The notes beneath the pieces were generated by a model. That model was not told the DNA's origin. It made no database searches and saw only the letters and a list, made by a program, of their open reading frames with translations. Made by a program: the position numbers and the translations under genes. This document shows, piece by piece, positions 1 to 43,402 of a stretch of DNA of 43,402 nt (positions are counted from its first letter, which is position 1; each line of letters opens with the position of its first letter). Location of the stretch: positions 1-43,402 of the IMG/VR virus record IMGVR_UViG_3300025853_000186, one strand, 5' to 3'. The DNA is from a virus.

Positions 1-1329
1 TATGATTCTATTTGTCAGACTATTGCTAGCAGTGGACACCGCAGAGGCGCACAGATGGGCGTACTACGGATTGATCATCCTGACGTATATGATTTTATTC
101 GAGCTAAACGTAACAACGATAAGCTAACAGGTTTTAATATTTCTGTAGGTATTACTGATAAGTTTATGGAATGTCTAGAAACAGGTGAAGGCTTTGATCT
201 AGTGTTCGAAGGTAAAGTATACGAAACAATTGATGCTAACGATCTCTGGAATGAGATTATGGAATCAACTTGGGATTGGGCAGAGCCTGGTGTTTTGTTT
301 ATTGATCGTATTGCTGAAATGAATAACTTATGGTACTGTGAAGATATTGCAGCTACTAATCCTTGTGGTGAACAACCACTCCCACCTTTCGGAGCTTGTC
401 TATTAGGCTCTTTTAATTTAACTAAGTATGTAATTGAAAACGAATATGATCATAACACTTTTGACTATGCTCAAATGTCAGCAGACATTAAAGAAGTAGT
501 TCGTGCAATGGATAATGTCGTAGATCGTACTATTTATCCGCTAAAGGAACAAGAAGATGAAGCACGAAATAAACGAAGAATGGGACTTGGTGTTACAGGA
601 TTGGCAAATGCCGGAGAAATGCTCGGCTACCTTTATGGAACAGATAAGTTTCTTGCTTGGATGGAAGCTGTATTTAAAACACTAAGAGATGAGTGTTATC
701 GTACATCAGCAATGCTTGCCAAGGAAAAAGGAGCGTTTCCGCTATACAATGAAAAATATTTAGATAGCCATTTTATTAATACACTAAGCCCAGATGTATT
801 TGATTTAATTAAAGAAAACGGTATACGTAATAGTCACTTGACTAGTATTGCACCAACAGGAACAATTAGCCTATGTGCAGATAATGTATCAAGCGGCATT
901 GAGCCTGTGTTTAGTCATTATTATGACCGAACAATTCAAACATTTGAAGGTCCAAAGGTTGAACGCGTGATGGATTATGCTTATTCTAAAGGTGTTGAAG
1001 GCCGAGGCGCTAATGATATTAGTGTACAAGATCACCTTAAAGTTCTCTTACTAGCACAAAACTACGTTGATTCAGCTTGTTCTAAAACTTGCAATGTAGG
1101 AGAAGATGTAACATATGATGAGTTCAAACAAGTCTATGTTGATGCCTGGAAAGGCAACGCGAAAGGATGTACAACGTTCAGACTTAGTGGTAAAAGGTTC
1201 GGCATACTTAACGAAACCGTGGAAGAAGAAACGAAGATATCTAGCGAAACTCAGACAATGGTTGAAGAAACGGGAAAGGCAGAAGCTTGCTTTATCGACC
1301 CGCTTACTGGCCAAAAAGAGTGCGCTTAA
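1..1329 (+). CDS. nrdJ: Ribonucleoside-triphosphate/diphosphate reductase, adenosylcobalamin-dependent type (class II), 5'-truncated
   Basis: Reduces ribonucleotides to deoxyribonucleotides for phage DNA synthesis. The reading frame is open from the first base, so the gene begins outside the window; an internal ATG at 55 is not the true start. Seen: the conserved stretch around MGVLRIDHPDVYDF, the NPCGEQPLPPFGACLLGSFN block with the catalytic Cys region, the APTGTISLCADNVSSGIEPVF block, a GCTTFRLSGKRFGIL stretch, and a C-terminal Cys pair (ACFID...KECA) of the kind that re-reduces the active site. NPCGE favours class II (B12-dependent) over class I, whose catalytic Cys sits in an NLCLE-like motif. 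It ends 22 bases before the first structural gene and is read in the same direction, so it may be co-transcribed with late genes. Confidence 0.88.
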   Translation, partial: YDSICQTIASSGHRRGAQMGVLRIDHPDVYDFIRAKRNNDKLTGFNISVGITDKFMECLETGEGFDLVFEGKVYETIDANDLWNEIMESTWDWAEPGVLFIDRIAEMNNLWYCEDIAATNPCGEQPLPPFGACLLGSFNLTKYVIENEYDHNTFDYAQMSADIKEVVRAMDNVVDRTIYPLKEQEDEARNKRRMGLGVTGLANAGEMLGYLYGTDKFLAWMEAVFKTLRDECYRTSAMLAKEKGAFPLYNEKYLDSHFINTLSPDVFDLIKENGIRNSHLTSIAPTGTISLCADNVSSGIEPVFSHYYDRTIQTFEGPKVERVMDYAYSKGVEGRGANDISVQDHLKVLLLAQNYVDSACSKTCNVGEDVTYDEFKQVYVDAWKGNAKGCTTFRLSGKRFGILNETVEEETKISSETQTMVEETGKAEACFIDPLTGQKECA

Positions 1330-1351
1330 CAATAATATAACGGAGGAGTAA

Positions 1352-4300
1352 ATGGCAGAAGAAATTATTTCTGTTGTCGATATTGCATCGAAAGGAGTAG
1401 TTATTGACACTCCTCCCGTTGCCTTAGCTGAAAACATTTTTACAGATGTAAAGAATGTTAGATTTAAAGATGGCGCTGTTCGTAAAATAGAAGGCGAGTT
1501 ATTGCTTAATAATATTGCAGGAGTAACTGGTCAAGCTAGATATATTGCAGTATGGGAAAATCCTAACTTACAACCAACAGGTGTTTATTACTTATGGGTA
1601 GTAGATAAAGTAACTGCAGGTGTTATTGTAGGCCAAGAAATCTATATACAAGATCATACAGGTGTAAAACGTAATATAACACCTAGTAGTCTTAATAGCG
1701 GTAATGGATTTGCCTTTACAACAAGTGGTTGGCAACATACATTATTTAGTGGTGGTTTTACTTTTATTATTAATAACGGTATTGATAAACCTCATTACAT
1801 ACTAGACCCTGCAGGTAATACAAATATTAATAATCTTGTACTTGCAGAGCTTCCTGGCTGGGATAGCTATCATGTAGAACAAACAATTGTAGATGATGTG
1901 TTTGCTGCAGGTGTTACTAATGTTTTTGACCTTGGACAAAAAGTAGATTTTACTACTAATGAAATTGTAGTCACAGGCACAAATAATAAAACTGCACAGG
2001 CAGGAACACCTGCAGGAACAGGTACAGTTAACGATACTAATTTTGTTCCAGGAATTTATCCTTCGCCTACGCCTACTGTAACAGGTAATCATTTTCAAAT
2101 CTATACAGATACAGCAACTAACACGACAGTACTGGTTATTGGTGGGTTAACAATTAGCGATGAAATTAAAGTAACTATTGAATCAAGAAATCCAGTTAAT
2201 GTAAGAGCTGGTATTGTTGAATCATTTGGTAATCTTTTAGTAGCTGGTGATTTAACTGAAACTGATGGTGCTAATATTATTAGACGACTTTCAGGAGTAG
2301 TTCGTACTTCAGACGTAGCTGTCCCAGGATCAGTGCCTAATAACTGGAATCCTTTTGCGGCTGGTGTTAGTACTGCTGATGAATTTACATTATCAGAAAC
2401 TAATGTTATTCAAGAAATGAAATCAGTACAGGGTAATATGTATATCTATAGTACTGATAGTATTCATGTAATGCGTCTTACTGGTAGACTTAATGCACCA
2501 GTAGCCTTTTCACCAGTAACAGATGAATACGGTTGCTTAGTTAGAGGTGCAGTAAAAGAATATGATGGTAAGCATTTTGTAGTTGGATCTAATGATATTT
2601 ATGTATTTAGTGGAAATCCAGGTACAATACAGTCGTTAGCTCAAGGTAAGGTTAAAGAATATTTTTATAATAATCTAAACCCTATCCATGAAAGACAATT
2701 GTTTCTTTTACAAAACCACCAAGAGCTAGAGATATGGGTATGTTATCCTACGCTTAATTCAACTGGAGGAGAGTGTGACGAAGCTCTTATCTGGAATTAC
2801 AGGGATAATACTTGGACTATTAGAGATCTTAATGCAGTAGCTGCAGGTGATGTCGGCCCAATTAGAGGTGGCGGTATACCTACTGCTACTATTACTGCAA
2901 CTGGCGATAGCGGTAATGCAGGTTACACTAATCGTGGTAAAAAAGAAATACAGGCAGTAACTATTAATGGTAAAACACCGAAGCCTACTATTGGCACTAA
3001 AGCAATTAAAACAGTTACAGTAGGAAACTTTTCTAGTTTTACCACTGATGTGTCTGAAGTTGTAGACCTTACAATTACAGGTGATACAGGTCCAAATACA
3101 GTTAACGCAGTAAGTACTTTAACTTACCCATCAGCAACAACTTTTACTTATGATCGCAATAAAACTACACACCTTGACGGTGGTGCTAGTGCAATTATTA
3201 ATGGTGATTCTAGTATTGGTAATGTTAGTTTTCCTGCTAGCTCTATACTTGGAACTAACTATGCAGACGGTGCTACTATTACAATGGCACAGTTTGTAGA
3301 GGCTATTAAAGATTACATTAATGCAAATAACGCATTAGCTGATTTTACTGCTACGGCAGCATCTAATGTTCTTACACTTACATCTGATGTTCCAGGATCT
3401 CGTGCTTTCAGCACTTCTACTTTTGCAGTATCAGGAAGTGGAACAACAACTAATATAACACCTAATTCTACTGTTACAGGTGTCGGCGTATATGGCATTA
3501 CAGCGGCGCTTAGCCCTTCAATCTCAATGACTATTACGGCACCAGCCGTAGGCGGGGTACAAAGTGCAATCAACGAAACAATCACTCTTAGCAAAAATCT
3601 CACAAGTCAAACGGCGATTAGAGATGATATTATTACTAAGTTGTCTTCTCTTTCTGTGTTTAATGGTAATATTAATGCTATTTACGGTGTTGCAGCTGAT
3701 GGCAATAATGTAAGGTTTACTTCGGTTAATGGTGGAAATCATAGTGCATTAACAATTGCATTTTCGACTAGTTATAGCGGTACAGCGTATACTGAAACAC
3801 AATTTGGTGGTAATCTTACTGACTCTGTTACGGTAGTTACAACAGGTGTAAACAACAATATACCTATACCTAATATGACTGTTACGTTTCCTGATGGAAC
3901 AACAGGTAGCACACCGCTTCCTGGAACTCAATCAAGAGCTAGTGTAGTTACTGCAATAAGTACAATAATTAATGCAAACGCTGGGTTTAGTACTTCAACA
4001 GGAACAGGGTTAGTAACAGCTACAGCAGCTGCAGTTGGGGTTCAAACAAATAATTTTAGTGTTGCAGTAGCAAGCACTGGAACATTACCAACTGGCTTTA
4101 ATAATGCTACTTTTACTGGCGCACAAACAAGAGCAGGTCGAGCAGCGCATACTAATACAGATCGTATTACTCTTACGCCGCCTGAAGGTAATGCTATCAC
4201 AATTAACTTTGATAGTACTGCTGCTTTTGATCCAGATTCAGGTAGCTCACCTACTAATGTAGAAGAAATAACAGCTATTGAAATAGCTACTGCATTAGAA

Positions 4301-5584
4301 GCAGCATGGACTGATACTACTTATTTTACTTTAAGCAGAAGCAGTAATGTACTTACTTTTACTAGCGCTACTAGAAAAAATGTATCAGGTACGTTTGCAT
4401 ATACAGTAGTTAATGGTGATACTAGAACAGGTACAGGAGTTAGTCCGTTAATAACTAACTCTACCGGTAGTGATATTTCGGTTACGGAAGGCGTAGAACC
4501 TATTTATGCTAAAATGACTCGTGTAACGATTACTATTAATACTGCAGCAGGGAGTGTTGTAGCATTTGATCGGCACTACGGAGAAGGTCCAGGAAGACTA
4601 TTAGATCCTAACTTCACCCCAGCGCAAGATGATGATACTTATGGTGATACTGGAGTTTCAAGCGATGCAGCATATCTTGCTTTGTATTACAACGCAGATG
4701 CTCCACAGACTCCGACTGAAGAAGCTAAGGATAATGGTGCAGTAGCTACAATGCAAAGCGCTTTATTAGCTGCGCTTGGTGCAATTAACACTAACAATGC
4801 GCTAGTTGTTACACCTGATAACGCTTCTGCACCTACAAGTATTGATATTGGACCAAGTCAGTTTAGTACTTCAGCGCAATATGTCCTTACATATAGCCCA
4901 TTTGTTGAGTTAGTACCTGCAAGTGTAGCCCCTACTACAACAGCATTAATTGCGGTAGCAGAAGGTAATACAGTCGCAGCAAGTGCGCCTACTCAAAGCA
5001 CTGCAGGGACAGGTATTAGTACTACATTTGATGTTGTACGCCCTTGGAAAGTTGATCAGATTAACCCTAATAAGGGATATCCTATTTTTGTTCAAAGTGG
5101 TTACGATAACGGAACTCTTTTTAATAGAATAAGAGCAGCTGATTTAACTTATACATTTGACGGAACACCTTATGTATCTTATATTGAACGTCAACAGATG
5201 TCTATTACGCCTAACTTTGATACTGAAACAATAAACAGTATTTCTTTATGGGCAGATGGCGGCACTGCAATTTCGGTTGGTGGAGAGTTAAATAGGGCTA
5301 CGTTACAATTAAGAGCAAGAGGAACTAACTATCCAGGAGAACCAGCATATCTTACTGTTGCAGAAGATAATACACAAGCTAATTCAAAAGCAAATAAGCT
5401 TACAGTAAATGATTTTGTTGTTTCAGATTCTTATAAATCAGATATTAGAATAACTGGGCGTTTCCTTAACTATAGAGTAGATGATGCTTTAGCAGATACT
5501 AGCAGTAGTTATACAAGCACTAATCCTAACAACTGGAATATTTCAGGTCTTCAATTAGGAATTAATAAAGGTGGAGTTAAATAA
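1352..5584 (+). CDS. Large tail protein, nozzle / tail-tubular-B-like, with a long Thr/Ser/Asn-rich insertion
   Basis: Probable virion protein of the short tail. The N-terminus (GVVIDTPPVALAENIFTDVKN then VRFKDG) and the later WNYRDNTWTIRDL stretch near residue 490 resemble podoviral nozzle or stabilisation proteins that form beta-propeller rings below the portal. Between about residues 510 and 1140 the protein is low in charge and rich in Thr, Ser, Asn, Gly and Val, suggesting several beta-sandwich or adhesin-like repeats inserted into the nozzle. The C-terminal 250 residues look globular again. Start chosen at ATG after the strong site CGGAGGAG. At 1410 residues it is longer than T7 gp12 (about 790). 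It could instead be a fused nozzle/fibre; no catalytic motif seen. Confidence 0.6.
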   Translation: MAEEIISVVDIASKGVVIDTPPVALAENIFTDVKNVRFKDGAVRKIEGELLLNNIAGVTGQARYIAVWENPNLQPTGVYYLWVVDKVTAGVIVGQEIYIQDHTGVKRNITPSSLNSGNGFAFTTSGWQHTLFSGGFTFIINNGIDKPHYILDPAGNTNINNLVLAELPGWDSYHVEQTIVDDVFAAGVTNVFDLGQKVDFTTNEIVVTGTNNKTAQAGTPAGTGTVNDTNFVPGIYPSPTPTVTGNHFQIYTDTATNTTVLVIGGLTISDEIKVTIESRNPVNVRAGIVESFGNLLVAGDLTETDGANIIRRLSGVVRTSDVAVPGSVPNNWNPFAAGVSTADEFTLSETNVIQEMKSVQGNMYIYSTDSIHVMRLTGRLNAPVAFSPVTDEYGCLVRGAVKEYDGKHFVVGSNDIYVFSGNPGTIQSLAQGKVKEYFYNNLNPIHERQLFLLQNHQELEIWVCYPTLNSTGGECDEALIWNYRDNTWTIRDLNAVAAGDVGPIRGGGIPTATITATGDSGNAGYTNRGKKEIQAVTINGKTPKPTIGTKAIKTVTVGNFSSFTTDVSEVVDLTITGDTGPNTVNAVSTLTYPSATTFTYDRNKTTHLDGGASAIINGDSSIGNVSFPASSILGTNYADGATITMAQFVEAIKDYINANNALADFTATAASNVLTLTSDVPGSRAFSTSTFAVSGSGTTTNITPNSTVTGVGVYGITAALSPSISMTITAPAVGGVQSAINETITLSKNLTSQTAIRDDIITKLSSLSVFNGNINAIYGVAADGNNVRFTSVNGGNHSALTIAFSTSYSGTAYTETQFGGNLTDSVTVVTTGVNNNIPIPNMTVTFPDGTTGSTPLPGTQSRASVVTAISTIINANAGFSTSTGTGLVTATAAAVGVQTNNFSVAVASTGTLPTGFNNATFTGAQTRAGRAAHTNTDRITLTPPEGNAITINFDSTAAFDPDSGSSPTNVEEITAIEIATALEAAWTDTTYFTLSRSSNVLTFTSATRKNVSGTFAYTVVNGDTRTGTGVSPLITNSTGSDISVTEGVEPIYAKMTRVTITINTAAGSVVAFDRHYGEGPGRLLDPNFTPAQDDDTYGDTGVSSDAAYLALYYNADAPQTPTEEAKDNGAVATMQSALLAALGAINTNNALVVTPDNASAPTSIDIGPSQFSTSAQYVLTYSPFVELVPASVAPTTTALIAVAEGNTVAASAPTQSTAGTGISTTFDVVRPWKVDQINPNKGYPIFVQSGYDNGTLFNRIRAADLTYTFDGTPYVSYIERQQMSITPNFDTETINSISLWADGGTAISVGGELNRATLQLRARGTNYPGEPAYLTVAEDNTQANSKANKLTVNDFVVSDSYKSDIRITGRFLNYRVDDALADTSSSYTSTNPNNWNISGLQLGINKGGVK

Positions 5585-5748
5585 TGGCAATTCAAAATCC
5601 ACCTATTTCTGAAGATAACGTTTTAGCTTTTACGCTGTTAGAGCTTATTACATTAGTTAACAGTTTAGAACAACAAAACTTAAAGTTGCTAGCAGACATT
5701 GAAGCTGCTAGTGACTTTGCTGATTTAAAAGTAAGGATACAAAAATGA
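5584..5748 (+). CDS. Small hypothetical protein, 54 aa
   Basis: An ATG that overlaps the preceding stop (TAATG) opens a 54-codon frame ending in TGA, which itself overlaps the next ATG (ATGA). This tight coupling on both sides is the main evidence that it is a gene. The product begins MAIQNPPISEDN and continues as a probable amphipathic helix rich in Leu, Glu and Gln. No family recognised. Its position between the tail protein and the GNAT-like protein suggests a minor structural or assembly role, by inference only. Confidence 0.6.
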   Translation: MAIQNPPISEDNVLAFTLLELITLVNSLEQQNLKLLADIEAASDFADLKVRIQK

Positions 5749-6218
5749 TTAAAATACTTGAGGACAATTCTGTATTTGAGGCAATACAGTTAATGAATAA
5801 ATCAACAAAAGAAAATCTATATGGTGGATACGAAAGAAACGAAACTATGTGGATTTCTTTTTTTATGAATATTATGCTAGAACAAAAGAAAGGCAATCCT
5901 AATTATTTAGCTATTGCTGAGTATAACAATGACAAGCTATCTGGTTTCTTATTAGCATCTACATTTGAAAGTTATTATAATGGTAATTATATTATGGATG
6001 TAAAAGATTGTATTGTAGATAAAGATAATAGCACACCGTTTACAGTTATTAAGTTATTTAATTATATGATACAACATGTAAAGAAACATGGAGGTACTCG
6101 TTGGAGAGCAGACTCTATTCGTGAAAGTATTCATTCAAAAAATTATGTTAAGTTATTACAATTAAAATTCGGTGCAGAAGTTTACTACTCAGCACACGGT
6201 ATAGTCTCAGGAGATTAA
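5745..6218 (+). CDS. GNAT-like acetyltransferase-fold protein
   Basis: 157 residues. The middle section (YLAIAEYNNDKLSGFLLAS) followed by a second strand and a helix has the beta4-beta5-alpha3 look of small GNAT proteins, and RWRADSIRESIHSKNYVKLLQLKFG resembles their C-terminal helix. Related proteins are common inside the structural clusters of marine phages, where their substrate is unknown. Start is the ATG overlapping the upstream stop; a purine-rich stretch (AAGTAAGGATACAAAA) precedes it. The acetyl-CoA loop (Q/RxxGxG/A) is not clearly visible, so enzymatic activity is uncertain. Confidence 0.5.
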   Translation: MIKILEDNSVFEAIQLMNKSTKENLYGGYERNETMWISFFMNIMLEQKKGNPNYLAIAEYNNDKLSGFLLASTFESYYNGNYIMDVKDCIVDKDNSTPFTVIKLFNYMIQHVKKHGGTRWRADSIRESIHSKNYVKLLQLKFGAEVYYSAHGIVSGD

Positions 6219-6239
6219 TAATGAAATTGGAGAATAAAT

Positions 6240-6782
6240 ATGAGTAGTGGTGGTGGCGGTAGCTCAACAACTGTATCAGGAATTGATAAAGAATTTAAAC
6301 CTGATATTAAGTATGGTCTTGGTTTATCTAAAAATTTATTAAAAAAACAAATTAACGATCCATCTAAAGTCATTGCAGGATTTGACCCGATGCAAGCCGA
6401 AGCACTTAACCAACAAGCAAAGTTTGCAAGAGATCAAATGACAGGCAGTGGGATATACGATACTCGCGCTGCTGAACAAGGATCGCTGTTAGGGTTAGCA
6501 GGTTCTAACGCATTACAAGCTACAAGCGGAGGAACTTATGGTTCTGCGCGTGGTCAAAAGGCTTTAGCATCTGCTTTAGCAGGTCGCGCAGGTGAGTACC
6601 AAAAAGCAAGACAAGAAGCAGCTATGCAAGGCGTTCAAAATCTTGGTGATGCAGGTACAACTGTGCAGCAACAAACACAGGCAGAGTTAACTGCGCAAGA
6701 TACTGCGTTAGATCGTTTCTTTGGAAGGCTTTCAGGGGTTGCACCTAAGTCATCAGTTACTACTGGTGGAGGTGGTAAATAA
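6240..6782 (+). CDS. Putative internal virion protein, 180 aa
   Basis: Begins with a Gly/Ser-rich head and continues as a predicted mostly helical, Ala/Gln-rich protein (for example the ARQEAAMQGVQNLGDAG region), ending again in a Gly-rich tail. It is the first of three consecutive small, low-complexity proteins placed just before the lysozyme and ejection proteins, the position held by internal core proteins in T7-like phages. No enzymatic motif. A ribosome site (TTGGAGAATAA) precedes the ATG. Function is inferred from position and composition only. Confidence 0.6.
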   Translation: MSSGGGGSSTTVSGIDKEFKPDIKYGLGLSKNLLKKQINDPSKVIAGFDPMQAEALNQQAKFARDQMTGSGIYDTRAAEQGSLLGLAGSNALQATSGGTYGSARGQKALASALAGRAGEYQKARQEAAMQGVQNLGDAGTTVQQQTQAELTAQDTALDRFFGRLSGVAPKSSVTTGGGGK

Positions 6783-7531
6783 TGGCAATTAGAATTGCAT
6801 CTAGTCCAGAAGCTTTAACAGAAGCAGAAAGACGTAGACGGGAAAGGCTTTTACGCACAGGTATTCAAGCCCCTCCCCCTCCTCAACTTAAACAAGAAAA
6901 AAGTGCTGGTTCTCAAATGGTAGATATTGCTACTAGTAAAGCAATGAATAAGGCATCAGATACTTTTATTGACCCTTTGATTAACAAAGGAATGTCTAAG
7001 GCAGGACAACTTGCTAGCTTTGTATCACCACAAGCAATGACTGGTGCGCAGCTAGGCGCATTACAAGGTGCATCTGCAGGTAAAGCTATGTCTGCAAGTG
7101 GAATGCTTGGAGGCGGGATGTCTCCAGGTATGGCACAAGCAATTCTTGGATCTGGTAAAGCAACAGCACCACTTGTAGCAAAAACTGCAGGAATGACTGG
7201 TGGACAGCTTGCTGCGGCTACCGCTCCAGGTTTAACTGGTGCTGCAACTGCGGGTGCTGCAGGTGCAGCTGGTGGAATGGCACCTATGTTAGCAGCATTA
7301 GGTCCAGTAGGACTAGGGCTTGGTGGTTTGCTCCTTGCTAAAAAATTAAAGTTGTTTAGCGAAGGCGGTAAGGTTGGACCATTGTATTCTGCTGAAGGTG
7401 ATAAAGTAGAGAAAAATAAAACTGCAACTAGCCTATTAGAAGAACTTAAAAAACAATTAAATCGTAAAGAACAAAATAAAGAAGATAATTTCTTATTACC
7501 TAGTCTTGGACCATTAAACAAAGGAGATTAG
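6782..7531 (+). CDS. Putative internal virion protein, Ala/Gly/Met-rich, 249 aa
   Basis: Its ATG overlaps the upstream stop codon (TAATG). Residues 60-190 are rich in Ala, Gly and Met with long uncharged stretches (GGQLAAATAPGLTGAATAG and MLAALGPVGLGLGGLLLAKK), which could insert in a membrane; the C-terminal 55 residues are charged and helical. That profile matches small podoviral ejection proteins such as T7 gp14, which forms the outer-membrane part of the ejection channel. Sequence identity to gp14 cannot be claimed. Codon usage matches the neighbours. Confidence 0.55.
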   Translation: MAIRIASSPEALTEAERRRRERLLRTGIQAPPPPQLKQEKSAGSQMVDIATSKAMNKASDTFIDPLINKGMSKAGQLASFVSPQAMTGAQLGALQGASAGKAMSASGMLGGGMSPGMAQAILGSGKATAPLVAKTAGMTGGQLAAATAPGLTGAATAGAAGAAGGMAPMLAALGPVGLGLGGLLLAKKLKLFSEGGKVGPLYSAEGDKVEKNKTATSLLEELKKQLNRKEQNKEDNFLLPSLGPLNKGD

Positions 7532-7532
7532 T

Positions 7533-8921
7533 ATGCAGGGTTTTAGAATATTAAATCCAAACTTAGCACCACTTGCTAATCCTACAGTTGATCCTGGATT
7601 TAGAGATGATACAAGTATTCCTTCCTTTGACCCGATTTTAGAAGGTCTTCAAAATAAAAACTTTACAGCATTAAAGTTACCAAAGTATGTTTCTTATGAA
7701 GAACAAGTAGCTAAAGAAAAGGCTGCAGCAGCAGCAGCGGCAGCTAAAAAAGCTAAACAAAAAAGCGATCAGGGCAATACTCAAGTTGGTATTGGAAATG
7801 ATTACTGGAATGGTCAATACCAAGGGGATGGTGGCGGTTGGGATAATGAAGGTCCAGGTGATTTTGGAGGAGGCGATAATTACGGTGGCGGGGCTGCTGA
7901 AGATACTGATGATCCAATGGGTTGGTCATATGGCGGCACAATCCCACCTATGTATGCGTATGATGGTCTCACTAAACAAGAGCGAGATCGGATGGCTATC
8001 TTAGCGCAACAAGAAGCTGCTAAACCAAAAAGCACTTTTGACTTTACACCTTCAGTACCTTCTCTTTCTCAGTTAGCTGAAAATGCAAACAAGATAAAAG
8101 AAAATATTGGTGGAACTATATCAACAACTTCACAAAATCTTTTTAATACAGGCTCTGATATTTTAAAACAAGAGACTACTCCAAAGGCTATTCAAGATAA
8201 AGTATTTAATGCATTTATAACAGCAAGTTTAAAATCTAATCCATATACTGCTCCATTAGCTGCTTTTAAAACAGTTTATGATATAGCTCAAACAGTAAAC
8301 AATTATGCAGAAAATCAAAAAGATCAAACAGAAACGCTAGATCCTGGTTTTAATCCAGGATCAACTTACGAACCTTTGCCTTCTGAATTAAATACTGGAA
8401 TTACTAACCCTGCAGATTTTAATTTTAAAGACTTTAATTATGGCTATAATATAGATAATGTTATTGCTAATAATTATGATGCAATCCCTTCCGATTATTC
8501 AAGTCCATCTACTTCAGGCATAACTGAGTATGATCCTACTGCAATAAACTCTTGGGAAGATCTTGGTAGCTATATAAGTGCTGGTCTTCAGAACGACTAT
8601 GATTATGGTTTAACTTCAGAAGACACTAGCTATAATGAGAAAGTATCGCAAGCTTTAGCAGATGAGCTATCTAATCCTCCAACTTCAGGTGGCAGTAGTT
8701 TTTCAGGCAACAGTAGTGGCGGTGATAGCTGGGGCGATGGCGGTATGGGCTTTGATGCAAGTGATGCAGCTTCCGGTGCAGATGATCCTATGGGAGATGG
8801 CAGTGGCAGCTTTGGGGCTAACGATGATGATGATGGAGGGGATTATGATCCTTCTTTTAGCAAAGGTGGATATGTATACGCCTCACAAGGTGGCTATGTT
8901 AACTCAACAGGAGGGAAATAA
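7533..8921 (+). CDS. Putative internal virion protein with Gly/Asp-rich segments, 462 aa
   Basis: Starts one base after the upstream stop behind an AAAGGAGA ribosome site. Features in order: a poly-Ala run near residues 66-75, a Gly/Asp/Asn-rich segment near 85-130, a helical middle (about 150-290), a Tyr/Asn/Ser-rich section, and an acidic Gly/Asp/Ser tail. The terminal GGYVYASQGGYVNSTGG contains a short repeated GGYV motif that may be an assembly signal. No catalytic domain is seen. It is most likely a virion component by position. Confidence 0.55.
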   Translation: MQGFRILNPNLAPLANPTVDPGFRDDTSIPSFDPILEGLQNKNFTALKLPKYVSYEEQVAKEKAAAAAAAAKKAKQKSDQGNTQVGIGNDYWNGQYQGDGGGWDNEGPGDFGGGDNYGGGAAEDTDDPMGWSYGGTIPPMYAYDGLTKQERDRMAILAQQEAAKPKSTFDFTPSVPSLSQLAENANKIKENIGGTISTTSQNLFNTGSDILKQETTPKAIQDKVFNAFITASLKSNPYTAPLAAFKTVYDIAQTVNNYAENQKDQTETLDPGFNPGSTYEPLPSELNTGITNPADFNFKDFNYGYNIDNVIANNYDAIPSDYSSPSTSGITEYDPTAINSWEDLGSYISAGLQNDYDYGLTSEDTSYNEKVSQALADELSNPPTSGGSSFSGNSSGGDSWGDGGMGFDASDAASGADDPMGDGSGSFGANDDDDGGDYDPSFSKGGYVYASQGGYVNSTGGK

Positions 8922-11413
8922 TGCATAACATAAAAAGCATTACTCAAAAAGACCGTTATGGTAATATGTTTTCTCTCGAAATGTTTGAAGACCAAGGCAT
9001 ACCTATGCTAATGATGATTCCTGATATGCCTAATGGGTTTAACGGAGCAGACACAAACAATCATCCAGGGAAACCTAAAGGAACTGATACAGTACCTGCA
9101 TGGCTAACCCCTGGAGAAAACGTTGTTAATGCTGAAGCATCTCGTCTTCCTGGTAATCAAGAAAAAATTGATGCTATGAATGAAGAGGGTCGTGCTATAC
9201 AACAAGCGCAAGGTGGTCCTATTCCTACTTATGAAGCTGATGGTGGTAAGATACCGCTGATGTATTCAGCAGAAGGGACTACTGAAGATGATCTACTGCG
9301 TAGATTCCTTGAGCTAGAAGAAGGTAAGCGTAATACAGCATACCTAGACTCTGCAGGTGTACCCACCATTGGTTTTGGCAGTACTCGCGGTGTTCAAATG
9401 GGTGATAAGATTAATGATACGCAAGCTCGTCAAAAGTTAATGGCAGATATGCGTGTTGCAGAAGAAGATTATAACAAGTTAGTTACTGCTGATCTTAACC
9501 CTAATCAACAAGCAGCTGTTAAATCGCTTCTGTTTAATATTGGTGGACCACAATTTGCTAATAGTAAAGCACGTGCTGCACTTAATGCAGGTGACTTTGA
9601 TGCCTTTCAGAAAGAAGCTTCAGAGTTTCGTATGGCAGATAGTAAAGTTATTCCTGGTCTTGAAGCTCGTAGAGCTAGAGAAATGTCATTGTTTAATAAG
9701 CCAATTGCTCAAGCAGTTGCGGAACAACAAACAGCGGATAAGCCCTCTATTATACCACCAGTGGTAGGTATGCTTGGTGATCAAAAGGTTTACTCAGACG
9801 ATATGGGTGAATTTGTGATGACACCAGAAGGTGAGTCTTATCTTGATAATGATCAGCTTAAAGCTGCAGGGCTAGAGATTACGCCTGTACCACCAGTAGA
9901 TTTAAATGAGGCACCCCCAAAACTCTATAAAGAAATTTCTATTGGTCAAATTGATCCTTATACTGGCGAAGAAATTGTAACTGATTCAAAAGATCTGTCT
10001 GGTACAGCTATTCCACAATCAAAAGATGAGTATGAGCAATTAAAAGTAGCAATTGATGAATCTACTAAAGTGCCTGAAATTGAAACGCCTCCAACTCCAG
10101 AATACGATCCTGAAGCAACAGGCGAAGATCTTTCACCTGCCGATCAAGCAGCTGCGGATAAAGCCAAGGTAGCTGAAGATTTAGCTAAACAAAATCCAGC
10201 TACTAAAGATATAACTCAGTCTGATGAAGATGTAACAGGTGCAGGTAGAGATTTATTAACAAAAGATCCTACCTTTGCAGAGTCTATTACACAAGGGTTT
10301 AAAGACTTGTTTAGCGAGATGTTTGAGCCTAAAGAAATTGCTCGTATGATTGTTAATTATGCAGGTTCTCGTGCATTAGGCTATGATCATAGTACTTCTT
10401 TAAACTATTCAGCAAAGACTTATGTTAAAACAATTGCTGCTGACTTAGCTGCAAGGAAAAAGTTTATCACTAATAAAGATAACCTTGAAAACTTTACAGC
10501 TGAATCTCTTAAACGATACCAAGAAACAGGTGACATTGGTGTGCTAGAAGATAAAGGTGGTAGCGCTCCAAATTATAATCAGACTTCTGGAAATGCTTTT
10601 ATTAAGGGTATTGGTGTAGTTCAAAAGTTTAAGGATAGTAAGAGTGGTGTTGAAGCAGTTGAGTATAAAGGTAAACTGACACCAGTAACACACCCAGATG
10701 TTATTAAACTTATTGAACCTTGGAATGAAGGTGTTTATGGAGTTGCAGCAACTAAGAAAAGCTTTTTTGACTTTGCAAAAGGACAAGGTAGCTATTTAAA
10801 CAATGAAGCAGGATTAAAAACAGGAACTAAAAATGATACATCTTACGATGATCGAGTTGATTTTCCTGAAGAAAAACTAGCTCAAGAAGCTAATATTAGG
10901 TTTAGAGAAATACTAAAACAAAATGGTGCTTCAGTAAGAGATATTCCTGATCTTATGAATGATGTTAACTCTGCAATGAGCAGATTTATGGAAGATACTA
11001 TTGCCTATAAGCAAAAACGTAGAACAACGAAGCCTCTTTCTGTTAGAGCGTATATTAATGATTCTACAATAGAAGTATTAACCGATGTACCTCAAAGTCA
11101 AATAGGTGCAACATCAGTAAACAATACTAATGAGCTGAATAAACGGATTAAAGCTAGTATGAGAATTACAGACCCTAAAGATAAACGTTATGCAGAAGAT
11201 TACTACAATCAATGGCAAGCAACTTATCAGGCATACAGAGCATTACCGCTTGATGTTAAAAATAAATTTGTTGCTGATGCTGCAAAACAAATTGCAGATA
11301 ATCCAAAGGATGAAGCAAAACACTATAGTGGATTTACTTTATGGGCAAGTAAAACTTCTGATTCTGAAATAGCTAAGATTATTTCTGAATTAAAAGCAGC
11401 AGGAAAATTATAA
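8921..11413 (+). CDS. Virion protein with internal GH24 (T4-lysozyme-type) muramidase domain, 830 aa
   Basis: Likely virion-associated peptidoglycan hydrolase that opens the cell wall at DNA entry. The GH24 catalytic triad fits with exact spacing: E134 (LEEGKRN), D143 (YLDSAG) and T149 (PTIGFG) correspond to E11, D20 and T26 of T4 lysozyme. The domain spans roughly residues 122-265. The N-terminal TVPAWLTPGENVVNAEAS stretch resembles a motif seen in tail and core proteins that carry lytic domains. Residues 400-830 are helical and unassigned. The ATG overlaps the upstream stop (ATAATG). The size and the structural neighbourhood argue against a lysis endolysin, although a dual role cannot be excluded. 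Confidence 0.85.
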   Translation: MHNIKSITQKDRYGNMFSLEMFEDQGIPMLMMIPDMPNGFNGADTNNHPGKPKGTDTVPAWLTPGENVVNAEASRLPGNQEKIDAMNEEGRAIQQAQGGPIPTYEADGGKIPLMYSAEGTTEDDLLRRFLELEEGKRNTAYLDSAGVPTIGFGSTRGVQMGDKINDTQARQKLMADMRVAEEDYNKLVTADLNPNQQAAVKSLLFNIGGPQFANSKARAALNAGDFDAFQKEASEFRMADSKVIPGLEARRAREMSLFNKPIAQAVAEQQTADKPSIIPPVVGMLGDQKVYSDDMGEFVMTPEGESYLDNDQLKAAGLEITPVPPVDLNEAPPKLYKEISIGQIDPYTGEEIVTDSKDLSGTAIPQSKDEYEQLKVAIDESTKVPEIETPPTPEYDPEATGEDLSPADQAAADKAKVAEDLAKQNPATKDITQSDEDVTGAGRDLLTKDPTFAESITQGFKDLFSEMFEPKEIARMIVNYAGSRALGYDHSTSLNYSAKTYVKTIAADLAARKKFITNKDNLENFTAESLKRYQETGDIGVLEDKGGSAPNYNQTSGNAFIKGIGVVQKFKDSKSGVEAVEYKGKLTPVTHPDVIKLIEPWNEGVYGVAATKKSFFDFAKGQGSYLNNEAGLKTGTKNDTSYDDRVDFPEEKLAQEANIRFREILKQNGASVRDIPDLMNDVNSAMSRFMEDTIAYKQKRRTTKPLSVRAYINDSTIEVLTDVPQSQIGATSVNNTNELNKRIKASMRITDPKDKRYAEDYYNQWQATYQAYRALPLDVKNKFVADAAKQIADNPKDEAKHYSGFTLWASKTSDSEIAKIISELKAAGKL

Positions 11414-11419
11414 CACTAA

Positions 11420-11480
11420 ATCCCTAAGAGATCATTAACACGCCCTTATAGGGGTGGATCCCTTAGGGATACTTTATTTT
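11420..11480 (+). promoter_or_regulatory. Nested inverted repeats around the promoter; 5' leader hairpin or weak terminator
   Basis: ATCCCTAAG at 11420-11428 can pair with CTTAGGGAT at 11462-11470, enclosing the promoter. Alternatively ATCCC/GGGAT at 11458-11470 forms a compact hairpin, followed by the T-rich ACTTTATTTTT. The compact form could terminate transcripts from the lysozyme gene or cap the transcripts that start at 11451. A similar hairpin follows the promoter at 32092, which favours a leader role. Confidence 0.45.
11434..11450 (+). promoter_or_regulatory. Putative phage RNA polymerase promoter (rightward), +1 at about 11451
   Basis: Seventeen bases, ATTAACACGCCCTTATA, followed by GGGG. 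The layout (AC-rich recognition block, TATA, then GG at +1) mirrors T7-type promoters, and nearly the same sequence occurs at 36319-36335 on this strand and at 32109-32093 on the other. It lies in the 80-base gap before the nuclease-headed ejection protein. The matching polymerase would be the 712-residue enzyme encoded at 19687-21804. Confidence 0.65.
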
Positions 11481-11493
11481 TATGGAGGCTTAT

Positions 11494-14400
11494 ATGGCTA
11501 CTAGGCATGAATCAGAAGCTGAAAACACTGCCAAAAACGTACGCAAAAGATTTTTAAAAGGTGCTGACGGAAAGTCGTACGAATGGCTAGACGCTGACTC
11601 TGTTGTAGCTGAAGGTGATGACACTACTATACGACTTAAAGGGTTTAATGCTGCTGAGACTAGCAAGATTATTGATCGGGATGGTGAACTTCGTTTTGTA
11701 CAAGGTCAACTTGGTGCTAAAGAACAAACAGAAGCTATTGCAAATATAGCAGAAGCTGGCGGCTTTAATATCTTTCAAGATACAGGTGAGTTAGACAGCT
11801 ACGGACGCCGATTAGGTACCTTTGTAAATGAAGATGGTGAAGATTTAACTGAAGCAGTTTATTCTTCTGGTTTAGTAGATGTTAATTTATTTACAGATCA
11901 AGAAGGAATTGATGCGGCTAGACGTGGACGTCTACAAGAACAATTACGGGGTACTCGTGGACGTTTTGGCGACATTGTTGATAATGCAATGGGTGATCTT
12001 AAGTATGCGCCTGTTATGTTTAAAGAAACCGCAACAAATGAAAGAGAATACCTTGACTCAGTAATCGAAGTAGTTGCAGAACAAAAAGGGCTTAATCTTT
12101 ATGACGAAGATGAGTATCGTCAAGCATATAACACAGCTATTTCTGGTAATTACGACACGCGTAGTGTTCCTTTTGCAGCAATTGATTTTCGTTATGGTGA
12201 TCGAACTAAAGAAGGCGTAGCATACAATCAGATGACAGAGTCATGGAACACTGGTTGGAAAGGAATGTCAACTGCGTTGTATGGTTTTGCAGAGTTAATA
12301 GGCGTTGAGCTTGGTAGCGATACAATTAAAAATTGGGGCGCGGAAAATGTTGAACAAGCAAAAGATGATCTTGCAAACTCTCCAATACTACGGAACGTTG
12401 ACTACCGGGATGTAGATGGTGTATGGGATGCATGGGAATTCTTTACTAATAATATGGCTATGTCGGCACCTTATCTAGTTACATTAACTGCAGGTCATGT
12501 ATTATCGCCAGTAACTTTCGGTGCATCAGTACCAGTAGCTTACGGTTCTATTCTCGGTACCCATGCAGGTAATGTTTGGAACGATATTGAAGGTCCAAAG
12601 GGTCGTAAAGAAGCATCAGGCGCGATTATCGCGGGAACAGCTATGGCTGTACTAGATCGTATTGGTATGAAAGCTATTATGAAGCCTTCAACCTTGCTTA
12701 CTAAAGAAGGCAGATTGCAAGTTGCTGCTGCTTTAAAGAAACAAAATCCAGGAATGACTTCTGCACAAGCATTAGCTCTTATTAATAAAGAAACAAAGTC
12801 TGTTATTAAAGGTGCTATTGAAGGCATGGGTAATTTTTCTGCTGATCACATTAATAACAGTGCTATTATTAAAGAAGTACTTAAGGGCGCTGGTCGTTCT
12901 GGAGTTATTGAAGGTGTAACAGAGGCTTCTCAAGAAGGTTTAGGTTATTTATCTTCTAAAGCAATGTCAGAAGGTGGACTCAAAGAGAACTTTAATCCTA
13001 ATGAATTCTCAAATATTCTTGCATCATCTGCAGTTGCGGGTGGCGCGTTAGGTACAGGCTTCGGTGGGGCCGGTCAAATAGTAGAAGCTGGCGATCGCTA
13101 TGCTATGCAAAAAGGTTTAATGCTTGGTCGTGTTGATAAGCTAAACCCTTATGATCAACTAAGCCAAGATCTAGGAAAACAAGGTTCTGTATTTAATATT
13201 ACTGAAGAAGCAAGAGCCGCTACGCTTAACCAATCAGGTGGAACTAAAGCAGCACAACGTGCTAGGCAAGGTGAAAAAGCAAGAGGTAATATTTGGTCTA
13301 AGCTAAAAGATCCTACAAAGTATATGCCAGAGCTTTATCGTGCAGCAGCTACGACTGCGTTTAGACCTGAGCTATTGAGAAGATCAGCTGCTGCTAGAAA
13401 GCTTTATGCATTAGTAGGCCAGCCATTAGGTCGTTTATATTCGGGGCGTGACGTACAAGCACAAGAAGCTAAGTATCGTGGGGATATGCTAGGTACTATT
13501 AATCCTCAAAGAGTATTTAAACGCTTTGGAATGGCTGATCGTGTTAGTAACTCTAATAAAATATCAAATATGATTAGACGATTTTATATTGCGGGTGGAG
13601 ATCCGGTAGCATTAGCTGACGACAAAGAAGTAATGGAAAACTACGAAGCAATTGAAGCTACTATTAAAGAATTAAAATTATTCTCAGCTATGTCTTATGC
13701 TTTAAAAAATGATAATTATAAAGCACAAGGTAATAACCGTGATAATTTAGCTGCAGATCCAGATGCTTGGTTTAATGATCAAAGTTGGGACTGGCAAAAG
13801 GTGCGTGATAATCGTGAAGCATGGTTTGATTGGATGCGTAAAAATGCTTTAGATAAAGACGGTAATCAATTGTATACTGAAAATGAATTGATAGAGTTAT
13901 ACAATAAAGTATCTAATAATGAAGATGCTACTGATTTTTCTATTGTTGAAGGCATTGAGTATATCCCTGGAGCAGGAAAAGGTGGAACAGAATTGTTATC
14001 ATCTAAACCTGGTTTCGAACAGTTTGCTAATACAGATATAATACAAAATGCAATTAGCACAGCAAATCAAACTGCTAAGTATGCTGCCTATACAGAATAC
14101 TTTGGTGCTGGCGGTAAGTATCTTGATTATCTATTTAATCAAATGGAAAATGAAGGACTTACTCGTGAAGAAATAGCTGAGATGGCTTATCATACTAAGA
14201 GCATTATTGATGCTGGCACAGGTAATTTTAAGTCTATTAAGAATAGAAAGCTTGCAGCGTTTATGCGTACAGCTACATTTTATACTTCGATAGTAGGCTT
14301 ACCGCTTGCAGCGTTTAGTTCATTACCCGAATTTATTATGATGATATATCAAGCTCGTGGAATGAACGACATTAATAGAGCCATTAATATTTTTACAGGT

Positions 14401-15549
14401 GAACTAGTAGGAGCGTTAAAACAAGTAGCTAAGATGAAAATACATCCTTCGTTAGCTAATGTTCCGCTAGGAAATATTTATAGAAATAGTACAAATAAAC
14501 TAATTAGCAGTGGTTTATTTCCAGATGATGCCACAGTAGCTACTCGCTATGGATTAGGTGAGACTGATATTAGTAAAGCTTGGTATCAAAAAGCTTTCTT
14601 TAAATGGACTGGCATTGCCGGAATAACTCAGCTTCAAAGATCAATGGCTGCTGCTGCAGTCTCTGGTTTTGTTTCTGATAGAATTAAAATCCTAATGGCT
14701 AGAAAAGAAGGTACACCTTATAATCAAGATCAGCTAGAAATATACCGGCAGTTAACTAACTTAGGTATGGATGTTGAGAAGTATATCCGAATACAACGCA
14801 AGTATAATTCTAACTATAAAGATTCAGAAGGCAAAACCAGATTTGATAGGCTTATGGATGAAGCTGAAATGGGTGGAGAAATTACTAGCGATATTGATTT
14901 TGTAAAAGATCAGCTAGATACTGTTACTTGGTATTTTACTAATGATCGTATTCAAAACCCGCAAGCGTATAATAGACCTTTGTTCTTTCAAGATCCTCAC
15001 TTCCAATTGTTTGTTCAATTCAATGGATTTATTTCTACTTTCACTGCAAACGTAGTGCCTAAACTTTGGAATGATTATCTTAAGAATGGAAGTCCACGTA
15101 TGAAATATAATACATTTGCACTAGCGGTTACAATGATAGCTGTTGGTGGAGCTTCTCAATGGCTTAAAGATTATATTAAGTTTGGAGGAAGCACTCCGTA
15201 TCTTAATGATGCACAACTTGTGCAACGGGCAATCATGTCTTCAGGTATACTTGGTTCAGCTGAAAGAATAGTACAAGGTGTAGCGCCAATGTATTCTGAT
15301 CGTAATGAAAATATCGTTAGTCGTTTATTTGGTGAAACAGTAGGTGGTGCGCCAACAGTGAGACTAGCAGACACTGCAAGAAAAGCTTTAGTTGAAGCAG
15401 CTTCAGGGGATTATCCAGGTTTCTTAACTCAGACAGGAAAACTATTACCTGTTGGCGGTGCAGTAACACCCGTAAGAAATGTATTTAAAGACTTAATGCA
15501 AGGTCAAGCGCCATCTAAGTGGCCATTTGATCAAGACACAGGAGAATAA
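11494..15549 (+). CDS. Large ejection (internal virion) protein with N-terminal staphylococcal-nuclease-like domain, 1351 aa
   Basis: Residues about 18-130 fit the SNase (thermonuclease) fold with its catalytic spacing: R47 (IRLKG) and E55 (NAAETSK) are eight apart like R35/E43 of SNase, and R105 follows SYG like R87 in KYGR. The rest is a long helical protein with hydrophobic stretches near 325-360 and 915-950, typical of podoviral ejection proteins. I chose ATG 11494 over 11482 because GGAGG at 11484-11488 is then a proper ribosome site. It could act on DNA at entry, or the domain may be a structural or binding relic. Downstream is the putative virion polymerase, three bases away. Confidence 0.7.
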   Translation: MATRHESEAENTAKNVRKRFLKGADGKSYEWLDADSVVAEGDDTTIRLKGFNAAETSKIIDRDGELRFVQGQLGAKEQTEAIANIAEAGGFNIFQDTGELDSYGRRLGTFVNEDGEDLTEAVYSSGLVDVNLFTDQEGIDAARRGRLQEQLRGTRGRFGDIVDNAMGDLKYAPVMFKETATNEREYLDSVIEVVAEQKGLNLYDEDEYRQAYNTAISGNYDTRSVPFAAIDFRYGDRTKEGVAYNQMTESWNTGWKGMSTALYGFAELIGVELGSDTIKNWGAENVEQAKDDLANSPILRNVDYRDVDGVWDAWEFFTNNMAMSAPYLVTLTAGHVLSPVTFGASVPVAYGSILGTHAGNVWNDIEGPKGRKEASGAIIAGTAMAVLDRIGMKAIMKPSTLLTKEGRLQVAAALKKQNPGMTSAQALALINKETKSVIKGAIEGMGNFSADHINNSAIIKEVLKGAGRSGVIEGVTEASQEGLGYLSSKAMSEGGLKENFNPNEFSNILASSAVAGGALGTGFGGAGQIVEAGDRYAMQKGLMLGRVDKLNPYDQLSQDLGKQGSVFNITEEARAATLNQSGGTKAAQRARQGEKARGNIWSKLKDPTKYMPELYRAAATTAFRPELLRRSAAARKLYALVGQPLGRLYSGRDVQAQEAKYRGDMLGTINPQRVFKRFGMADRVSNSNKISNMIRRFYIAGGDPVALADDKEVMENYEAIEATIKELKLFSAMSYALKNDNYKAQGNNRDNLAADPDAWFNDQSWDWQKVRDNREAWFDWMRKNALDKDGNQLYTENELIELYNKVSNNEDATDFSIVEGIEYIPGAGKGGTELLSSKPGFEQFANTDIIQNAISTANQTAKYAAYTEYFGAGGKYLDYLFNQMENEGLTREEIAEMAYHTKSIIDAGTGNFKSIKNRKLAAFMRTATFYTSIVGLPLAAFSSLPEFIMMIYQARGMNDINRAINIFTGELVGALKQVAKMKIHPSLANVPLGNIYRNSTNKLISSGLFPDDATVATRYGLGETDISKAWYQKAFFKWTGIAGITQLQRSMAAAAVSGFVSDRIKILMARKEGTPYNQDQLEIYRQLTNLGMDVEKYIRIQRKYNSNYKDSEGKTRFDRLMDEAEMGGEITSDIDFVKDQLDTVTWYFTNDRIQNPQAYNRPLFFQDPHFQLFVQFNGFISTFTANVVPKLWNDYLKNGSPRMKYNTFALAVTMIAVGGASQWLKDYIKFGGSTPYLNDAQLVQRAIMSSGILGSAERIVQGVAPMYSDRNENIVSRLFGETVGGAPTVRLADTARKALVEAASGDYPGFLTQTGKLLPVGGAVTPVRNVFKDLMQGQAPSKWPFDQDTGE

Positions 15550-15551
15550 TA

Positions 15552-18500
15552 ATGGCACCTAGAAGTGTTCAAAGAAATGCTGGCTTAAACTTTTTTGATA
15601 AACGTAGACAAGAAAAGTTAGCAGCACAAACTGAAACTACAGCACAAGCACAACGCACTGCAGAAACAGAGCGCGCTTCGGCTATCGCAGATGCTCAAGC
15701 AACTCAGGCAACATTAGAAACTCCTGTAGAAACTTTGCAAGCAGCAATGCCAATGACACAAGGAGACCCTACAGGCGCTGAAACGTTTGTAGGAGACTCA
15801 CCTGAAAATATCATGCCTCGTGAACTATCTCCAACTGTGGAGATTGACCCAACAAGAACAATGGAAGACATTGCTGATGTTCCAATGCGACAGTATCAAC
15901 AAGCAGGCATTGTTCCAGACCCTTCTCAAGATGTAGAAAGCCTTGCTACACTTGAAGAAAAAGAAGGGCTTGCTATAGATACGCTATCAAGCGAAGCAAG
16001 TAGCGTTAGGCCAATACTTGCCGATCAACCAACTACTGATCTGTTTACACAAGCAGTAGATGATTATGTAAGCTCAGAAGTCGGTAATGATGATGGTTTT
16101 GTTAGCTTTAAAAGCTTAGTTGATCTTGGAAGCAAAGCTTTGCGTACTGACTCTGGCGGTTTTAATATCTTAGGCTCAGATATCGATGTATCTGGTATCA
16201 GCGATAGCGAGCTTAGCACAGATCCGCAAGGGGTTATCTATCGTAATTCAGATACAATAATGAATGCTTTAAAAAATAATCGAAAGCTAGATCTATTGGA
16301 AGATAACCTTGATCCTACTTCTCAAATTAAACCAGAAGCGGGTCGTGCTGCGATGATGGCTGTCTTAATTGAACTTTCAAATAAGATGGAATTAATTAAC
16401 AGTGAAGCTGATAAATCAGATGATGAACGACAAAACACAAATGGTTTAGATCGTATTATGTTAGGCAGTTCCGTTGGTCGTACATTTGAAAGATTATTAT
16501 ATCCTACTGAAATGGAAAACCCACAAGAGCTTTTCAAGGGCGAAGCGGAAAGATATGGTTATCAATATCGTTTAGAGCCAGCAGAAGCATCTCTATTAGG
16601 TCAAGCATTATTGCAAGGCTTTGTTGATATGCGAGACAATAATCTTGTTCAATCTTTTAGTAGCATTGGCCCAGATGGAAAACCAAAGGTTAGCTTTAGA
16701 ACAACTCGTGAAGGGGATGCTAGGCTATCTGCTATGCGTAGAGGTATTCGACAGCAGCTAGGCATGAGCGCAACAAAAAGTAAACCTGTTTCAACTGTAT
16801 TAACTAAAAATGGAATGTTGAGAGGCGAAGGTGCGTCTACACAAAATGAAATTACTCGTGGTCCTCTTAAAAATAAAAAGACTAAGATAATTGAAGATGG
16901 CGTATCAGCACTTGCTTCGGTATCACATACAGTAGCACCTCATGCCGCAACTTTATTTGCCGGTGTTTTAAAAGCAGGAGAAAAATACTCAGAGGGTGTC
17001 TTTGCAGATGTAACTAAACAAGGTTCTACCTATTTTGAAAATAAAAGAGATGAACTATTACGTGACTACCTTGCTAAAGCAAAATCAATGGGCTTAAAGC
17101 CGGGAGACTTAGGGAGTTATCGAAAACCTGATGGGCAGCTTGTACCATACGGTCAAGGGCTTATTGGTATGGGTAATCTCACTGAAGAACAACGGTTAAT
17201 AAAAGGATTTGAGCAAGCAGCTAGGATCGAAGCAAAACGAATACAACAAAGTCATTTAAGTGAAAGACAAGATACGTTGCTTGATGGTTTTAACCGTGTA
17301 AATAGTTCTTTTTATTATGGGTATACAGTAATTAATAATTCTTCACGCATGATGATTGCTAACGATGAGCTTAACTATCAGTCTAGTAAGTTAGCTCGTT
17401 TTTTAGTAAGTGGAACTCTACCTTCTTTGTTTAGTAAAAATAAAGATGGTGGGGCTGCAGCCCTAAACTCAGCAATTAAAAAGCTAGAGAATAATACTAA
17501 TAAGGCTCCTGGTGATAAAGGATATCAACGACTTACTACTGAAGAAGGTTTTTTCAGAGTAATTGCAAGATCAGTTGTTGTCGGTGCAGATAAGCTATCT
17601 CCAGCAGATCAAGTAAAAGCATTGCAGTTAGATCTAGTAACAGGTAAAGACGGTCCTAATGGTGGTCCAGCTATGCGGTATATTAAATTCGGTAGGCAAT
17701 TGATTGAGTATACACAAGCAAACGCTGACTACCATAATCAGGTACAAGCAGCCATTAACGCCCGTCAGCCAGTTCCTGAAGCTCCCGAATTACTTTTAAC
17801 ACAAGATCTAAACGATTTCTTGGCTTTGCATAATAAAAATGATACTTTTTATTTTGCATTAGATGCATTGCATGAGCTTGCAAGATATCACAGTACTCCT
17901 AAAGGTGAAAAGTTTGGATCAAGAGTTAAAGCAGAGATAGATGGTAACTCTAACGGTGCAGTTATCCAAGCTTATCAAATGGGTGTCGAGAATATTCTTA
18001 AACGTGGTGGTGTTTTATATGCTAAGATTGGATCCAAAGGAACCGCTTTAAAGAAATTAGGTCCAGATCAAAGTTTAACCGATCTTACTCGCGAAGAAGC
18101 TGAAGAGTATGAATTAGACATTCGTGAAGATGTGTTCAGTGTAATGGCATCACAACCCTCCGTAGCTAAGGACTTGAATTGGTCTGCCGCATTTGATGCT
18201 ATTGGTAGGGACTCTACGTTAGTTAAAAAGCTAATGAAGTTACCAATTATGACATCTATTTACGGTAAAGATCCTAAATTCCATAGTGATACTGCTAAAA
18301 AGTTTATATCAGATAACCCTAAAATATTCTCAGCTATGCTAGCAACAGGTAACTTAACTAATGCACAGCTAGAAGAGCAGTTAACTAAACACCTAGAAGT
18401 TGGTTTAACTCTAGGTCTTGGTGGCGCGCTAGACCATCAGCGTATCGCTAAACGCAATGGTAGAGCGCATGTTTTTGGCAATGAAATCTTTGTTATGAAA

Positions 18501-19376
18501 GGTGAAAATGGATGGGATATTCAAGCCGGTGGTATTGAATATATACCAAAAGATACTTTACCTCGTATGGCAAGTCGTAAAGATAAAACTAATTTAGTTA
18601 CTTTCGGCCCAGGAGCTAGACGTAATGTAGCTGATATTACTGTTACAGAGCCTCGCTCATCTGCTGCTGTTAGAAATACCCCTAAATATGTAGGTGAGGG
18701 TAGCTACTCTAAAGCAGAGATCGGTGGCAAGCTTATGAATCAAGCGGCAGTAAACGCTACTCAAAATATTGATGCTACGGTTGCACAGTTAACCGTAGCT
18801 AGTGTAGTTAATCGTAGGCCTAATGGTTTAGTTATGCAAGTCTATGATGCATTCATGGGTGACTCAACAACTTTTGCTGATCTTGAGAATACAGCTAACA
18901 CTGTTTTTGATAAAGTAAACCAAAGCTATAATATGCTCGAAGAGGAATTAAAAGCATTTGATCAGATGGTAGCTAGGGTTAAGCAAAAAATTGCAGAGAA
19001 AAGAAAGACTGGAGATACTTTTGATATTGGCACTGAAGGCGAATACAAAGGTATGGGTGATTTTGTAAACACTACACCAGATGGTACCCGCCGTTGGGCA
19101 GCTATTATCGGTAAAGATATGATTGATGATTCTGAAAAGAAAAGAGCTATTGCAGCTGCTTCGGAGTTAATAAATCAAATTGTAGATTTACTACCCCCAG
19201 ACACTATGCTAGGTGATCGCTCAGTTAAAATTTCAGCTGATGCATATGAAGCTTTATTTGAAGGTGCTATTGAAGTGCTTAAAATTAGAAGGGATTTAGT
19301 TAATCTTATAGCTAAAACAAATAAACAGCGTAAAGAGCTTAATAGTAAGCCACGGAAACGTGGTCAATACAGCTAA
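15552..19376 (+). CDS. Putative virion RNA polymerase (N4-type single-subunit RNAP) in a 1274-aa ejection protein
   Basis: All four motifs of single-subunit RNA polymerases appear in order. A T/DxxGR-like block (YYGYTVINNSSRMM, R599) is followed by NYQSSKLARFLVSG, matching NFQGSDIARGQLLFANG of this phage's other polymerase. Motif A is EIDGNSNGAVIQAY (D797). Motif B is KLMKLPIMTSIYG (K896 and Y904, eight apart as K631/Y639 in T7). Motif C is MQVYDAFMGD (D1099), preceded by NATQNIDATVAQLTV, which resembles the NFVHSxD helix. The A-B and B-C distances (99 and 203) are close to T7 (94 and 181). Residues 1-160 are Gln/Ala/Thr-rich and probably disordered. Position after ejection proteins fits an injected enzyme. 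Motif calls were made by eye. Confidence 0.72.
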   Translation: MAPRSVQRNAGLNFFDKRRQEKLAAQTETTAQAQRTAETERASAIADAQATQATLETPVETLQAAMPMTQGDPTGAETFVGDSPENIMPRELSPTVEIDPTRTMEDIADVPMRQYQQAGIVPDPSQDVESLATLEEKEGLAIDTLSSEASSVRPILADQPTTDLFTQAVDDYVSSEVGNDDGFVSFKSLVDLGSKALRTDSGGFNILGSDIDVSGISDSELSTDPQGVIYRNSDTIMNALKNNRKLDLLEDNLDPTSQIKPEAGRAAMMAVLIELSNKMELINSEADKSDDERQNTNGLDRIMLGSSVGRTFERLLYPTEMENPQELFKGEAERYGYQYRLEPAEASLLGQALLQGFVDMRDNNLVQSFSSIGPDGKPKVSFRTTREGDARLSAMRRGIRQQLGMSATKSKPVSTVLTKNGMLRGEGASTQNEITRGPLKNKKTKIIEDGVSALASVSHTVAPHAATLFAGVLKAGEKYSEGVFADVTKQGSTYFENKRDELLRDYLAKAKSMGLKPGDLGSYRKPDGQLVPYGQGLIGMGNLTEEQRLIKGFEQAARIEAKRIQQSHLSERQDTLLDGFNRVNSSFYYGYTVINNSSRMMIANDELNYQSSKLARFLVSGTLPSLFSKNKDGGAAALNSAIKKLENNTNKAPGDKGYQRLTTEEGFFRVIARSVVVGADKLSPADQVKALQLDLVTGKDGPNGGPAMRYIKFGRQLIEYTQANADYHNQVQAAINARQPVPEAPELLLTQDLNDFLALHNKNDTFYFALDALHELARYHSTPKGEKFGSRVKAEIDGNSNGAVIQAYQMGVENILKRGGVLYAKIGSKGTALKKLGPDQSLTDLTREEAEEYELDIREDVFSVMASQPSVAKDLNWSAAFDAIGRDSTLVKKLMKLPIMTSIYGKDPKFHSDTAKKFISDNPKIFSAMLATGNLTNAQLEEQLTKHLEVGLTLGLGGALDHQRIAKRNGRAHVFGNEIFVMKGENGWDIQAGGIEYIPKDTLPRMASRKDKTNLVTFGPGARRNVADITVTEPRSSAAVRNTPKYVGEGSYSKAEIGGKLMNQAAVNATQNIDATVAQLTVASVVNRRPNGLVMQVYDAFMGDSTTFADLENTANTVFDKVNQSYNMLEEELKAFDQMVARVKQKIAEKRKTGDTFDIGTEGEYKGMGDFVNTTPDGTRRWAAIIGKDMIDDSEKKRAIAAASELINQIVDLLPPDTMLGDRSVKISADAYEALFEGAIEVLKIRRDLVNLIAKTNKQRKELNSKPRKRGQYS

Positions 19377-19427
19377 AAAAAATACCCCACAGGGAATCCT
19401 TAACGGAAACCTTGTGGGGTATTTTTA
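19376..19427. terminator. Bidirectional intrinsic terminator between convergent clusters
   Basis: A run of A, then ATACCCCACA (19382-19391) pairing perfectly with TGTGGGGTAT (19413-19422), extended by GG/CC with one bulge, then TTTTT. The A tract on one side and T tract on the other make it functional in both directions. It sits exactly between the stop codons of the late plus-strand and early minus-strand clusters. Confidence 0.92.
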
Positions 19428-19428
19428 T

Positions 19429-19677
19429 TTATAGTTTAAGACCATTATCTTTAGCAGCCTTCATAGCCATGCTACGCCGTTTATCCGCTTCGTGTTTGGC
19501 TTGAGTTTCACTCATACCAAGCTCGATATATCCTGCAACATTTTCAGCGTGTACTTTGTCGAGCATAGCTCGATTAAAACCTTCAGCACCAATTAAATCA
19601 TCGGAGATTCCTAACTCTTTATAATCAATATCTGAAAAGTTTTTGCCTGTTTGAGCAAGCCAATTTTTGTCTTCCAT
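19429..19677 (-). CDS. Hypothetical protein, 82 aa
   Basis: Last gene of the minus-strand cluster, just downstream of the RNA polymerase, with a strong AGGAGG site eight bases before the ATG. It is mainly helical and charged, with an Ala/Glu/Lys-rich C-terminal half (ETQAKHEADKRRSMAMKAAK). No family recognised. Transcription ends at the adjacent bidirectional terminator. Confidence 0.75.
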   Translation of the reverse strand: MEDKNWLAQTGKNFSDIDYKELGISDDLIGAEGFNRAMLDKVHAENVAGYIELGMSETQAKHEADKRRSMAMKAAKDNGLKL

Positions 19678-19686
19678 AGTAACCTC

Positions 19687-21804
19687 CTAGCAGAAGAAAT
19701 AGTCTGATTCAAGTACACCTTTAACGTTTAGCGTACCAATCGTAGGCACAATGCCTTGATAGTCCTTACCAAAAGGAATACTATCATAGAAGTTTTCTTT
19801 GTCGTACATTGATACGAACTCTCTTCGTGTGTTATTCATTAGTAGCTCGATACTACTGGCATGAGTACTGTATGAGTCATGTACAGCACCGAAGTCACCT
19901 TCCCAATCAGCTACTACAAGAGCCATGTGAGATGCATCCATGCTATGCACAAAGTTAGGACTGATACCACACATAAAGCCACGTCTATCAGGGATGTCTG
20001 TTTTCTCTCTGATGACATGCTTAAATCGTATCTCACCTGCAGGGGTATTAAACCCATAGCAGTCTACCTTAACAGGTCTTGTACGGTAGCACTCATACAC
20101 TACAGGGAATCCTGATGGTGTAGTCCACTCGATACCTTGTCCTCTATCAGTACCGTATTGCTTGTACCAGTTAGTGATCTCTTGATCAGCAAGCTTCTGC
20201 AAGTACCGCATAGTCTCTAGCGGTCCAGGGCATACTTCCTGGATAGCCCGTATGACTTGGCTGCTTAACTCATCACAATCCCAAGTACTGATGTTGTACT
20301 CAGTAGTAAAACCGAACTGATAACAATCACTGTACATTGACTCAGACATTTTCTTTTGTCCGCAGCTATAAGCACGAGTCATGGCACCACGTTTTGCAAT
20401 ACCTTTACGGATATGCTTCATAGGCATCTGTCTTTCTTCAAACCATTCAGGCATACGCTGAGTGAGTCGCTTAGCTACCTGGACGTAGAAGTCGTTTTGA
20501 ACCTCAGTAGGTATTAATCCTACGAGGTTGCCCGTCAGGGCATCCTTAGACATAGCGCCTAGGTGTTGCCATCCGTTGTTGGCACCGTCAATAGGGATAG
20601 GCAGGTGTGTCAAGAAAGTACCTTCTGATTTTGAGTACTTATACCACTCAATACAACAAGCTAGAAACGAAATAGCTTTTTCTGCATCATGTGCAATAAT
20701 ACCCATCTCGCCTAGCTCTAGAATGTCATCAATATTTTCTTGAGTCCATTGCGCTCTATCTTCGAGTGTCATTTTGTCTACTGAGATAGTATCGAGTTCT
20801 TCTTGCTCGAGTACACTACGGTAGTCTGTAGTTACCCAGTCAGGGATCTCATCGATACCGTATGATTGATTAAAACAACAGGCAGTATGCACACCTAACC
20901 AGAAGCTAGCAGTGCTATCGAATGGTTTACCGTTAGCAAAGAGTAGCTGACCCCTAGCTATGTCAGAGCCTTGGAAGTTAAAGAATGGCTCTGAGTAATA
21001 CAGCCTACCTCGATAATCAGCATCAAGATAAAAGCTAAACTCAGTGTCTAACCACTTGTTTGCCACAGCCATTACTTCTTTTACTTCTCTATTCTTAGAA
21101 GCTTGGCGTTGGTATAACTTATCGTTCTCTTTAGTGTCTTCACCATCAAACACTTCAGTCTTTATGAATGAATCCCAATGCTGTAGTATAGCGTTGTGAA
21201 CATCCTTATTAATAAGCCAGCGAGTGGCTTGCAGCTTATCGATTGCCTTTACAAATGGCGCTGTCTTGTGTTTAATAAACTTATATTCTTTAGATTTATC
21301 CCAAGTTTTAATAACACTTCGACCATTAGCTTGTATTAATGAAGTAATAGGTTCAATCGGCTCTGCTGACATGCATACAGTACGCCCAGCAATGGCTTCC
21401 ATTTCACCCCACTTATCAGTAGCATGTATTGTTACTGGTTTACGGCTTTTCATGTGGCCTACTGAAATAGTAAGATAACCACACATAACAAAGCCTTCGA
21501 TAACTAAGTCACCAACTCTAACATGATCCCTGAAATTAACATTATTACTATCCCAGCCTTCGATAATATATTTACCGATAGCCATTGATGCTTGAGTAAT
21601 AGCTGTTTCACCTTCCGTTTTACTACGTTTAAAGCAACGTTGAATAGTCTTTCTAGCAAAAGACACCATGTCTTCGATAAGAAAGTCTAGCATGTCAACA
21701 CCATCAGTGTCAATCATACGCATTAGTTGTAAGTTACGCCTTGGCTTGACACCTAAGTCTTCACCGCGAATTTTCTTCAGGAGATAGTCCTTCACATCTT
21801 CCAT
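19687..21804 (-). CDS. Single-subunit (T7-like) DNA-directed RNA polymerase
   Basis: Transcribes phage genes from phage-specific promoters. Motifs (numbered from an upstream in-frame ATG at 21825): DYRGR at 270-274, motif A IPIDGANNGWQH (D413), motif B GIAKRGAMTRAYSCG (K478, Y486), NFVHSMDASH, and motif C AVHDSYSTH (D650). All catalytic residues are present. At about 705 residues it is shorter than T7 RNAP (883), with most of the loss in the N-terminal promoter-binding and RNA-exit domain. ATG 21804 has a better ribosome site (AAAGAGAAATCG) than 21825, but either could be used. It lies at the distal end of the early cluster, so something else must transcribe it first. Confidence 0.95.
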   Translation of the reverse strand: MEDVKDYLLKKIRGEDLGVKPRRNLQLMRMIDTDGVDMLDFLIEDMVSFARKTIQRCFKRSKTEGETAITQASMAIGKYIIEGWDSNNVNFRDHVRVGDLVIEGFVMCGYLTISVGHMKSRKPVTIHATDKWGEMEAIAGRTVCMSAEPIEPITSLIQANGRSVIKTWDKSKEYKFIKHKTAPFVKAIDKLQATRWLINKDVHNAILQHWDSFIKTEVFDGEDTKENDKLYQRQASKNREVKEVMAVANKWLDTEFSFYLDADYRGRLYYSEPFFNFQGSDIARGQLLFANGKPFDSTASFWLGVHTACCFNQSYGIDEIPDWVTTDYRSVLEQEELDTISVDKMTLEDRAQWTQENIDDILELGEMGIIAHDAEKAISFLACCIEWYKYSKSEGTFLTHLPIPIDGANNGWQHLGAMSKDALTGNLVGLIPTEVQNDFYVQVAKRLTQRMPEWFEERQMPMKHIRKGIAKRGAMTRAYSCGQKKMSESMYSDCYQFGFTTEYNISTWDCDELSSQVIRAIQEVCPGPLETMRYLQKLADQEITNWYKQYGTDRGQGIEWTTPSGFPVVYECYRTRPVKVDCYGFNTPAGEIRFKHVIREKTDIPDRRGFMCGISPNFVHSMDASHMALVVADWEGDFGAVHDSYSTHASSIELLMNNTRREFVSMYDKENFYDSIPFGKDYQGIVPTIGTLNVKGVLESDYFFC

Positions 21805-22027
21805 CGATTTCTCTTTTCCAAACATCTATGCCCCAAGTGGGTGCGGGTGGATTATATAGTACTTGTTGTGAACAAGTGATAGGGTCGTAGTTAGGCTTGA
21901 CTGCGATAAGTAATTCAAATTCCTTTTCTGGAAACATATCTCTTACTTGTTCTAAGTCTTCCCGATTACATTCAACCCAAGCAACATAATCAGGCATATT
22001 ATCTATTCTTTGGTAATGGATTTGCAT
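21761..22027 (-). CDS. Hypothetical protein, 88 aa
   Basis: Overlaps the end of the dCMP deaminase gene by 25 bases and the start of the RNA polymerase gene by 44 bases. The product (YVAWVECNREDLEQVRDMF, then a hydrophobic strand and a Pro-rich segment) looks globular but matches no family I know. A second in-frame ATG eleven codons later is a possible start. Overlaps suggest translational coupling with the polymerase. Confidence 0.6.
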   Translation of the reverse strand: MQIHYQRIDNMPDYVAWVECNREDLEQVRDMFPEKEFELLIAVKPNYDPITCSQQVLYNPPAPTWGIDVWKREIDGRCEGLSPEENSR

Positions 22028-22494
22028 ACTCTTAGCATACCTTTCTCATTAAGAATTTTAAATCCCTCTAAATCTTTCTCATACGCTTTCTCAACGACAA
22101 TTTCGCTGATACCAGATTGGAGGATAAGCTTAGTACACTCGATACAAGGTGAGAGCGTAGTGTACAATGTGGAACCCAATCCAGAACCGCTAGTACGAGC
22201 GAGCTTACAGATTGCATTAGCTTCAGCATGAATAACAGTAGATAAAGTAACACCCGTTTCAGGGTGTTTACAGCTATTGTCAAAGCCGCTTGGAGTGCCG
22301 TTCCAACCCATTGAAATAATGTTTCCGTCTTTAACAATGACTGCGCCGACTTGGGTATCACTGTCATAAGACATTTCAGCAACTCTTTTAGCGATGTCCA
22401 TATATAATTGATCATATCGTTCTTCCTTAATTGTCATGGTAATTAAACCTTTATAGTTATCGACCTTGTCCTCGATACTTTTTACGTCCTGCAT
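22003..22494 (-). CDS. Deoxycytidylate (dCMP) deaminase
   Basis: Converts dCMP to dUMP, the precursor for thymidylate. The zinc-dependent cytidine/dCMP deaminase signature is complete: HAE at 89-91 (IHAEANAICK) and PCIEC with C117 and C120, plus the substrate-loop region GWNGTPSGFDNSC. Length (163) is typical. The ATG at 22494 has an AGGAAAG site; a second in-frame ATG at codon 20 could also serve. It complements the ribonucleotide reductase in deoxynucleotide supply. No thymidylate synthase is found in this window. Confidence 0.92.
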   Translation of the reverse strand: MQDVKSIEDKVDNYKGLITMTIKEERYDQLYMDIAKRVAEMSYDSDTQVGAVIVKDGNIISMGWNGTPSGFDNSCKHPETGVTLSTVIHAEANAICKLARTSGSGLGSTLYTTLSPCIECTKLILQSGISEIVVEKAYEKDLEGFKILNEKGMLRVCKSITKE

Positions 22495-22561
22495 ATTTCT
22501 TTCCTGTGAAGGTCCTCTGCTTGCGTGGTTTAAGAAGAAAATTATCTGCTTTCTTTGCCAT
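22457..22561 (-). CDS. Small basic peptide, 34 aa
   Basis: ATG behind a GAGG site, within the gap before the deaminase gene and overlapping its start by 38 bases. The product has about 13 Lys/Arg residues (KPRKQRTFTGKKYAGRKKY), so it may bind nucleic acid. It was found by reading the gap directly. The good ribosome site and tight packing support it, but its size leaves doubt. Confidence 0.5.
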   Translation of the reverse strand: MAKKADNFLLKPRKQRTFTGKKYAGRKKYRGQGR

Positions 22562-22709
22562 TGTCATCCTCTACTCTAAATGTTATATAGTTTTTATCGT
22601 AATGCCAGTCAATAGGCTCTGTACCCCTCGACCTAAGACTATTTAATAGCTTAATAATATTCTGGCTAGGGGATATACTCTTGTTCCTTATAAATAGTAT
22701 TGATCTCAT
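22542..22709 (-). CDS. Possible small protein, about 55 aa, start uncertain
   Basis: An open frame continues from inside the coiled-coil gene to 22542 and gives a protein-like sequence (LNSLRSRGTEPIDWHYDKNY and ITFRVEDDNG). Without it there would be a 100-base gap in an otherwise packed operon. The only ATG (22709) lacks a ribosome site, and a better site (AAGGAAC) precedes an ATA codon, so the start is unclear. No family recognised. Confidence 0.4.
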   Translation of the reverse strand: MRSILFIRNKSISPSQNIIKLLNSLRSRGTEPIDWHYDKNYITFRVEDDNGKESR

Positions 22710-22857
22710 TTGATAATGTCTCTATTTTGTTTGCTCGCATGATAGCTTGACTACGAAACTTATTACGCTCCGTAGTAAGGCTTTCAATGATTTCTTTTGC
22801 ATGAGCAAGTTCTTGTTGTAGTAAACCTATTTGATGGTATAAAGCTGTTTCACTCAT
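22666..22857 (-). CDS. Small coiled-coil protein, 63 aa
   Basis: The ATG overlaps the primase-helicase stop (ATGA). Residues 5-55 show heptad-like spacing of Leu/Ile (GLLQQELAHAKEIIESL, then IETLSNEINTIYKE), consistent with a coiled coil. The coupling suggests it is made in proportion to the helicase, but no partner can be shown. Confidence 0.65.
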   Translation of the reverse strand: MSETALYHQIGLLQQELAHAKEIIESLTTERNKFRSQAIMRANKIETLSNEINTIYKEQEYIP

Positions 22858-24512
22858 CCTATCACCTCAAAGTCTATTGCTGAACCATTGTGATACTCTA
22901 ATCTAGTAGTATCATGGTTGTATTTTACTGATCCGGCTGGTCCGGTCTTACCAGAAAATCTACTTTTAAGTACAATGAAATTGATTGTGTTTCTAACATC
23001 CTCATTTTCATTAGCCATATCTCTGGAGAATCCAATAATATCGAATGATATTTGTTTAATGGATCCAGAGCCTTTGATATCATCCATACTCGGTAGTTTA
23101 CCTTGCTCGAAGGTCGTACTTCCACCTTGCACCTTTCGTAGATGCGATATAACTCCAAGCCAGACGTTATGTTTCTTAGTAATCTTAAGTAGATCTGACA
23201 TAACCTTATCAATGGCTTCATTACCAGTGTACCCTTCAGCACCTTCGGACACGGCAATCGTGATGTGATCAAGAATAAGATATTTACAACCCATAAGAGC
23301 CATATACTCAATCTTATCAATAAGTGACTCATCACCAACAGAACCTTGGTGATCGAGTAAGACAAGGCGTTCATCCCCAAATACCTCCTTCGATGCAGCT
23401 TCTTGGATATCAAGTGGCACATCATGCTCTTGCAGATTTTGTTTAAGTTTCATCTGAATAAGCTTCTCAGCTGTATCTCCGATAGACTCCTCAAGCGAAA
23501 TCATACCTATCTTATAACTAGTTTTATCCAGTAAGTCAAGTACTATTTCTTTAATGACAGTACTTTTACCGCTACCAGTACCGCTAGTAAACAAAGTGAT
23601 TTCACCAAACCGCATACCCTTAGTCTTATCGTTGATGCCGTCTAAGCAATCTGGATAAGGCACAGACTCAGTAGATTGTCTTGCTAAGTATTGCTCCCAT
23701 ACAGGTGCATGCCCTACTATAATACCCGCTGGACTATAGGGTTGTGCATCCCATATAGCACGCATAACTCCGTGATGTCCTGCAGCAGTATAGAGTTCAC
23801 AAGGGTCTTTAGCAGGGCTAGTAGCGATCTTTACTTTGTCAATCCCAATGATATTAGCAGCTTCTTTAATAGCTTTCTTTCCGGCTTCGTCTTTATCAAA
23901 GAACAACACGACCTCTTCGAAAGACCTAATCCAGTCTCTTGCATGCAACAAACTCTTAAGGTTGCTTGCCGAGGCAATAGAAATTGTGGGATATATTTTG
24001 TTATAGTGTTCGAGTGAAGCTTGAGCAACTGACATTGCATCAAATTCCCCTTCGGTAATGACGAGGCGCTTCCCTCCCATTCCAAAGCTTTGGCAACCAA
24101 ATGGCCAGACATTCTTAAAATCTCCTACTGTCTTGAATTGTTTTGGTAATGTCCTCACCTTATACGCAACAAGTTCTCCCGTGTCGTAATACGGGTAGTT
24201 ATAAGCGGTAATATTACGCTCATTATCGTACGTAGCGCGAACACCGTAGTGTTCTGCAATTGTTTTAGTAATGCCACGTTCTTGGCAACCACGATAGTCA
24301 CCTAGTTGTGACTCAAATAATTCTAGGCTTGTTACTTGAGGCGCTGCTACAGGCATATCCTCTTCCTTTCCTACTTCTTTTTCATAATGGTTACATACAA
24401 AGCAGTAACCGTGTCCATCATCATACAAAGTAAAGCCATCGCTGCTAGGACAAGCAGGACATTTGGTTTTACCTATCTCTTTACTCTCCGTATAGTCTGT
24501 TTTCTTTGGCAT
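22854..24512 (-). CDS. Primase-helicase (T7 gp4-like)
   Basis: Bifunctional replication protein: primer synthesis and ring-shaped DNA unwinding. Domains in order: N-terminal zinc-binding C18-PA-C21 ... C37-FV-C40 for priming-site recognition; TOPRIM with ITEGEFDAM (E155) and FFDKDEAG (D206, D208); a linker; RecA-like helicase with Walker A GTGSGKST (311-318) and a YLILDH Walker B-like strand near 415. Length 552 is close to T7 gp4 (566). The start follows a GAAGGAAG site. It works with the DNA polymerase encoded about 2 kb upstream and one of the SSB-like proteins. Confidence 0.95.
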   Translation of the reverse strand: MPKKTDYTESKEIGKTKCPACPSSDGFTLYDDGHGYCFVCNHYEKEVGKEEDMPVAAPQVTSLELFESQLGDYRGCQERGITKTIAEHYGVRATYDNERNITAYNYPYYDTGELVAYKVRTLPKQFKTVGDFKNVWPFGCQSFGMGGKRLVITEGEFDAMSVAQASLEHYNKIYPTISIASASNLKSLLHARDWIRSFEEVVLFFDKDEAGKKAIKEAANIIGIDKVKIATSPAKDPCELYTAAGHHGVMRAIWDAQPYSPAGIIVGHAPVWEQYLARQSTESVPYPDCLDGINDKTKGMRFGEITLFTSGTGSGKSTVIKEIVLDLLDKTSYKIGMISLEESIGDTAEKLIQMKLKQNLQEHDVPLDIQEAASKEVFGDERLVLLDHQGSVGDESLIDKIEYMALMGCKYLILDHITIAVSEGAEGYTGNEAIDKVMSDLLKITKKHNVWLGVISHLRKVQGGSTTFEQGKLPSMDDIKGSGSIKQISFDIIGFSRDMANENEDVRNTINFIVLKSRFSGKTGPAGSVKYNHDTTRLEYHNGSAIDFEVIG

Positions 24513-24708
24513 ATCGAGCTTCCTTCCTTCGGTTTCTAGCTCTATCTGATTTAATTAGCTTTTCAGCTTTCTGTTGCTTGTTATTAAACATATCTAACAA
24601 GTCTTCATCCCAATCATCTTCAGTTACTTCTGATTTTTCTGCAGGAATAACTTGATGTTTCCTAATATCATTATGATAAGGATTGCGAATACGATTTGGC
24701 GATTTCAA
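24481..24708 (-). CDS. Hypothetical charged protein, 75 aa, probable TTG start
   Basis: The frame has no early ATG. The plausible start is TTG at 24708, seven bases after a GGAG site inside the end of the GIY-YIG gene. The product is highly charged: an acidic patch (EDDWDEDLLDMF) followed by a basic tail (KSDRARNRRKEARYAKENR). It overlaps the primase-helicase start by 32 bases. Function unknown; a DNA- or helicase-binding adaptor would fit the charge pattern, but that is speculation. Confidence 0.6.
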   Translation of the reverse strand: MKSPNRIRNPYHNDIRKHQVIPAEKSEVTEDDWDEDLLDMFNNKQQKAEKLIKSDRARNRRKEARYAKENRLYGE

Positions 24709-25303
24709 TTTGTCTCTCCATGTCTCTCATAGCAGGTTTAAATCTAATTTCATGTACCCACTTGTTATACCAATCATCACTGCATAGCGCATGAGTTGTG
24801 ATAATCATAAATGCTTCTAGATAACTCAAGTCACCTTTCATAGGACAAGAAAACAAGATATCAAAAGAAAAGTTATCATGCCCTTGTTCTTTAATAATTT
24901 CATTGAGTTCACTGCTAGAACTAGTGTATGCTTTCCAGCTAGTATGTAATGTTTTTACGCCTACATAGCGCTGCTTAGTAGTCTTATTAGTAATCACATA
25001 AAGAAAGCCATGATCAGACTCATTAAACAACTCAGGATGTAGTACATTCCAATGGCTCTCTACCTCAATGTGACCTCGCACATCATCTGCAATAGTTGGT
25101 GTAGTGCCACTTAAAAAGTATATTGTGATTGGACCTTTAAATCCTTTCTTTAGTTTAAAGCGAGACTTGTTACGTCTCTTGCAACGAATCTCACCATGCT
25201 CTTTAGTAATAATGCCACACCAATCGTTATTATCGAACTGAGTGACACGCTCTACCTGAACGTTATGCCAACGCTCATGGTTATTAAATCGCAAAGAAGT
25301 CAT
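24671..25303 (-). CDS. GIY-YIG-like endonuclease, 210 aa
   Basis: Residues about 98-170 match the GIY-YIG nuclease core in variant form: LYVITN (Y102) and RYVG (Y113, G115) replace the two signature triplets, followed by WKAY and SSSSELNEIIKEQG, then the metal-binding Glu in LSYLEAF (E163). The N-terminal 95 residues are a separate, basic, beta-rich domain (CKRRNKSRFKLKKGFKG) that may contact DNA. No T7 endonuclease I gene is visible, so this enzyme could be the junction resolvase or a host-DNA nuclease, but a free-standing homing endonuclease is equally possible. Start follows AAGGAAAC. Confidence 0.72.
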   Translation of the reverse strand: MTSLRFNNHERWHNVQVERVTQFDNNDWCGIITKEHGEIRCKRRNKSRFKLKKGFKGPITIYFLSGTTPTIADDVRGHIEVESHWNVLHPELFNESDHGFLYVITNKTTKQRYVGVKTLHTSWKAYTSSSSELNEIIKEQGHDNFSFDILFSCPMKGDLSYLEAFMIITTHALCSDDWYNKWVHEIRFKPAMRDMERQIEIAKSYSQSLS

Positions 25304-25970
25304 CTTGTTTCCTTAGAATGTGAATACCATTAGCAGTTTCTAGTAGTTTTTCTTTCCAGTCTACTCGACCATACTTAGCTCTATACGCTGCAAGTACTCT
25401 GTGTTTACGCCGATCCATTGGAACACCTTTAAGCATAGCTTCTGCTTTCTTTGGACCAATCTTAGGTAGCCCTGGAAGGTTATCTGTAGGATCACCTTTC
25501 AGCATCTGCTGCCAGTAATGTAGATCAGCACTGTCTTCATCAATATCGTAGAACTCAGCGCGTCTAGGGTTGTAGTGTTTCCCCGGAATACAATCGAGAT
25601 CTTTATCAATGTGTACAATAGTATGATCTACTTCATCAGCAGTTAACTCGATAGACTTAATGCGTACCATGTCATCAGCTTCCATACCATCTGCAGGTAT
25701 AGCTAGCTTTTCATCAATAATAAGCTGCATTAAAGGTCTAAACAGACTTGCATCTTGGGGTGGATCTTTACGGTTAGCCTTGTACTGTGGACAGAGTTTA
25801 TACCTGAAGTTATCTTTGCCACCGCAGTATATAATCTGTTCATCAGACCATACAGGGTCTATCCAGTTTTTCTGTAGGATTGCTTTGTAATTTTCTAAAG
25901 CACTTTCTAGGGTTTCTTGCTGCCATGCTGCTTGATATATACAGCTATCAGCGTCTACTATAGCTAACAT
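25284..25970 (-). CDS. 5'-3' exonuclease (FEN / T5-like PIN-fold nuclease)
   Basis: Removes RNA primers or degrades host DNA from 5' ends. The N-terminal VDADSCIY gives D6 and D8; GMEADDMV gives D99/D100; IDKDLDCIPG holds further metal-binding Asp residues; and GDPTDNLPGLPKIGPKKAE (159-177) is the helix-3-turn-helix DNA-binding motif of flap nucleases. Length 228 is shorter than T7 gp6 (300). It overlaps the GIY-YIG gene by 20 bases and the upstream small gene by one base, and lies next to DNA polymerase as in T7-like phages. Confidence 0.92.
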   Translation of the reverse strand: MLAIVDADSCIYQAAWQQETLESALENYKAILQKNWIDPVWSDEQIIYCGGKDNFRYKLCPQYKANRKDPPQDASLFRPLMQLIIDEKLAIPADGMEADDMVRIKSIELTADEVDHTIVHIDKDLDCIPGKHYNPRRAEFYDIDEDSADLHYWQQMLKGDPTDNLPGLPKIGPKKAEAMLKGVPMDRRKHRVLAAYRAKYGRVDWKEKLLETANGIHILRKQDDFFAI

Positions 25971-26179
25971 TATGCGTGTCCTTTCTCTTCCCAGTAATGG
26001 TTGAATGAGTCTACTACTAGCTCAGTGAACTCATCGTCATCTAGTAGCGGCATGAATTGTTTGTACTCACTCATCTCTGATAAGTAATCTTCTACATTCT
26101 CACACCCAGATACTGTTTGTGCTGCAAGATGCCAGAAGTGTTCTTCAAGTCTCATAACGTGTTCTTTCATTTTACCCAT
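25970..26179 (-). CDS. Hypothetical acidic protein, 69 aa
   Basis: Sits between the DNA polymerase and exonuclease genes with an AAAGGAAT ribosome site. The product is acidic and helical (LEEHFWHLAAQ, then EFTELVVDSFNHYWEEK). Its stop overlaps the exonuclease start (TAATG), implying coupled translation. No family recognised. A replication accessory role is suggested only by position. Confidence 0.7.
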   Translation of the reverse strand: MGKMKEHVMRLEEHFWHLAAQTVSGCENVEDYLSEMSEYKQFMPLLDDDEFTELVVDSFNHYWEEKGHA

Positions 26180-26191
26180 GACGATTCCTTT

Positions 26192-27991
26192 CTAATGAAC
26201 GTCTGCGTAACAGCTACCAATGACACCATCGCCATCCATACACTGTACATTAAAGTCTTTAGGTGCTTCTCTAAATGACTCAACACAGATTTCTTTTACT
26301 CTTTCTGCGTCAGACTCTTTAGCTACCCATGCCATCTCATCGTGATAAAATATAACAGGGTAAGCATCTAAGTTTTCTTCTTTTATTTTATCCATTGCAT
26401 AACCAATAGCTGCCTTACAAGTAATAGCCTCAGCTGATTGCAATAGATAGTTTAAAGATTGATGAGCGCTACCAACATACACACGGCGACCATCAAGAGC
26501 AGGAATGAAAGCATCGCCATATCCGTTGCGAGTTTGCTGGAATATCGTATCCAGCTTCGCCTTAATGCGTCCGAGTCCTGGTATTGCTGATTGATACTTT
26601 CGTTTGGAAGCGTCCCCTGCTGTCGCATCCGGCTTACCTGTGAGAATAGTGCCAAGCTTTTTACCACCGCCACCAAACAGATAAGCATACAACCAGCGCT
26701 TAGCATCACCTCTGCTACTATTGAGGATACTTGCGTTATAGCTGTGAATGTCTCCATCCGTTACCTCCTTTGTGAATGCGTCATCACCAATGTAATGACA
26801 TAATGCTCTCATTTGATTACCAGCTGAGTCAGCACCAACTACTTTATAGCCATCTTCACAGATAAAGAGACTACGCATCTCTTTACCCCAAGCTGCCTCA
26901 ACACTAGGTAAGTTAGTGATCACTTCGTGTCTGGCTCTGTATGTAGGCGTACCGATAACCCACATCCTTCCGTGTAGCCTGTTGCCTTTAATCTCTCCAA
27001 GCCAGCCTTCGAGAATAGACCTACGCGATCTTGTTGTGTAGTATCTGTCGATATCTTGTCCGATGTCTCCGAGTAAAGATAAGCTCGTTGTTGTGAGTTT
27101 CGGGCTTGTCTTATGGAATTCATAACCGACTTTCTTGTAGTTCCAATCATCTGGTTTCCATCCTATAGTGTAAAGATATTCTTTGACTTCTTCCATGTTA
27201 CCAAGTGTTACTTGGGTTTGATAACTACGCTGGAATTTCTTTTCAGGTGGCCACTCCATTTCATCAGGCTCTTCACCAAGATACTCAGTGAGTAACCGCT
27301 TAGTGACAGCAGTAAACTTACCTGCTTTAGTGTACTTAGCAGTCTTAGGCTGTTTATCCACCCAGATAGTCATTTCCGGTAATAATGGATGTACTCTATT
27401 CTCGATAGCTTCTAGCTCACTACACATTTCTTCGTGTAGTTTGTTAGCACCCTCAAGATCAAACAGCCAGCCATTCATTCGTACTCTAGCTTCGAAGACA
27501 GCAGCCTGATGCTCTGCCCTTAAACCCTTAGCAATCAATGGCTTAGTACTGCTTTGTTCCATGAACTCTTTCATTAATAGCTCATAGACTTTTGTGTTTA
27601 ACTCAACGTCTCTTACACAGTATGTAAGCATTTCCTCTGTGAACTGTGACCAGTCACTGAATTCAAACTTACTGTAACCAAGATGTTCACCCCATCCACC
27701 TAAACCATGTTTATGCTTTCGCTTATAGCAAAGTACTTGACTCATAATCCAAGTGTCATAGAGTTTCTTGTCAAGAAGATTAGTACCATATAGCTTATCA
27801 AGTACAGCAGCGTCATAGCCAATGATGTTATGGCCTATTAATGCTTCTGCATTGAGAAGAAATGAAAGGCCTGAGTCTATATCATCAGGCTTCCACTTGT
27901 ATATCTTCTTAGTTTCTACATCTTGTGCTACGATACACCAGACTTGAGTAGCATCAATGCCATCAGTCTCGATATCGAATACTAGTTTCAT
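26192..27991 (-). CDS. DNA polymerase, family A with 3'-5' exonuclease domain (T7 gp5-like)
   Basis: Replicative polymerase. Proofreading domain: FDIETDG (D6, E8), GHNIIGYD (about 53-60) and YCVRDVELN (D128). Polymerase domain: motif A VVGADSAGNQMRALCHY (D388), motif B RGDAKRWLYAYLFGGGG (K431, Y436) and motif C FYHDEMAW (H550, D551, E552). All catalytic residues are present. It has 599 residues against 704 in T7 gp5; the stretch between exonuclease and palm is short, so a thioredoxin-binding loop may be reduced or absent. No thioredoxin gene is seen in the window. Confidence 0.96.
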   Translation of the reverse strand: MKLVFDIETDGIDATQVWCIVAQDVETKKIYKWKPDDIDSGLSFLLNAEALIGHNIIGYDAAVLDKLYGTNLLDKKLYDTWIMSQVLCYKRKHKHGLGGWGEHLGYSKFEFSDWSQFTEEMLTYCVRDVELNTKVYELLMKEFMEQSSTKPLIAKGLRAEHQAAVFEARVRMNGWLFDLEGANKLHEEMCSELEAIENRVHPLLPEMTIWVDKQPKTAKYTKAGKFTAVTKRLLTEYLGEEPDEMEWPPEKKFQRSYQTQVTLGNMEEVKEYLYTIGWKPDDWNYKKVGYEFHKTSPKLTTTSLSLLGDIGQDIDRYYTTRSRRSILEGWLGEIKGNRLHGRMWVIGTPTYRARHEVITNLPSVEAAWGKEMRSLFICEDGYKVVGADSAGNQMRALCHYIGDDAFTKEVTDGDIHSYNASILNSSRGDAKRWLYAYLFGGGGKKLGTILTGKPDATAGDASKRKYQSAIPGLGRIKAKLDTIFQQTRNGYGDAFIPALDGRRVYVGSAHQSLNYLLQSAEAITCKAAIGYAMDKIKEENLDAYPVIFYHDEMAWVAKESDAERVKEICVESFREAPKDFNVQCMDGDGVIGSCYADVH

Positions 27992-27992
27992 G

Positions 27993-28298
27993 TCAGTCCT
28001 TTCTGTTGTCGCATGATGGACAACTCTTTGGTTCGTCTGAGAGGAAGTCTAACGCCCCCTCATAATAGGTCGTGTTACAAACAGGGCATACAATAGTGCT
28101 GCGTGACCTGTTCATAAAGGATTTAACCGTGTCGTTCAATCCATTCTTTTGTTTCTTTACTGCGCTCTCCTTTAGCATAGATGTGTTTGATTGCGAGGTT
28201 TGTGCATCTTTTTTCTTTGCACTCATCCCACCTAAATACTTCACAGGTTCTTCCGAGGCTGTCTTTCCTAGTACATTTAATAATGTTTTTAGTATCAT
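27993..28298 (-). CDS. Zinc-ribbon protein, 101 aa
   Basis: The C-terminus contains CPVC and CPSC pairs 21 residues apart, a likely zinc ribbon; the N-terminal 65 residues are Lys/Ser/Thr-rich and probably flexible. The ATG overlaps the upstream stop (ATGA) and has an AAGGAGAG site, which is why I prefer it. A second frame over 28123-28298 also reads like a Cys-containing protein (CEVFRWDECKEKRC), so the 5' part of this call is less certain than the zinc ribbon. Confidence 0.65.
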   Translation of the reverse strand: MILKTLLNVLGKTASEEPVKYLGGMSAKKKDAQTSQSNTSMLKESAVKKQKNGLNDTVKSFMNRSRSTIVCPVCNTTYYEGALDFLSDEPKSCPSCDNRKD

Positions 28299-28462
28299 TC
28301 AAACAACTCTCCTTGCAACTCATCATAGTCTACTGGCAGTATCATGTACTGATAGCGTGACTCGTTAGCGTAATGCTCTTGTATTACTCTAAATGCTTCG
28401 GCTTCAGACTGATAGTCGTCTTGCCATATGAGTTTATATACGGCGTACCTAATCCCCATCAT
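28295..28462 (-). CDS. Hypothetical protein, 55 aa
   Basis: Opens with ATGATG six bases after GGAGGTGG, overlaps the upstream small gene by 14 bases and the downstream zinc-ribbon gene by four (ATGA). The sequence reads as a compact alpha/beta protein (YAVYKLIWQDDYQSEAEAF, ending DYDELQGELFE). No family recognised. Strong ribosome site and coupling make it a confident gene despite its size. Confidence 0.7.
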   Translation of the reverse strand: MMGIRYAVYKLIWQDDYQSEAEAFRVIQEHYANESRYQYMILPVDYDELQGELFE

Positions 28463-28568
28463 CGTCCACCTCCATAGCTATTACAATAAGTCTTCCACTA
28501 ATCATACCTGAACACCACGCACTGATATACATAAGTGCTGTGAAAGGTGCAGCTAATAGATCAGACAT
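28449..28568 (-). CDS. Small possible membrane protein, 39 aa
   Basis: The ATG overlaps the stop region of the upstream 85-residue gene. The first 33 residues are largely hydrophobic (LLAAPFTALMYISAWCSGM, then RLIVIAM) with an acidic tail, consistent with one membrane span. It fills what would otherwise be a gap in the operon. No dedicated ribosome site is evident, so expression would depend on coupling. Confidence 0.5.
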   Translation of the reverse strand: MSDLLAAPFTALMYISAWCSGMISGRLIVIAMEVDDDGD

Positions 28569-28818
28569 CGCCATTAAGCACTATCTTAGTGTCCTCATAA
28601 GGTGCTACTGTACGCCGATAGAATTCCATCTGCGCTCCTGCTAATGCACCCATAACGTCATTCATATCTTGGTAGTTCTCAGGTCCAATGTGTTTAATAG
28701 CTACTGCAATGATATACTGTAGCTCACCCGCAGATATCTTTCTACACTTATTAACATCTTCAAGTGCTTGATTAACCCACATTAATTCTTTACGATTCTG
28801 TTCTGATATGTAAGGCAT
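28561..28818 (-). CDS. Hypothetical protein, 85 aa
   Basis: Clear GAAAGGGG ribosome site before the ATG. Helical, soluble-looking sequence (KELMWVNQALEDVNKCRKI, then GALAGAQMEFYRR). Read in line with its neighbours with only 12 bases to the gene before it. No recognised domain. Confidence 0.7.
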   Translation of the reverse strand: MPYISEQNRKELMWVNQALEDVNKCRKISAGELQYIIAVAIKHIGPENYQDMNDVMGALAGAQMEFYRRTVAPYEDTKIVLNGDV

Positions 28819-28830
28819 GTTGACCCCTTT

Positions 28831-29049
28831 CTAGAGTGCGCTTGAGTCTTCGTTCCAGTTACCATCGTTAAGAAACCCAGAAACATAGTCAACTAAATTG
28901 CTGTCGATAGTACCCATTAAGTTATAACAAGAGTTATACTCATTATATGCCAAGCTGAGATCATCACATTTCTCTGTAGACATAATGTCATGGAATGTTT
29001 CAGTTGCAGCATTAAGGCTCTTAGTGTATGTATCAAAACGTAATTTCAT
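28831..29049 (-). CDS. Hypothetical protein, 72 aa
   Basis: Preceded by AGGAGGACACT, an excellent ribosome site. The product is helical, acidic and rich in Asn/Ser/Tyr (AYNEYNSCYNLMGTIDSN). No family recognised. It belongs to the run of small early genes between the SSB-like genes and DNA polymerase. Confidence 0.7.
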   Translation of the reverse strand: MKLRFDTYTKSLNAATETFHDIMSTEKCDDLSLAYNEYNSCYNLMGTIDSNLVDYVSGFLNDGNWNEDSSAL

Positions 29050-29058
29050 AGTGTCCTC

Positions 29059-29496
29059 CTAGTAATAGTATGATATAGCTTCTATGCAGTCATCTAGCTC
29101 AAAGTGTTTCTCTGTGTAAATGCTTTCATAGAATGGGTGGATGTGATCGTCTTTGTTCGACCACAAGATAATGATCTTGTTTTTCATATGAGCAAACATA
29201 AGTTCCATAGCCGTTCCAGTGCCTCTTCCACTGTCGCGTCTAATGTCTGCTAATACGACATTGCTATTAGCGATATCCTGCATATCCATTTTGAATATAC
29301 GTCTACAGGTAGACTGTACAGGTGTATGCTGCTCTCCAAGATATAACTCATCATGGAAAGATACTCTACGAGTTGGATCGAGAGAAATGATATCGTTCTT
29401 CATCAGCAGTTCCGCTGCCCGTAGTCTCCACGCTGTCATTCGTTTCTTCGTGCAGTCCTCCATTGGACCTGCTAAGTACACGTATTGTTTCATCAT
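29059..29496 (-). CDS. Nucleoside 2-deoxyribosyltransferase-like protein
   Basis: The start YVYLAGPM, a buried helix, SLDPTRR, then ANSNVVLADI and a RGTGTAMELMFAH segment match the deoxyribosyltransferase-like Rossmann fold. E98 in GTAMELM is in the place of the catalytic nucleophile Glu. Family members exchange or hydrolyse nucleobases of deoxynucleosides or nucleotides, so a role in nucleotide salvage, base modification supply or counter-defence is possible. ATG 29496 (in ATGATG) follows AAAGGAACG and is preferred to one four codons upstream. Length 145 is typical. Confidence 0.75.
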   Translation of the reverse strand: MMKQYVYLAGPMEDCTKKRMTAWRLRAAELLMKNDIISLDPTRRVSFHDELYLGEQHTPVQSTCRRIFKMDMQDIANSNVVLADIRRDSGRGTGTAMELMFAHMKNKIIILWSNKDDHIHPFYESIYTEKHFELDDCIEAISYYY

Positions 29497-29662
29497 CGTT
29501 CCTTTCATGTTCGAGAATGAAGTTCTTTAGGTCTTGCATAATAAGAATAATCCTAGTGTATTCTTGGTAACTTGCTCGACCTCTTACATATTGTTCTGAC
29601 CAATAGTCTGTTGCCTTAGTCAGTTCTGTTATCGTTGGTTGCAGACTCTGCCTTAAATCCAT
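29366..29662 (-). CDS. Hypothetical protein, 98 aa, with long overlap into the next gene
   Basis: ATG with AAGGAGAG site, overlapping the upstream gene's end. Residues 1-55 are protein-like and helical (ITELTKATDYWSEQYVRG, then LIMQDLKNFILEHERN). The C-terminal 43 residues are Ser/Thr/Glu-rich and lie over the start of the deoxyribosyltransferase-like gene for 131 bases, so that part may simply be the shadow of the real gene. An intact gene of this shape is unusual here. Confidence 0.55.
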   Translation of the reverse strand: MDLRQSLQPTITELTKATDYWSEQYVRGRASYQEYTRIILIMQDLKNFILEHERNDDETIRVLSRSNGGLHEETNDSVETTGSGTADEERYHFSRSNS

Positions 29663-29942
29663 CAATACTCTCCTTGAATGCTGCTAATAGATTAGCGTCA
29701 ATGCTTATCTCACCGTCTTCAGATACATTAAAACGTTTATCTTCCATGGCTTGAAAACATAAGTCTGAGAACTGTAGGAACCAGACATGATAGAGGAACT
29801 TATCGTTGTCTACCTCATACCCGCCTAGTTTTTCCCACATCTCTACAATAGCGCACTCTAGAAGAAGTTGTTCGTCAACCCCTTCTAGCTCTACGTCCAC
29901 CTGTAGATTACGTTTTGGTTTGAAGTCAATGATATCACCCAT
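29616..29942 (-). CDS. Hypothetical acidic protein, 108 aa
   Basis: Starts by overlapping the stop of the second SSB-like gene (TAATG). Acidic, soluble, mixed secondary structure (VDVELEGVDEQLLLECAI, VWFLQFSDLCFQAMEDK). The coupling hints that it works with the SSB-like protein, but no domain is recognised. Confidence 0.7.
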   Translation of the reverse strand: MGDIIDFKPKRNLQVDVELEGVDEQLLLECAIVEMWEKLGGYEVDNDKFLYHVWFLQFSDLCFQAMEDKRFNVSEDGEISIDANLLAAFKESIDGFKAESATNDNRTD

Positions 29943-30430
29943 TAAAAGTCTACCGCTGCTTCACCACCTTCTTCTGCGCCATCAATGACATCAAAGTCTG
30001 TAGCGTTACTGTTCTGGTATACTTTAAGGTCTGTCACCTGTACTTTCGACAAGATACTGCTAACACCTTTACGACCTTGCATTTCATACGGGAATTGGAA
30101 TAGCATTACGTTACCAATGCTACCGTTACCTACCTTGTTACCGTCAATAGGCTTCTTAGCACCATCAAGAACATCTGGTGGTGTATTCTGATCACCGTCT
30201 TTCTTAATAGCCTTACGCTTTACATTAGCTTTGTAGTATTTTCCTTCATCACCGTCTTCTGTTTTGACAGTGAGATAAAACTCTTTCTTCCACTTCTCTG
30301 CTTCTGCCTTGTCAGCAGTACGCATCTGTAGTTCCCACTGTAGTGTACCGAAAGGCTCTACTGGTTTTACTAGTTTAGCCCAGTGTAGTTCTGCATTACG
30401 GATAATCACTGTACGTTTCTCATTAATCAT
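29942..30430 (-). CDS. Single-stranded DNA-binding-like protein, copy 2
   Basis: Residues 7-30 (VIIRNAELHWAKLVKP then PFGTLQWELQM) and the GNGSIGNVMLFQFPYE stretch parallel the protein at 33403-33849 (TIIRNVSVNYAKV, ENPFGAKQFDIQLEF, GNGSTANLIVYTYA). Both end in an acidic tail closing with Asp-Phe, the signature by which SSBs recruit partners. The predicted fold is an OB-type barrel as in T7 gp2.5. The start is moved to the ATG at 30430, after a GAGGAG site. Two paralogs in one early cluster suggest divided roles, such as replication and recombination or transcription control. Confidence 0.72.
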   Translation of the reverse strand: MINEKRTVIIRNAELHWAKLVKPVEPFGTLQWELQMRTADKAEAEKWKKEFYLTVKTEDGDEGKYYKANVKRKAIKKDGDQNTPPDVLDGAKKPIDGNKVGNGSIGNVMLFQFPYEMQGRKGVSSILSKVQVTDLKVYQNSNATDFDVIDGAEEGGEAAVDF

Positions 30431-30587
30431 TTTCAATCTCCTCAATTTTTGTTGTTCGAATACTAGTAGCGCCTTTCATAGCCTTAAACTCGATAGTGGC
30501 TTCTTCAATTGCTTCTACTTTGTTAGCTGCAGTAACGAACACAGTGTCCGTTACCCAGCCTTCACAGTTCACCTCATACTTTCTCAT
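30423..30587 (-). CDS. Hypothetical protein, 54 aa
   Basis: Frame found by reading the gap between two larger genes. Its ATG lies 14 bases inside the end of the DUF3310-like gene, and its stop lies inside the start of SSB copy 2. The sequence (KYEVNCEGWVTDTVFVTAA, then NKVEAIEEATIEFKAM) reads like a small alpha/beta protein with a beta hairpin. No family recognised. Confidence 0.62.
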   Translation of the reverse strand: MRKYEVNCEGWVTDTVFVTAANKVEAIEEATIEFKAMKGATSIRTTKIEEIEND

Positions 30588-30819
30588 CGGGTTCCTCATT
30601 CATAGCGATGAGGTAGTTTAGATACCACTGAGCTTTCTTTAACTCTTGTAGCTTAGCATCTTTCTTACCATACCGCATTAAGTACTTGTACACTTGACCC
30701 ATTAAGTGTGCCTCAGCACCCTCAAGGTCTCTTAACATGAACACCATCATGTCCATGTACTCATACCCAGGCAATATCTCTTTGTAGTGCTTGGGACTGA
30801 CTGCGTTATGTTCTTCCAT
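30574..30819 (-). CDS. DUF3310-like (SaV) protein
   Basis: NAVSPKHYKEILPGYEYMDM, then GQVYKYLMRYGKKDAKLQEL and KKAQWYLNYLI match the pattern HY-x-G-E-D ... KY-x-x-R-x-x-x-K ... DL-KA-xxYL of this small phage family. Members are widespread in phages of many hosts; their function is not established. I start it at the ATG at 30819, directly after AAAGGAAAG, rather than eleven codons upstream. Length 81 is normal. Confidence 0.8.
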   Translation of the reverse strand: MEEHNAVSPKHYKEILPGYEYMDMMVFMLRDLEGAEAHLMGQVYKYLMRYGKKDAKLQELKKAQWYLNYLIAMNEEPDEKV

Positions 30820-30848
30820 AAGCTTTCCTTTCATGTATGCTTCGTGTC

Positions 30849-31088
30849 TCATGCAGTTAATCGTAAGATACGCTCTGCATGTGTTAGGAAGTGTTTACAA
30901 CTCTTATCGTAGTAGATGATGTCATTAGTCATACCATCACTGTCGAGAACTACTAGCTTTACTAGCTTACGTCTCATGTTGTAGATCCAAGCAGCACTAG
31001 GTGTCATGTAGCATCTGATGTCAGCGCTACTCTTAGCTGTTAGGATTTCATTAATAAGGTCATGTGTGATTACTGTTCTCTTAGCCAT
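30849..31088 (-). CDS. Hypothetical protein, 79 aa
   Basis: ATG overlaps the upstream stop (TAATG). Basic N-terminal half with an Arg/Lys-rich stretch (YNMRRKLVKLVVLDSDG) and a C-terminal YDKSCKHFLTHAERILRL segment. No domain recognised. It is packed between two other small genes and shares their codon use. Confidence 0.68.
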   Translation of the reverse strand: MAKRTVITHDLINEILTAKSSADIRCYMTPSAAWIYNMRRKLVKLVVLDSDGMTNDIIYYDKSCKHFLTHAERILRLTA

Positions 31089-31306
31089 TATACTAATTCC
31101 ACTTCTTCAGTTGTTTCTATCCATACCTTTGCGCCACAGGATAGTGGCTTGTCTGGGCTATACACTACTTTGGTATGATCATTGATGATTACAGTGTGTG
31201 CATAGCTGTTATTCCCGCCACCCTTTACAGTGATGACAGGATTTCTTTCACCAGTTTTAGCGTTAGCTCTGATGATATGTTGGTTAATGTGAATACGTTT
31301 AAGCAT
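31088..31306 (-). CDS. Hypothetical protein, 72 aa, beta-rich
   Basis: AAAGGAAG ribosome site; start overlaps the upstream gene by eight bases. Alternating hydrophobic pattern (HTVIINDHTKVVYSPDKPL, AKVWIETTEEVEL) suggests a small beta barrel. Such proteins occur in other marine phage early regions without assigned function. Confidence 0.68.
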   Translation of the reverse strand: MLKRIHINQHIIRANAKTGERNPVITVKGGGNNSYAHTVIINDHTKVVYSPDKPLSCGAKVWIETTEEVELV

Positions 31307-31520
31307 CGTCTTCCTTTCTGTAGTCTTCTAAGTGGTAGTAGAATAATTCCCAGTTAATACCTATGTTACAGTCATGGCTATTAGCTACTTCACTAAGGAT
31401 ATCTTCTGCATCCTCATCAGTAATAGTTATATCCATGTCTCCTGCTGCTTGATGTACATCTTCAATATGCCATTCATCAACTAACACAGTGACTCCGTCT
31501 ACTGTTTCAATGTGTGCCAT
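31299..31520 (-). CDS. Hypothetical acidic protein, 73 aa
   Basis: TTGGAAAGGATAGAG precedes the ATG, giving a usable ribosome site. The product is strongly acidic (DMDITITDEDAEDILSEVA) with a C-terminal aromatic patch (WELFYYHLEDY). Acidic early proteins of this size are often inhibitors of host enzymes or DNA mimics, but nothing specific can be shown. Confidence 0.68.
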   Translation of the reverse strand: MAHIETVDGVTVLVDEWHIEDVHQAAGDMDITITDEDAEDILSEVANSHDCNIGINWELFYYHLEDYRKEDDA

Positions 31521-31626
31521 TCTCTATCCTTTCCAAGATATCTATAATGATTTGTAAGTCTAGTTTAGTGTCTTCATCGTCAGTATTCATTAGTAGTATA
31601 TGTAGTCGTAGTAATGCTTCAGTCAT
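31507..31626 (-). CDS. Small hypothetical protein, 39 aa
   Basis: ATG overlaps the stop of the preceding gene (ATGACTGA) behind AGAAAGAAGAG; the frame runs into the next gene's start by 14 bases. Sequence is helical with an acidic middle (MNTDDEDTKLDLQIIIDIL). It fills a gap, and its coupling to both neighbours supports it. Confidence 0.55.
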   Translation of the reverse strand: MTEALLRLHILLMNTDDEDTKLDLQIIIDILERIENGTH

Positions 31627-31804
31627 TGTCTCTTCTTTCTATGCAAAAGCATTGTTGTTGAGGATACTCAAATCCCCTAGTAGTGATCCCTACATGACAG
31701 TGTGACATGTAAGGATGCTCAGTGTATACCTCTAGCTGTACTTCTAAGGGTGTTATTGTACCCATACAAGCTAACACCCATTTATAAACGATTGGGTTCG
31801 TCAT
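31619..31804 (-). CDS. Hypothetical protein, 61 aa
   Basis: A longer frame exists, but the ATG at 31804 has a good site (CGGAGAGG, six bases away) inside the end of the preceding gene. The product (VYKWVLACMGTITPLEVQL, then EYPQQQCFCIERRDND) has three Cys and one His. No family recognised. Confidence 0.6.
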   Translation of the reverse strand: MTNPIVYKWVLACMGTITPLEVQLEVYTEHPYMSHCHVGITTRGFEYPQQQCFCIERRDND

Positions 31805-32039
31805 CGTATACCTCTCCGAAGTCTTCCCATTCCTGTTGCCAGTCTGGTTGTCCATCTCTACTGTCCTCTAAGGACTCCTCAAGGACTCCGTTAAGGATTA
31901 GCTCTTGTTTAATGTCTTCAGGTAGATCCTCGACTATTTCATCGAAGTGTCCCCATGAGTTAGTCTGTATTGCTTCTTCTAGCTTAGTCTTGTAGAAGTG
32001 ATACATGCTAGGTGTCCTTCGAGGACTATGGTTTGTCAT
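31782..32039 (-). CDS. Hypothetical acidic protein, 85 aa
   Basis: First gene after the minus-strand promoter at 32092, with AGAAAGGAAAG before the ATG. About a third of residues are Asp or Glu, with few Lys (FDEIVEDLPEDIKQELIL, DWQQEWEDFGEVYDDE). It is likely a partner-binding or DNA-mimic type protein, by composition only. Confidence 0.7.
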   Translation of the reverse strand: MTNHSPRRTPSMYHFYKTKLEEAIQTNSWGHFDEIVEDLPEDIKQELILNGVLEESLEDSRDGQPDWQQEWEDFGEVYDDEPNRL

Positions 32040-32053
32040 TGGCTTTCCTTTCT

Positions 32054-32070
32054 GTATCCTTAAAGGATAC
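32054..32070 (-). promoter_or_regulatory. Perfect inverted repeat in the leader after the 32092 promoter
   Basis: GTATCCTTTAAGGATAC has eight-base arms around a single central base, so as RNA it forms a hairpin with a small loop starting about 22 bases after +1, just before the ribosome site of the next gene. The promoter at 11451 is followed by a similar element (ATCCCTTAGGGAT). A processing or 5'-stabilising hairpin, or a repressor operator, are all possible. Confidence 0.5.
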
Positions 32071-32092
32071 CCTTAGTATATCCCTTTCCCCC

Positions 32093-32109
32093 TATAAGGG
32101 TGTGTTTTA
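32093..32109 (-). promoter_or_regulatory. Putative phage RNA polymerase promoter (leftward), +1 at about 32092
   Basis: Read on the minus strand: TAAAACACACCCTTATA followed by GGGGG. Fourteen to sixteen of the seventeen bases match the two plus-strand copies at 11434 and 36319. It lies between two early genes and would let the phage polymerase reinforce the replication genes downstream. The near-palindromic CCCTTATAGGG core makes the strand ambiguous, but the AACACAC flank fixes the direction. Confidence 0.65.
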
Positions 32110-32466
32110 AGAGATACCTACGTTTGTTTCTTCTTCGTATACTTCCATATCACTCATATCGAGGTCAACGGTTAGGTAAACGCGTCCTTCGGTGAAAGAT
32201 ACGTCAACTTCTATTGGTGAATCATCAAGGTATGCCTTAATAGTGTCACTGTCATGGTACTCTAAGAGTTCTTTAACGTGTAGTATGGCAGCTTCGTTGT
32301 TAGAGGATAGCTGAACAAAGTTGTAGCCATAGTCTTCTATGCCCCACTGAGTATTATTGAGCGTAGAGAAGACGAGGTTTATTTCGAAGTCTTCGCGGTA
32401 TGTAACGTAGCGACCTGCTTCGATGGTTATTGAGGTGTTACGCTCTGGTGAGTCTGAGATAATCAT
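32107..32466 (-). CDS. Hypothetical acidic protein, 119 aa
   Basis: GAAAGGAAC precedes the ATG. Beta-rich with strong acidity in the last third (YLDDSPIEVDVSFTEGRVYL, DLDMSDMEVYEEE). No domain recognised. Its 3' end overlaps the promoter region at 32093-32109 by three bases. Confidence 0.7.
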   Translation of the reverse strand: MIISDSPERNTSITIEAGRYVTYREDFEINLVFSTLNNTQWGIEDYGYNFVQLSSNNEAAILHVKELLEYHDSDTIKAYLDDSPIEVDVSFTEGRVYLTVDLDMSDMEVYEEETNVGIS

Positions 32467-32479
32467 TGTAGTGTTCCTT

Positions 32480-32554
32480 TCAGTTTGAGAAGAATAGTAT
32501 TATTACTATTAGTGGAATTACAGTCCATAGTATTGTTTGAAGTAACCAGTTCAT
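32480..32554 (-). CDS. Possible 24-aa hydrophobic peptide
   Basis: Opens MNWLLQTILWTVIPLIVIIL and ends FFSN: a nearly pure single membrane span. No ribosome site lies at normal distance (GGAG is 24 bases upstream), so it may not be translated. It is listed because a second 24-residue hydrophobic frame lies just upstream. Confidence 0.35.
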   Translation of the reverse strand: MNWLLQTILWTVIPLIVIILFFSN

Positions 32555-32593
32555 TTTGACATATAGCGGTAGTGCTACTCCTTTATTAAAAAT

Positions 32594-32620
32594 TAGTGAC
32601 TTAACCACTGTTGCAGTTAA
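32594..32620 (-). terminator. Weak hairpin, possible terminator or processing site
   Basis: On the minus strand CTTAAC and GTTAAG pair across a 12-base loop (itself able to add TG/CA), followed by TCACTAATTTTTAAT. The stem is short and AT-rich, so termination would be partial at best. It separates the nucleotidyltransferase transcript section from the acidic-protein genes. Confidence 0.3.
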
Positions 32621-32631
32621 GCCATTATTAT

Positions 32632-32706
32632 TTATTTACGGAATCCTTCTATTTGCATCATTATTATGCAGAAGAATACAAATCCTACTACGATATAGCC
32701 TATCAC
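32632..32706 (-). CDS. Possible 24-aa membrane peptide, GTG start coupled to the nucleotidyltransferase stop
   Basis: GTGA overlaps the TGA of the upstream gene, the layout expected for coupled re-initiation. The peptide reads IGYIVVGFVFFCIIMMQIEG and ends FRK: one membrane span with a short basic tail. No independent ribosome site. Confidence 0.4.
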   Translation of the reverse strand: MIGYIVVGFVFFCIIMMQIEGFRK

Positions 32707-33338
32707 TGTTCAGTAGGCGTCTCGATAGGGTCAGCTGGATCATCCCAGCATAGCGGTACAAAGGCATACTTGGAGTATCTTGGTAGTATCTTTTCAAGAT
32801 ATGGATAGATGTACTGAGTATCGTTAGCAGGTCTTATGACTGATCTGTTGTAACCCATTTGGTAGTGCCAGTCACAGGTTATGCTGCCTTTACGATCCAT
32901 CCAGATATGTGACATGTTTATAGGGAAGTTACGGATTACATCGAGTGGACGTTCACGTACCCATATGAGTTGCACTTTACGATAACGTAGGCTACCTTGA
33001 TGGATTGGGTATTCCCAGATAGCGTTGATGCCTTGCTCACCACAACCGTAGGAGTAGGTAGTACCGTACGCTTCACCTAATAGCTGGTATTTAGATAGGT
33101 ACTGCATGGTTTGTGCTAACGCATCGACTTGCTCTGGTACATAGAAGAAGATGTCAACGTCTCTACAGCCCCATCCATGATGCCAGTCTCTAGGCGCACC
33201 TCCAGCGATATACGCTTCAGTACCTACAGGCATTGCCTGAAGGAATTTGTTTAGTTGACGTTTAGCAGCGGCATGTTGTGCTGTAGGTAGCATCCCAGTG
33301 CTTTTATCAGTTGCTAGTTTGATTTCATATGTATTCAT
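32703..33338 (-). CDS. Pol-beta-superfamily nucleotidyltransferase, 211 aa
   Basis: The motif AYIAGGAPRDWHHGWGCRD then VDIFF contains the GG and DxD (D60, D62) of the nucleotidyltransferase head domain of tRNA CCA-adding/poly(A) enzymes and their small phage relatives. The rest (residues 75-211) is beta-rich with many aromatic residues and lacks the CCA-enzyme neck and tail. A role in tRNA end repair, RNA tailing or modification of a host target would be consistent. Start at ATG 33338 after AAAGGAAC; the longer frame has no ribosome site. It stands between SSB copy 1 and small membrane peptides. Confidence 0.72.
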   Translation of the reverse strand: MNTYEIKLATDKSTGMLPTAQHAAAKRQLNKFLQAMPVGTEAYIAGGAPRDWHHGWGCRDVDIFFYVPEQVDALAQTMQYLSKYQLLGEAYGTTYSYGCGEQGINAIWEYPIHQGSLRYRKVQLIWVRERPLDVIRNFPINMSHIWMDRKGSITCDWHYQMGYNRSVIRPANDTQYIYPYLEKILPRYSKYAFVPLCWDDPADPIETPTEQ

Positions 33339-33402
33339 TATATGTTCCTTTCCTATGATGAACATATGAGAGGTAGCCATGATTGACTACCCCTTAAGTT
33401 GA

Positions 33403-33849
33403 TTAGAAGTCAGCAGATGGATTTACTGATGTTGTTGGTGTTAGTGTATCGAAGTCAACTGATGTTTCTGGTGTGTATTCGATATGATTAACAATTTGTA
33501 CAGCCATTAGTACAGTCTTAGTGCCGTTGTATGCACGTGGTGATGCATAGGTGTAGACAATAAGATTAGCTGTAGATCCGTTACCGATAGGCGCGGTGAA
33601 TGGTTCTTTAGCCATATTAACTACGCGAATAAAGTTCTCTTTACCGTCTTTATTGGTGGCAGATCGAGCGATATTCATTGCGAAGTTACCGTTAGGTAGC
33701 TCACGGATCTTACCGTAGCCTTTAAGTTCATCGATACGGTCTTTACCGAATTCGAGTTGGATGTCGAATTGTTTTGCACCGAATGGATTTTCTTCAGCCT
33801 TGTACACTTTAGCATAGTTGACTGATACGTTACGGATAATTGTTTGCAT
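33403..33849 (-). CDS. Single-stranded DNA-binding-like protein, copy 1
   Basis: 148 residues with the same block order as the protein at 29942-30430: TIIRNVSVNYAKV, ENPFGAKQFDIQLEF, GNGSTANLIVYTYASP and an acidic C-terminus ending ADF. The OB-barrel type and terminal Phe are as in T7 gp2.5. Strong site TAAAGGAG before the ATG and its own hairpin-containing leader suggest high expression. It should coat replication intermediates. It lacks the Lys-rich insertion seen in copy 2. Confidence 0.75.
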   Translation of the reverse strand: MQTIIRNVSVNYAKVYKAEENPFGAKQFDIQLEFGKDRIDELKGYGKIRELPNGNFAMNIARSATNKDGKENFIRVVNMAKEPFTAPIGNGSTANLIVYTYASPRAYNGTKTVLMAVQIVNHIEYTPETSVDFDTLTPTTSVNPSADF

Positions 33850-33874
33850 GATAAACTCCTTTACCTGCTGGTTA

Positions 33875-33919
33875 GAGACATGAGTGTCTCGAAAGATAGT
33901 CCCGAATTGGAACTATCTT
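33875..33919 (-). promoter_or_regulatory. Two tandem hairpins in the leader of SSB copy 1
   Basis: On the minus strand, AAGATAGT and ACTATCTT (33919-33893) form an eight-pair stem with a partly paired loop, followed at once by GAGACA/TGTCTC (33890-33875) with a four-base loop. No U tract follows, so processing, mRNA stabilisation or protein binding (for example SSB autoregulation as in T4 gp32) is more likely than termination. Confidence 0.45.
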
Positions 33920-33924
33920 AGGTG

Positions 33925-34164
33925 CTACTCATTATATTCTTTTTCTTGGTGGTAATATGTATCGCGTATGGCTGATTTAGATATTGCAGATGCAGTATCC
34001 ATTACTTTATATAAGAATTCGTTATCGCTAAACATTAGATTTAACGCGTATTCTTTGACATAGTCTTCATGTAGATTGGATTTTAGTTTATTTAATTCTT
34101 CTTTTAGTTGTTTGTTTTCTTCGAATAGTTTGTTGATGTACTTCTGCATTTCGTTATAGCTCAT
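33925..34164 (-). CDS. Coiled-coil protein, 79 aa
   Basis: Starts at ATG overlapping the stop of the zinc-binding peptide (ATGA), after AAGGAGATT; the longer frame from 34188 is less likely. Residues 5-35 (QKYINKLFEENKQLKEELNK) form a Lys/Glu/Leu coiled coil. The rest is helical. No family recognised. Confidence 0.68.
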   Translation of the reverse strand: MSYNEMQKYINKLFEENKQLKEELNKLKSNLHEDYVKEYALNLMFSDNEFLYKVMDTASAISKSAIRDTYYHQEKEYNE

Positions 34165-34262
34165 TTCTTGAATCTCCTTAACCAGCATTTAGCACATAGC
34201 CAGTATGTAGCAAAGTTAGTTACATCTGACGGTGAATTACAATTGTCACATTTAGGTCTCAT
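34161..34262 (-). CDS. Small zinc-binding peptide, 33 aa
   Basis: Two Cys pairs, CDNC near residues 5-8 and CAKC near 23-26, in a 33-residue peptide ending in a basic tail (WLRRFKK): a minimal zinc ribbon or knuckle. It overlaps the next gene by four bases. No strong ribosome site is seen (AAGAAAATG), so it may rely on coupling. Confidence 0.6.
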   Translation of the reverse strand: MRPKCDNCNSPSDVTNFATYWLCAKCWLRRFKK

Positions 34263-34266
34263 TTTC

Positions 34267-34329
34267 TTATACCAAAGCGTATACAGCTATTAGAAATGTG
34301 ATTTCTATTATAAGGTTTATCATATCCAT
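34267..34329 (-). CDS. Very small hydrophobic peptide, 20 aa
   Basis: ATG five bases after a perfect AGGAGG, which lies in the stop region of the upstream peptide. The product MDMINLIIEITFLIAVYALV is one short membrane span. The strength of the ribosome site is the main reason to believe it. Confidence 0.55.
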   Translation of the reverse strand: MDMINLIIEITFLIAVYALV

Positions 34330-34331
34330 TG

Positions 34332-34448
34332 TTACCTCCTAAGTTTACGATTAAGTCTATCAATAACAGGTGCGAGACCCATTACGATGATTGCGGTTAG
34401 TGATACGAGTAGACATCCGAGTACTATTCCGATTATTAATGCTTCCAT
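34332..34448 (-). CDS. Small membrane protein, 38 aa
   Basis: Hydrophobic residues 3-26 (ALIIGIVLGCLLVSLTAIIV) followed by a basic cytoplasmic-type tail (DRLNRKLRR). AAAGAGACC before the ATG. One predicted span, N-out orientation by the positive-inside rule. It is part of a run of tiny overlapping genes after the hairpin at 34490-34543; possibly an inner-membrane modulator such as superinfection exclusion, by analogy only. Confidence 0.6.
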   Translation of the reverse strand: MEALIIGIVLGCLLVSLTAIIVMGLAPVIDRLNRKLRR

Positions 34449-34489
34449 TTTGGTCTCTTTCTGTTCATATTATCACACACAAAGACACA

Positions 34490-34559
34490 CCACTACAGGG
34501 AATACTCCACGTAAACCCAAAAGTATTCCCAAAGTGGTACTATTTATGCCCCTGTAGTG
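34490..34559 (-). terminator. Large interrupted inverted repeat with two alternative pairings; possible terminator or switch
   Basis: CCACT-ACA-GGGAATACT (34490-34506) pairs with AGTATTCCC-AA-AGTGG (34522-34537), giving 14 base pairs around a small internal loop. The same left arm, CACTACAGGG, can instead pair with CCCTGTAGTG (34549-34558) at the end of the HTH-adjacent gene. The two folds exclude each other. No U tract follows on the minus strand (TGTGTCTTTGTG), so an attenuator or processing structure is as likely as a terminator. Confidence 0.5.
34529..34542 (-). repeat. 14-base element TAGTACCACTTTGG, copy 2
   Basis: Minus-strand copy of the element at 36303-36316. Here it immediately follows the stop codon of the 93-residue gene and supplies one arm of the inverted repeat (CCACTTTGGGAATACT), so part of its conservation may be structural. 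Confidence 0.5.
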
Positions 34560-34825
34560 CGCATTGACTGTATTCTGTCTTGACTAGACAGCCATTCAGA
34601 GAGTAAATCAGCGGCTAACGGAGAGTCTGCTGATCTGCTCTGTAAGTATGAAGCGTAAGCTTCGGTGTAAATAGACTCTACTTCATCTACACCTAAATGA
34701 TTATTAAGAGCATCCTCACAATTTATTATAAGTTCACGCTCTTGTAGTTCAACAGAAATGTCTTGCATAAGTGCCTCCAATGCAGCTGAAGATGCATCCT
34801 TAATGTTAAGATCACGAATGTTCAT
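34544..34825 (-). CDS. Hypothetical acidic protein, 93 aa
   Basis: ATG overlaps the stop of the HTH gene (TAATG) after AAGGAGG. The sequence is helical and acidic (ALEALMQDISVELQERELII, EVESIYTEAYASYLQSR). The tight coupling suggests it works with the HTH protein, perhaps as its partner or antagonist. No domain recognised. Confidence 0.72.
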   Translation of the reverse strand: MNIRDLNIKDASSAALEALMQDISVELQERELIINCEDALNNHLGVDEVESIYTEAYASYLQSRSADSPLAADLLSEWLSSQDRIQSMRTTGA

Positions 34826-35121
34826 TAGTTTGCCTCCTTATGGCGAGTTAAACGACTTTGGACTGCTGTCCTAGACATACCAAGTATCTGAGCAACTCTA
34901 GTTTGAGTTAACCCCATAGATACCATTTCGAGTATTCTTTCAGTAGGTATGAAAGGCTTGATTACTCCGTGGTGATTCCTCTTACGAACAATCTCTGGCT
35001 TAGGCATTACAGGTACTCTAGTGTAGCTCTCAAGTCTTTCTTTATTAGCAGCTACACGTTGTTTGTTAGCTTCTTTGTCTGCCCAGTCTTTTAGAGCAGT
35101 TGTTGCTTGTCCTATCCACAT
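34825..35121 (-). CDS. Helix-turn-helix DNA-binding protein, 98 aa
   Basis: The C-terminal 40 residues (ILEMVSMGLTQTRVAQILGM then SRTAVQSRLTRHKE) form a clear HTH of the sigma-70 region 4/resolvase type: helix, turn at MSR, recognition helix. The N-terminus is Lys/Arg-rich. I start it at ATG 35121 after GAAAGGAAC, because the longer frame runs back through the terminator at 35151-35196. As the first gene after that terminator it is a good candidate for the early regulator. Confidence 0.75.
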   Translation of the reverse strand: MWIGQATTALKDWADKEANKQRVAANKERLESYTRVPVMPKPEIVRKRNHHGVIKPFIPTERILEMVSMGLTQTRVAQILGMSRTAVQSRLTRHKEAN

Positions 35122-35150
35122 GATATGTTCCTTTCGTGGTTGGTTGAGAC

Positions 35151-35196
35151 AAAAAAAAAAGAAAGAGCGCCCCCCACCGAAAACAGCAGGGAGCGC
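35151..35196 (-). terminator. Strong intrinsic terminator without A residues in its stem
   Basis: On the minus strand a 13-pair stem (35196-35184 with 35179-35167) closes on a UUUU loop and is followed by UCUUUC and ten U. Nine pairs are G-C and four are G.U; none is A-U, and no A occurs in stem or loop. It closes the A-poor transcription unit that begins near 36.28 kb and lies only 30 bases before the HTH gene start. Confidence 0.9.
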
Positions 35197-35235
35197 ACAG
35201 GCCTTAGAACGGGAATTCTTCACCGCCAGCCGCAG

Positions 35236-35640
35236 CTACGACCGGGGCGACACCAAACGGCTCAGACGACAGGGCGCGAAGTGCTGACCCGACCGACCCG
35301 CAACCGCAAGGAAGACAGGAGAGCCAGAAGCAACAGCTTCGCGCACAGCCGCAAGGAAAGACCGCGCAGCAGGAGACCCTTCGCCGCCAGGAAACCCACG
35401 CGACAGAGCTATGAAGGTTTCAGAGTGGCCTTCAACCGCGCAAGAAGCAGTTACCGACAGACCCTTCAGGCCGTTGTTCGAGGTGTACGGAGCAAGATCC
35501 GAGAGGATCACAGCCACGCCACCCGCTTGAGGCACGAAGGACGAAGACGGCACAGACTTCCCAAAGCCCAGAGAATAGGACTCAGGCACGAAGCCAGCAA
35601 CGGTTGAAACGACGGCGATTTGTGTGTTTGAGTTAGACAT
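35236..35640 (-). CDS. Hypothetical protein, 134 aa, in an A-depleted gene
   Basis: ATG behind GAAAGGAGC at normal spacing; stop at 35236, 40 bases before the A-free terminator. The first 60 residues look ordinary (MSNSNTQIAVVSTVAGFVPE); after about residue 75 the product is dominated by Ala, Ser, Val, Gly, Phe, Arg and Leu (AAVREAVASGSPVFLAVAG), because codons containing A are avoided. Plus-strand T falls to about 4 percent over 35221-35400. No family recognised. The gene is real by signals, but its sequence seems shaped by the nucleotide bias rather than by a protein constraint. Confidence 0.65.
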   Translation of the reverse strand: MSNSNTQIAVVSTVAGFVPESYSLGFGKSVPSSSFVPQAGGVAVILSDLAPYTSNNGLKGLSVTASCAVEGHSETFIALSRGFPGGEGSPAARSFLAAVREAVASGSPVFLAVAGRSGQHFAPCRLSRLVSPRS

Positions 35641-35793
35641 GTTAAGCTCCTTTCAAGAGCGTTAAGGGAAGACGCAGACGACCTCGCACCATTGCAAGGC
35701 CTGGCGGCAACCCACGAGGCGGCTCGGCAAGGGAGGAGAACCGAGACGCCACGAGGACAGCCGAAGAGCAACCCCCGCCACCCGAAGGCAGCA

Positions 35794-35819
35794 GGGGCAA
35801 GGCAGGGAAGCAGGGCGGG
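35794..35819 (+). other. G-quadruplex-type motif in the T-free block
   Basis: Four G runs (GGGG, GGG, GGG, GGG at 35794, 35805, 35813 and 35817) separated by loops of 7, 5 and 1 bases satisfy the usual G3+N1-7 rule on the plus strand. It may be a by-product of local G richness. Confidence 0.5.
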
Positions 35820-36302
35820 AGCTAACCCGCAAGCGCACGCGAAGAAGCCGGAGCCACGGCGCAGAACCACCGCGAGGAAGACCAGCCCGAACGAACGCCA
35901 AGGGACACCGGCGCACCAGAAGCACGAGCGGCGCGGAGAGAGGCAACCAACGCCGACACAGCTGCCGGAGACGACCGACCAACGCGACACGCCAGCGGAG
36001 CCGCAGAACCGGAGACCCAGACAAGGACAGAGCGAGAGGACGCACACCAGCCGAGGCGAGACACCACGGAAGGCCGAGACCACACGACACAAGAAAGAGG
36101 AGAAAGAGAACGGCAGACAACAGAAGAAGAAGACACGACAACACCCCCAAGAAAGGAAAGGAAGAAGGAAGGCCGCCGGAACAACCGACGACCCAGGAAA
36201 AGGCACGAAGCCCCAACCGCCGAGGACAGCGGGGGGGCCACGGGAACCAGCAAGGGGTACCCGCAGCGCTTCACATCTTTTTCTCTCATAAAGAAAAACC
36301 AT

Positions 36303-36316
36303 TAGTACCACTTTGG
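36303..36316 (+). repeat. 14-base element TAGTACCACTTTGG, copy 1
   Basis: Found here three bases upstream of the promoter at 36319, and again on the minus strand at 34542-34529 within the large inverted repeat. An exact 14-base repeat in two control regions suggests a protein-binding site, for example an operator for the HTH protein. Confidence 0.5.
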
Positions 36317-36318
36317 AC

Positions 36319-36335
36319 CTAAACACACCCTTATA
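36319..36335 (+). promoter_or_regulatory. Putative phage RNA polymerase promoter for the terminase/head operon, +1 at about 36336
   Basis: CTAAACACACCCTTATA followed by GGAAAA. It is identical to the minus-strand copy at 32109-32093 across AAACACACCCTTATA and very close to that at 11434-11450. The transcript would start 22 bases before the terminase ATG with an AGAGGA ribosome site in between. Confidence 0.7.
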
Positions 36336-36357
36336 GGAAAATTTAGAGGACAACTAA

Positions 36358-37983
36358 ATGAACAATAAACGTAAACTAGAACTTCTCAAAGAGGCAAAAC
36401 GTAGAGAAAAACTAGGGGCATACGAAAAAGATTTCGCTCTATTTTCAAAAGAACAAATTAGGATTATTACAAAGAATGCTTCACAGGGCTTTGTTCCATT
36501 TGAGTTTAATCACGCACAAGCTGTTGTTAATAAGCAAATTGAAGAACAACTACAACAAACAGGTAAAGTTAGAGCAATTATACTTAAAGCGCGACAACAG
36601 GGCATTAGCACCTATTGCGCCGCTAGAGTTTTTTGGAAGACATTCTTCACCCCTTATACTAGATCAGTAGTTATGGCGCATGATAGTGCTACCAGTGATG
36701 CTCTTTTCAATATGTCGCGTAATATTATTGATAACATGGAGGAACCTCCAAATCTACAAAAGAGTAATGCCAAAGAAATTTTATTTGAACATAACAAAAG
36801 TGGTTACAGACTCTACACAGCGGGTGCTAAAGAAGCAGGACGAGGAACTACCCCTACGATTGCCCACCTCTCAGAAGTTGGGTTCTGGCAATTCGACGAA
36901 CAAATCCTAGCAGGACTCTTCCAGGGAATTTCTCAAGAAAACGGTACTGAGGTACTACTAGAAAGCACTGCTAATGGAGCCAGTGGGGAGTTTTATCGTT
37001 TATACCAAGGGGCTATGAAAGGCGAGAATGAGTATATACCTATTTTCTTACCTTGGTTTATCACTTCTGAGTATCGTAGGACTGCTCCTGAAGATATGGA
37101 CTTAACCACTGAAGAATGGGAACTACTGGAGAAGTACGACTTAGATAACGATCAGTTATACTGGAGAAGACTAAAAATAGCAGAGTCAGGGGAGCGAAAG
37201 TTCCGTCAAGAGTACCCTGCGAGTCCCGAAGAAGCCTTTCTTGTCTCCGGTAACAGTGTTTTTGATCAAGAAGTCATTAATAGCATGCAAGTTATCGCTC
37301 CAGACTACGTTAGGGAGTATGACGATAAAAGTAGTTACTTCGAAGATGCTAAAGAAGGACATTTAGAGATATGGGTACCACCTTCATTTGAAGGTAGGTT
37401 TATTATTGGTGCTGATGTAGCACTTGGCGTAGGTCAAGACTACAGTACAGCAGTTATTCTTGATAAGGAGAGACGGGTTTGTGCGCTATTTAGAGATAAC
37501 TTCACGGATCCTAGTAACTTTGGTGATATTTTATTCTATCTGGGTAGATATTTCAATAATGCACTCCTAGCAGTAGAGAGTAATAGTCTAGGAATAGCTA
37601 CGCTTAACAGGCTTAAGCAGATGAACTATGTAAATCTGTATTATCAGACTAAAGCTGCTAATCTTCTCAACGAAGAGGGTGGAAAACCCGGTTTCAGGAC
37701 AACGGTTTCTACAAAACCTATGGTAATAGGAAACCTTAAACGAGCAATTGAGGAAGAAGACCTATGGATTCCCTCAGATGTTATGCTAGGGGAGTTAAGA
37801 ACTTATGTCTCAGCAGAAAACGGGAGTACTAATGCCCTCCCAGGAAACTATGATGATACTGTTATGGCTCTTGCAATTGCATTCGAAGCCTATAGAACAC
37901 ACCAGCATAGGTTAACTGACGATAATATATCTTGGAAAGATAAAGTAGGCCACTTAGTGGAGGAGAATACACAATGGCTATAA
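36358..37983 (+). CDS. terL: Terminase large subunit
   Basis: DNA-packaging motor: ATPase plus headful or end-cutting nuclease. Walker A-like KARQQGIST (77-85) follows AIIL; the Walker B region is THAHLSEVGFW-like (IAHLSEVGFWQF near 160). The nuclease domain has FIIGADVALGVGQDYSTAVI, LLAVESNSLG and NYDDTVMALAIAF, giving the three acidic metal-binding clusters. Length 541 is typical. It is the first gene of the rightward operon, 22 bases after the putative promoter start. No small-terminase gene precedes it; the gene after it is a candidate. Confidence 0.95.
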   Translation: MNNKRKLELLKEAKRREKLGAYEKDFALFSKEQIRIITKNASQGFVPFEFNHAQAVVNKQIEEQLQQTGKVRAIILKARQQGISTYCAARVFWKTFFTPYTRSVVMAHDSATSDALFNMSRNIIDNMEEPPNLQKSNAKEILFEHNKSGYRLYTAGAKEAGRGTTPTIAHLSEVGFWQFDEQILAGLFQGISQENGTEVLLESTANGASGEFYRLYQGAMKGENEYIPIFLPWFITSEYRRTAPEDMDLTTEEWELLEKYDLDNDQLYWRRLKIAESGERKFRQEYPASPEEAFLVSGNSVFDQEVINSMQVIAPDYVREYDDKSSYFEDAKEGHLEIWVPPSFEGRFIIGADVALGVGQDYSTAVILDKERRVCALFRDNFTDPSNFGDILFYLGRYFNNALLAVESNSLGIATLNRLKQMNYVNLYYQTKAANLLNEEGGKPGFRTTVSTKPMVIGNLKRAIEEEDLWIPSDVMLGELRTYVSAENGSTNALPGNYDDTVMALAIAFEAYRTHQHRLTDDNISWKDKVGHLVEENTQWL

Positions 37984-38357
37984 GAGGTGATGATAATCAT
38001 CCAGGACTAAAAAATCTAGTGTCTATTAAAGACAGCGAAATGGCTGATGAATGGCGCAGAAGGGGTCTTGAGGTACGCCGTAAAAACAAAGAGAAAAGAG
38101 AACTAGCTAAGCAGACTATTGTCGCTATGAAAGAGCTAGGAGATGAGGCACCTGACGCTATCCATGCCCTTAACTATGTATTAGTACAGGCAATGGAAGA
38201 AGGTGACACTGATCAAATTATAAAGGTAGCAAGTATCCTTGCGGAATACCAAGCACCAAAGCTTAGTAGGCAAGATGTGACACAAACGAACTTAGATGCC
38301 TCTGACCTCACGGACGAAGAGTTACAAGCGGAGCTAGATAAGCTCACTTTACAATGA
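37974..38357 (+). CDS. Hypothetical protein, 127 aa; possible small-terminase-like or packaging accessory
   Basis: Overlaps the terminase end by 10 bases. Helical throughout: a basic N-terminal stretch (RRRGLEVRRKNKEKRELAK), a middle helix bundle (DAIHALNYVLVQAMEEGDTD) and an acidic tail (DLTDEELQAELDKL). DNA-binding N-terminus plus oligomerising helices is the general shape of small terminases, but the order TerL then TerS is unusual and no specific motif is seen. Confidence 0.6.
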   Translation: MAIRGDDNHPGLKNLVSIKDSEMADEWRRRGLEVRRKNKEKRELAKQTIVAMKELGDEAPDAIHALNYVLVQAMEEGDTDQIIKVASILAEYQAPKLSRQDVTQTNLDASDLTDEELQAELDKLTLQ

Positions 38358-38527
38358 AAAACTACCGTTGTCCTCACCTAGTCAGGGCTGCTAGGGGTAG
38401 GAAAAGCCCATCTTTTGATTTTAAAAGATATAAAAAAAGTAGACATCGGAAATACAAATGCCCAATAGTGGAGGATTATTATGAGAAGACCTGGACCGCT
38501 AGCAAAGAAAAAGAAAAGTACAGTTAA
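38354..38527 (+). CDS. Possible basic small protein, 57 aa
   Basis: ATG overlaps the preceding stop (ATGA) and fills a 120-base gap. The product is Lys/Arg-rich with Cys and His residues (MKNYRCPHLVRAARGRK, KSRHRKYKCPIVEDYYEK) in a pattern that could bind zinc. It runs 47 bases into the next gene in another frame. No clear ribosome site. Confidence 0.45.
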   Translation: MKNYRCPHLVRAARGRKSPSFDFKRYKKSRHRKYKCPIVEDYYEKTWTASKEKEKYS

Positions 38528-38684
38528 CGCAGCGGGTAACTACACTAATCCAGCATTACGTAAAAGTATTTATCAACGTATTCTTGCAGGATCTAAAGGT
38601 GGCAAACCTGGACAAAACAGCGCCCGTAAAATGCAAATGGTAGCTAAGGAATACAAGGCTAAGGGTGGGGGCTATACGTCATGA
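38481..38684 (+). CDS. Small basic protein, 67 aa
   Basis: GTGGAGG site before the ATG. Very basic (RRPGPLAKKKKSTVN; KGGKPGQNSARKMQMVAKEY). Similar small Lys/Gly-rich proteins lie near terminase genes in other marine podoviruses. Probably nucleic-acid binding; it may be virion-packaged. No named family. Confidence 0.65.
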   Translation: MRRPGPLAKKKKSTVNAAGNYTNPALRKSIYQRILAGSKGGKPGQNSARKMQMVAKEYKAKGGGYTS

Positions 38685-38950
38685 GTCCACCAAAAAAGAA
38701 AAGGAAAGGACCACTCTCCAAAGAAGCTATTTCTATGATTAAATGGTCTGATCAAGATTGGGGTACTAAAAGTGGTAAAAACTCTATTGTAGGTAAAGAG
38801 GCTACAGGCGAACGATATTTACCTAAAGCTAAGCTAGATAGTCTATCAGCTAAAGAATATGCAGCAACGACTAAGAAAAAGCGTAAGGGCATAAAGAAAG
38901 GTCAACAGTATGTAAAAAATACTAAGAAAGCAACAGTGAGAACAACATGA
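38681..38950 (+). CDS. Small basic protein, 89 aa
   Basis: ATGA overlap with the previous stop. Starts PPKKKRKGPLSKEA and ends KKKRKGIKKGQQYVKNTKK: about a third Lys/Arg, with a central YLPKAKLDSLSAKEYAA segment. It looks like a second DNA- or RNA-binding protein in the same small-gene block. Function unknown. Confidence 0.65.
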   Translation: MSPPKKKRKGPLSKEAISMIKWSDQDWGTKSGKNSIVGKEATGERYLPKAKLDSLSAKEYAATTKKKRKGIKKGQQYVKNTKKATVRTT

Positions 38951-39153
38951 GCGTAGAAACATTTCTAAAGTGGAAGATACTTCCTAGGTTTATGATGTTA
39001 GCAAGTACATTAATGTCTTGGCGTTGTGCTGAATGGTTTATGGATTTGCCAGACCCAACAGGCGCACAATCAGCTTTCGTATCGGTTGTTATGGGCGTTA
39101 TGACAGGTGTATTCGGGATTTGGATGGGTCACGAGCATAAAGGGGACAAATAA
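38947..39153 (+). CDS. Putative holin or small membrane protein, 68 aa
   Basis: Two predicted membrane segments (RFMMLASTLMSWRCAEWFM and SAFVSVVMGVMTGVFGIWMG) joined by a short DLPDPTGAQ turn, with charged ends. This is a class II holin topology, and proteins with the same PDPTGAQSAF..GIWMGHE pattern occur widely in marine phages. The lysozyme in this window is a virion protein, so a separate endolysin may lie outside it. ATGA overlap with the previous gene. Confidence 0.65.
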   Translation: MSVETFLKWKILPRFMMLASTLMSWRCAEWFMDLPDPTGAQSAFVSVVMGVMTGVFGIWMGHEHKGDK

Positions 39154-39335
39154 TGATATGGGCTTTAATGCTAACTGCTTGCACAACTACAATGTGTGCA
39201 GAACAAGCAATACAATGGTTTGAAGTAGAAAAAGAATGTATAGAATTTAAAACATTACACGAAGAGCTTCCGCAAGACGGTCATTGGCAACGCGTTCAAT
39301 ATGACTGTCGAATAATTAATGGAGAAGAAGCATGA
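39153..39335 (+). CDS. Small exported or lipoprotein-like protein, 60 aa
   Basis: Begins with a hydrophobic MIWALMLTAC stretch containing LTAC, which could be a lipobox with acylated Cys10, then a short soluble domain with three more Cys. It lies directly after the holin-like gene (TAATG), where outer-membrane spanin subunits often sit. It lacks the Pro-rich region of classic o-spanins, so the assignment is tentative. Confidence 0.5.
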   Translation: MIWALMLTACTTTMCAEQAIQWFEVEKECIEFKTLHEELPQDGHWQRVQYDCRIINGEEA

Positions 39336-39448
39336 AAAGTCCGTGTGTAAAAATTTGCAAGTTAGATGCTATGGGTAAGTATTGTATCGGTTGTGGAAGA
39401 ACACTACAACAAATAGCTGAACGAGGAAACAATGCCAAAAATAAGTGA
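39332..39448 (+). CDS. DUF1289-like Cys-rich peptide, 38 aa
   Basis: SPCVKICKLDAMGKYCIGCG and RTLQQIA match the DUF1289 pattern (SPC-xxxC ... CxGCGRTxxEI), in which four Cys bind an Fe-S cluster or zinc. The family is mainly a bacterial one fused to or near metabolic enzymes, so this free-standing phage copy may have been acquired from a host. ATGA overlap with the upstream gene. The match is by motif. Confidence 0.7.
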   Translation: MKSPCVKICKLDAMGKYCIGCGRTLQQIAERGNNAKNK

Positions 39449-39827
39449 CAATACTGAAGTCGCTTTACCTTTAAGAAATATTATAAGTATGGTTGCAGCA
39501 GCAAGCGTAGCAACTTGGGCTTACTTCGGTATTATAGAAAGACTGAATAAAATAGAAACAAGTATAACTATGATGAAGGCTGACTTAGGACAAAATACTG
39601 AGTTTAGAATTAAATGGCCTCGTGGTGAAATGGGTTCGCTTCCTGCAGACAGTGAACAATTTATGCTTATAGAACATATTGCAGGTGAGCTAGAAGCCCT
39701 AGCAAATGAGATAGAAGAAGGCAGAGCGCCATATGATCAACAACAAAAATTAACTTTAGAGTTCTATGAAAAAAGAATTTCTACATTAGAAGCACATATA
39801 GAAAAGTTGCGTAACGGAGATCACTGA
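39432..39827 (+). CDS. Membrane-anchored coiled-coil protein, possible inner-membrane spanin
   Basis: Residues 15-38 form one membrane span (RNIISMVAAASVATWAYFGI), followed by an amphipathic helix (IIERLNKIETSITMMKADLG) and a C-terminal coiled coil (KLTLEFYEKRISTLEAHIEK). One N-terminal span plus periplasmic coiled coil is the layout of Rz-type i-spanins. Gene position next to the holin-like and lipoprotein-like genes fits a lysis cassette. No motif proves it. Confidence 0.58.
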   Translation: MPKISDNTEVALPLRNIISMVAAASVATWAYFGIIERLNKIETSITMMKADLGQNTEFRIKWPRGEMGSLPADSEQFMLIEHIAGELEALANEIEEGRAPYDQQQKLTLEFYEKRISTLEAHIEKLRNGDH

Positions 39828-40036
39828 TGGTAGAAACCCTTTTTGTTTTATTTTTAACGCTTGGTGGTGAACCTAAAGAGTGGACACCACACTTTAAACT
39901 AAGAGAATGTCTTTCTGTAAAACGTAAGATTAATAGAAACGTAGGAACAGGACATTTATATAGTTGTAAAAAAGAAAAAGTAACTTTGAAACAAGAAGGC
40001 GATAAGTATATTATTATAGACTTCGTGGAGGAATAA
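39827..40036 (+). CDS. Small exported-looking protein, 69 aa
   Basis: TGATG overlap with the previous gene. A short hydrophobic start (VETLFVLFLTLGG) may be a signal peptide; the rest is a compact domain with Cys residues in RECLSVKRK and YSCKKEK that could form a disulphide. Similar size and pattern to the protein at 39153-39335. Function unknown. Confidence 0.55.
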   Translation: MVETLFVLFLTLGGEPKEWTPHFKLRECLSVKRKINRNVGTGHLYSCKKEKVTLKQEGDKYIIIDFVEE

Positions 40037-40297
40037 ATGGCAAGAATCGAGGTTGGAGGAGAAACCTTTAGCGGTTTAAATAAACCAAAAGCAACACCTA
40101 ATCATAAAACTAAATCTCATGCTGTTGCAGTAAATGGTCCTAATGGTAAACCAAAGCTTATTCGATTTGGTGCTAAAGGTGCTAAAGGTAGTCCTGACGG
40201 TACACCTAGAAATAAAGCTTGGAAAGCCCGACATCAGAAAAATATTGATAAAGGTCCAATGAGTGCAGCTTATTGGGCTAATAAGGTTAAGTGGTAA
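40037..40297 (+). CDS. Conserved-type phage protein, 86 aa, basic
   Basis: GTGGAGGAATAA precedes the ATG. The second half (KLIRFGAKGAKGSPDG, AWKARHQKNIDKGPMSAAYW, ending ANKVKW) follows the IRFG ... KARHxKNI ... SAxYWANKVKW pattern of a small protein found near portal genes of many phages. Its role is not established. It lies just upstream of the portal gene. Confidence 0.7.
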   Translation: MARIEVGGETFSGLNKPKATPNHKTKSHAVAVNGPNGKPKLIRFGAKGAKGSPDGTPRNKAWKARHQKNIDKGPMSAAYWANKVKW

Positions 40298-40314
40298 AAA
40301 CCCAGGAGCGGTAA

Positions 40315-40476
40315 ATGACACAAGTAGGAAGATATAATCAGGTTCAGCCTGTATCTTCGGTTAAGAAACCAGTAGAACGAAAGGTTCCACTCTCTCAACC
40401 AGGATCTAAAGGCTATAGCCAAAAAACTATGGAAGGCAGTAAGCCTGTTTATAGTGGTACAGGCGGTAAATTATAA
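40315..40476 (+). CDS. Small hypothetical protein, 53 aa
   Basis: CCAGGAGCGG before the ATG, and the stop overlaps the portal start (TAATG). Low-complexity product rich in Lys, Pro, Gly, Ser and Gln (SSVKKPVERKVPLSQPGSK), probably unstructured. Signals on both sides support a real gene coupled to portal expression. Confidence 0.65.
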   Translation: MTQVGRYNQVQPVSSVKKPVERKVPLSQPGSKGYSQKTMEGSKPVYSGTGGKL

Positions 40477-42650
40477 TGGGATATCGTTATAAAGAAGCCG
40501 TATCGGACGAAGAACTAATTAATGTTATTGAAGCAGGTGTTCAAAGTTCTTCAGGTGACTGGTTAAACAGTTCTGATTTAACAAGGGAGAGGCTTAAGTC
40601 TACTTATGAGTATGCCGGAGTTGCAGCAGCACATCTTGCTCCTCAAGGCGTAAGTACTATTGTAGATACAAGTACCACTGAAGTAGTGGAAGCTTATACA
40701 GCTGTACTCTCCGACCTATTTTTGTCTAATAATAAAATCGCTAGGTTTATTCCCTACGATGACACTCCAGGAGCTTTTAAGGCTTCTAAAGATGCAGCTA
40801 ATCTAGTCAATTACTGTATCTTTAAAAAGAATAAAGGATGGGAAATCCTACAAACATGGATGAAGGCTTCTCTATTGTGGAAGAACAGCGTTATTCGCTG
40901 GGACTACATCGAAGACTTTGATTATGTTATGGAAGAATATGAGGAGATCGATGAGGCTAAACTCGATGAAATCCTTGCGGATGAAAATTTAGAAATCGTC
41001 GGCGAGCTAACGCTCAATCCTACATCAGAAACTATTTCATATATAGATGTACGATTACGTAAGAAAATTGATAAAAGCCGCATTAAGCTAGAAGTTATCC
41101 CACCTGAGTCTTTTAGAATCTCTAACGAAGCTAAAGATATTGAAGATGCTAACTTTGTTGGTCTACAATCAGAGATGACACGTTCAGACCTTCGTAAGTT
41201 TTACCCTGAATGGGCAGAAGGGCTAACAGAACAAGAGTGGCAATCTTTAGGAACTGACGAAGATTGGTTAGGTAGTGGCAACTATAGTGAAGATGTTGCT
41301 GCTAGAAAAGAAATTACTGGTCAAAGATATTGGCAGGGATATGAAGGTAAAAATACTTATCCAGTAGAAGCTAGCCGCGAGGTTACATTAACTGAGTCTT
41401 GGATTCGGGTAGATAGAGATGGAGACGGTATTGCAGAGCTAAAACACTTTATTACAGTAGGTAATCATATTCTCTATGAAGAGGATGCTGAGAGTGTTCC
41501 GCTATCTAGCATTGTACCGATTGATATTCCACATGAATTCTTTGGTTTATCTATGGCTGACTTTACTAGAAGCAGCACACTAGCAAGTACAGCTATTCTT
41601 CGTGGATTTGTTGAAAATACTTATCTCACTAACTATAGTCCAAAGCTAGCAGATCCAAACGTAGTAGACTTTAGTGCGCTACAAAACATGAAGCCTAAAC
41701 AGATTATCCCGACTAACGGTAATCCACAAGGCGCAGTAGCAGCACTATCACCAGAAACTATTTCAACAGGTACCGTACCACTGCTTGAACATTTACAGAT
41801 GATTAAAGAACAAGCAACAGGTATGTCAAAAGCTGCACAGGGTTTAAACGATACGCTATATGTATCGGGTAACTCTGAACAGAAGCTTTCAGCTGTACAA
41901 TCAGCTGCTCAAAAGAGGATCCAGCATATCGCGCGTAGATTTGCGGAAACTGGATTTAAGCGACTTATTAGCGGTATCTATAATACTATTTATCAAAATA
42001 TGAAGGGTAAACAAACTTATGCTATGGACGGTATTTATGGTACTGTAAACATGAGTGAGCTACCATCACGCATGGATGTTGAAATTATGTTAGATATTGG
42101 TGAAAACTCTAATGCTAACACTATTGGTAAACTTAGCAAAATTGGTTCAGAGATATTACCATCACTAAACCAACAAGGTGCAGGTATGGTAATTAAGCCA
42201 ATAGCCCCCGCAGTATTAGCAACTAAGCTAATTGAGGCAATGGGTGTTGATAGCAATGACTTTCTTGAAGATTATACTCAAGAAGAATTCAAACAAAAAG
42301 CAGCCCAAGTACTCGATAAACAAAGTAAAGACGCTCAGCTTGATAAAGAAATCGAACAGCGTAAGAAAGTAGCAGATGCTTCACTAGCAGAAGCTAACGT
42401 TGGTTATACTAATGCTCAGGCTAAAAATACTATGGATGATAATGCTCGTCAATTAGCTGTGTCTATTGATAAGCACTTCCAGGAATGGGCTGATATGACT
42501 ATTAAAGCAACAAAAGAGGGTGCAACCTTACCGGAGCATCCTTCCTATGATCAGGTTCTTATGCTTGCCCGTCAGATTATTATGGGACAGCCGGAACCAC
42601 AACAACAGGAAATGACACAACAAGATGGACAAGTACCGCAAGACAGCTGA
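40476..42650 (+). CDS. Portal protein
   Basis: Dodecameric ring at the capsid vertex through which DNA is packaged and ejected. Family features: N-terminal helices, then EAYTAVLSDLFLSNNKIARF, the wing region with WIRVDRDGDGIAELKHFITV and HILYEEDAESVPLSSIVPID, HEFFGLSMADFTRSS, and a long helical stem and crown with IKEQATGMSKAAQGL. Gln-rich C-terminal tail. Length 724 is usual for podoviral portals, and position after terminase is conserved. Recognition rests on overall pattern and context, as portals have no catalytic motif. Confidence 0.88.
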   Translation: MGYRYKEAVSDEELINVIEAGVQSSSGDWLNSSDLTRERLKSTYEYAGVAAAHLAPQGVSTIVDTSTTEVVEAYTAVLSDLFLSNNKIARFIPYDDTPGAFKASKDAANLVNYCIFKKNKGWEILQTWMKASLLWKNSVIRWDYIEDFDYVMEEYEEIDEAKLDEILADENLEIVGELTLNPTSETISYIDVRLRKKIDKSRIKLEVIPPESFRISNEAKDIEDANFVGLQSEMTRSDLRKFYPEWAEGLTEQEWQSLGTDEDWLGSGNYSEDVAARKEITGQRYWQGYEGKNTYPVEASREVTLTESWIRVDRDGDGIAELKHFITVGNHILYEEDAESVPLSSIVPIDIPHEFFGLSMADFTRSSTLASTAILRGFVENTYLTNYSPKLADPNVVDFSALQNMKPKQIIPTNGNPQGAVAALSPETISTGTVPLLEHLQMIKEQATGMSKAAQGLNDTLYVSGNSEQKLSAVQSAAQKRIQHIARRFAETGFKRLISGIYNTIYQNMKGKQTYAMDGIYGTVNMSELPSRMDVEIMLDIGENSNANTIGKLSKIGSEILPSLNQQGAGMVIKPIAPAVLATKLIEAMGVDSNDFLEDYTQEEFKQKAAQVLDKQSKDAQLDKEIEQRKKVADASLAEANVGYTNAQAKNTMDDNARQLAVSIDKHFQEWADMTIKATKEGATLPEHPSYDQVLMLARQIIMGQPEPQQQEMTQQDGQVPQDS

Positions 42651-42966
42651 GACGAAGCTAGGTAATACTAAGTCATACGGTAATCATAAGATTCATCCTG
42701 AAGAATTGGCGCGAAGGGCTCACATTAAGGGTCACTTCGCTGCCAAGGAACGGGATGAGTTCTTTGATGAAGTATACGGTGAGGTCTTAATTGATCTCTT
42801 TATTGAATGGCTCAAGACGGAGCCGCATGAAACTAAATCTCGTGAGTTTCTCTACAGTTCTGCTATGGCACTAGGTAGTGTTAAGGAAAAAATGATAGGC
42901 TTTGAGATGTATGGGAAAAACATTCCCCATATGATGGAGGACAATAATGGCGAAGCGACTAATTGA
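42625..42966 (+). CDS. Hypothetical head-region protein, 113 aa
   Basis: Starts 26 bases inside the portal gene's end; AGGAAATGACACAACAAG gives only a weak ribosome site at a distance, so coupling is likely. Helical and charged (EELARRAHIKGHFAAKERDE, DLFIEWLKTEPHETKSREFL). Placed between portal and scaffold, a head-assembly role is likely by position. Confidence 0.65.
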   Translation: MDKYRKTAETKLGNTKSYGNHKIHPEELARRAHIKGHFAAKERDEFFDEVYGEVLIDLFIEWLKTEPHETKSREFLYSSAMALGSVKEKMIGFEMYGKNIPHMMEDNNGEATN

Positions 42967-43162
42967 TTACGCCCAACTTACTAAGAATTATGAAACTATG
43001 ATTGATACACTAGAGTATGACTCTATGCGCAGTGCAGGAAAGGCTAAGCTTAATGCTGAAGTTCTTTATTATATGCACGCACTTAAAGATCGTTATAGTA
43101 AAGAAGTTTCTGAACAACCGAAACCTGCAGCAACAAAAGTTGCTAAAAAGGGAGGTAACTAA
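42947..43162 (+). CDS. Hypothetical head-region protein, 71 aa
   Basis: ATG follows ATGGAGGAC within the previous gene's last codons. Helical with a Lys-rich C-terminus (PAATKVAKKGGN). No domain recognised. It precedes the acidic scaffold-like gene by two bases, so it is probably made together with head proteins. Confidence 0.65.
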   Translation: MAKRLIDYAQLTKNYETMIDTLEYDSMRSAGKAKLNAEVLYYMHALKDRYSKEVSEQPKPAATKVAKKGGN

Positions 43163-43164
43163 GA

Positions 43165-43402
43165 ATGGAAGATACCAATGCAACAACAGACTCTACCCAA
43201 TTGGATGACTCTGCAGCAGTGGAAGAAAGTCGAACTGAAGAGGCTATGCTGGCTGACATTCTTCGAAACACTGAATTTCTCAGTGATGAAGAATCTCTAC
43301 CCGATGAGCAAGTACCACAGTTAGACGCGGAAGACTCTGATGACGAAGACCCAGAAGAATCAGACGAAGCCGATAACGTTGATGATGAAGAAGAAATCGA
43401 AG
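43165..43402 (+). CDS. Scaffolding-like acidic protein, 3'-truncated by the window end
   Basis: ATG eight bases after GGAGG. The visible 79 residues are extremely acidic (over 40 percent Asp/Glu; for example EDSDDEDPEESDEADNVDDE) with a short helix (EEAMLADILRNTEFL). An acidic N-terminus right after the portal gene is typical of podoviral scaffolding proteins, which guide capsid assembly and then leave. The C-terminal capsid-binding helices are outside the window. Confidence 0.7.
   Translation, partial: MEDTNATTDSTQLDDSAAVEESRTEEAMLADILRNTEFLSDEESLPDEQVPQLDAEDSDDEDPEESDEADNVDDEEEIE

Follow-up and report, generated by a model that had tools for sequence, protein, structure and literature searches.

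The open reading frame at 15552-19376 (+) of the window, by which we mean the whole 43,402-nucleotide stretch of DNA analyzed here, begins with ATG and encodes a 1274-aa single-subunit RNA polymerase of the N4 virion RNA polymerase (vRNAP) type. The window is a 43-kb record, possibly incomplete, from a small aquatic bacterial virus. An earlier note on this DNA had proposed an N4-type polymerase here, and the assignment is now supported by a family of homologs, profile comparison, a fold match over the whole length, and a phylogenetic tree. We consider it likely that this compact enzyme is packaged in the virion, injected, and used to read the early genes, after which a T7-type RNA polymerase (RNAP) encoded by the same phage would transcribe the middle and late genes.

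Searching Pfam, PHROGs, NCBIfam, PDB sequences, and phages (by tblastn) with single sequences or HMMER did not bring out the relationship to N4. The Pfam RNA_pol model gave a sub-threshold match at residues 761-807 (E = 0.05), and the ORF had no match in PHROGs, among annotated phages by tblastn, or among the sequences of solved structures. No cellular or prophage copy was confirmed in the bacterial and archaeal genome collection. IMG/VR was scanned twice, and contigs sharing the promoter described below were searched as well, which together yielded 14 long metagenomic homologs besides near-identical copies. Where measured, their identity to the ORF product is about 35-51%, with two members (L078 and L079) being more divergent.

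No N4 sequence went into the family profile, which with 13 members matched 12 profiled Schitoviridae vRNAPs at P = 2.8e-14 (score 135) and with 15 members matched the N4 family at P = 7e-15; against the N4 profile, the reversed profile and six other proteins of the window all scored below 26, i.e., at noise. This HMM-HMM comparison had been proposed in the earlier note as a check. The profile alignment pairs N4 R424, D559, R666, K670, and Y678 with R599, D797, K892, K896, and Y904, and another profile match, colinear but weak, aligns N4 D951 with D1099. In addition, the stretches ExDGxxNG and KxPxxxxxYG are common to the vRNAP family and the N4 vRNAPs. Compared directly with T7-type RNAPs, the family profile gives no significant match (P = 0.11 to 0.99); a joint profile of the family and N4 matches them with P = 4e-9, covering all motifs. 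In a maximum-likelihood tree of the three groups, with T7-type RNAPs as the outgroup, the family (98/98) and the Schitoviridae vRNAPs (95/99) are sister groups, the former lying outside the clade of the latter, with long branches between the T7-type RNAPs and the vRNAP family flagged by the tree program.

The six catalytic residues (R599, D797, K892, K896, Y904, and D1099) are kept in 15 of 15 family members, except that Y904 is replaced once by F, a substitution also found in the Schitoviridae DEV and LUZ7; the motifs are therefore not a matter of chance. These residues occupy common columns in a MAFFT alignment of 33 polymerases (15 family members, 12 Schitoviridae vRNAPs, and 6 T7-type RNAPs), and the T7 catalytic residues share computed alignment columns with those of the ORF. 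The alignments place the motifs in the order that the earlier note had read from the sequence. The T/DxxGR-equivalent motif, NNSSRMMI (17334-17357, +), lies within INNSSRMMI and carries R599, the counterpart of N4 R424, with SGTGRM in its place in one divergent member. It is followed by motif A, EIDGNSNGAVIQ (17934-17969, +; D797, equivalent to N4 D559 and T7 D537), motif B, KLMKLPIMTSIYG (18225-18266, +; K892, K896, and Y904), and motif C, MQVYDAFM (18834-18857, +; D1099, equivalent to N4 D951 and T7 D812). The K896-Y904 spacing of 8 residues, the A-B distance of 99 (797-896), and the B-C distance of 195 (904-1099) are also, as had been claimed, near those of T7 RNAP, namely 8 (K631-Y639), 94 (537-631), and 173 (639-812).

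Structure prediction, the other check that had been suggested, gave a complete single-subunit RNAP, and not the palm-less structure that would have counted against the proposal. The AlphaFold2 model (pLDDT 73, pTM 0.69) was template-free, used the family alignment only, and covers residues 172-1274 (16065-19373, +). The best solved structures found by Foldseek were yeast mitochondrial RNAP, N4 mini-vRNAP (2po4, 3c3l), and T7 RNAP (E ~1e-11). VIA-align gave Z 17.6 over 532 residues for T7 (1s76), Z 17.4 over 715 residues for yeast (6ymw), and Z 14.4 over 756 residues for N4 (3c46), with model residues 1-1103 lying on N4 61-1061. The palm-fingers-thumb fold thus matches N4, T7, and mitochondrial RNAPs over the whole length, and because of this superposition the modeled residues 172-1274 are all predicted to be polymerase, with nothing left to form an N4-like C-terminal domain (CTD). 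About 170 residues precede the polymerase domain.

The vRNAP gene ends a rightward structural block, following an 830-aa virion protein with a phage lysozyme domain (8921-11413, +; domain and PHROG searches) and a 1355-aa ejection-type virion protein (11482-15549, +) that shares its operon, so that its reported location among ejection proteins holds. It is convergent with the gene of a non-virion, single-chain, 712-aa T7-type RNAP (19687-21825, -; Pfam and PHROG searches, relatives), a terminator-like inverted repeat with A/T flanks lying between the two (19375-19429). In relatives, the vRNAP gene likewise stands directly behind a virion/ejection protein, and the T7-type RNAP gene is always convergent. 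The T7-like replication background noted before was also found, consisting of a T7-type DNA polymerase, a primase-helicase, an exonuclease, and the single-chain RNAP. The nearest cultured phage is Roseobacter phage CRP-7 (PMC6918029), a non-schitovirus to which the portal (55% identity), terminase (61%), DNA polymerase (37%), and RNAP (34%) of the window can be matched, and whose gp34 is related to the 1355-aa protein over its full length (hhalign P 2.6e-34); Schitoviridae genomes, with their N4 hallmark gene set, have ~70 kb, and the window, which may be incomplete, has 43 kb.

Several other features of the window were observed. Within the same phages, divergence is much more rapid in the vRNAP gene (35-47% identity) than in the genes for the T7-type RNAP (76-89%) and the DNA polymerase (26192-27991; 82-88%). 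A ribonucleotide reductase large-subunit-like frame at the left end (55-1329, +) is probably cut by the end of the record; the reductase genes of CRP-7 stand among its structural genes. The protein encoded at 24671-25303 (-) matches a PHROG named NAD synthetase as well as homing endonucleases, and its identity to relatives jumps from ~30% to 70%, as expected for a mobile or exchanged gene.

The sequence AAACACACCCTTATAGGGG occurs at 32107-32089 (-), 36321-36339 (+), and 11436-11454 (+), with 0.01 matches expected, and places a T7-type promoter (ACACCCTTATAGGGG) ahead of three transcription units: the replication/RNAP (middle) genes, the terminase large subunit, and the ejection protein and vRNAP genes, which thereby have a promoter in common with the terminase unit. 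With TATAGGG where transcription presumably starts, its core resembles T7-class promoters, and all relatives covering the ejection operon have the promoter there. At this operon, the promoter sits in the loop of a predicted terminator-like hairpin (11419-11470, +; arms 11419-11432 and 11457-11470) with a T-rich tail, while the other two copies have no hairpin. The same arrangement is present in relatives L003-L012, L017, L022, L069, L073, and L074, in which the arms score 10-15, compared with a mean of ~5 for shuffled flanks, and a T-rich tail comes after them. Between phages, the arms covary (CCCTAAGAGA/TCTCTTAGGG, CCCTTGGGA/TCCCAAGGG, and CCCTAGAGAT/ATCTCTAGGG). They were checked sequence by sequence instead of on the promoter alignment, in which they were misaligned and for which RNAalifold gave a different, weak structure. 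We also considered ACACCCTTATAGGGG as the promoter of the vRNAP itself. This is less likely, as the sequence is T7-like and stands at middle and late units, and it is nearly invariant among phages whose T7-type RNAPs are 76-89% identical but whose vRNAPs share 35-51%; it is thus presumably read by the 712-aa T7-type RNAP.

The minus-strand genes at 32107-36353 form a putative early region of ~4 kb with no T7-type promoter inside; they are likely the early genes and the likely template of the vRNAP. Their products may include an ssDNA-binding protein of the Gp2.5 type (E = 1.2e-5) and a DNA-binding regulator. Hairpins of the N4 type, with 3-nt loops and stems of at least 6 bp, are not enriched in the window (12 vs. 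12.8 expected), and one in the early region (34291-34307, loop GTG) was set aside as an N4-type promoter for want of further support. The best conserved non-coding element of the region, 52 nt at 34500-34551 (-), is 90% identical in relative G014, with a compensatory stem change, and can be named a candidate early promoter with low confidence. At 34490-34562 (-), the element corresponds to L053:7122-7200 (-); in this relative, another near-copy lies in tandem with it. Its 14-nt core, TAGTACCACTTTGG, is repeated in the window ahead of the terminase gene (36303-36316, +). As a repeated early promoter, however, TAGTACCACTTTGG was rejected: despite the two copies in the window, G014 is the sole independent relative carrying it, and the remaining matches are same-species copies or unrelated sequence.

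In the mechanism that we favor, the vRNAP would be a catalytically competent enzyme comprising little more than the polymerase domain, made late from the T7-type promoter together with the large ejection protein. It would then be packaged, injected with the leading DNA, and transcribe the minus-strand early region at about 32.1-36.3 kb in the next cell, handing over to the phage T7-type RNAP, which would use ACACCCTTATAGGGG promoters to transcribe the middle and late genes. We infer the enzyme activity, its late timing, injection, early-gene specificity, and the pairing of promoters with polymerases; packaging and early use in the next cell are suggested by the placement of the gene with late ejection genes, by its promoter, and by analogy with N4, whose vRNAP is an ejected enzyme reading early genes (PMC4496689, PMC12633501). 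In the N4 vRNAP, the N-terminal domain (NTD) is the part that binds the membrane, while the CTD keeps the polymerase restrained (PMC12633501); according to unpublished work cited in PMC4496689, the NTD is required for injection and the CTD for encapsidation. The absence of such domains here, and of recognizable N4-type promoter hairpins among the stems scored, counts against this mechanism. The 1355-aa neighbor was considered as a carrier of either function and rejected, as no similarity to the N4 NTD or CTD was found in it. Whether the whole transcription program dispenses with host RNAP, the packaged compact vRNAP serving early and the phage's own T7-type RNAP serving middle and late, is to us an evenly balanced question.

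The lack of the N4 domains credited with injection and encapsidation would also fit an active N4-type RNAP that is made late but left unpackaged and acts within the cell that produced it, e.g., in late transcription or priming, with host RNAP reading the early genes as in T7. Two sigma-70-like sites in the early region score 10/12, as this reading would have it, but such sites are not in excess (10 found vs. 13 expected); host promoters may nevertheless be present in the early region. The operon shared with the ejection protein, and the late units already having promoters that fit the T7-type RNAP, further argue against it, and we regard it as unlikely. Still less probable is a polymerase fold recycled as a structural ejection protein with loss of enzyme function: the gene's position is indeed that of large ejection proteins, and it does evolve much faster than the phage's other enzymes (35-47% identity, the T7-type RNAP having 76-89%), but the six catalytic residues were kept while most of the sequence changed. 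A divergent T7-type RNAP, e.g., a duplicate of the phage's own, without particular kinship to N4 vRNAPs, would account for T7 and mitochondrial RNAPs matching the model with Z scores at least equal to that of N4, but it is the least probable reading given the 1e-14 profile match to N4 with none of significance to T7, the sequence stretches common with N4, and the tree, long branches included, that joins the family to the N4 vRNAPs.

If the packaged, injected vRNAP is correct, a polymerase could work as an ejected virion enzyme without the giant N- and C-terminal domains, and a much smaller enzyme would be available for structural work. Virion transcription would also extend to another type of podophage, an abundant one, with a two-polymerase relay in ~43 kb in a small T7-like lineage. 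A sister lineage that keeps essentially the polymerase alone would bear on why N4-type vRNAPs are so large.

N4-type vRNAPs have been described as a hallmark of Schitoviridae (PMC10654107, PMC7650795), nearly always accompanied by a heterodimeric middle RNAP (PMC4496689). Their genes may have been glimpsed outside this family before, since contigs with vRNAP as the sole hallmark and sequences from outside Schitoviridae carrying no more than two hallmarks have been mentioned (PMC10654107); a partial literature search turned up no publication in which a compact N4-type vRNAP is combined with a T7-type RNAP. A concrete prediction follows for a protein of a cultured phage, CRP-7 gp33, a 1235-aa hypothetical protein (L015:9660-13367). 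Its gene lies beside that of gp34 and converges with the T7-type RNAP gene, as the vRNAP gene does here. The protein is probably a very divergent vRNAP homolog, judging by this position, a weak colinear profile match to the family (P about 5e-4 to 7e-4), and motif B-like ARGLVVAGLYGK and motif C-like VAIHDAL sequences. BLAST detected no significant similarity between gp33 and the vRNAP, the catalytic Lys position looks like Arg, and the structure model (pLDDT 34) was unusable.

Compared with known systems, the polymerase domain, the six catalytic residues, and the sequence profile are those of N4 gp50 (mini-vRNAP 998-2103) and other Schitoviridae vRNAPs, and the gene setting is also N4-like, with the vRNAP beside ejection proteins and a second phage RNAP present. 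By contrast, the N4 vRNAP has ~3500 aa with a membrane-binding NTD and a large CTD, whereas the 1274-aa protein, one third as large, has neither; the second RNAP of N4 is the heterodimeric RNAPII (gp15/gp16), whereas here it is one T7-type chain, in a 43-kb genome whose vRNAP belongs to a separate sister clade. N4 early promoters are hairpins of 5-7 bp with 3-nt loops, and none was recognized here among the stems of at least 6 bp scored. Host RNAP is used late in N4 and early in T7, whereas the proposed relay would do without it. T7 RNAP and the Autographiviridae RNAPs share the single-subunit fold and all catalytic residues with the vRNAP, and a T7-type promoter is present in this genome, but they lack a significant direct profile match, and the true T7-type RNAP of the window is encoded by another gene. 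The tail-tape-fused RNAP of P23-45 and the virion RNAPs of the jumbo phages phiKZ and AR9 likewise pair an early virion RNAP with a non-virion RNAP (PMC10770324, PMC7598289), but these virion enzymes are kin to cellular RNAPs, and not of the T7/N4 type.

Follow-up and report, generated by a model that had tools for sequence, protein, structure and literature searches.

Why should one strand of a phage genome be nearly devoid of adenine over a single bounded stretch, and what fixes the bounds? The window considered here (the whole stretch of 43,402 nt, an IMG/VR virus record with a T7-like RNA polymerase, a family A DNA polymerase and portal/terminase genes) has only four A's among the 558 nt of its minus strand between 35700 and 36257 (at 35702, 35724, 35823 and 35963), for which log10 P is about -76 at the window's background. 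G, C and U each make up near one third of this segment, minus-strand A amounts to 0-2 per 100 nt over 35700-36250, and no 200-nt stretch elsewhere in the window falls below 15%. A strand-specific composition check, proposed in a preliminary description of the locus, reproduced the depletion profile along the window. A is scarcest in what had been called the leader, relaxes to 14-24 per 100 around the beginning of the following gene (previously put at about 16%), falls back to 4-5 per 100 at 35250-35400 (about 4% had been claimed for the 3' half of that gene), and is absent, as stated, from the stem of a predicted terminator (35167-35196, minus strand). From 35121 downward it is back at 36-42 per 100, in an HTH gene (34825-35121, minus strand) just past the terminator that had rightly been described as normal in composition. 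The loss of A extends through non-coding leader, coding sequence and terminator stem alike and is indifferent to codon position and sequence context. The claimed extent, from leader through gene to terminator, is thus upheld, but the leader is not simply non-coding, as it holds an A-free gene.

This gene, which we call gene X (35822-36136, minus strand), encodes 104 amino acids between a GTG start and a TAG stop, the latter containing one of the four A's, and was recognised from codon periodicity, a paralogue HMM and a homologue in the Roseobacter phage CRP-7. Substitutions between relatives at offsets 270-540 of the supposed leader fall at one codon position and are gapless; judged by these patterns, gene X is protein-coding and under purifying selection. 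The only residues in its product are F, L, S, C, W, P, R, V, A and G, the ten amino acids that can be encoded without A. Past the first residue, adherence to this ten-residue alphabet is 100% in the window and in L022 and L033, compared with 45-67% in A-normal homologues. Where other A-poor proteins keep A-containing codons beyond the start, these are mostly for Asp and Glu, which have no A-free codon, and in the CRP-7 homologue A is confined to the ATG, to Asp, Glu and Lys codons and to the TAA stop. At fourfold-degenerate sites gene X has 0% A versus 33% in the terminase of the same genomes (a comparison near saturation), while the proportions of T, C and G are about those of the terminase's non-A sites. 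The A-normal form of gene X in L085 gave no match in phage records.

The translation signals are affected as well. An A-free Shine-Dalgarno sequence, GGGGG (36144-36148, minus strand), lies 7 nt ahead of the GTG and could pair with CCUCC by wobble. Its identification rests on a series of homologues, which runs from AAAGGAGG-ATG (L045) and TTTGGAGG-ATG (L050) through TGTGGAG-ATG (L052) and TGTGGGG-ATG (L042, L034) to TGTGGGG-GTG (L022, L033). As far as aligned homologues can tell, there is successive loss of A from these signals, from GGAGG-ATG to GGGG-ATG to GGGG-GTG.

Downstream of gene X, an intergenic stretch (35641-35821, minus strand) is A-poor to about 35700 and then keeps A's around GAAAGGAGC, the Shine-Dalgarno sequence of gene Y. 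Gene Y (35236-35640, minus strand) is the 134-residue gene of the preliminary description; it is indeed partly depleted, but the reading frame then recognised is truncated. In the near-identical L001 and L002 the gene is intact and encodes 145 aa ending in GGEEFPF (equivalent to 35204-35640), and relative to these one T is missing near 35277 in the window, causing a frameshift. This one-base deletion could be genuine or could have arisen in assembly. Genes X and Y are paralogues of one family according to the HMM, with A-normal members in other phages, L006 among them; the second gene is partly depleted in some phages (third-position A of 14-15% in L036 and L038). AlphaFold confidently models the window's A-free protein (pLDDT 86) and an A-normal member (pLDDT 83) as OB-like small barrels, and we predict a small OB-like fold for the family on the strength of these models. 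An OB fold is defined by a five-stranded barrel whose third and fourth strands are separated by a helix, to which the models correspond only in an OB-like topology. They resemble OB-fold single-stranded nucleic acid-binding proteins in the predicted barrel, the helix before the last strands and the SSB-like C-terminal tip of gene Y, and differ in that the family has no sequence match in Pfam or PHROGs and agrees only moderately in structure with solved OB folds (Z no higher than 7.9); a profile search of PDB sequences returned nothing meaningful. A role in nucleic-acid or nucleotide binding, perhaps in counter-defence, is an inference without binding data. Genes near the boundary in L015, L030, L040, L045, L050 and L072 join the OB-like domain to a zincin-like C-terminal domain with an HExxH motif, and this second domain matches phrog_16532/10499, whose function is unknown. 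The block of L072 spans the first (OB-like) domain and fades into the second.

The depletion is not private to one genome. Among 80 relatives collected by a terminase search, most show the same sharp leftward-strand depletion starting just upstream of the terminase, with very different lengths (100 to 1,160 nt across loci), and we find the block in about 50 related contigs as well as in CRP-7, the only close cultured relative found. Because many of the loci are pieces of phages that are related to one another, the counts fall short of full independence. CRP-7 is a Roseobacter phage with a 58.1-kb genome (PMC6918029). Its windows reach 0% A from record position 57387 onward, and the edges of its block lie at about 57390 and about 58050 of the record; the published annotation places gp72 across the A-free block on the opposite strand (57271-57966 of the record, 13272-13967 of our locus L082), and the conserved block gene lies on the plus strand at about 57608-57994. 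The passages of the CRP-7 paper that name this phage do not describe the block. About ten genes separate block and terminase in the CRP-7 clade, which places the block at the head of the leftward early unit instead of with the terminase. No window so depleted in A was found in CRP-1, CRP-4, CRP-6, MW202692 or PTXU04 (minimum 6-14%), and we reject the idea of a phage-wide trait on this ground. Unrelated small ORFs occupying the same slot, first after the boundary, in L003, L010, L017 and L020 are also A-poor (for instance one with ...SLRQR...FRGWR in L003 and L010), so that the depletion is a property of the unit rather than of a particular gene family.

Where, then, does the depletion stop? 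The preliminary description had proposed that its edge coincides with a transcript end and that the constraint consequently operates on the RNA itself or while it is being made. In the window the 3' edge lies at a predicted intrinsic terminator (35152-35196, minus strand) consisting of the A-free stem, read from 35196 to 35167, and a T tract. For each locus the edge was set by maximum likelihood, as the point where A changes from low to normal; terminators were predicted independently of it, as hairpins followed by T tracts. Thirty loci have a depleted block as well as a predicted terminator, and in 23 of them the change point lies no more than 60 nt from a terminator, mostly no more than 15 nt, against 3.7 expected (P<5e-5); none of 20,000 randomisations exceeded 12, although these placed change points uniformly and did not control for gene ends. 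This result, obtained for predicted ends and within the window's own clade, lends the proposal support. It relies on a strict terminator scan, as a looser one gave false hits inside T-rich A-free sequence. With the looser scan, A steps from 13.4% to 26.4% at the first terminator (n=40, P=8e-6) but stays level across the later terminators of these loci (31.0% to 32.9%, n=35, P=0.32). Block lengths track the terminator from about 100 nt (L007) through 120-140 nt (L045, L040, L063), 350-440 nt (L028, L029, L003), 550-610 nt (L011, L026) and 950 nt (L031) to 1,110-1,160 nt (the window, L022, L033, L036, L038). Genes beyond the terminator are normal in A even 30 nt later: OB-family genes 30-40 nt past it in L045 and L040 have 35-37% A, whereas their A-free relatives lie before it. 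In L042, L054 and L055, which belong to the window's own clade, the block fades gradually and no terminator is detectable; in loci of the CRP-7 clade mostly no T-tract terminator was detected at the block edge, and none was found in the L078 clade. On average A becomes more frequent away from the promoter, yet a pure distance model was discarded, as A content and distance are uncorrelated within the OB family (rho 0.10) and terminator position explains the data better.

At the 5' edge lies a promoter-like block, TTTATGAGAGAAAAAGATGTG (36272-36292, minus strand), aligned in about 50 relatives with the consensus TTTATGTATAAAAAAGATGTG. The motif is unique in the window and is the last A-rich sequence ahead of the block, A-poor sequence following directly. 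It looks like an extended -10 promoter, although a sigma-70 consensus scan did not call it, and an unmapped transcription start is inferred near GATG. A conserved element of the putative transcript's 5' end, GGGTACCC...CCCCCC (36230-36262, minus strand), emerged from an alignment of about 48 leaders and carries the leader's one conserved A in relatives; RNAalifold found no consensus RNA structure in this alignment, and the element has no match in Rfam. Since the 3' edges mostly fall at terminators, the start falls at a conserved promoter-like motif and codon position and context are ignored, the depletion tracks a predicted RNA, from promoter-like motif to terminator, whose ends are unmapped.

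We propose that the block is one leftward transcription unit in which any A in the RNA is selected against, because this RNA must be made, or must survive, when adenine is a liability, and we assign this reading a probability of roughly 0.5. The unit would open the early region of CRP-7-type phages and comprise a promoter, the 5' element, one or two small genes of the OB-fold family and an intrinsic terminator. A would be selected against anywhere in its RNA, by an agent that is only inferred, and would survive only where no A-free substitute exists, as in stop codons, Asp and Glu codons and part of the Shine-Dalgarno/start region. The most likely agent might be a host response that reads A as a single base and that the phage evades, for instance an adenosine-specific endoribonuclease of the Csx1/Csm6 (HEPN) kind; single-base A-specific RNases of this kind exist in type III CRISPR systems (PMC7192623). 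Alternatively, the unit may be transcribed during an ATP shortage or amid an A-type chain terminator (an ATP analogue). We know of no case in which Csx1 or Csm6 has selected the composition of phage mRNA. The broader statement, namely that these phages exclude one nucleotide from an early unit to allow its RNA to be synthesised, or to persist, in a cell that degrades or holds back adenine, with proteins rewritten to a ten-letter alphabet and with A-free Shine-Dalgarno sequences and starts, remains tentative and falls somewhat short of even odds. Several observations speak against the proposal. There are no data on host defence or ATP shortage, and whether the hosts of these phages have A-specific RNases is unknown; other early genes past the terminator are normal in A; depletion of the second gene is no more than partial in some phages, the blocks of L042, L054 and L055 fade, and all ends are predicted. 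Residual A's are base-paired at 0.59 versus 0.63 expected, and this neutrality gives no support for a single-strand RNase.

The main competitor, which we regard as possible but rather unlikely, is a transcription-coupled or RNA-templated mutagenesis that converts A's of the RNA-like strand to C, G and T, so that genes are purged and selection keeps only indispensable A's. It would account for an extent equal to the predicted transcript, for the climb of average A with promoter distance and for the joint rise of C, G and T where A is down, which fits A-to-N change and excludes A-to-G deamination or any single deaminase. C-G and G-T differences, too, are relatively common in the block. Yet the remaining A's of partly depleted genes are not hypermutable: their per-site loss in polarised triples is 2-7%, which does not exceed that of C, G or T, and near-identical pairs have almost no differences within the block. 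In L050 a newly captured A-rich gene follows the leader with no terminator between them; there A is gained as often as it is lost, and no burst of A loss is seen. The fourfold-site transversion bias is not clearly raised (the comparison is saturated), and fourfold A of about 0% would need A loss many tens of times normal in gene X and a few times normal in gene Y on the same transcript. As to machinery, neither complete CRP-7 (at E<=10) nor any of 14 related records contains a reverse transcriptase (PF00078), no A-rich template repeat was found in the window or CRP-7 (the best match being no better than for shuffled block), and no adenine deaminase, reverse transcriptase or RNase was recognised among the scanned window genes. 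Because the remaining A's are not hypermutable and neither a reverse transcriptase nor a template repeat was found, we favour direct selection against A as a base in the block's RNA over A-to-N mutagenesis as the best fit, with the cause unsettled.

Far less probable is expression from UV-damaged DNA, whereby template T dimers block RNA polymerase and template T's are lost from promoter to terminator. These phages come from the surface ocean, and the depletion is strand-specific and bounded by the transcription unit, but this mechanism predicts tolerance of pyrimidine-flanked A's, whereas YAY contexts hold 20% of residual A's versus 18% outside the block. Residual A's have no trinucleotide motif beyond coding and Shine-Dalgarno contexts, and this neutrality of context weakens motif-specific nucleases along with UV dimers. 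Selection on RNA structure was dismissed, U being undepleted, residual A's not preferentially paired, and consensus structure and Rfam match lacking. Acquired high-GC DNA, codon bias or replication-strand bias could be invoked for a block of about 65% GC in a genome of 40%; they are effectively refuted by the A/T asymmetry (T makes up 30-45% of the A-lacking strand) and the edges at terminators, and non-coding parts are equally depleted and a single genome locus is affected. Given a metagenomic record with one frameshift in gene Y, an assembly or sequencing artefact might also be suspected, but the block recurs with codon-level conservation in about 50 independent contigs and in cultured CRP-7, which refutes it.

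We found no known system that accounts for an adenine-free unit. Diversity-generating retroelements (DGR) likewise affect adenine only, replace it by all three other bases and act on a bounded stretch defined by an RNA, but they cover roughly 0.1 kb versus up to 1.1 kb here and use a reverse transcriptase and a template/variable repeat pair; in the block A's are lost instead of diversified, and the remaining ones are not hypervariable, so that a DGR was rejected. Somatic hypermutation of immunoglobulin genes is linked to a promoter, oriented with the transcript and able to target A on the non-template strand. The block shares these features and differs in its sharp end at a terminator, with no deaminase or error-prone polymerase identified and no sign of hypermutation at present. 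Phage mRNAs that are free of the motifs which host or phage RNases cleave resemble it in target avoidance at the RNA level, untranslated parts included; here, however, an entire base is avoided in every context, and protein composition, Shine-Dalgarno sequence and start codon are rewritten. Adenosine-specific Csx1/Csm6 HEPN RNases remain a candidate agent (PMC7192623). In the part of the literature that could be searched, we found neither a described natural transcription unit purged of one nucleotide end to end nor a mention of an adenine-free phage transcript. The unit would offer natural, apparently functional proteins made from ten amino acid types, which bears on questions of protein folds and the origin of the code, and a natural test of translation without A in the Shine-Dalgarno sequence or start codon. 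It also points strongly towards a host defence or a mutagenic process directed at A, so far unknown, in abundant marine bacteria, and cultured CRP-7 makes the unit directly testable.

The surroundings of the boundary carry further conserved sequences. A conserved CACCCTTATAGGA (36326-36338, plus strand) is likely, by inference, the rightward phage-RNA-polymerase promoter of the terminase unit; CACCCTTATAGG-like motifs stand at unit heads in the window, at this same position 36326 (plus) and also at 11441 (plus) and 32090 (minus), and are probably promoters of the phage RNA polymerase. A perfect inverted pair of AAAGTGGTACTA flanks the region (34531-34542, plus strand; 36303-36314, minus strand), the boundary copy being kept in close relatives. 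L053 and L068 are the only full-length loci with the promoter-like motif and yet a leader of normal A content; upstream of their terminase no terminator lies nearby, and the leader runs directly into a gp2.5-like SSB gene. Finally, nine contigs (L008, L012, L018, L019, L037, L041, L057, L058 and L062) open 10-35 bp before the terminase start; assemblies might break at the hypervariable block, or a genome end might lie there.

Follow-up and report, generated by a model that had tools for sequence, protein, structure and literature searches.

In T7-like phages, the first early gene is variable and swappable, as is typical of counter-defence loci. To our knowledge, no T7-like early locus avoids one nucleotide. 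Attacks directed at a single nucleotide exist in toxins of the DarT type, which act on thymidine in DNA. A defence attack on RNA at A is documented for the adenosine-specific Csx1 (PMC7192623), and CmdT is an mRNA ADP-ribosyltransferase that acts in defence (PMC11618068). A search of the open-access literature found no report of A-free or T-free phage regions, and the description of Roseobacter phage CRP-7 (PMC6918029) does not mention composition in its passages on this phage. There is no published parallel that we have found to the locus described here, an early unit in a marine phage group that avoids a single base and contains a working protein gene.

The window, i.e. the whole stretch of 43,402 nucleotides that was analysed, is the record (43.4 kb) of a T7-like podovirus that encodes an RNA polymerase of its own, together with a primase-helicase and a DNA polymerase of family A. 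A zone with very little T on the strand presented, and hence very little A in the leftward RNA, is flanked by early genes read leftward on one side and by the terminase gene, read rightward, on the other (Table 1). The original prediction had claimed such a scarcity of T over 555 bases, and the count bears it out: the block contains 187 A, 174 C, 191 G and 3 T. The only T's are at 35724, 35823 and 35963, and T is absent over the 294 bases of 35964-36257. In comparison, the longest T-free run is 47 among 100 simulated genomes (first-order Markov, Markov-1, matched in composition to the window), and the binomial probability of three or fewer T in 555 bases is about 1e-77. The remaining T-free runs of the window are 58 bases or shorter, and any above 29 is also inside the T-poor zone. 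The block is not a simple repeat, which agrees with the earlier description. Unrelated A-free runs in L172 and L177 are simple repeats.

The depletion was placed correctly at the block, but the limits given for it were too narrow. The T-poor zone spans approximately 35146-36268, about twice the length first reported. The T content is 10.7% in 35146-35640, 7.1% in 35641-35822, 0.6% in 35823-36136 and 0.8% in 36137-36268, and it is 28% and 37% in the sequences flanking the zone.

Table 1. Features of the A-poor early unit and its surroundings (positions in the window).
Feature	Position	Strand	Basis
T-free block (A-free leftward RNA)	35703..36257	-	Base count
Whole A-poor early transcription unit (TU1 and second gene)	35146..36268	-	Composition by segment
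GAAAAAGATGTG core, probable promoter/transcription start	36272..36283	-	Alignment of relatives; start inferred
Leader	36268-36137	-	Between core and GTG-start gene
Conserved leader element, GGGTACCC...GG(T/C)CCCCCC	36232..36262	-	Alignment of relatives; CRP-7 leader
A-free gene, GTG start, 104 aa	35822..36136	-	Homologues, codon-position test, fold model, A count
G+C-rich hairpin past the A-free gene, terminator-like	35766..35797	-	Sequence
Conserved RNA hairpin upstream of second gene	35706..35762	-	Pairing and covariation, 12 versions
Second gene, paralogous family	35204..35640	-	Comparison with L002/L003
Terminator, G+C hairpin and ten-U run on leftward RNA	35152..35196	-	Sequence, composition profile
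CCCTTATAGGA, probable phage RNA polymerase promoter, divergent late genes	36328..36338	+	Motif
Terminase large subunit, anchor for finding relatives	36358..37983	+	Homology

The A-poor unit extends from just inside the probable transcription start to the terminator. The highly conserved core is located just downstream of a TATGT-like box, and the A depletion starts right after it. Beyond the terminator, A is above 30%. As the depletion begins after the promoter core and ends at the terminator in the window, its limits are those of a transcript. The strand presented is, over the block, the template for the phage's first early transcription unit, which is read leftward. The leader, coding and intergenic parts are all A-depleted. 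The claim that one base is excluded in a strand-specific way is supported. The terminator-like hairpin past the A-free gene has a counterpart in relatives, where it is followed by a U run. We are highly confident of the anatomy of the unit and the reality of the effect, taken jointly. A CCCTTATAGGG motif is found at 11443 (+) and 32090 (-), and a copy that deviates by one mismatch is present at 36328 (+). Motifs of this type are probably the promoters used by the RNA polymerase that the phage encodes.

Most of the block is conserved protein-coding sequence on the minus strand. The A-free gene has a single A outside the stop codon in its 104 codons, and the stop codon accounts for the T at 35823. 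The translation has the form SLSPLS...RLGWCASSRSVLVWVSG...PLACRVG...LGVRSGW..RWFCAV. The gene has a homologue in CRP-7 (57608-57991), and further homologues, with 19-24% A, are present in L045, L056 and L060. Relative to the gene in L034, there are 28 differences at codon position 3, 7 at position 1 and 4 at position 2, corresponding to 25 synonymous and 9 non-synonymous codons. This predominance of third-position differences shows purifying selection on the protein. An AlphaFold2 model, calculated from 16 natural sequences, has a pLDDT of 82.7 and a pTM of 0.76, with the order beta3-alpha-beta2. The codon-position pattern, the homologues and this confident fold rule out the long untranslated leader that had been suggested for the block. 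A sequence search through the Protein Data Bank gave no match. Foldseek, with two of the cassette families, finds weak matches (best E values of 0.003-0.03, TM scores of approximately 0.4-0.6), the top ones being the B subunits of AB5 toxins, and only the general topology is common to both. The A-free protein is tentatively predicted to be OB-like in topology, from which neither a function nor a kinship with toxins is drawn. In three relatives (L130, L031 and L016), the first leftward gene extends beyond the first approximately 100 codons, and the extension contains a zinc-protease-like HExRH motif in L130 and L016.

The lack of stop codons had been expected to produce false genes, and an example is found in CRP-7. 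The annotation places CRP7_gp72 (L084 141-836; MK613349.1 57271-57966) on the other strand from the conserved A-free gene, and gp72 is likely a false gene that arose in this way.

The second gene is also A-poor (approximately 11% A). It belongs to a family that is related to that of the first gene, with the signature FVPES...FCALSSEPFG. The gene encodes 145 amino acids in L002 and L003 and is frameshifted in the window record. Compared to these near-identical sequences, one base is missing near 35277 (GGGCGCGAAG versus GGGCGCAGAAG), probably through a recent mutation or an error of sequencing or assembly.

The RNA hairpin upstream of the second gene has the layout CCUCGUGG-stem-(UU)CUCCUCCC loop-stem-CCUCGUGGGUUGCC. 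In its 12 different versions, which range from the window group to CRP-7, 96.7% of the cells are paired. Covariation had been proposed as a test for RNA structure, and here it gives a score of 0.378, compared to 0.172 in shuffles. The pairing is lost when the partners are shifted by 1 to 3 columns. The loop, CUCCUCCC, resembles an anti-Shine-Dalgarno sequence. With the Rfam model of anti-hemB, the hairpin scores 17.9 bits against a gathering cut-off of 49.5, and a scan of the window with Rfam finds no family at its cut-off. The hairpin is a candidate regulatory RNA in its own right. Homologous hairpins, with CCUCGUGG on both sides, precede early genes in L005, L012, L023, L050, CRP-7 and others. 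In CRP-7, the hairpin is part of the A-free gene's own leader.

A search with the terminase large subunit identified 80 related loci in IMG/VR. Of approximately 55 independent relatives, most share the A-poor property at this locus, as does the CRP-7 isolate, and the property is kept while the sequence changes, the outcome of the comparison by alignment that the original prediction had proposed. In the main group, among loci with enough upstream sequence, the leftward strand is A-poor directly past the core in nearly all. The conserved start region of the relatives consists of the TATGT-like box, AAAAAAGATGTG, and GGGTACCC...GGTCCCCCC. The A-depleted stretch ranges in length from approximately 75 to more than 900 bases, and at least four of the gene families in this slot are A-poor. 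Families in the slot that have A-normal homologues contain 19-37% A in those other phages. CRP-7 is the best match in the phage collection for both the terminase (61% protein identity) and the T7-like RNA polymerase (34%). Three CRP-7-like contigs (L097, L101 and L105) and CRP-7 have the same arrangement before their early genes. No such block is present in four unrelated Roseobacter phages (CRP-1, -3, -5 and -6), among which CRP-6 is on CRP-7's own host. CRP-7 has a tRNA-Arg with the anticodon TCT (L085 9670-9746), which reads A-containing arginine codons, and the window has no tRNA gene.

The property does not follow the phage lineage. When A-free status is mapped on the terminase tree, it requires 20 changes, compared to a mean of 17.7 for shuffled labels, and this scatter rules out inheritance of the trait with the lineage. 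Two pairs of loci (L040/L069 and L044/L045) have identical terminases and different A status. In L004, the terminase is 99% identical to that of the window and the promoter side is identical, yet the A-poor gene is a different one. Taken together, these observations indicate that the unit is swapped as a cassette, with the promoter as the point of exchange. In L050, the first two genes are A-normal and an A-poor cassette is located behind them; the two genes are newly inserted and the cassette is older. The unit is therefore a swappable early cassette among CRP-7-like phages, in which new arrivals are A-normal. Relatives with normal T at this locus, which had been put forward as evidence against the effect, do exist: L054 and L069 have no A-depleted stretch, and in five loci (L036, L041, L046, L048 and L051) the depletion is confined to the leader and the gene behind it is A-normal. 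The unit has been lost from these loci or another cassette is in its place, and they reflect swapping rather than the absence of the effect. Searches of bacterial genomes with the terminase and with family A4 found nothing.

Twelve contigs (L009, L013, L014, L019, L020, L022, L026, L038, L042, L058, L059 and L063) end 1-90 bases before the terminase. These dozen or so ends, where the conserved promoter block has its edge, are probably assembly breaks in strain mixtures. In a relative of 57,850 bases that is classed as linear (G001, containing L253 and L254), the first 128 bases are repeated at the end, and this record is probably a complete genome that was assembled as a circle. As its self-closing 128-base overlap gives no fixed end, a genome end at the site of the block was rejected.

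A has been removed from nearly all sites that do not need it. At four-fold sites, A is 0-1% in the A-free genes, compared to approximately 35% in the terminase. The A's that are left are mainly in Shine-Dalgarno sequences (GGAG), start codons (ATG contexts) and stop codons, together with some amino-acid positions. T is the commonest base at the four-fold sites of the A-free genes (46-81%). Because these sites are rich in T and not in G, the directional A-to-G mutator of the original prediction is not supported, and A-to-I (A-to-G) editing or hyper-editing of RNA or DNA was rejected. Adaptation to host codon usage was rejected as well, as T-ending codons stay high and the non-coding parts are also A-free. 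In half-depleted genes, most of the remaining A's are before A or G, and A before T is kept the least (0.42, with a bootstrap range of 0.22-0.60), while the base preceding the A matters little. GA is not preferentially avoided, and GA-specific ADP-ribosylation is not favoured as the sole cause. The residual T's of the template are kept more beside pyrimidines, which disfavours the avoidance of UV dimers. One protein family covers the continuum from A-normal to A-free. Inside three long genes, all of one family (L016, L031 and L130), A rises with the distance from the promoter (p ≤ 5e-4 for each). Such a gradient is absent in eleven other genes, and a general decay of the depletion with promoter distance was rejected.

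We tentatively favour selection against adenosine in the early mRNA as the cause, most plausibly since something attacks RNA at A. With equal caution, the exchangeable early message, in which both the proteins and the RNA structures are written with three letters (C, G, U), may be regarded as an evolved escape from an adenosine-recognising activity. The RNA of the block, with its structured leader and the gene for a small protein, would be the first made after infection, and every A in this immediate-early message would have a slight cost if infected cells contain an activity by which RNA is cut or modified at A. Candidate agents would be adenosine-specific HEPN RNases, mRNA ADP-ribosyltransferases and toxins that act at A-containing sites. 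An A-free message would stay translatable and could provide the first phage protein under attack, and long-term selection would remove A's throughout the unit. We estimate that selection of a few times 1/Ne per site suffices at silent sites. An A-directed attack on RNA would be the most economical agent, as it explains the strand, the limits and the non-coding parts together. However, the early genes downstream of the unit are A-rich, a constant host attack would need to spare the four unrelated Roseobacter phages, CRP-6 included, and the A gradient within the three long genes would not be expected if the cost were uniform along the mRNA. A mutational cause would leave much the same sequence pattern and is nearly as plausible as selection against A. 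In this alternative, which we consider possible if somewhat doubtful, a transcription-linked, strand-specific mutator would change coding-strand A (template T) to any other base from the promoter on, with purifying selection keeping only the A's that matter and cassettes losing A with residence time. It would account for the replacement of A by all three other bases, the continuum from normal to A-free within one family, and a depletion that is anchored at the promoter and fades with distance in three genes. Among A-free homologues, moreover, G/T relative to C/T differences are about twice those of the terminase (the pairs are not independent), an excess of G/T as if changes went through A. 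On the other hand, a rate bias near 100-fold would be required, there is no candidate enzyme, and no reverse transcriptase (PF00078) was matched in the 43.4 kb record, which may be incomplete. In addition, the divergence at four-fold sites is not above that of the terminase, most of the fresh differences that separate L033 from L098 are C/T, and depletion persists without fading in the second gene of the window, at 630-1070 bases from the start.

The other explanations are weaker than selection against adenosine in the message. It is unlikely that the template strand is T-free because a modified, ADP-ribosylated or uracil-replaced T hampers the first transcription. With only the template strand mattering to the RNA polymerase, and with T altered by phage or host, the strand bias, the limits of the transcript and the non-coding parts would be accounted for. 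However, the annotated genes include no thymidine-modifying gene, only a dCMP deaminase, the later early genes have normal T, and UV dimers as the liability are disfavoured by the context of the residual T's. A unit built for transcription at a low supply of ATP or after its partial destruction, as by ATP-degrading defences, would explain why A alone is avoided, and the A run in the conserved core at the probable start makes an ATP-sensitive initiation conceivable. Translation and tRNA charging require ATP anyway, however, and the following base should not matter, yet A before U is the most avoided; we regard this explanation as improbable. Equally little weight is given to an avoidance of non-template A near the start that would remove all -10-like elements and thereby prevent sigma-dependent pausing and internal promoters in early elongation. 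The onset of depletion just past the transcription start, the strong avoidance of A before T and the fading in three genes agree with it, but the loss of every A over 600-900 bases, amino-acid changes included, is far more than it needs. An artefact of sequencing or assembly, a concern of the original prediction, or an ordinary by-product of codon usage has a negligible probability. An artefact is ruled out by the presence of the same feature in many independent contigs from different samples and in the genome of the isolate CRP-7, while for codon usage T-ending codons are common and the non-coding parts are affected.

The near-total avoidance of a base in a conserved gene, with amino acids rewritten, points to a very strong and very local pressure, of a kind that is not predicted by present phage biology. 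Either an A-directed defence, a phage strategy against several known defences, or a strand-specific mutator is at work, and the first or the last of these would be unknown so far. Both selection against adenosine and a mutator can be tested, as the isolate CRP-7 exists with cultured hosts. If adenosine is indeed being evaded, escape by dropping a base would be immune evasion at the nucleotide level. At a practical level, gene callers mis-annotate the A-free locus.

The locus shares features with several known systems. Diversity-generating retroelements (DGRs) also direct base changes at A on one strand. In contrast, the block encodes a protein that is conserved and not diversified, and its depletion extends to non-coding parts; a DGR was rejected, as no reverse transcriptase was found in the 43.4 kb record, which may be incomplete. 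The cuckoo/anti-hemB-type RNAs of Proteobacteria have a C/U-rich anti-Shine-Dalgarno loop similar to the CUCCUCCC loop of the window hairpin, but the latter is located upstream of a phage early gene. Csx1/Csm6, CmdT and MazF-like toxins would give a reason for avoiding A in an essential early message, although the context of the residual A's in these phages does not match the GA specificity of CmdT. CRP-7 resembles the window in that its first early gene and the leader are A-free and the RNA hairpin is present, and differs in having a larger gene set between the terminase and the early unit. The early accessory and counter-defence loci of T7-like phages (gene 0.3 region) are similar to the unit in that they contain the first genes behind the early promoter, and in being small, variable and swapped between close relatives. 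The product of the first gene would likely be a counter-defence or takeover factor.
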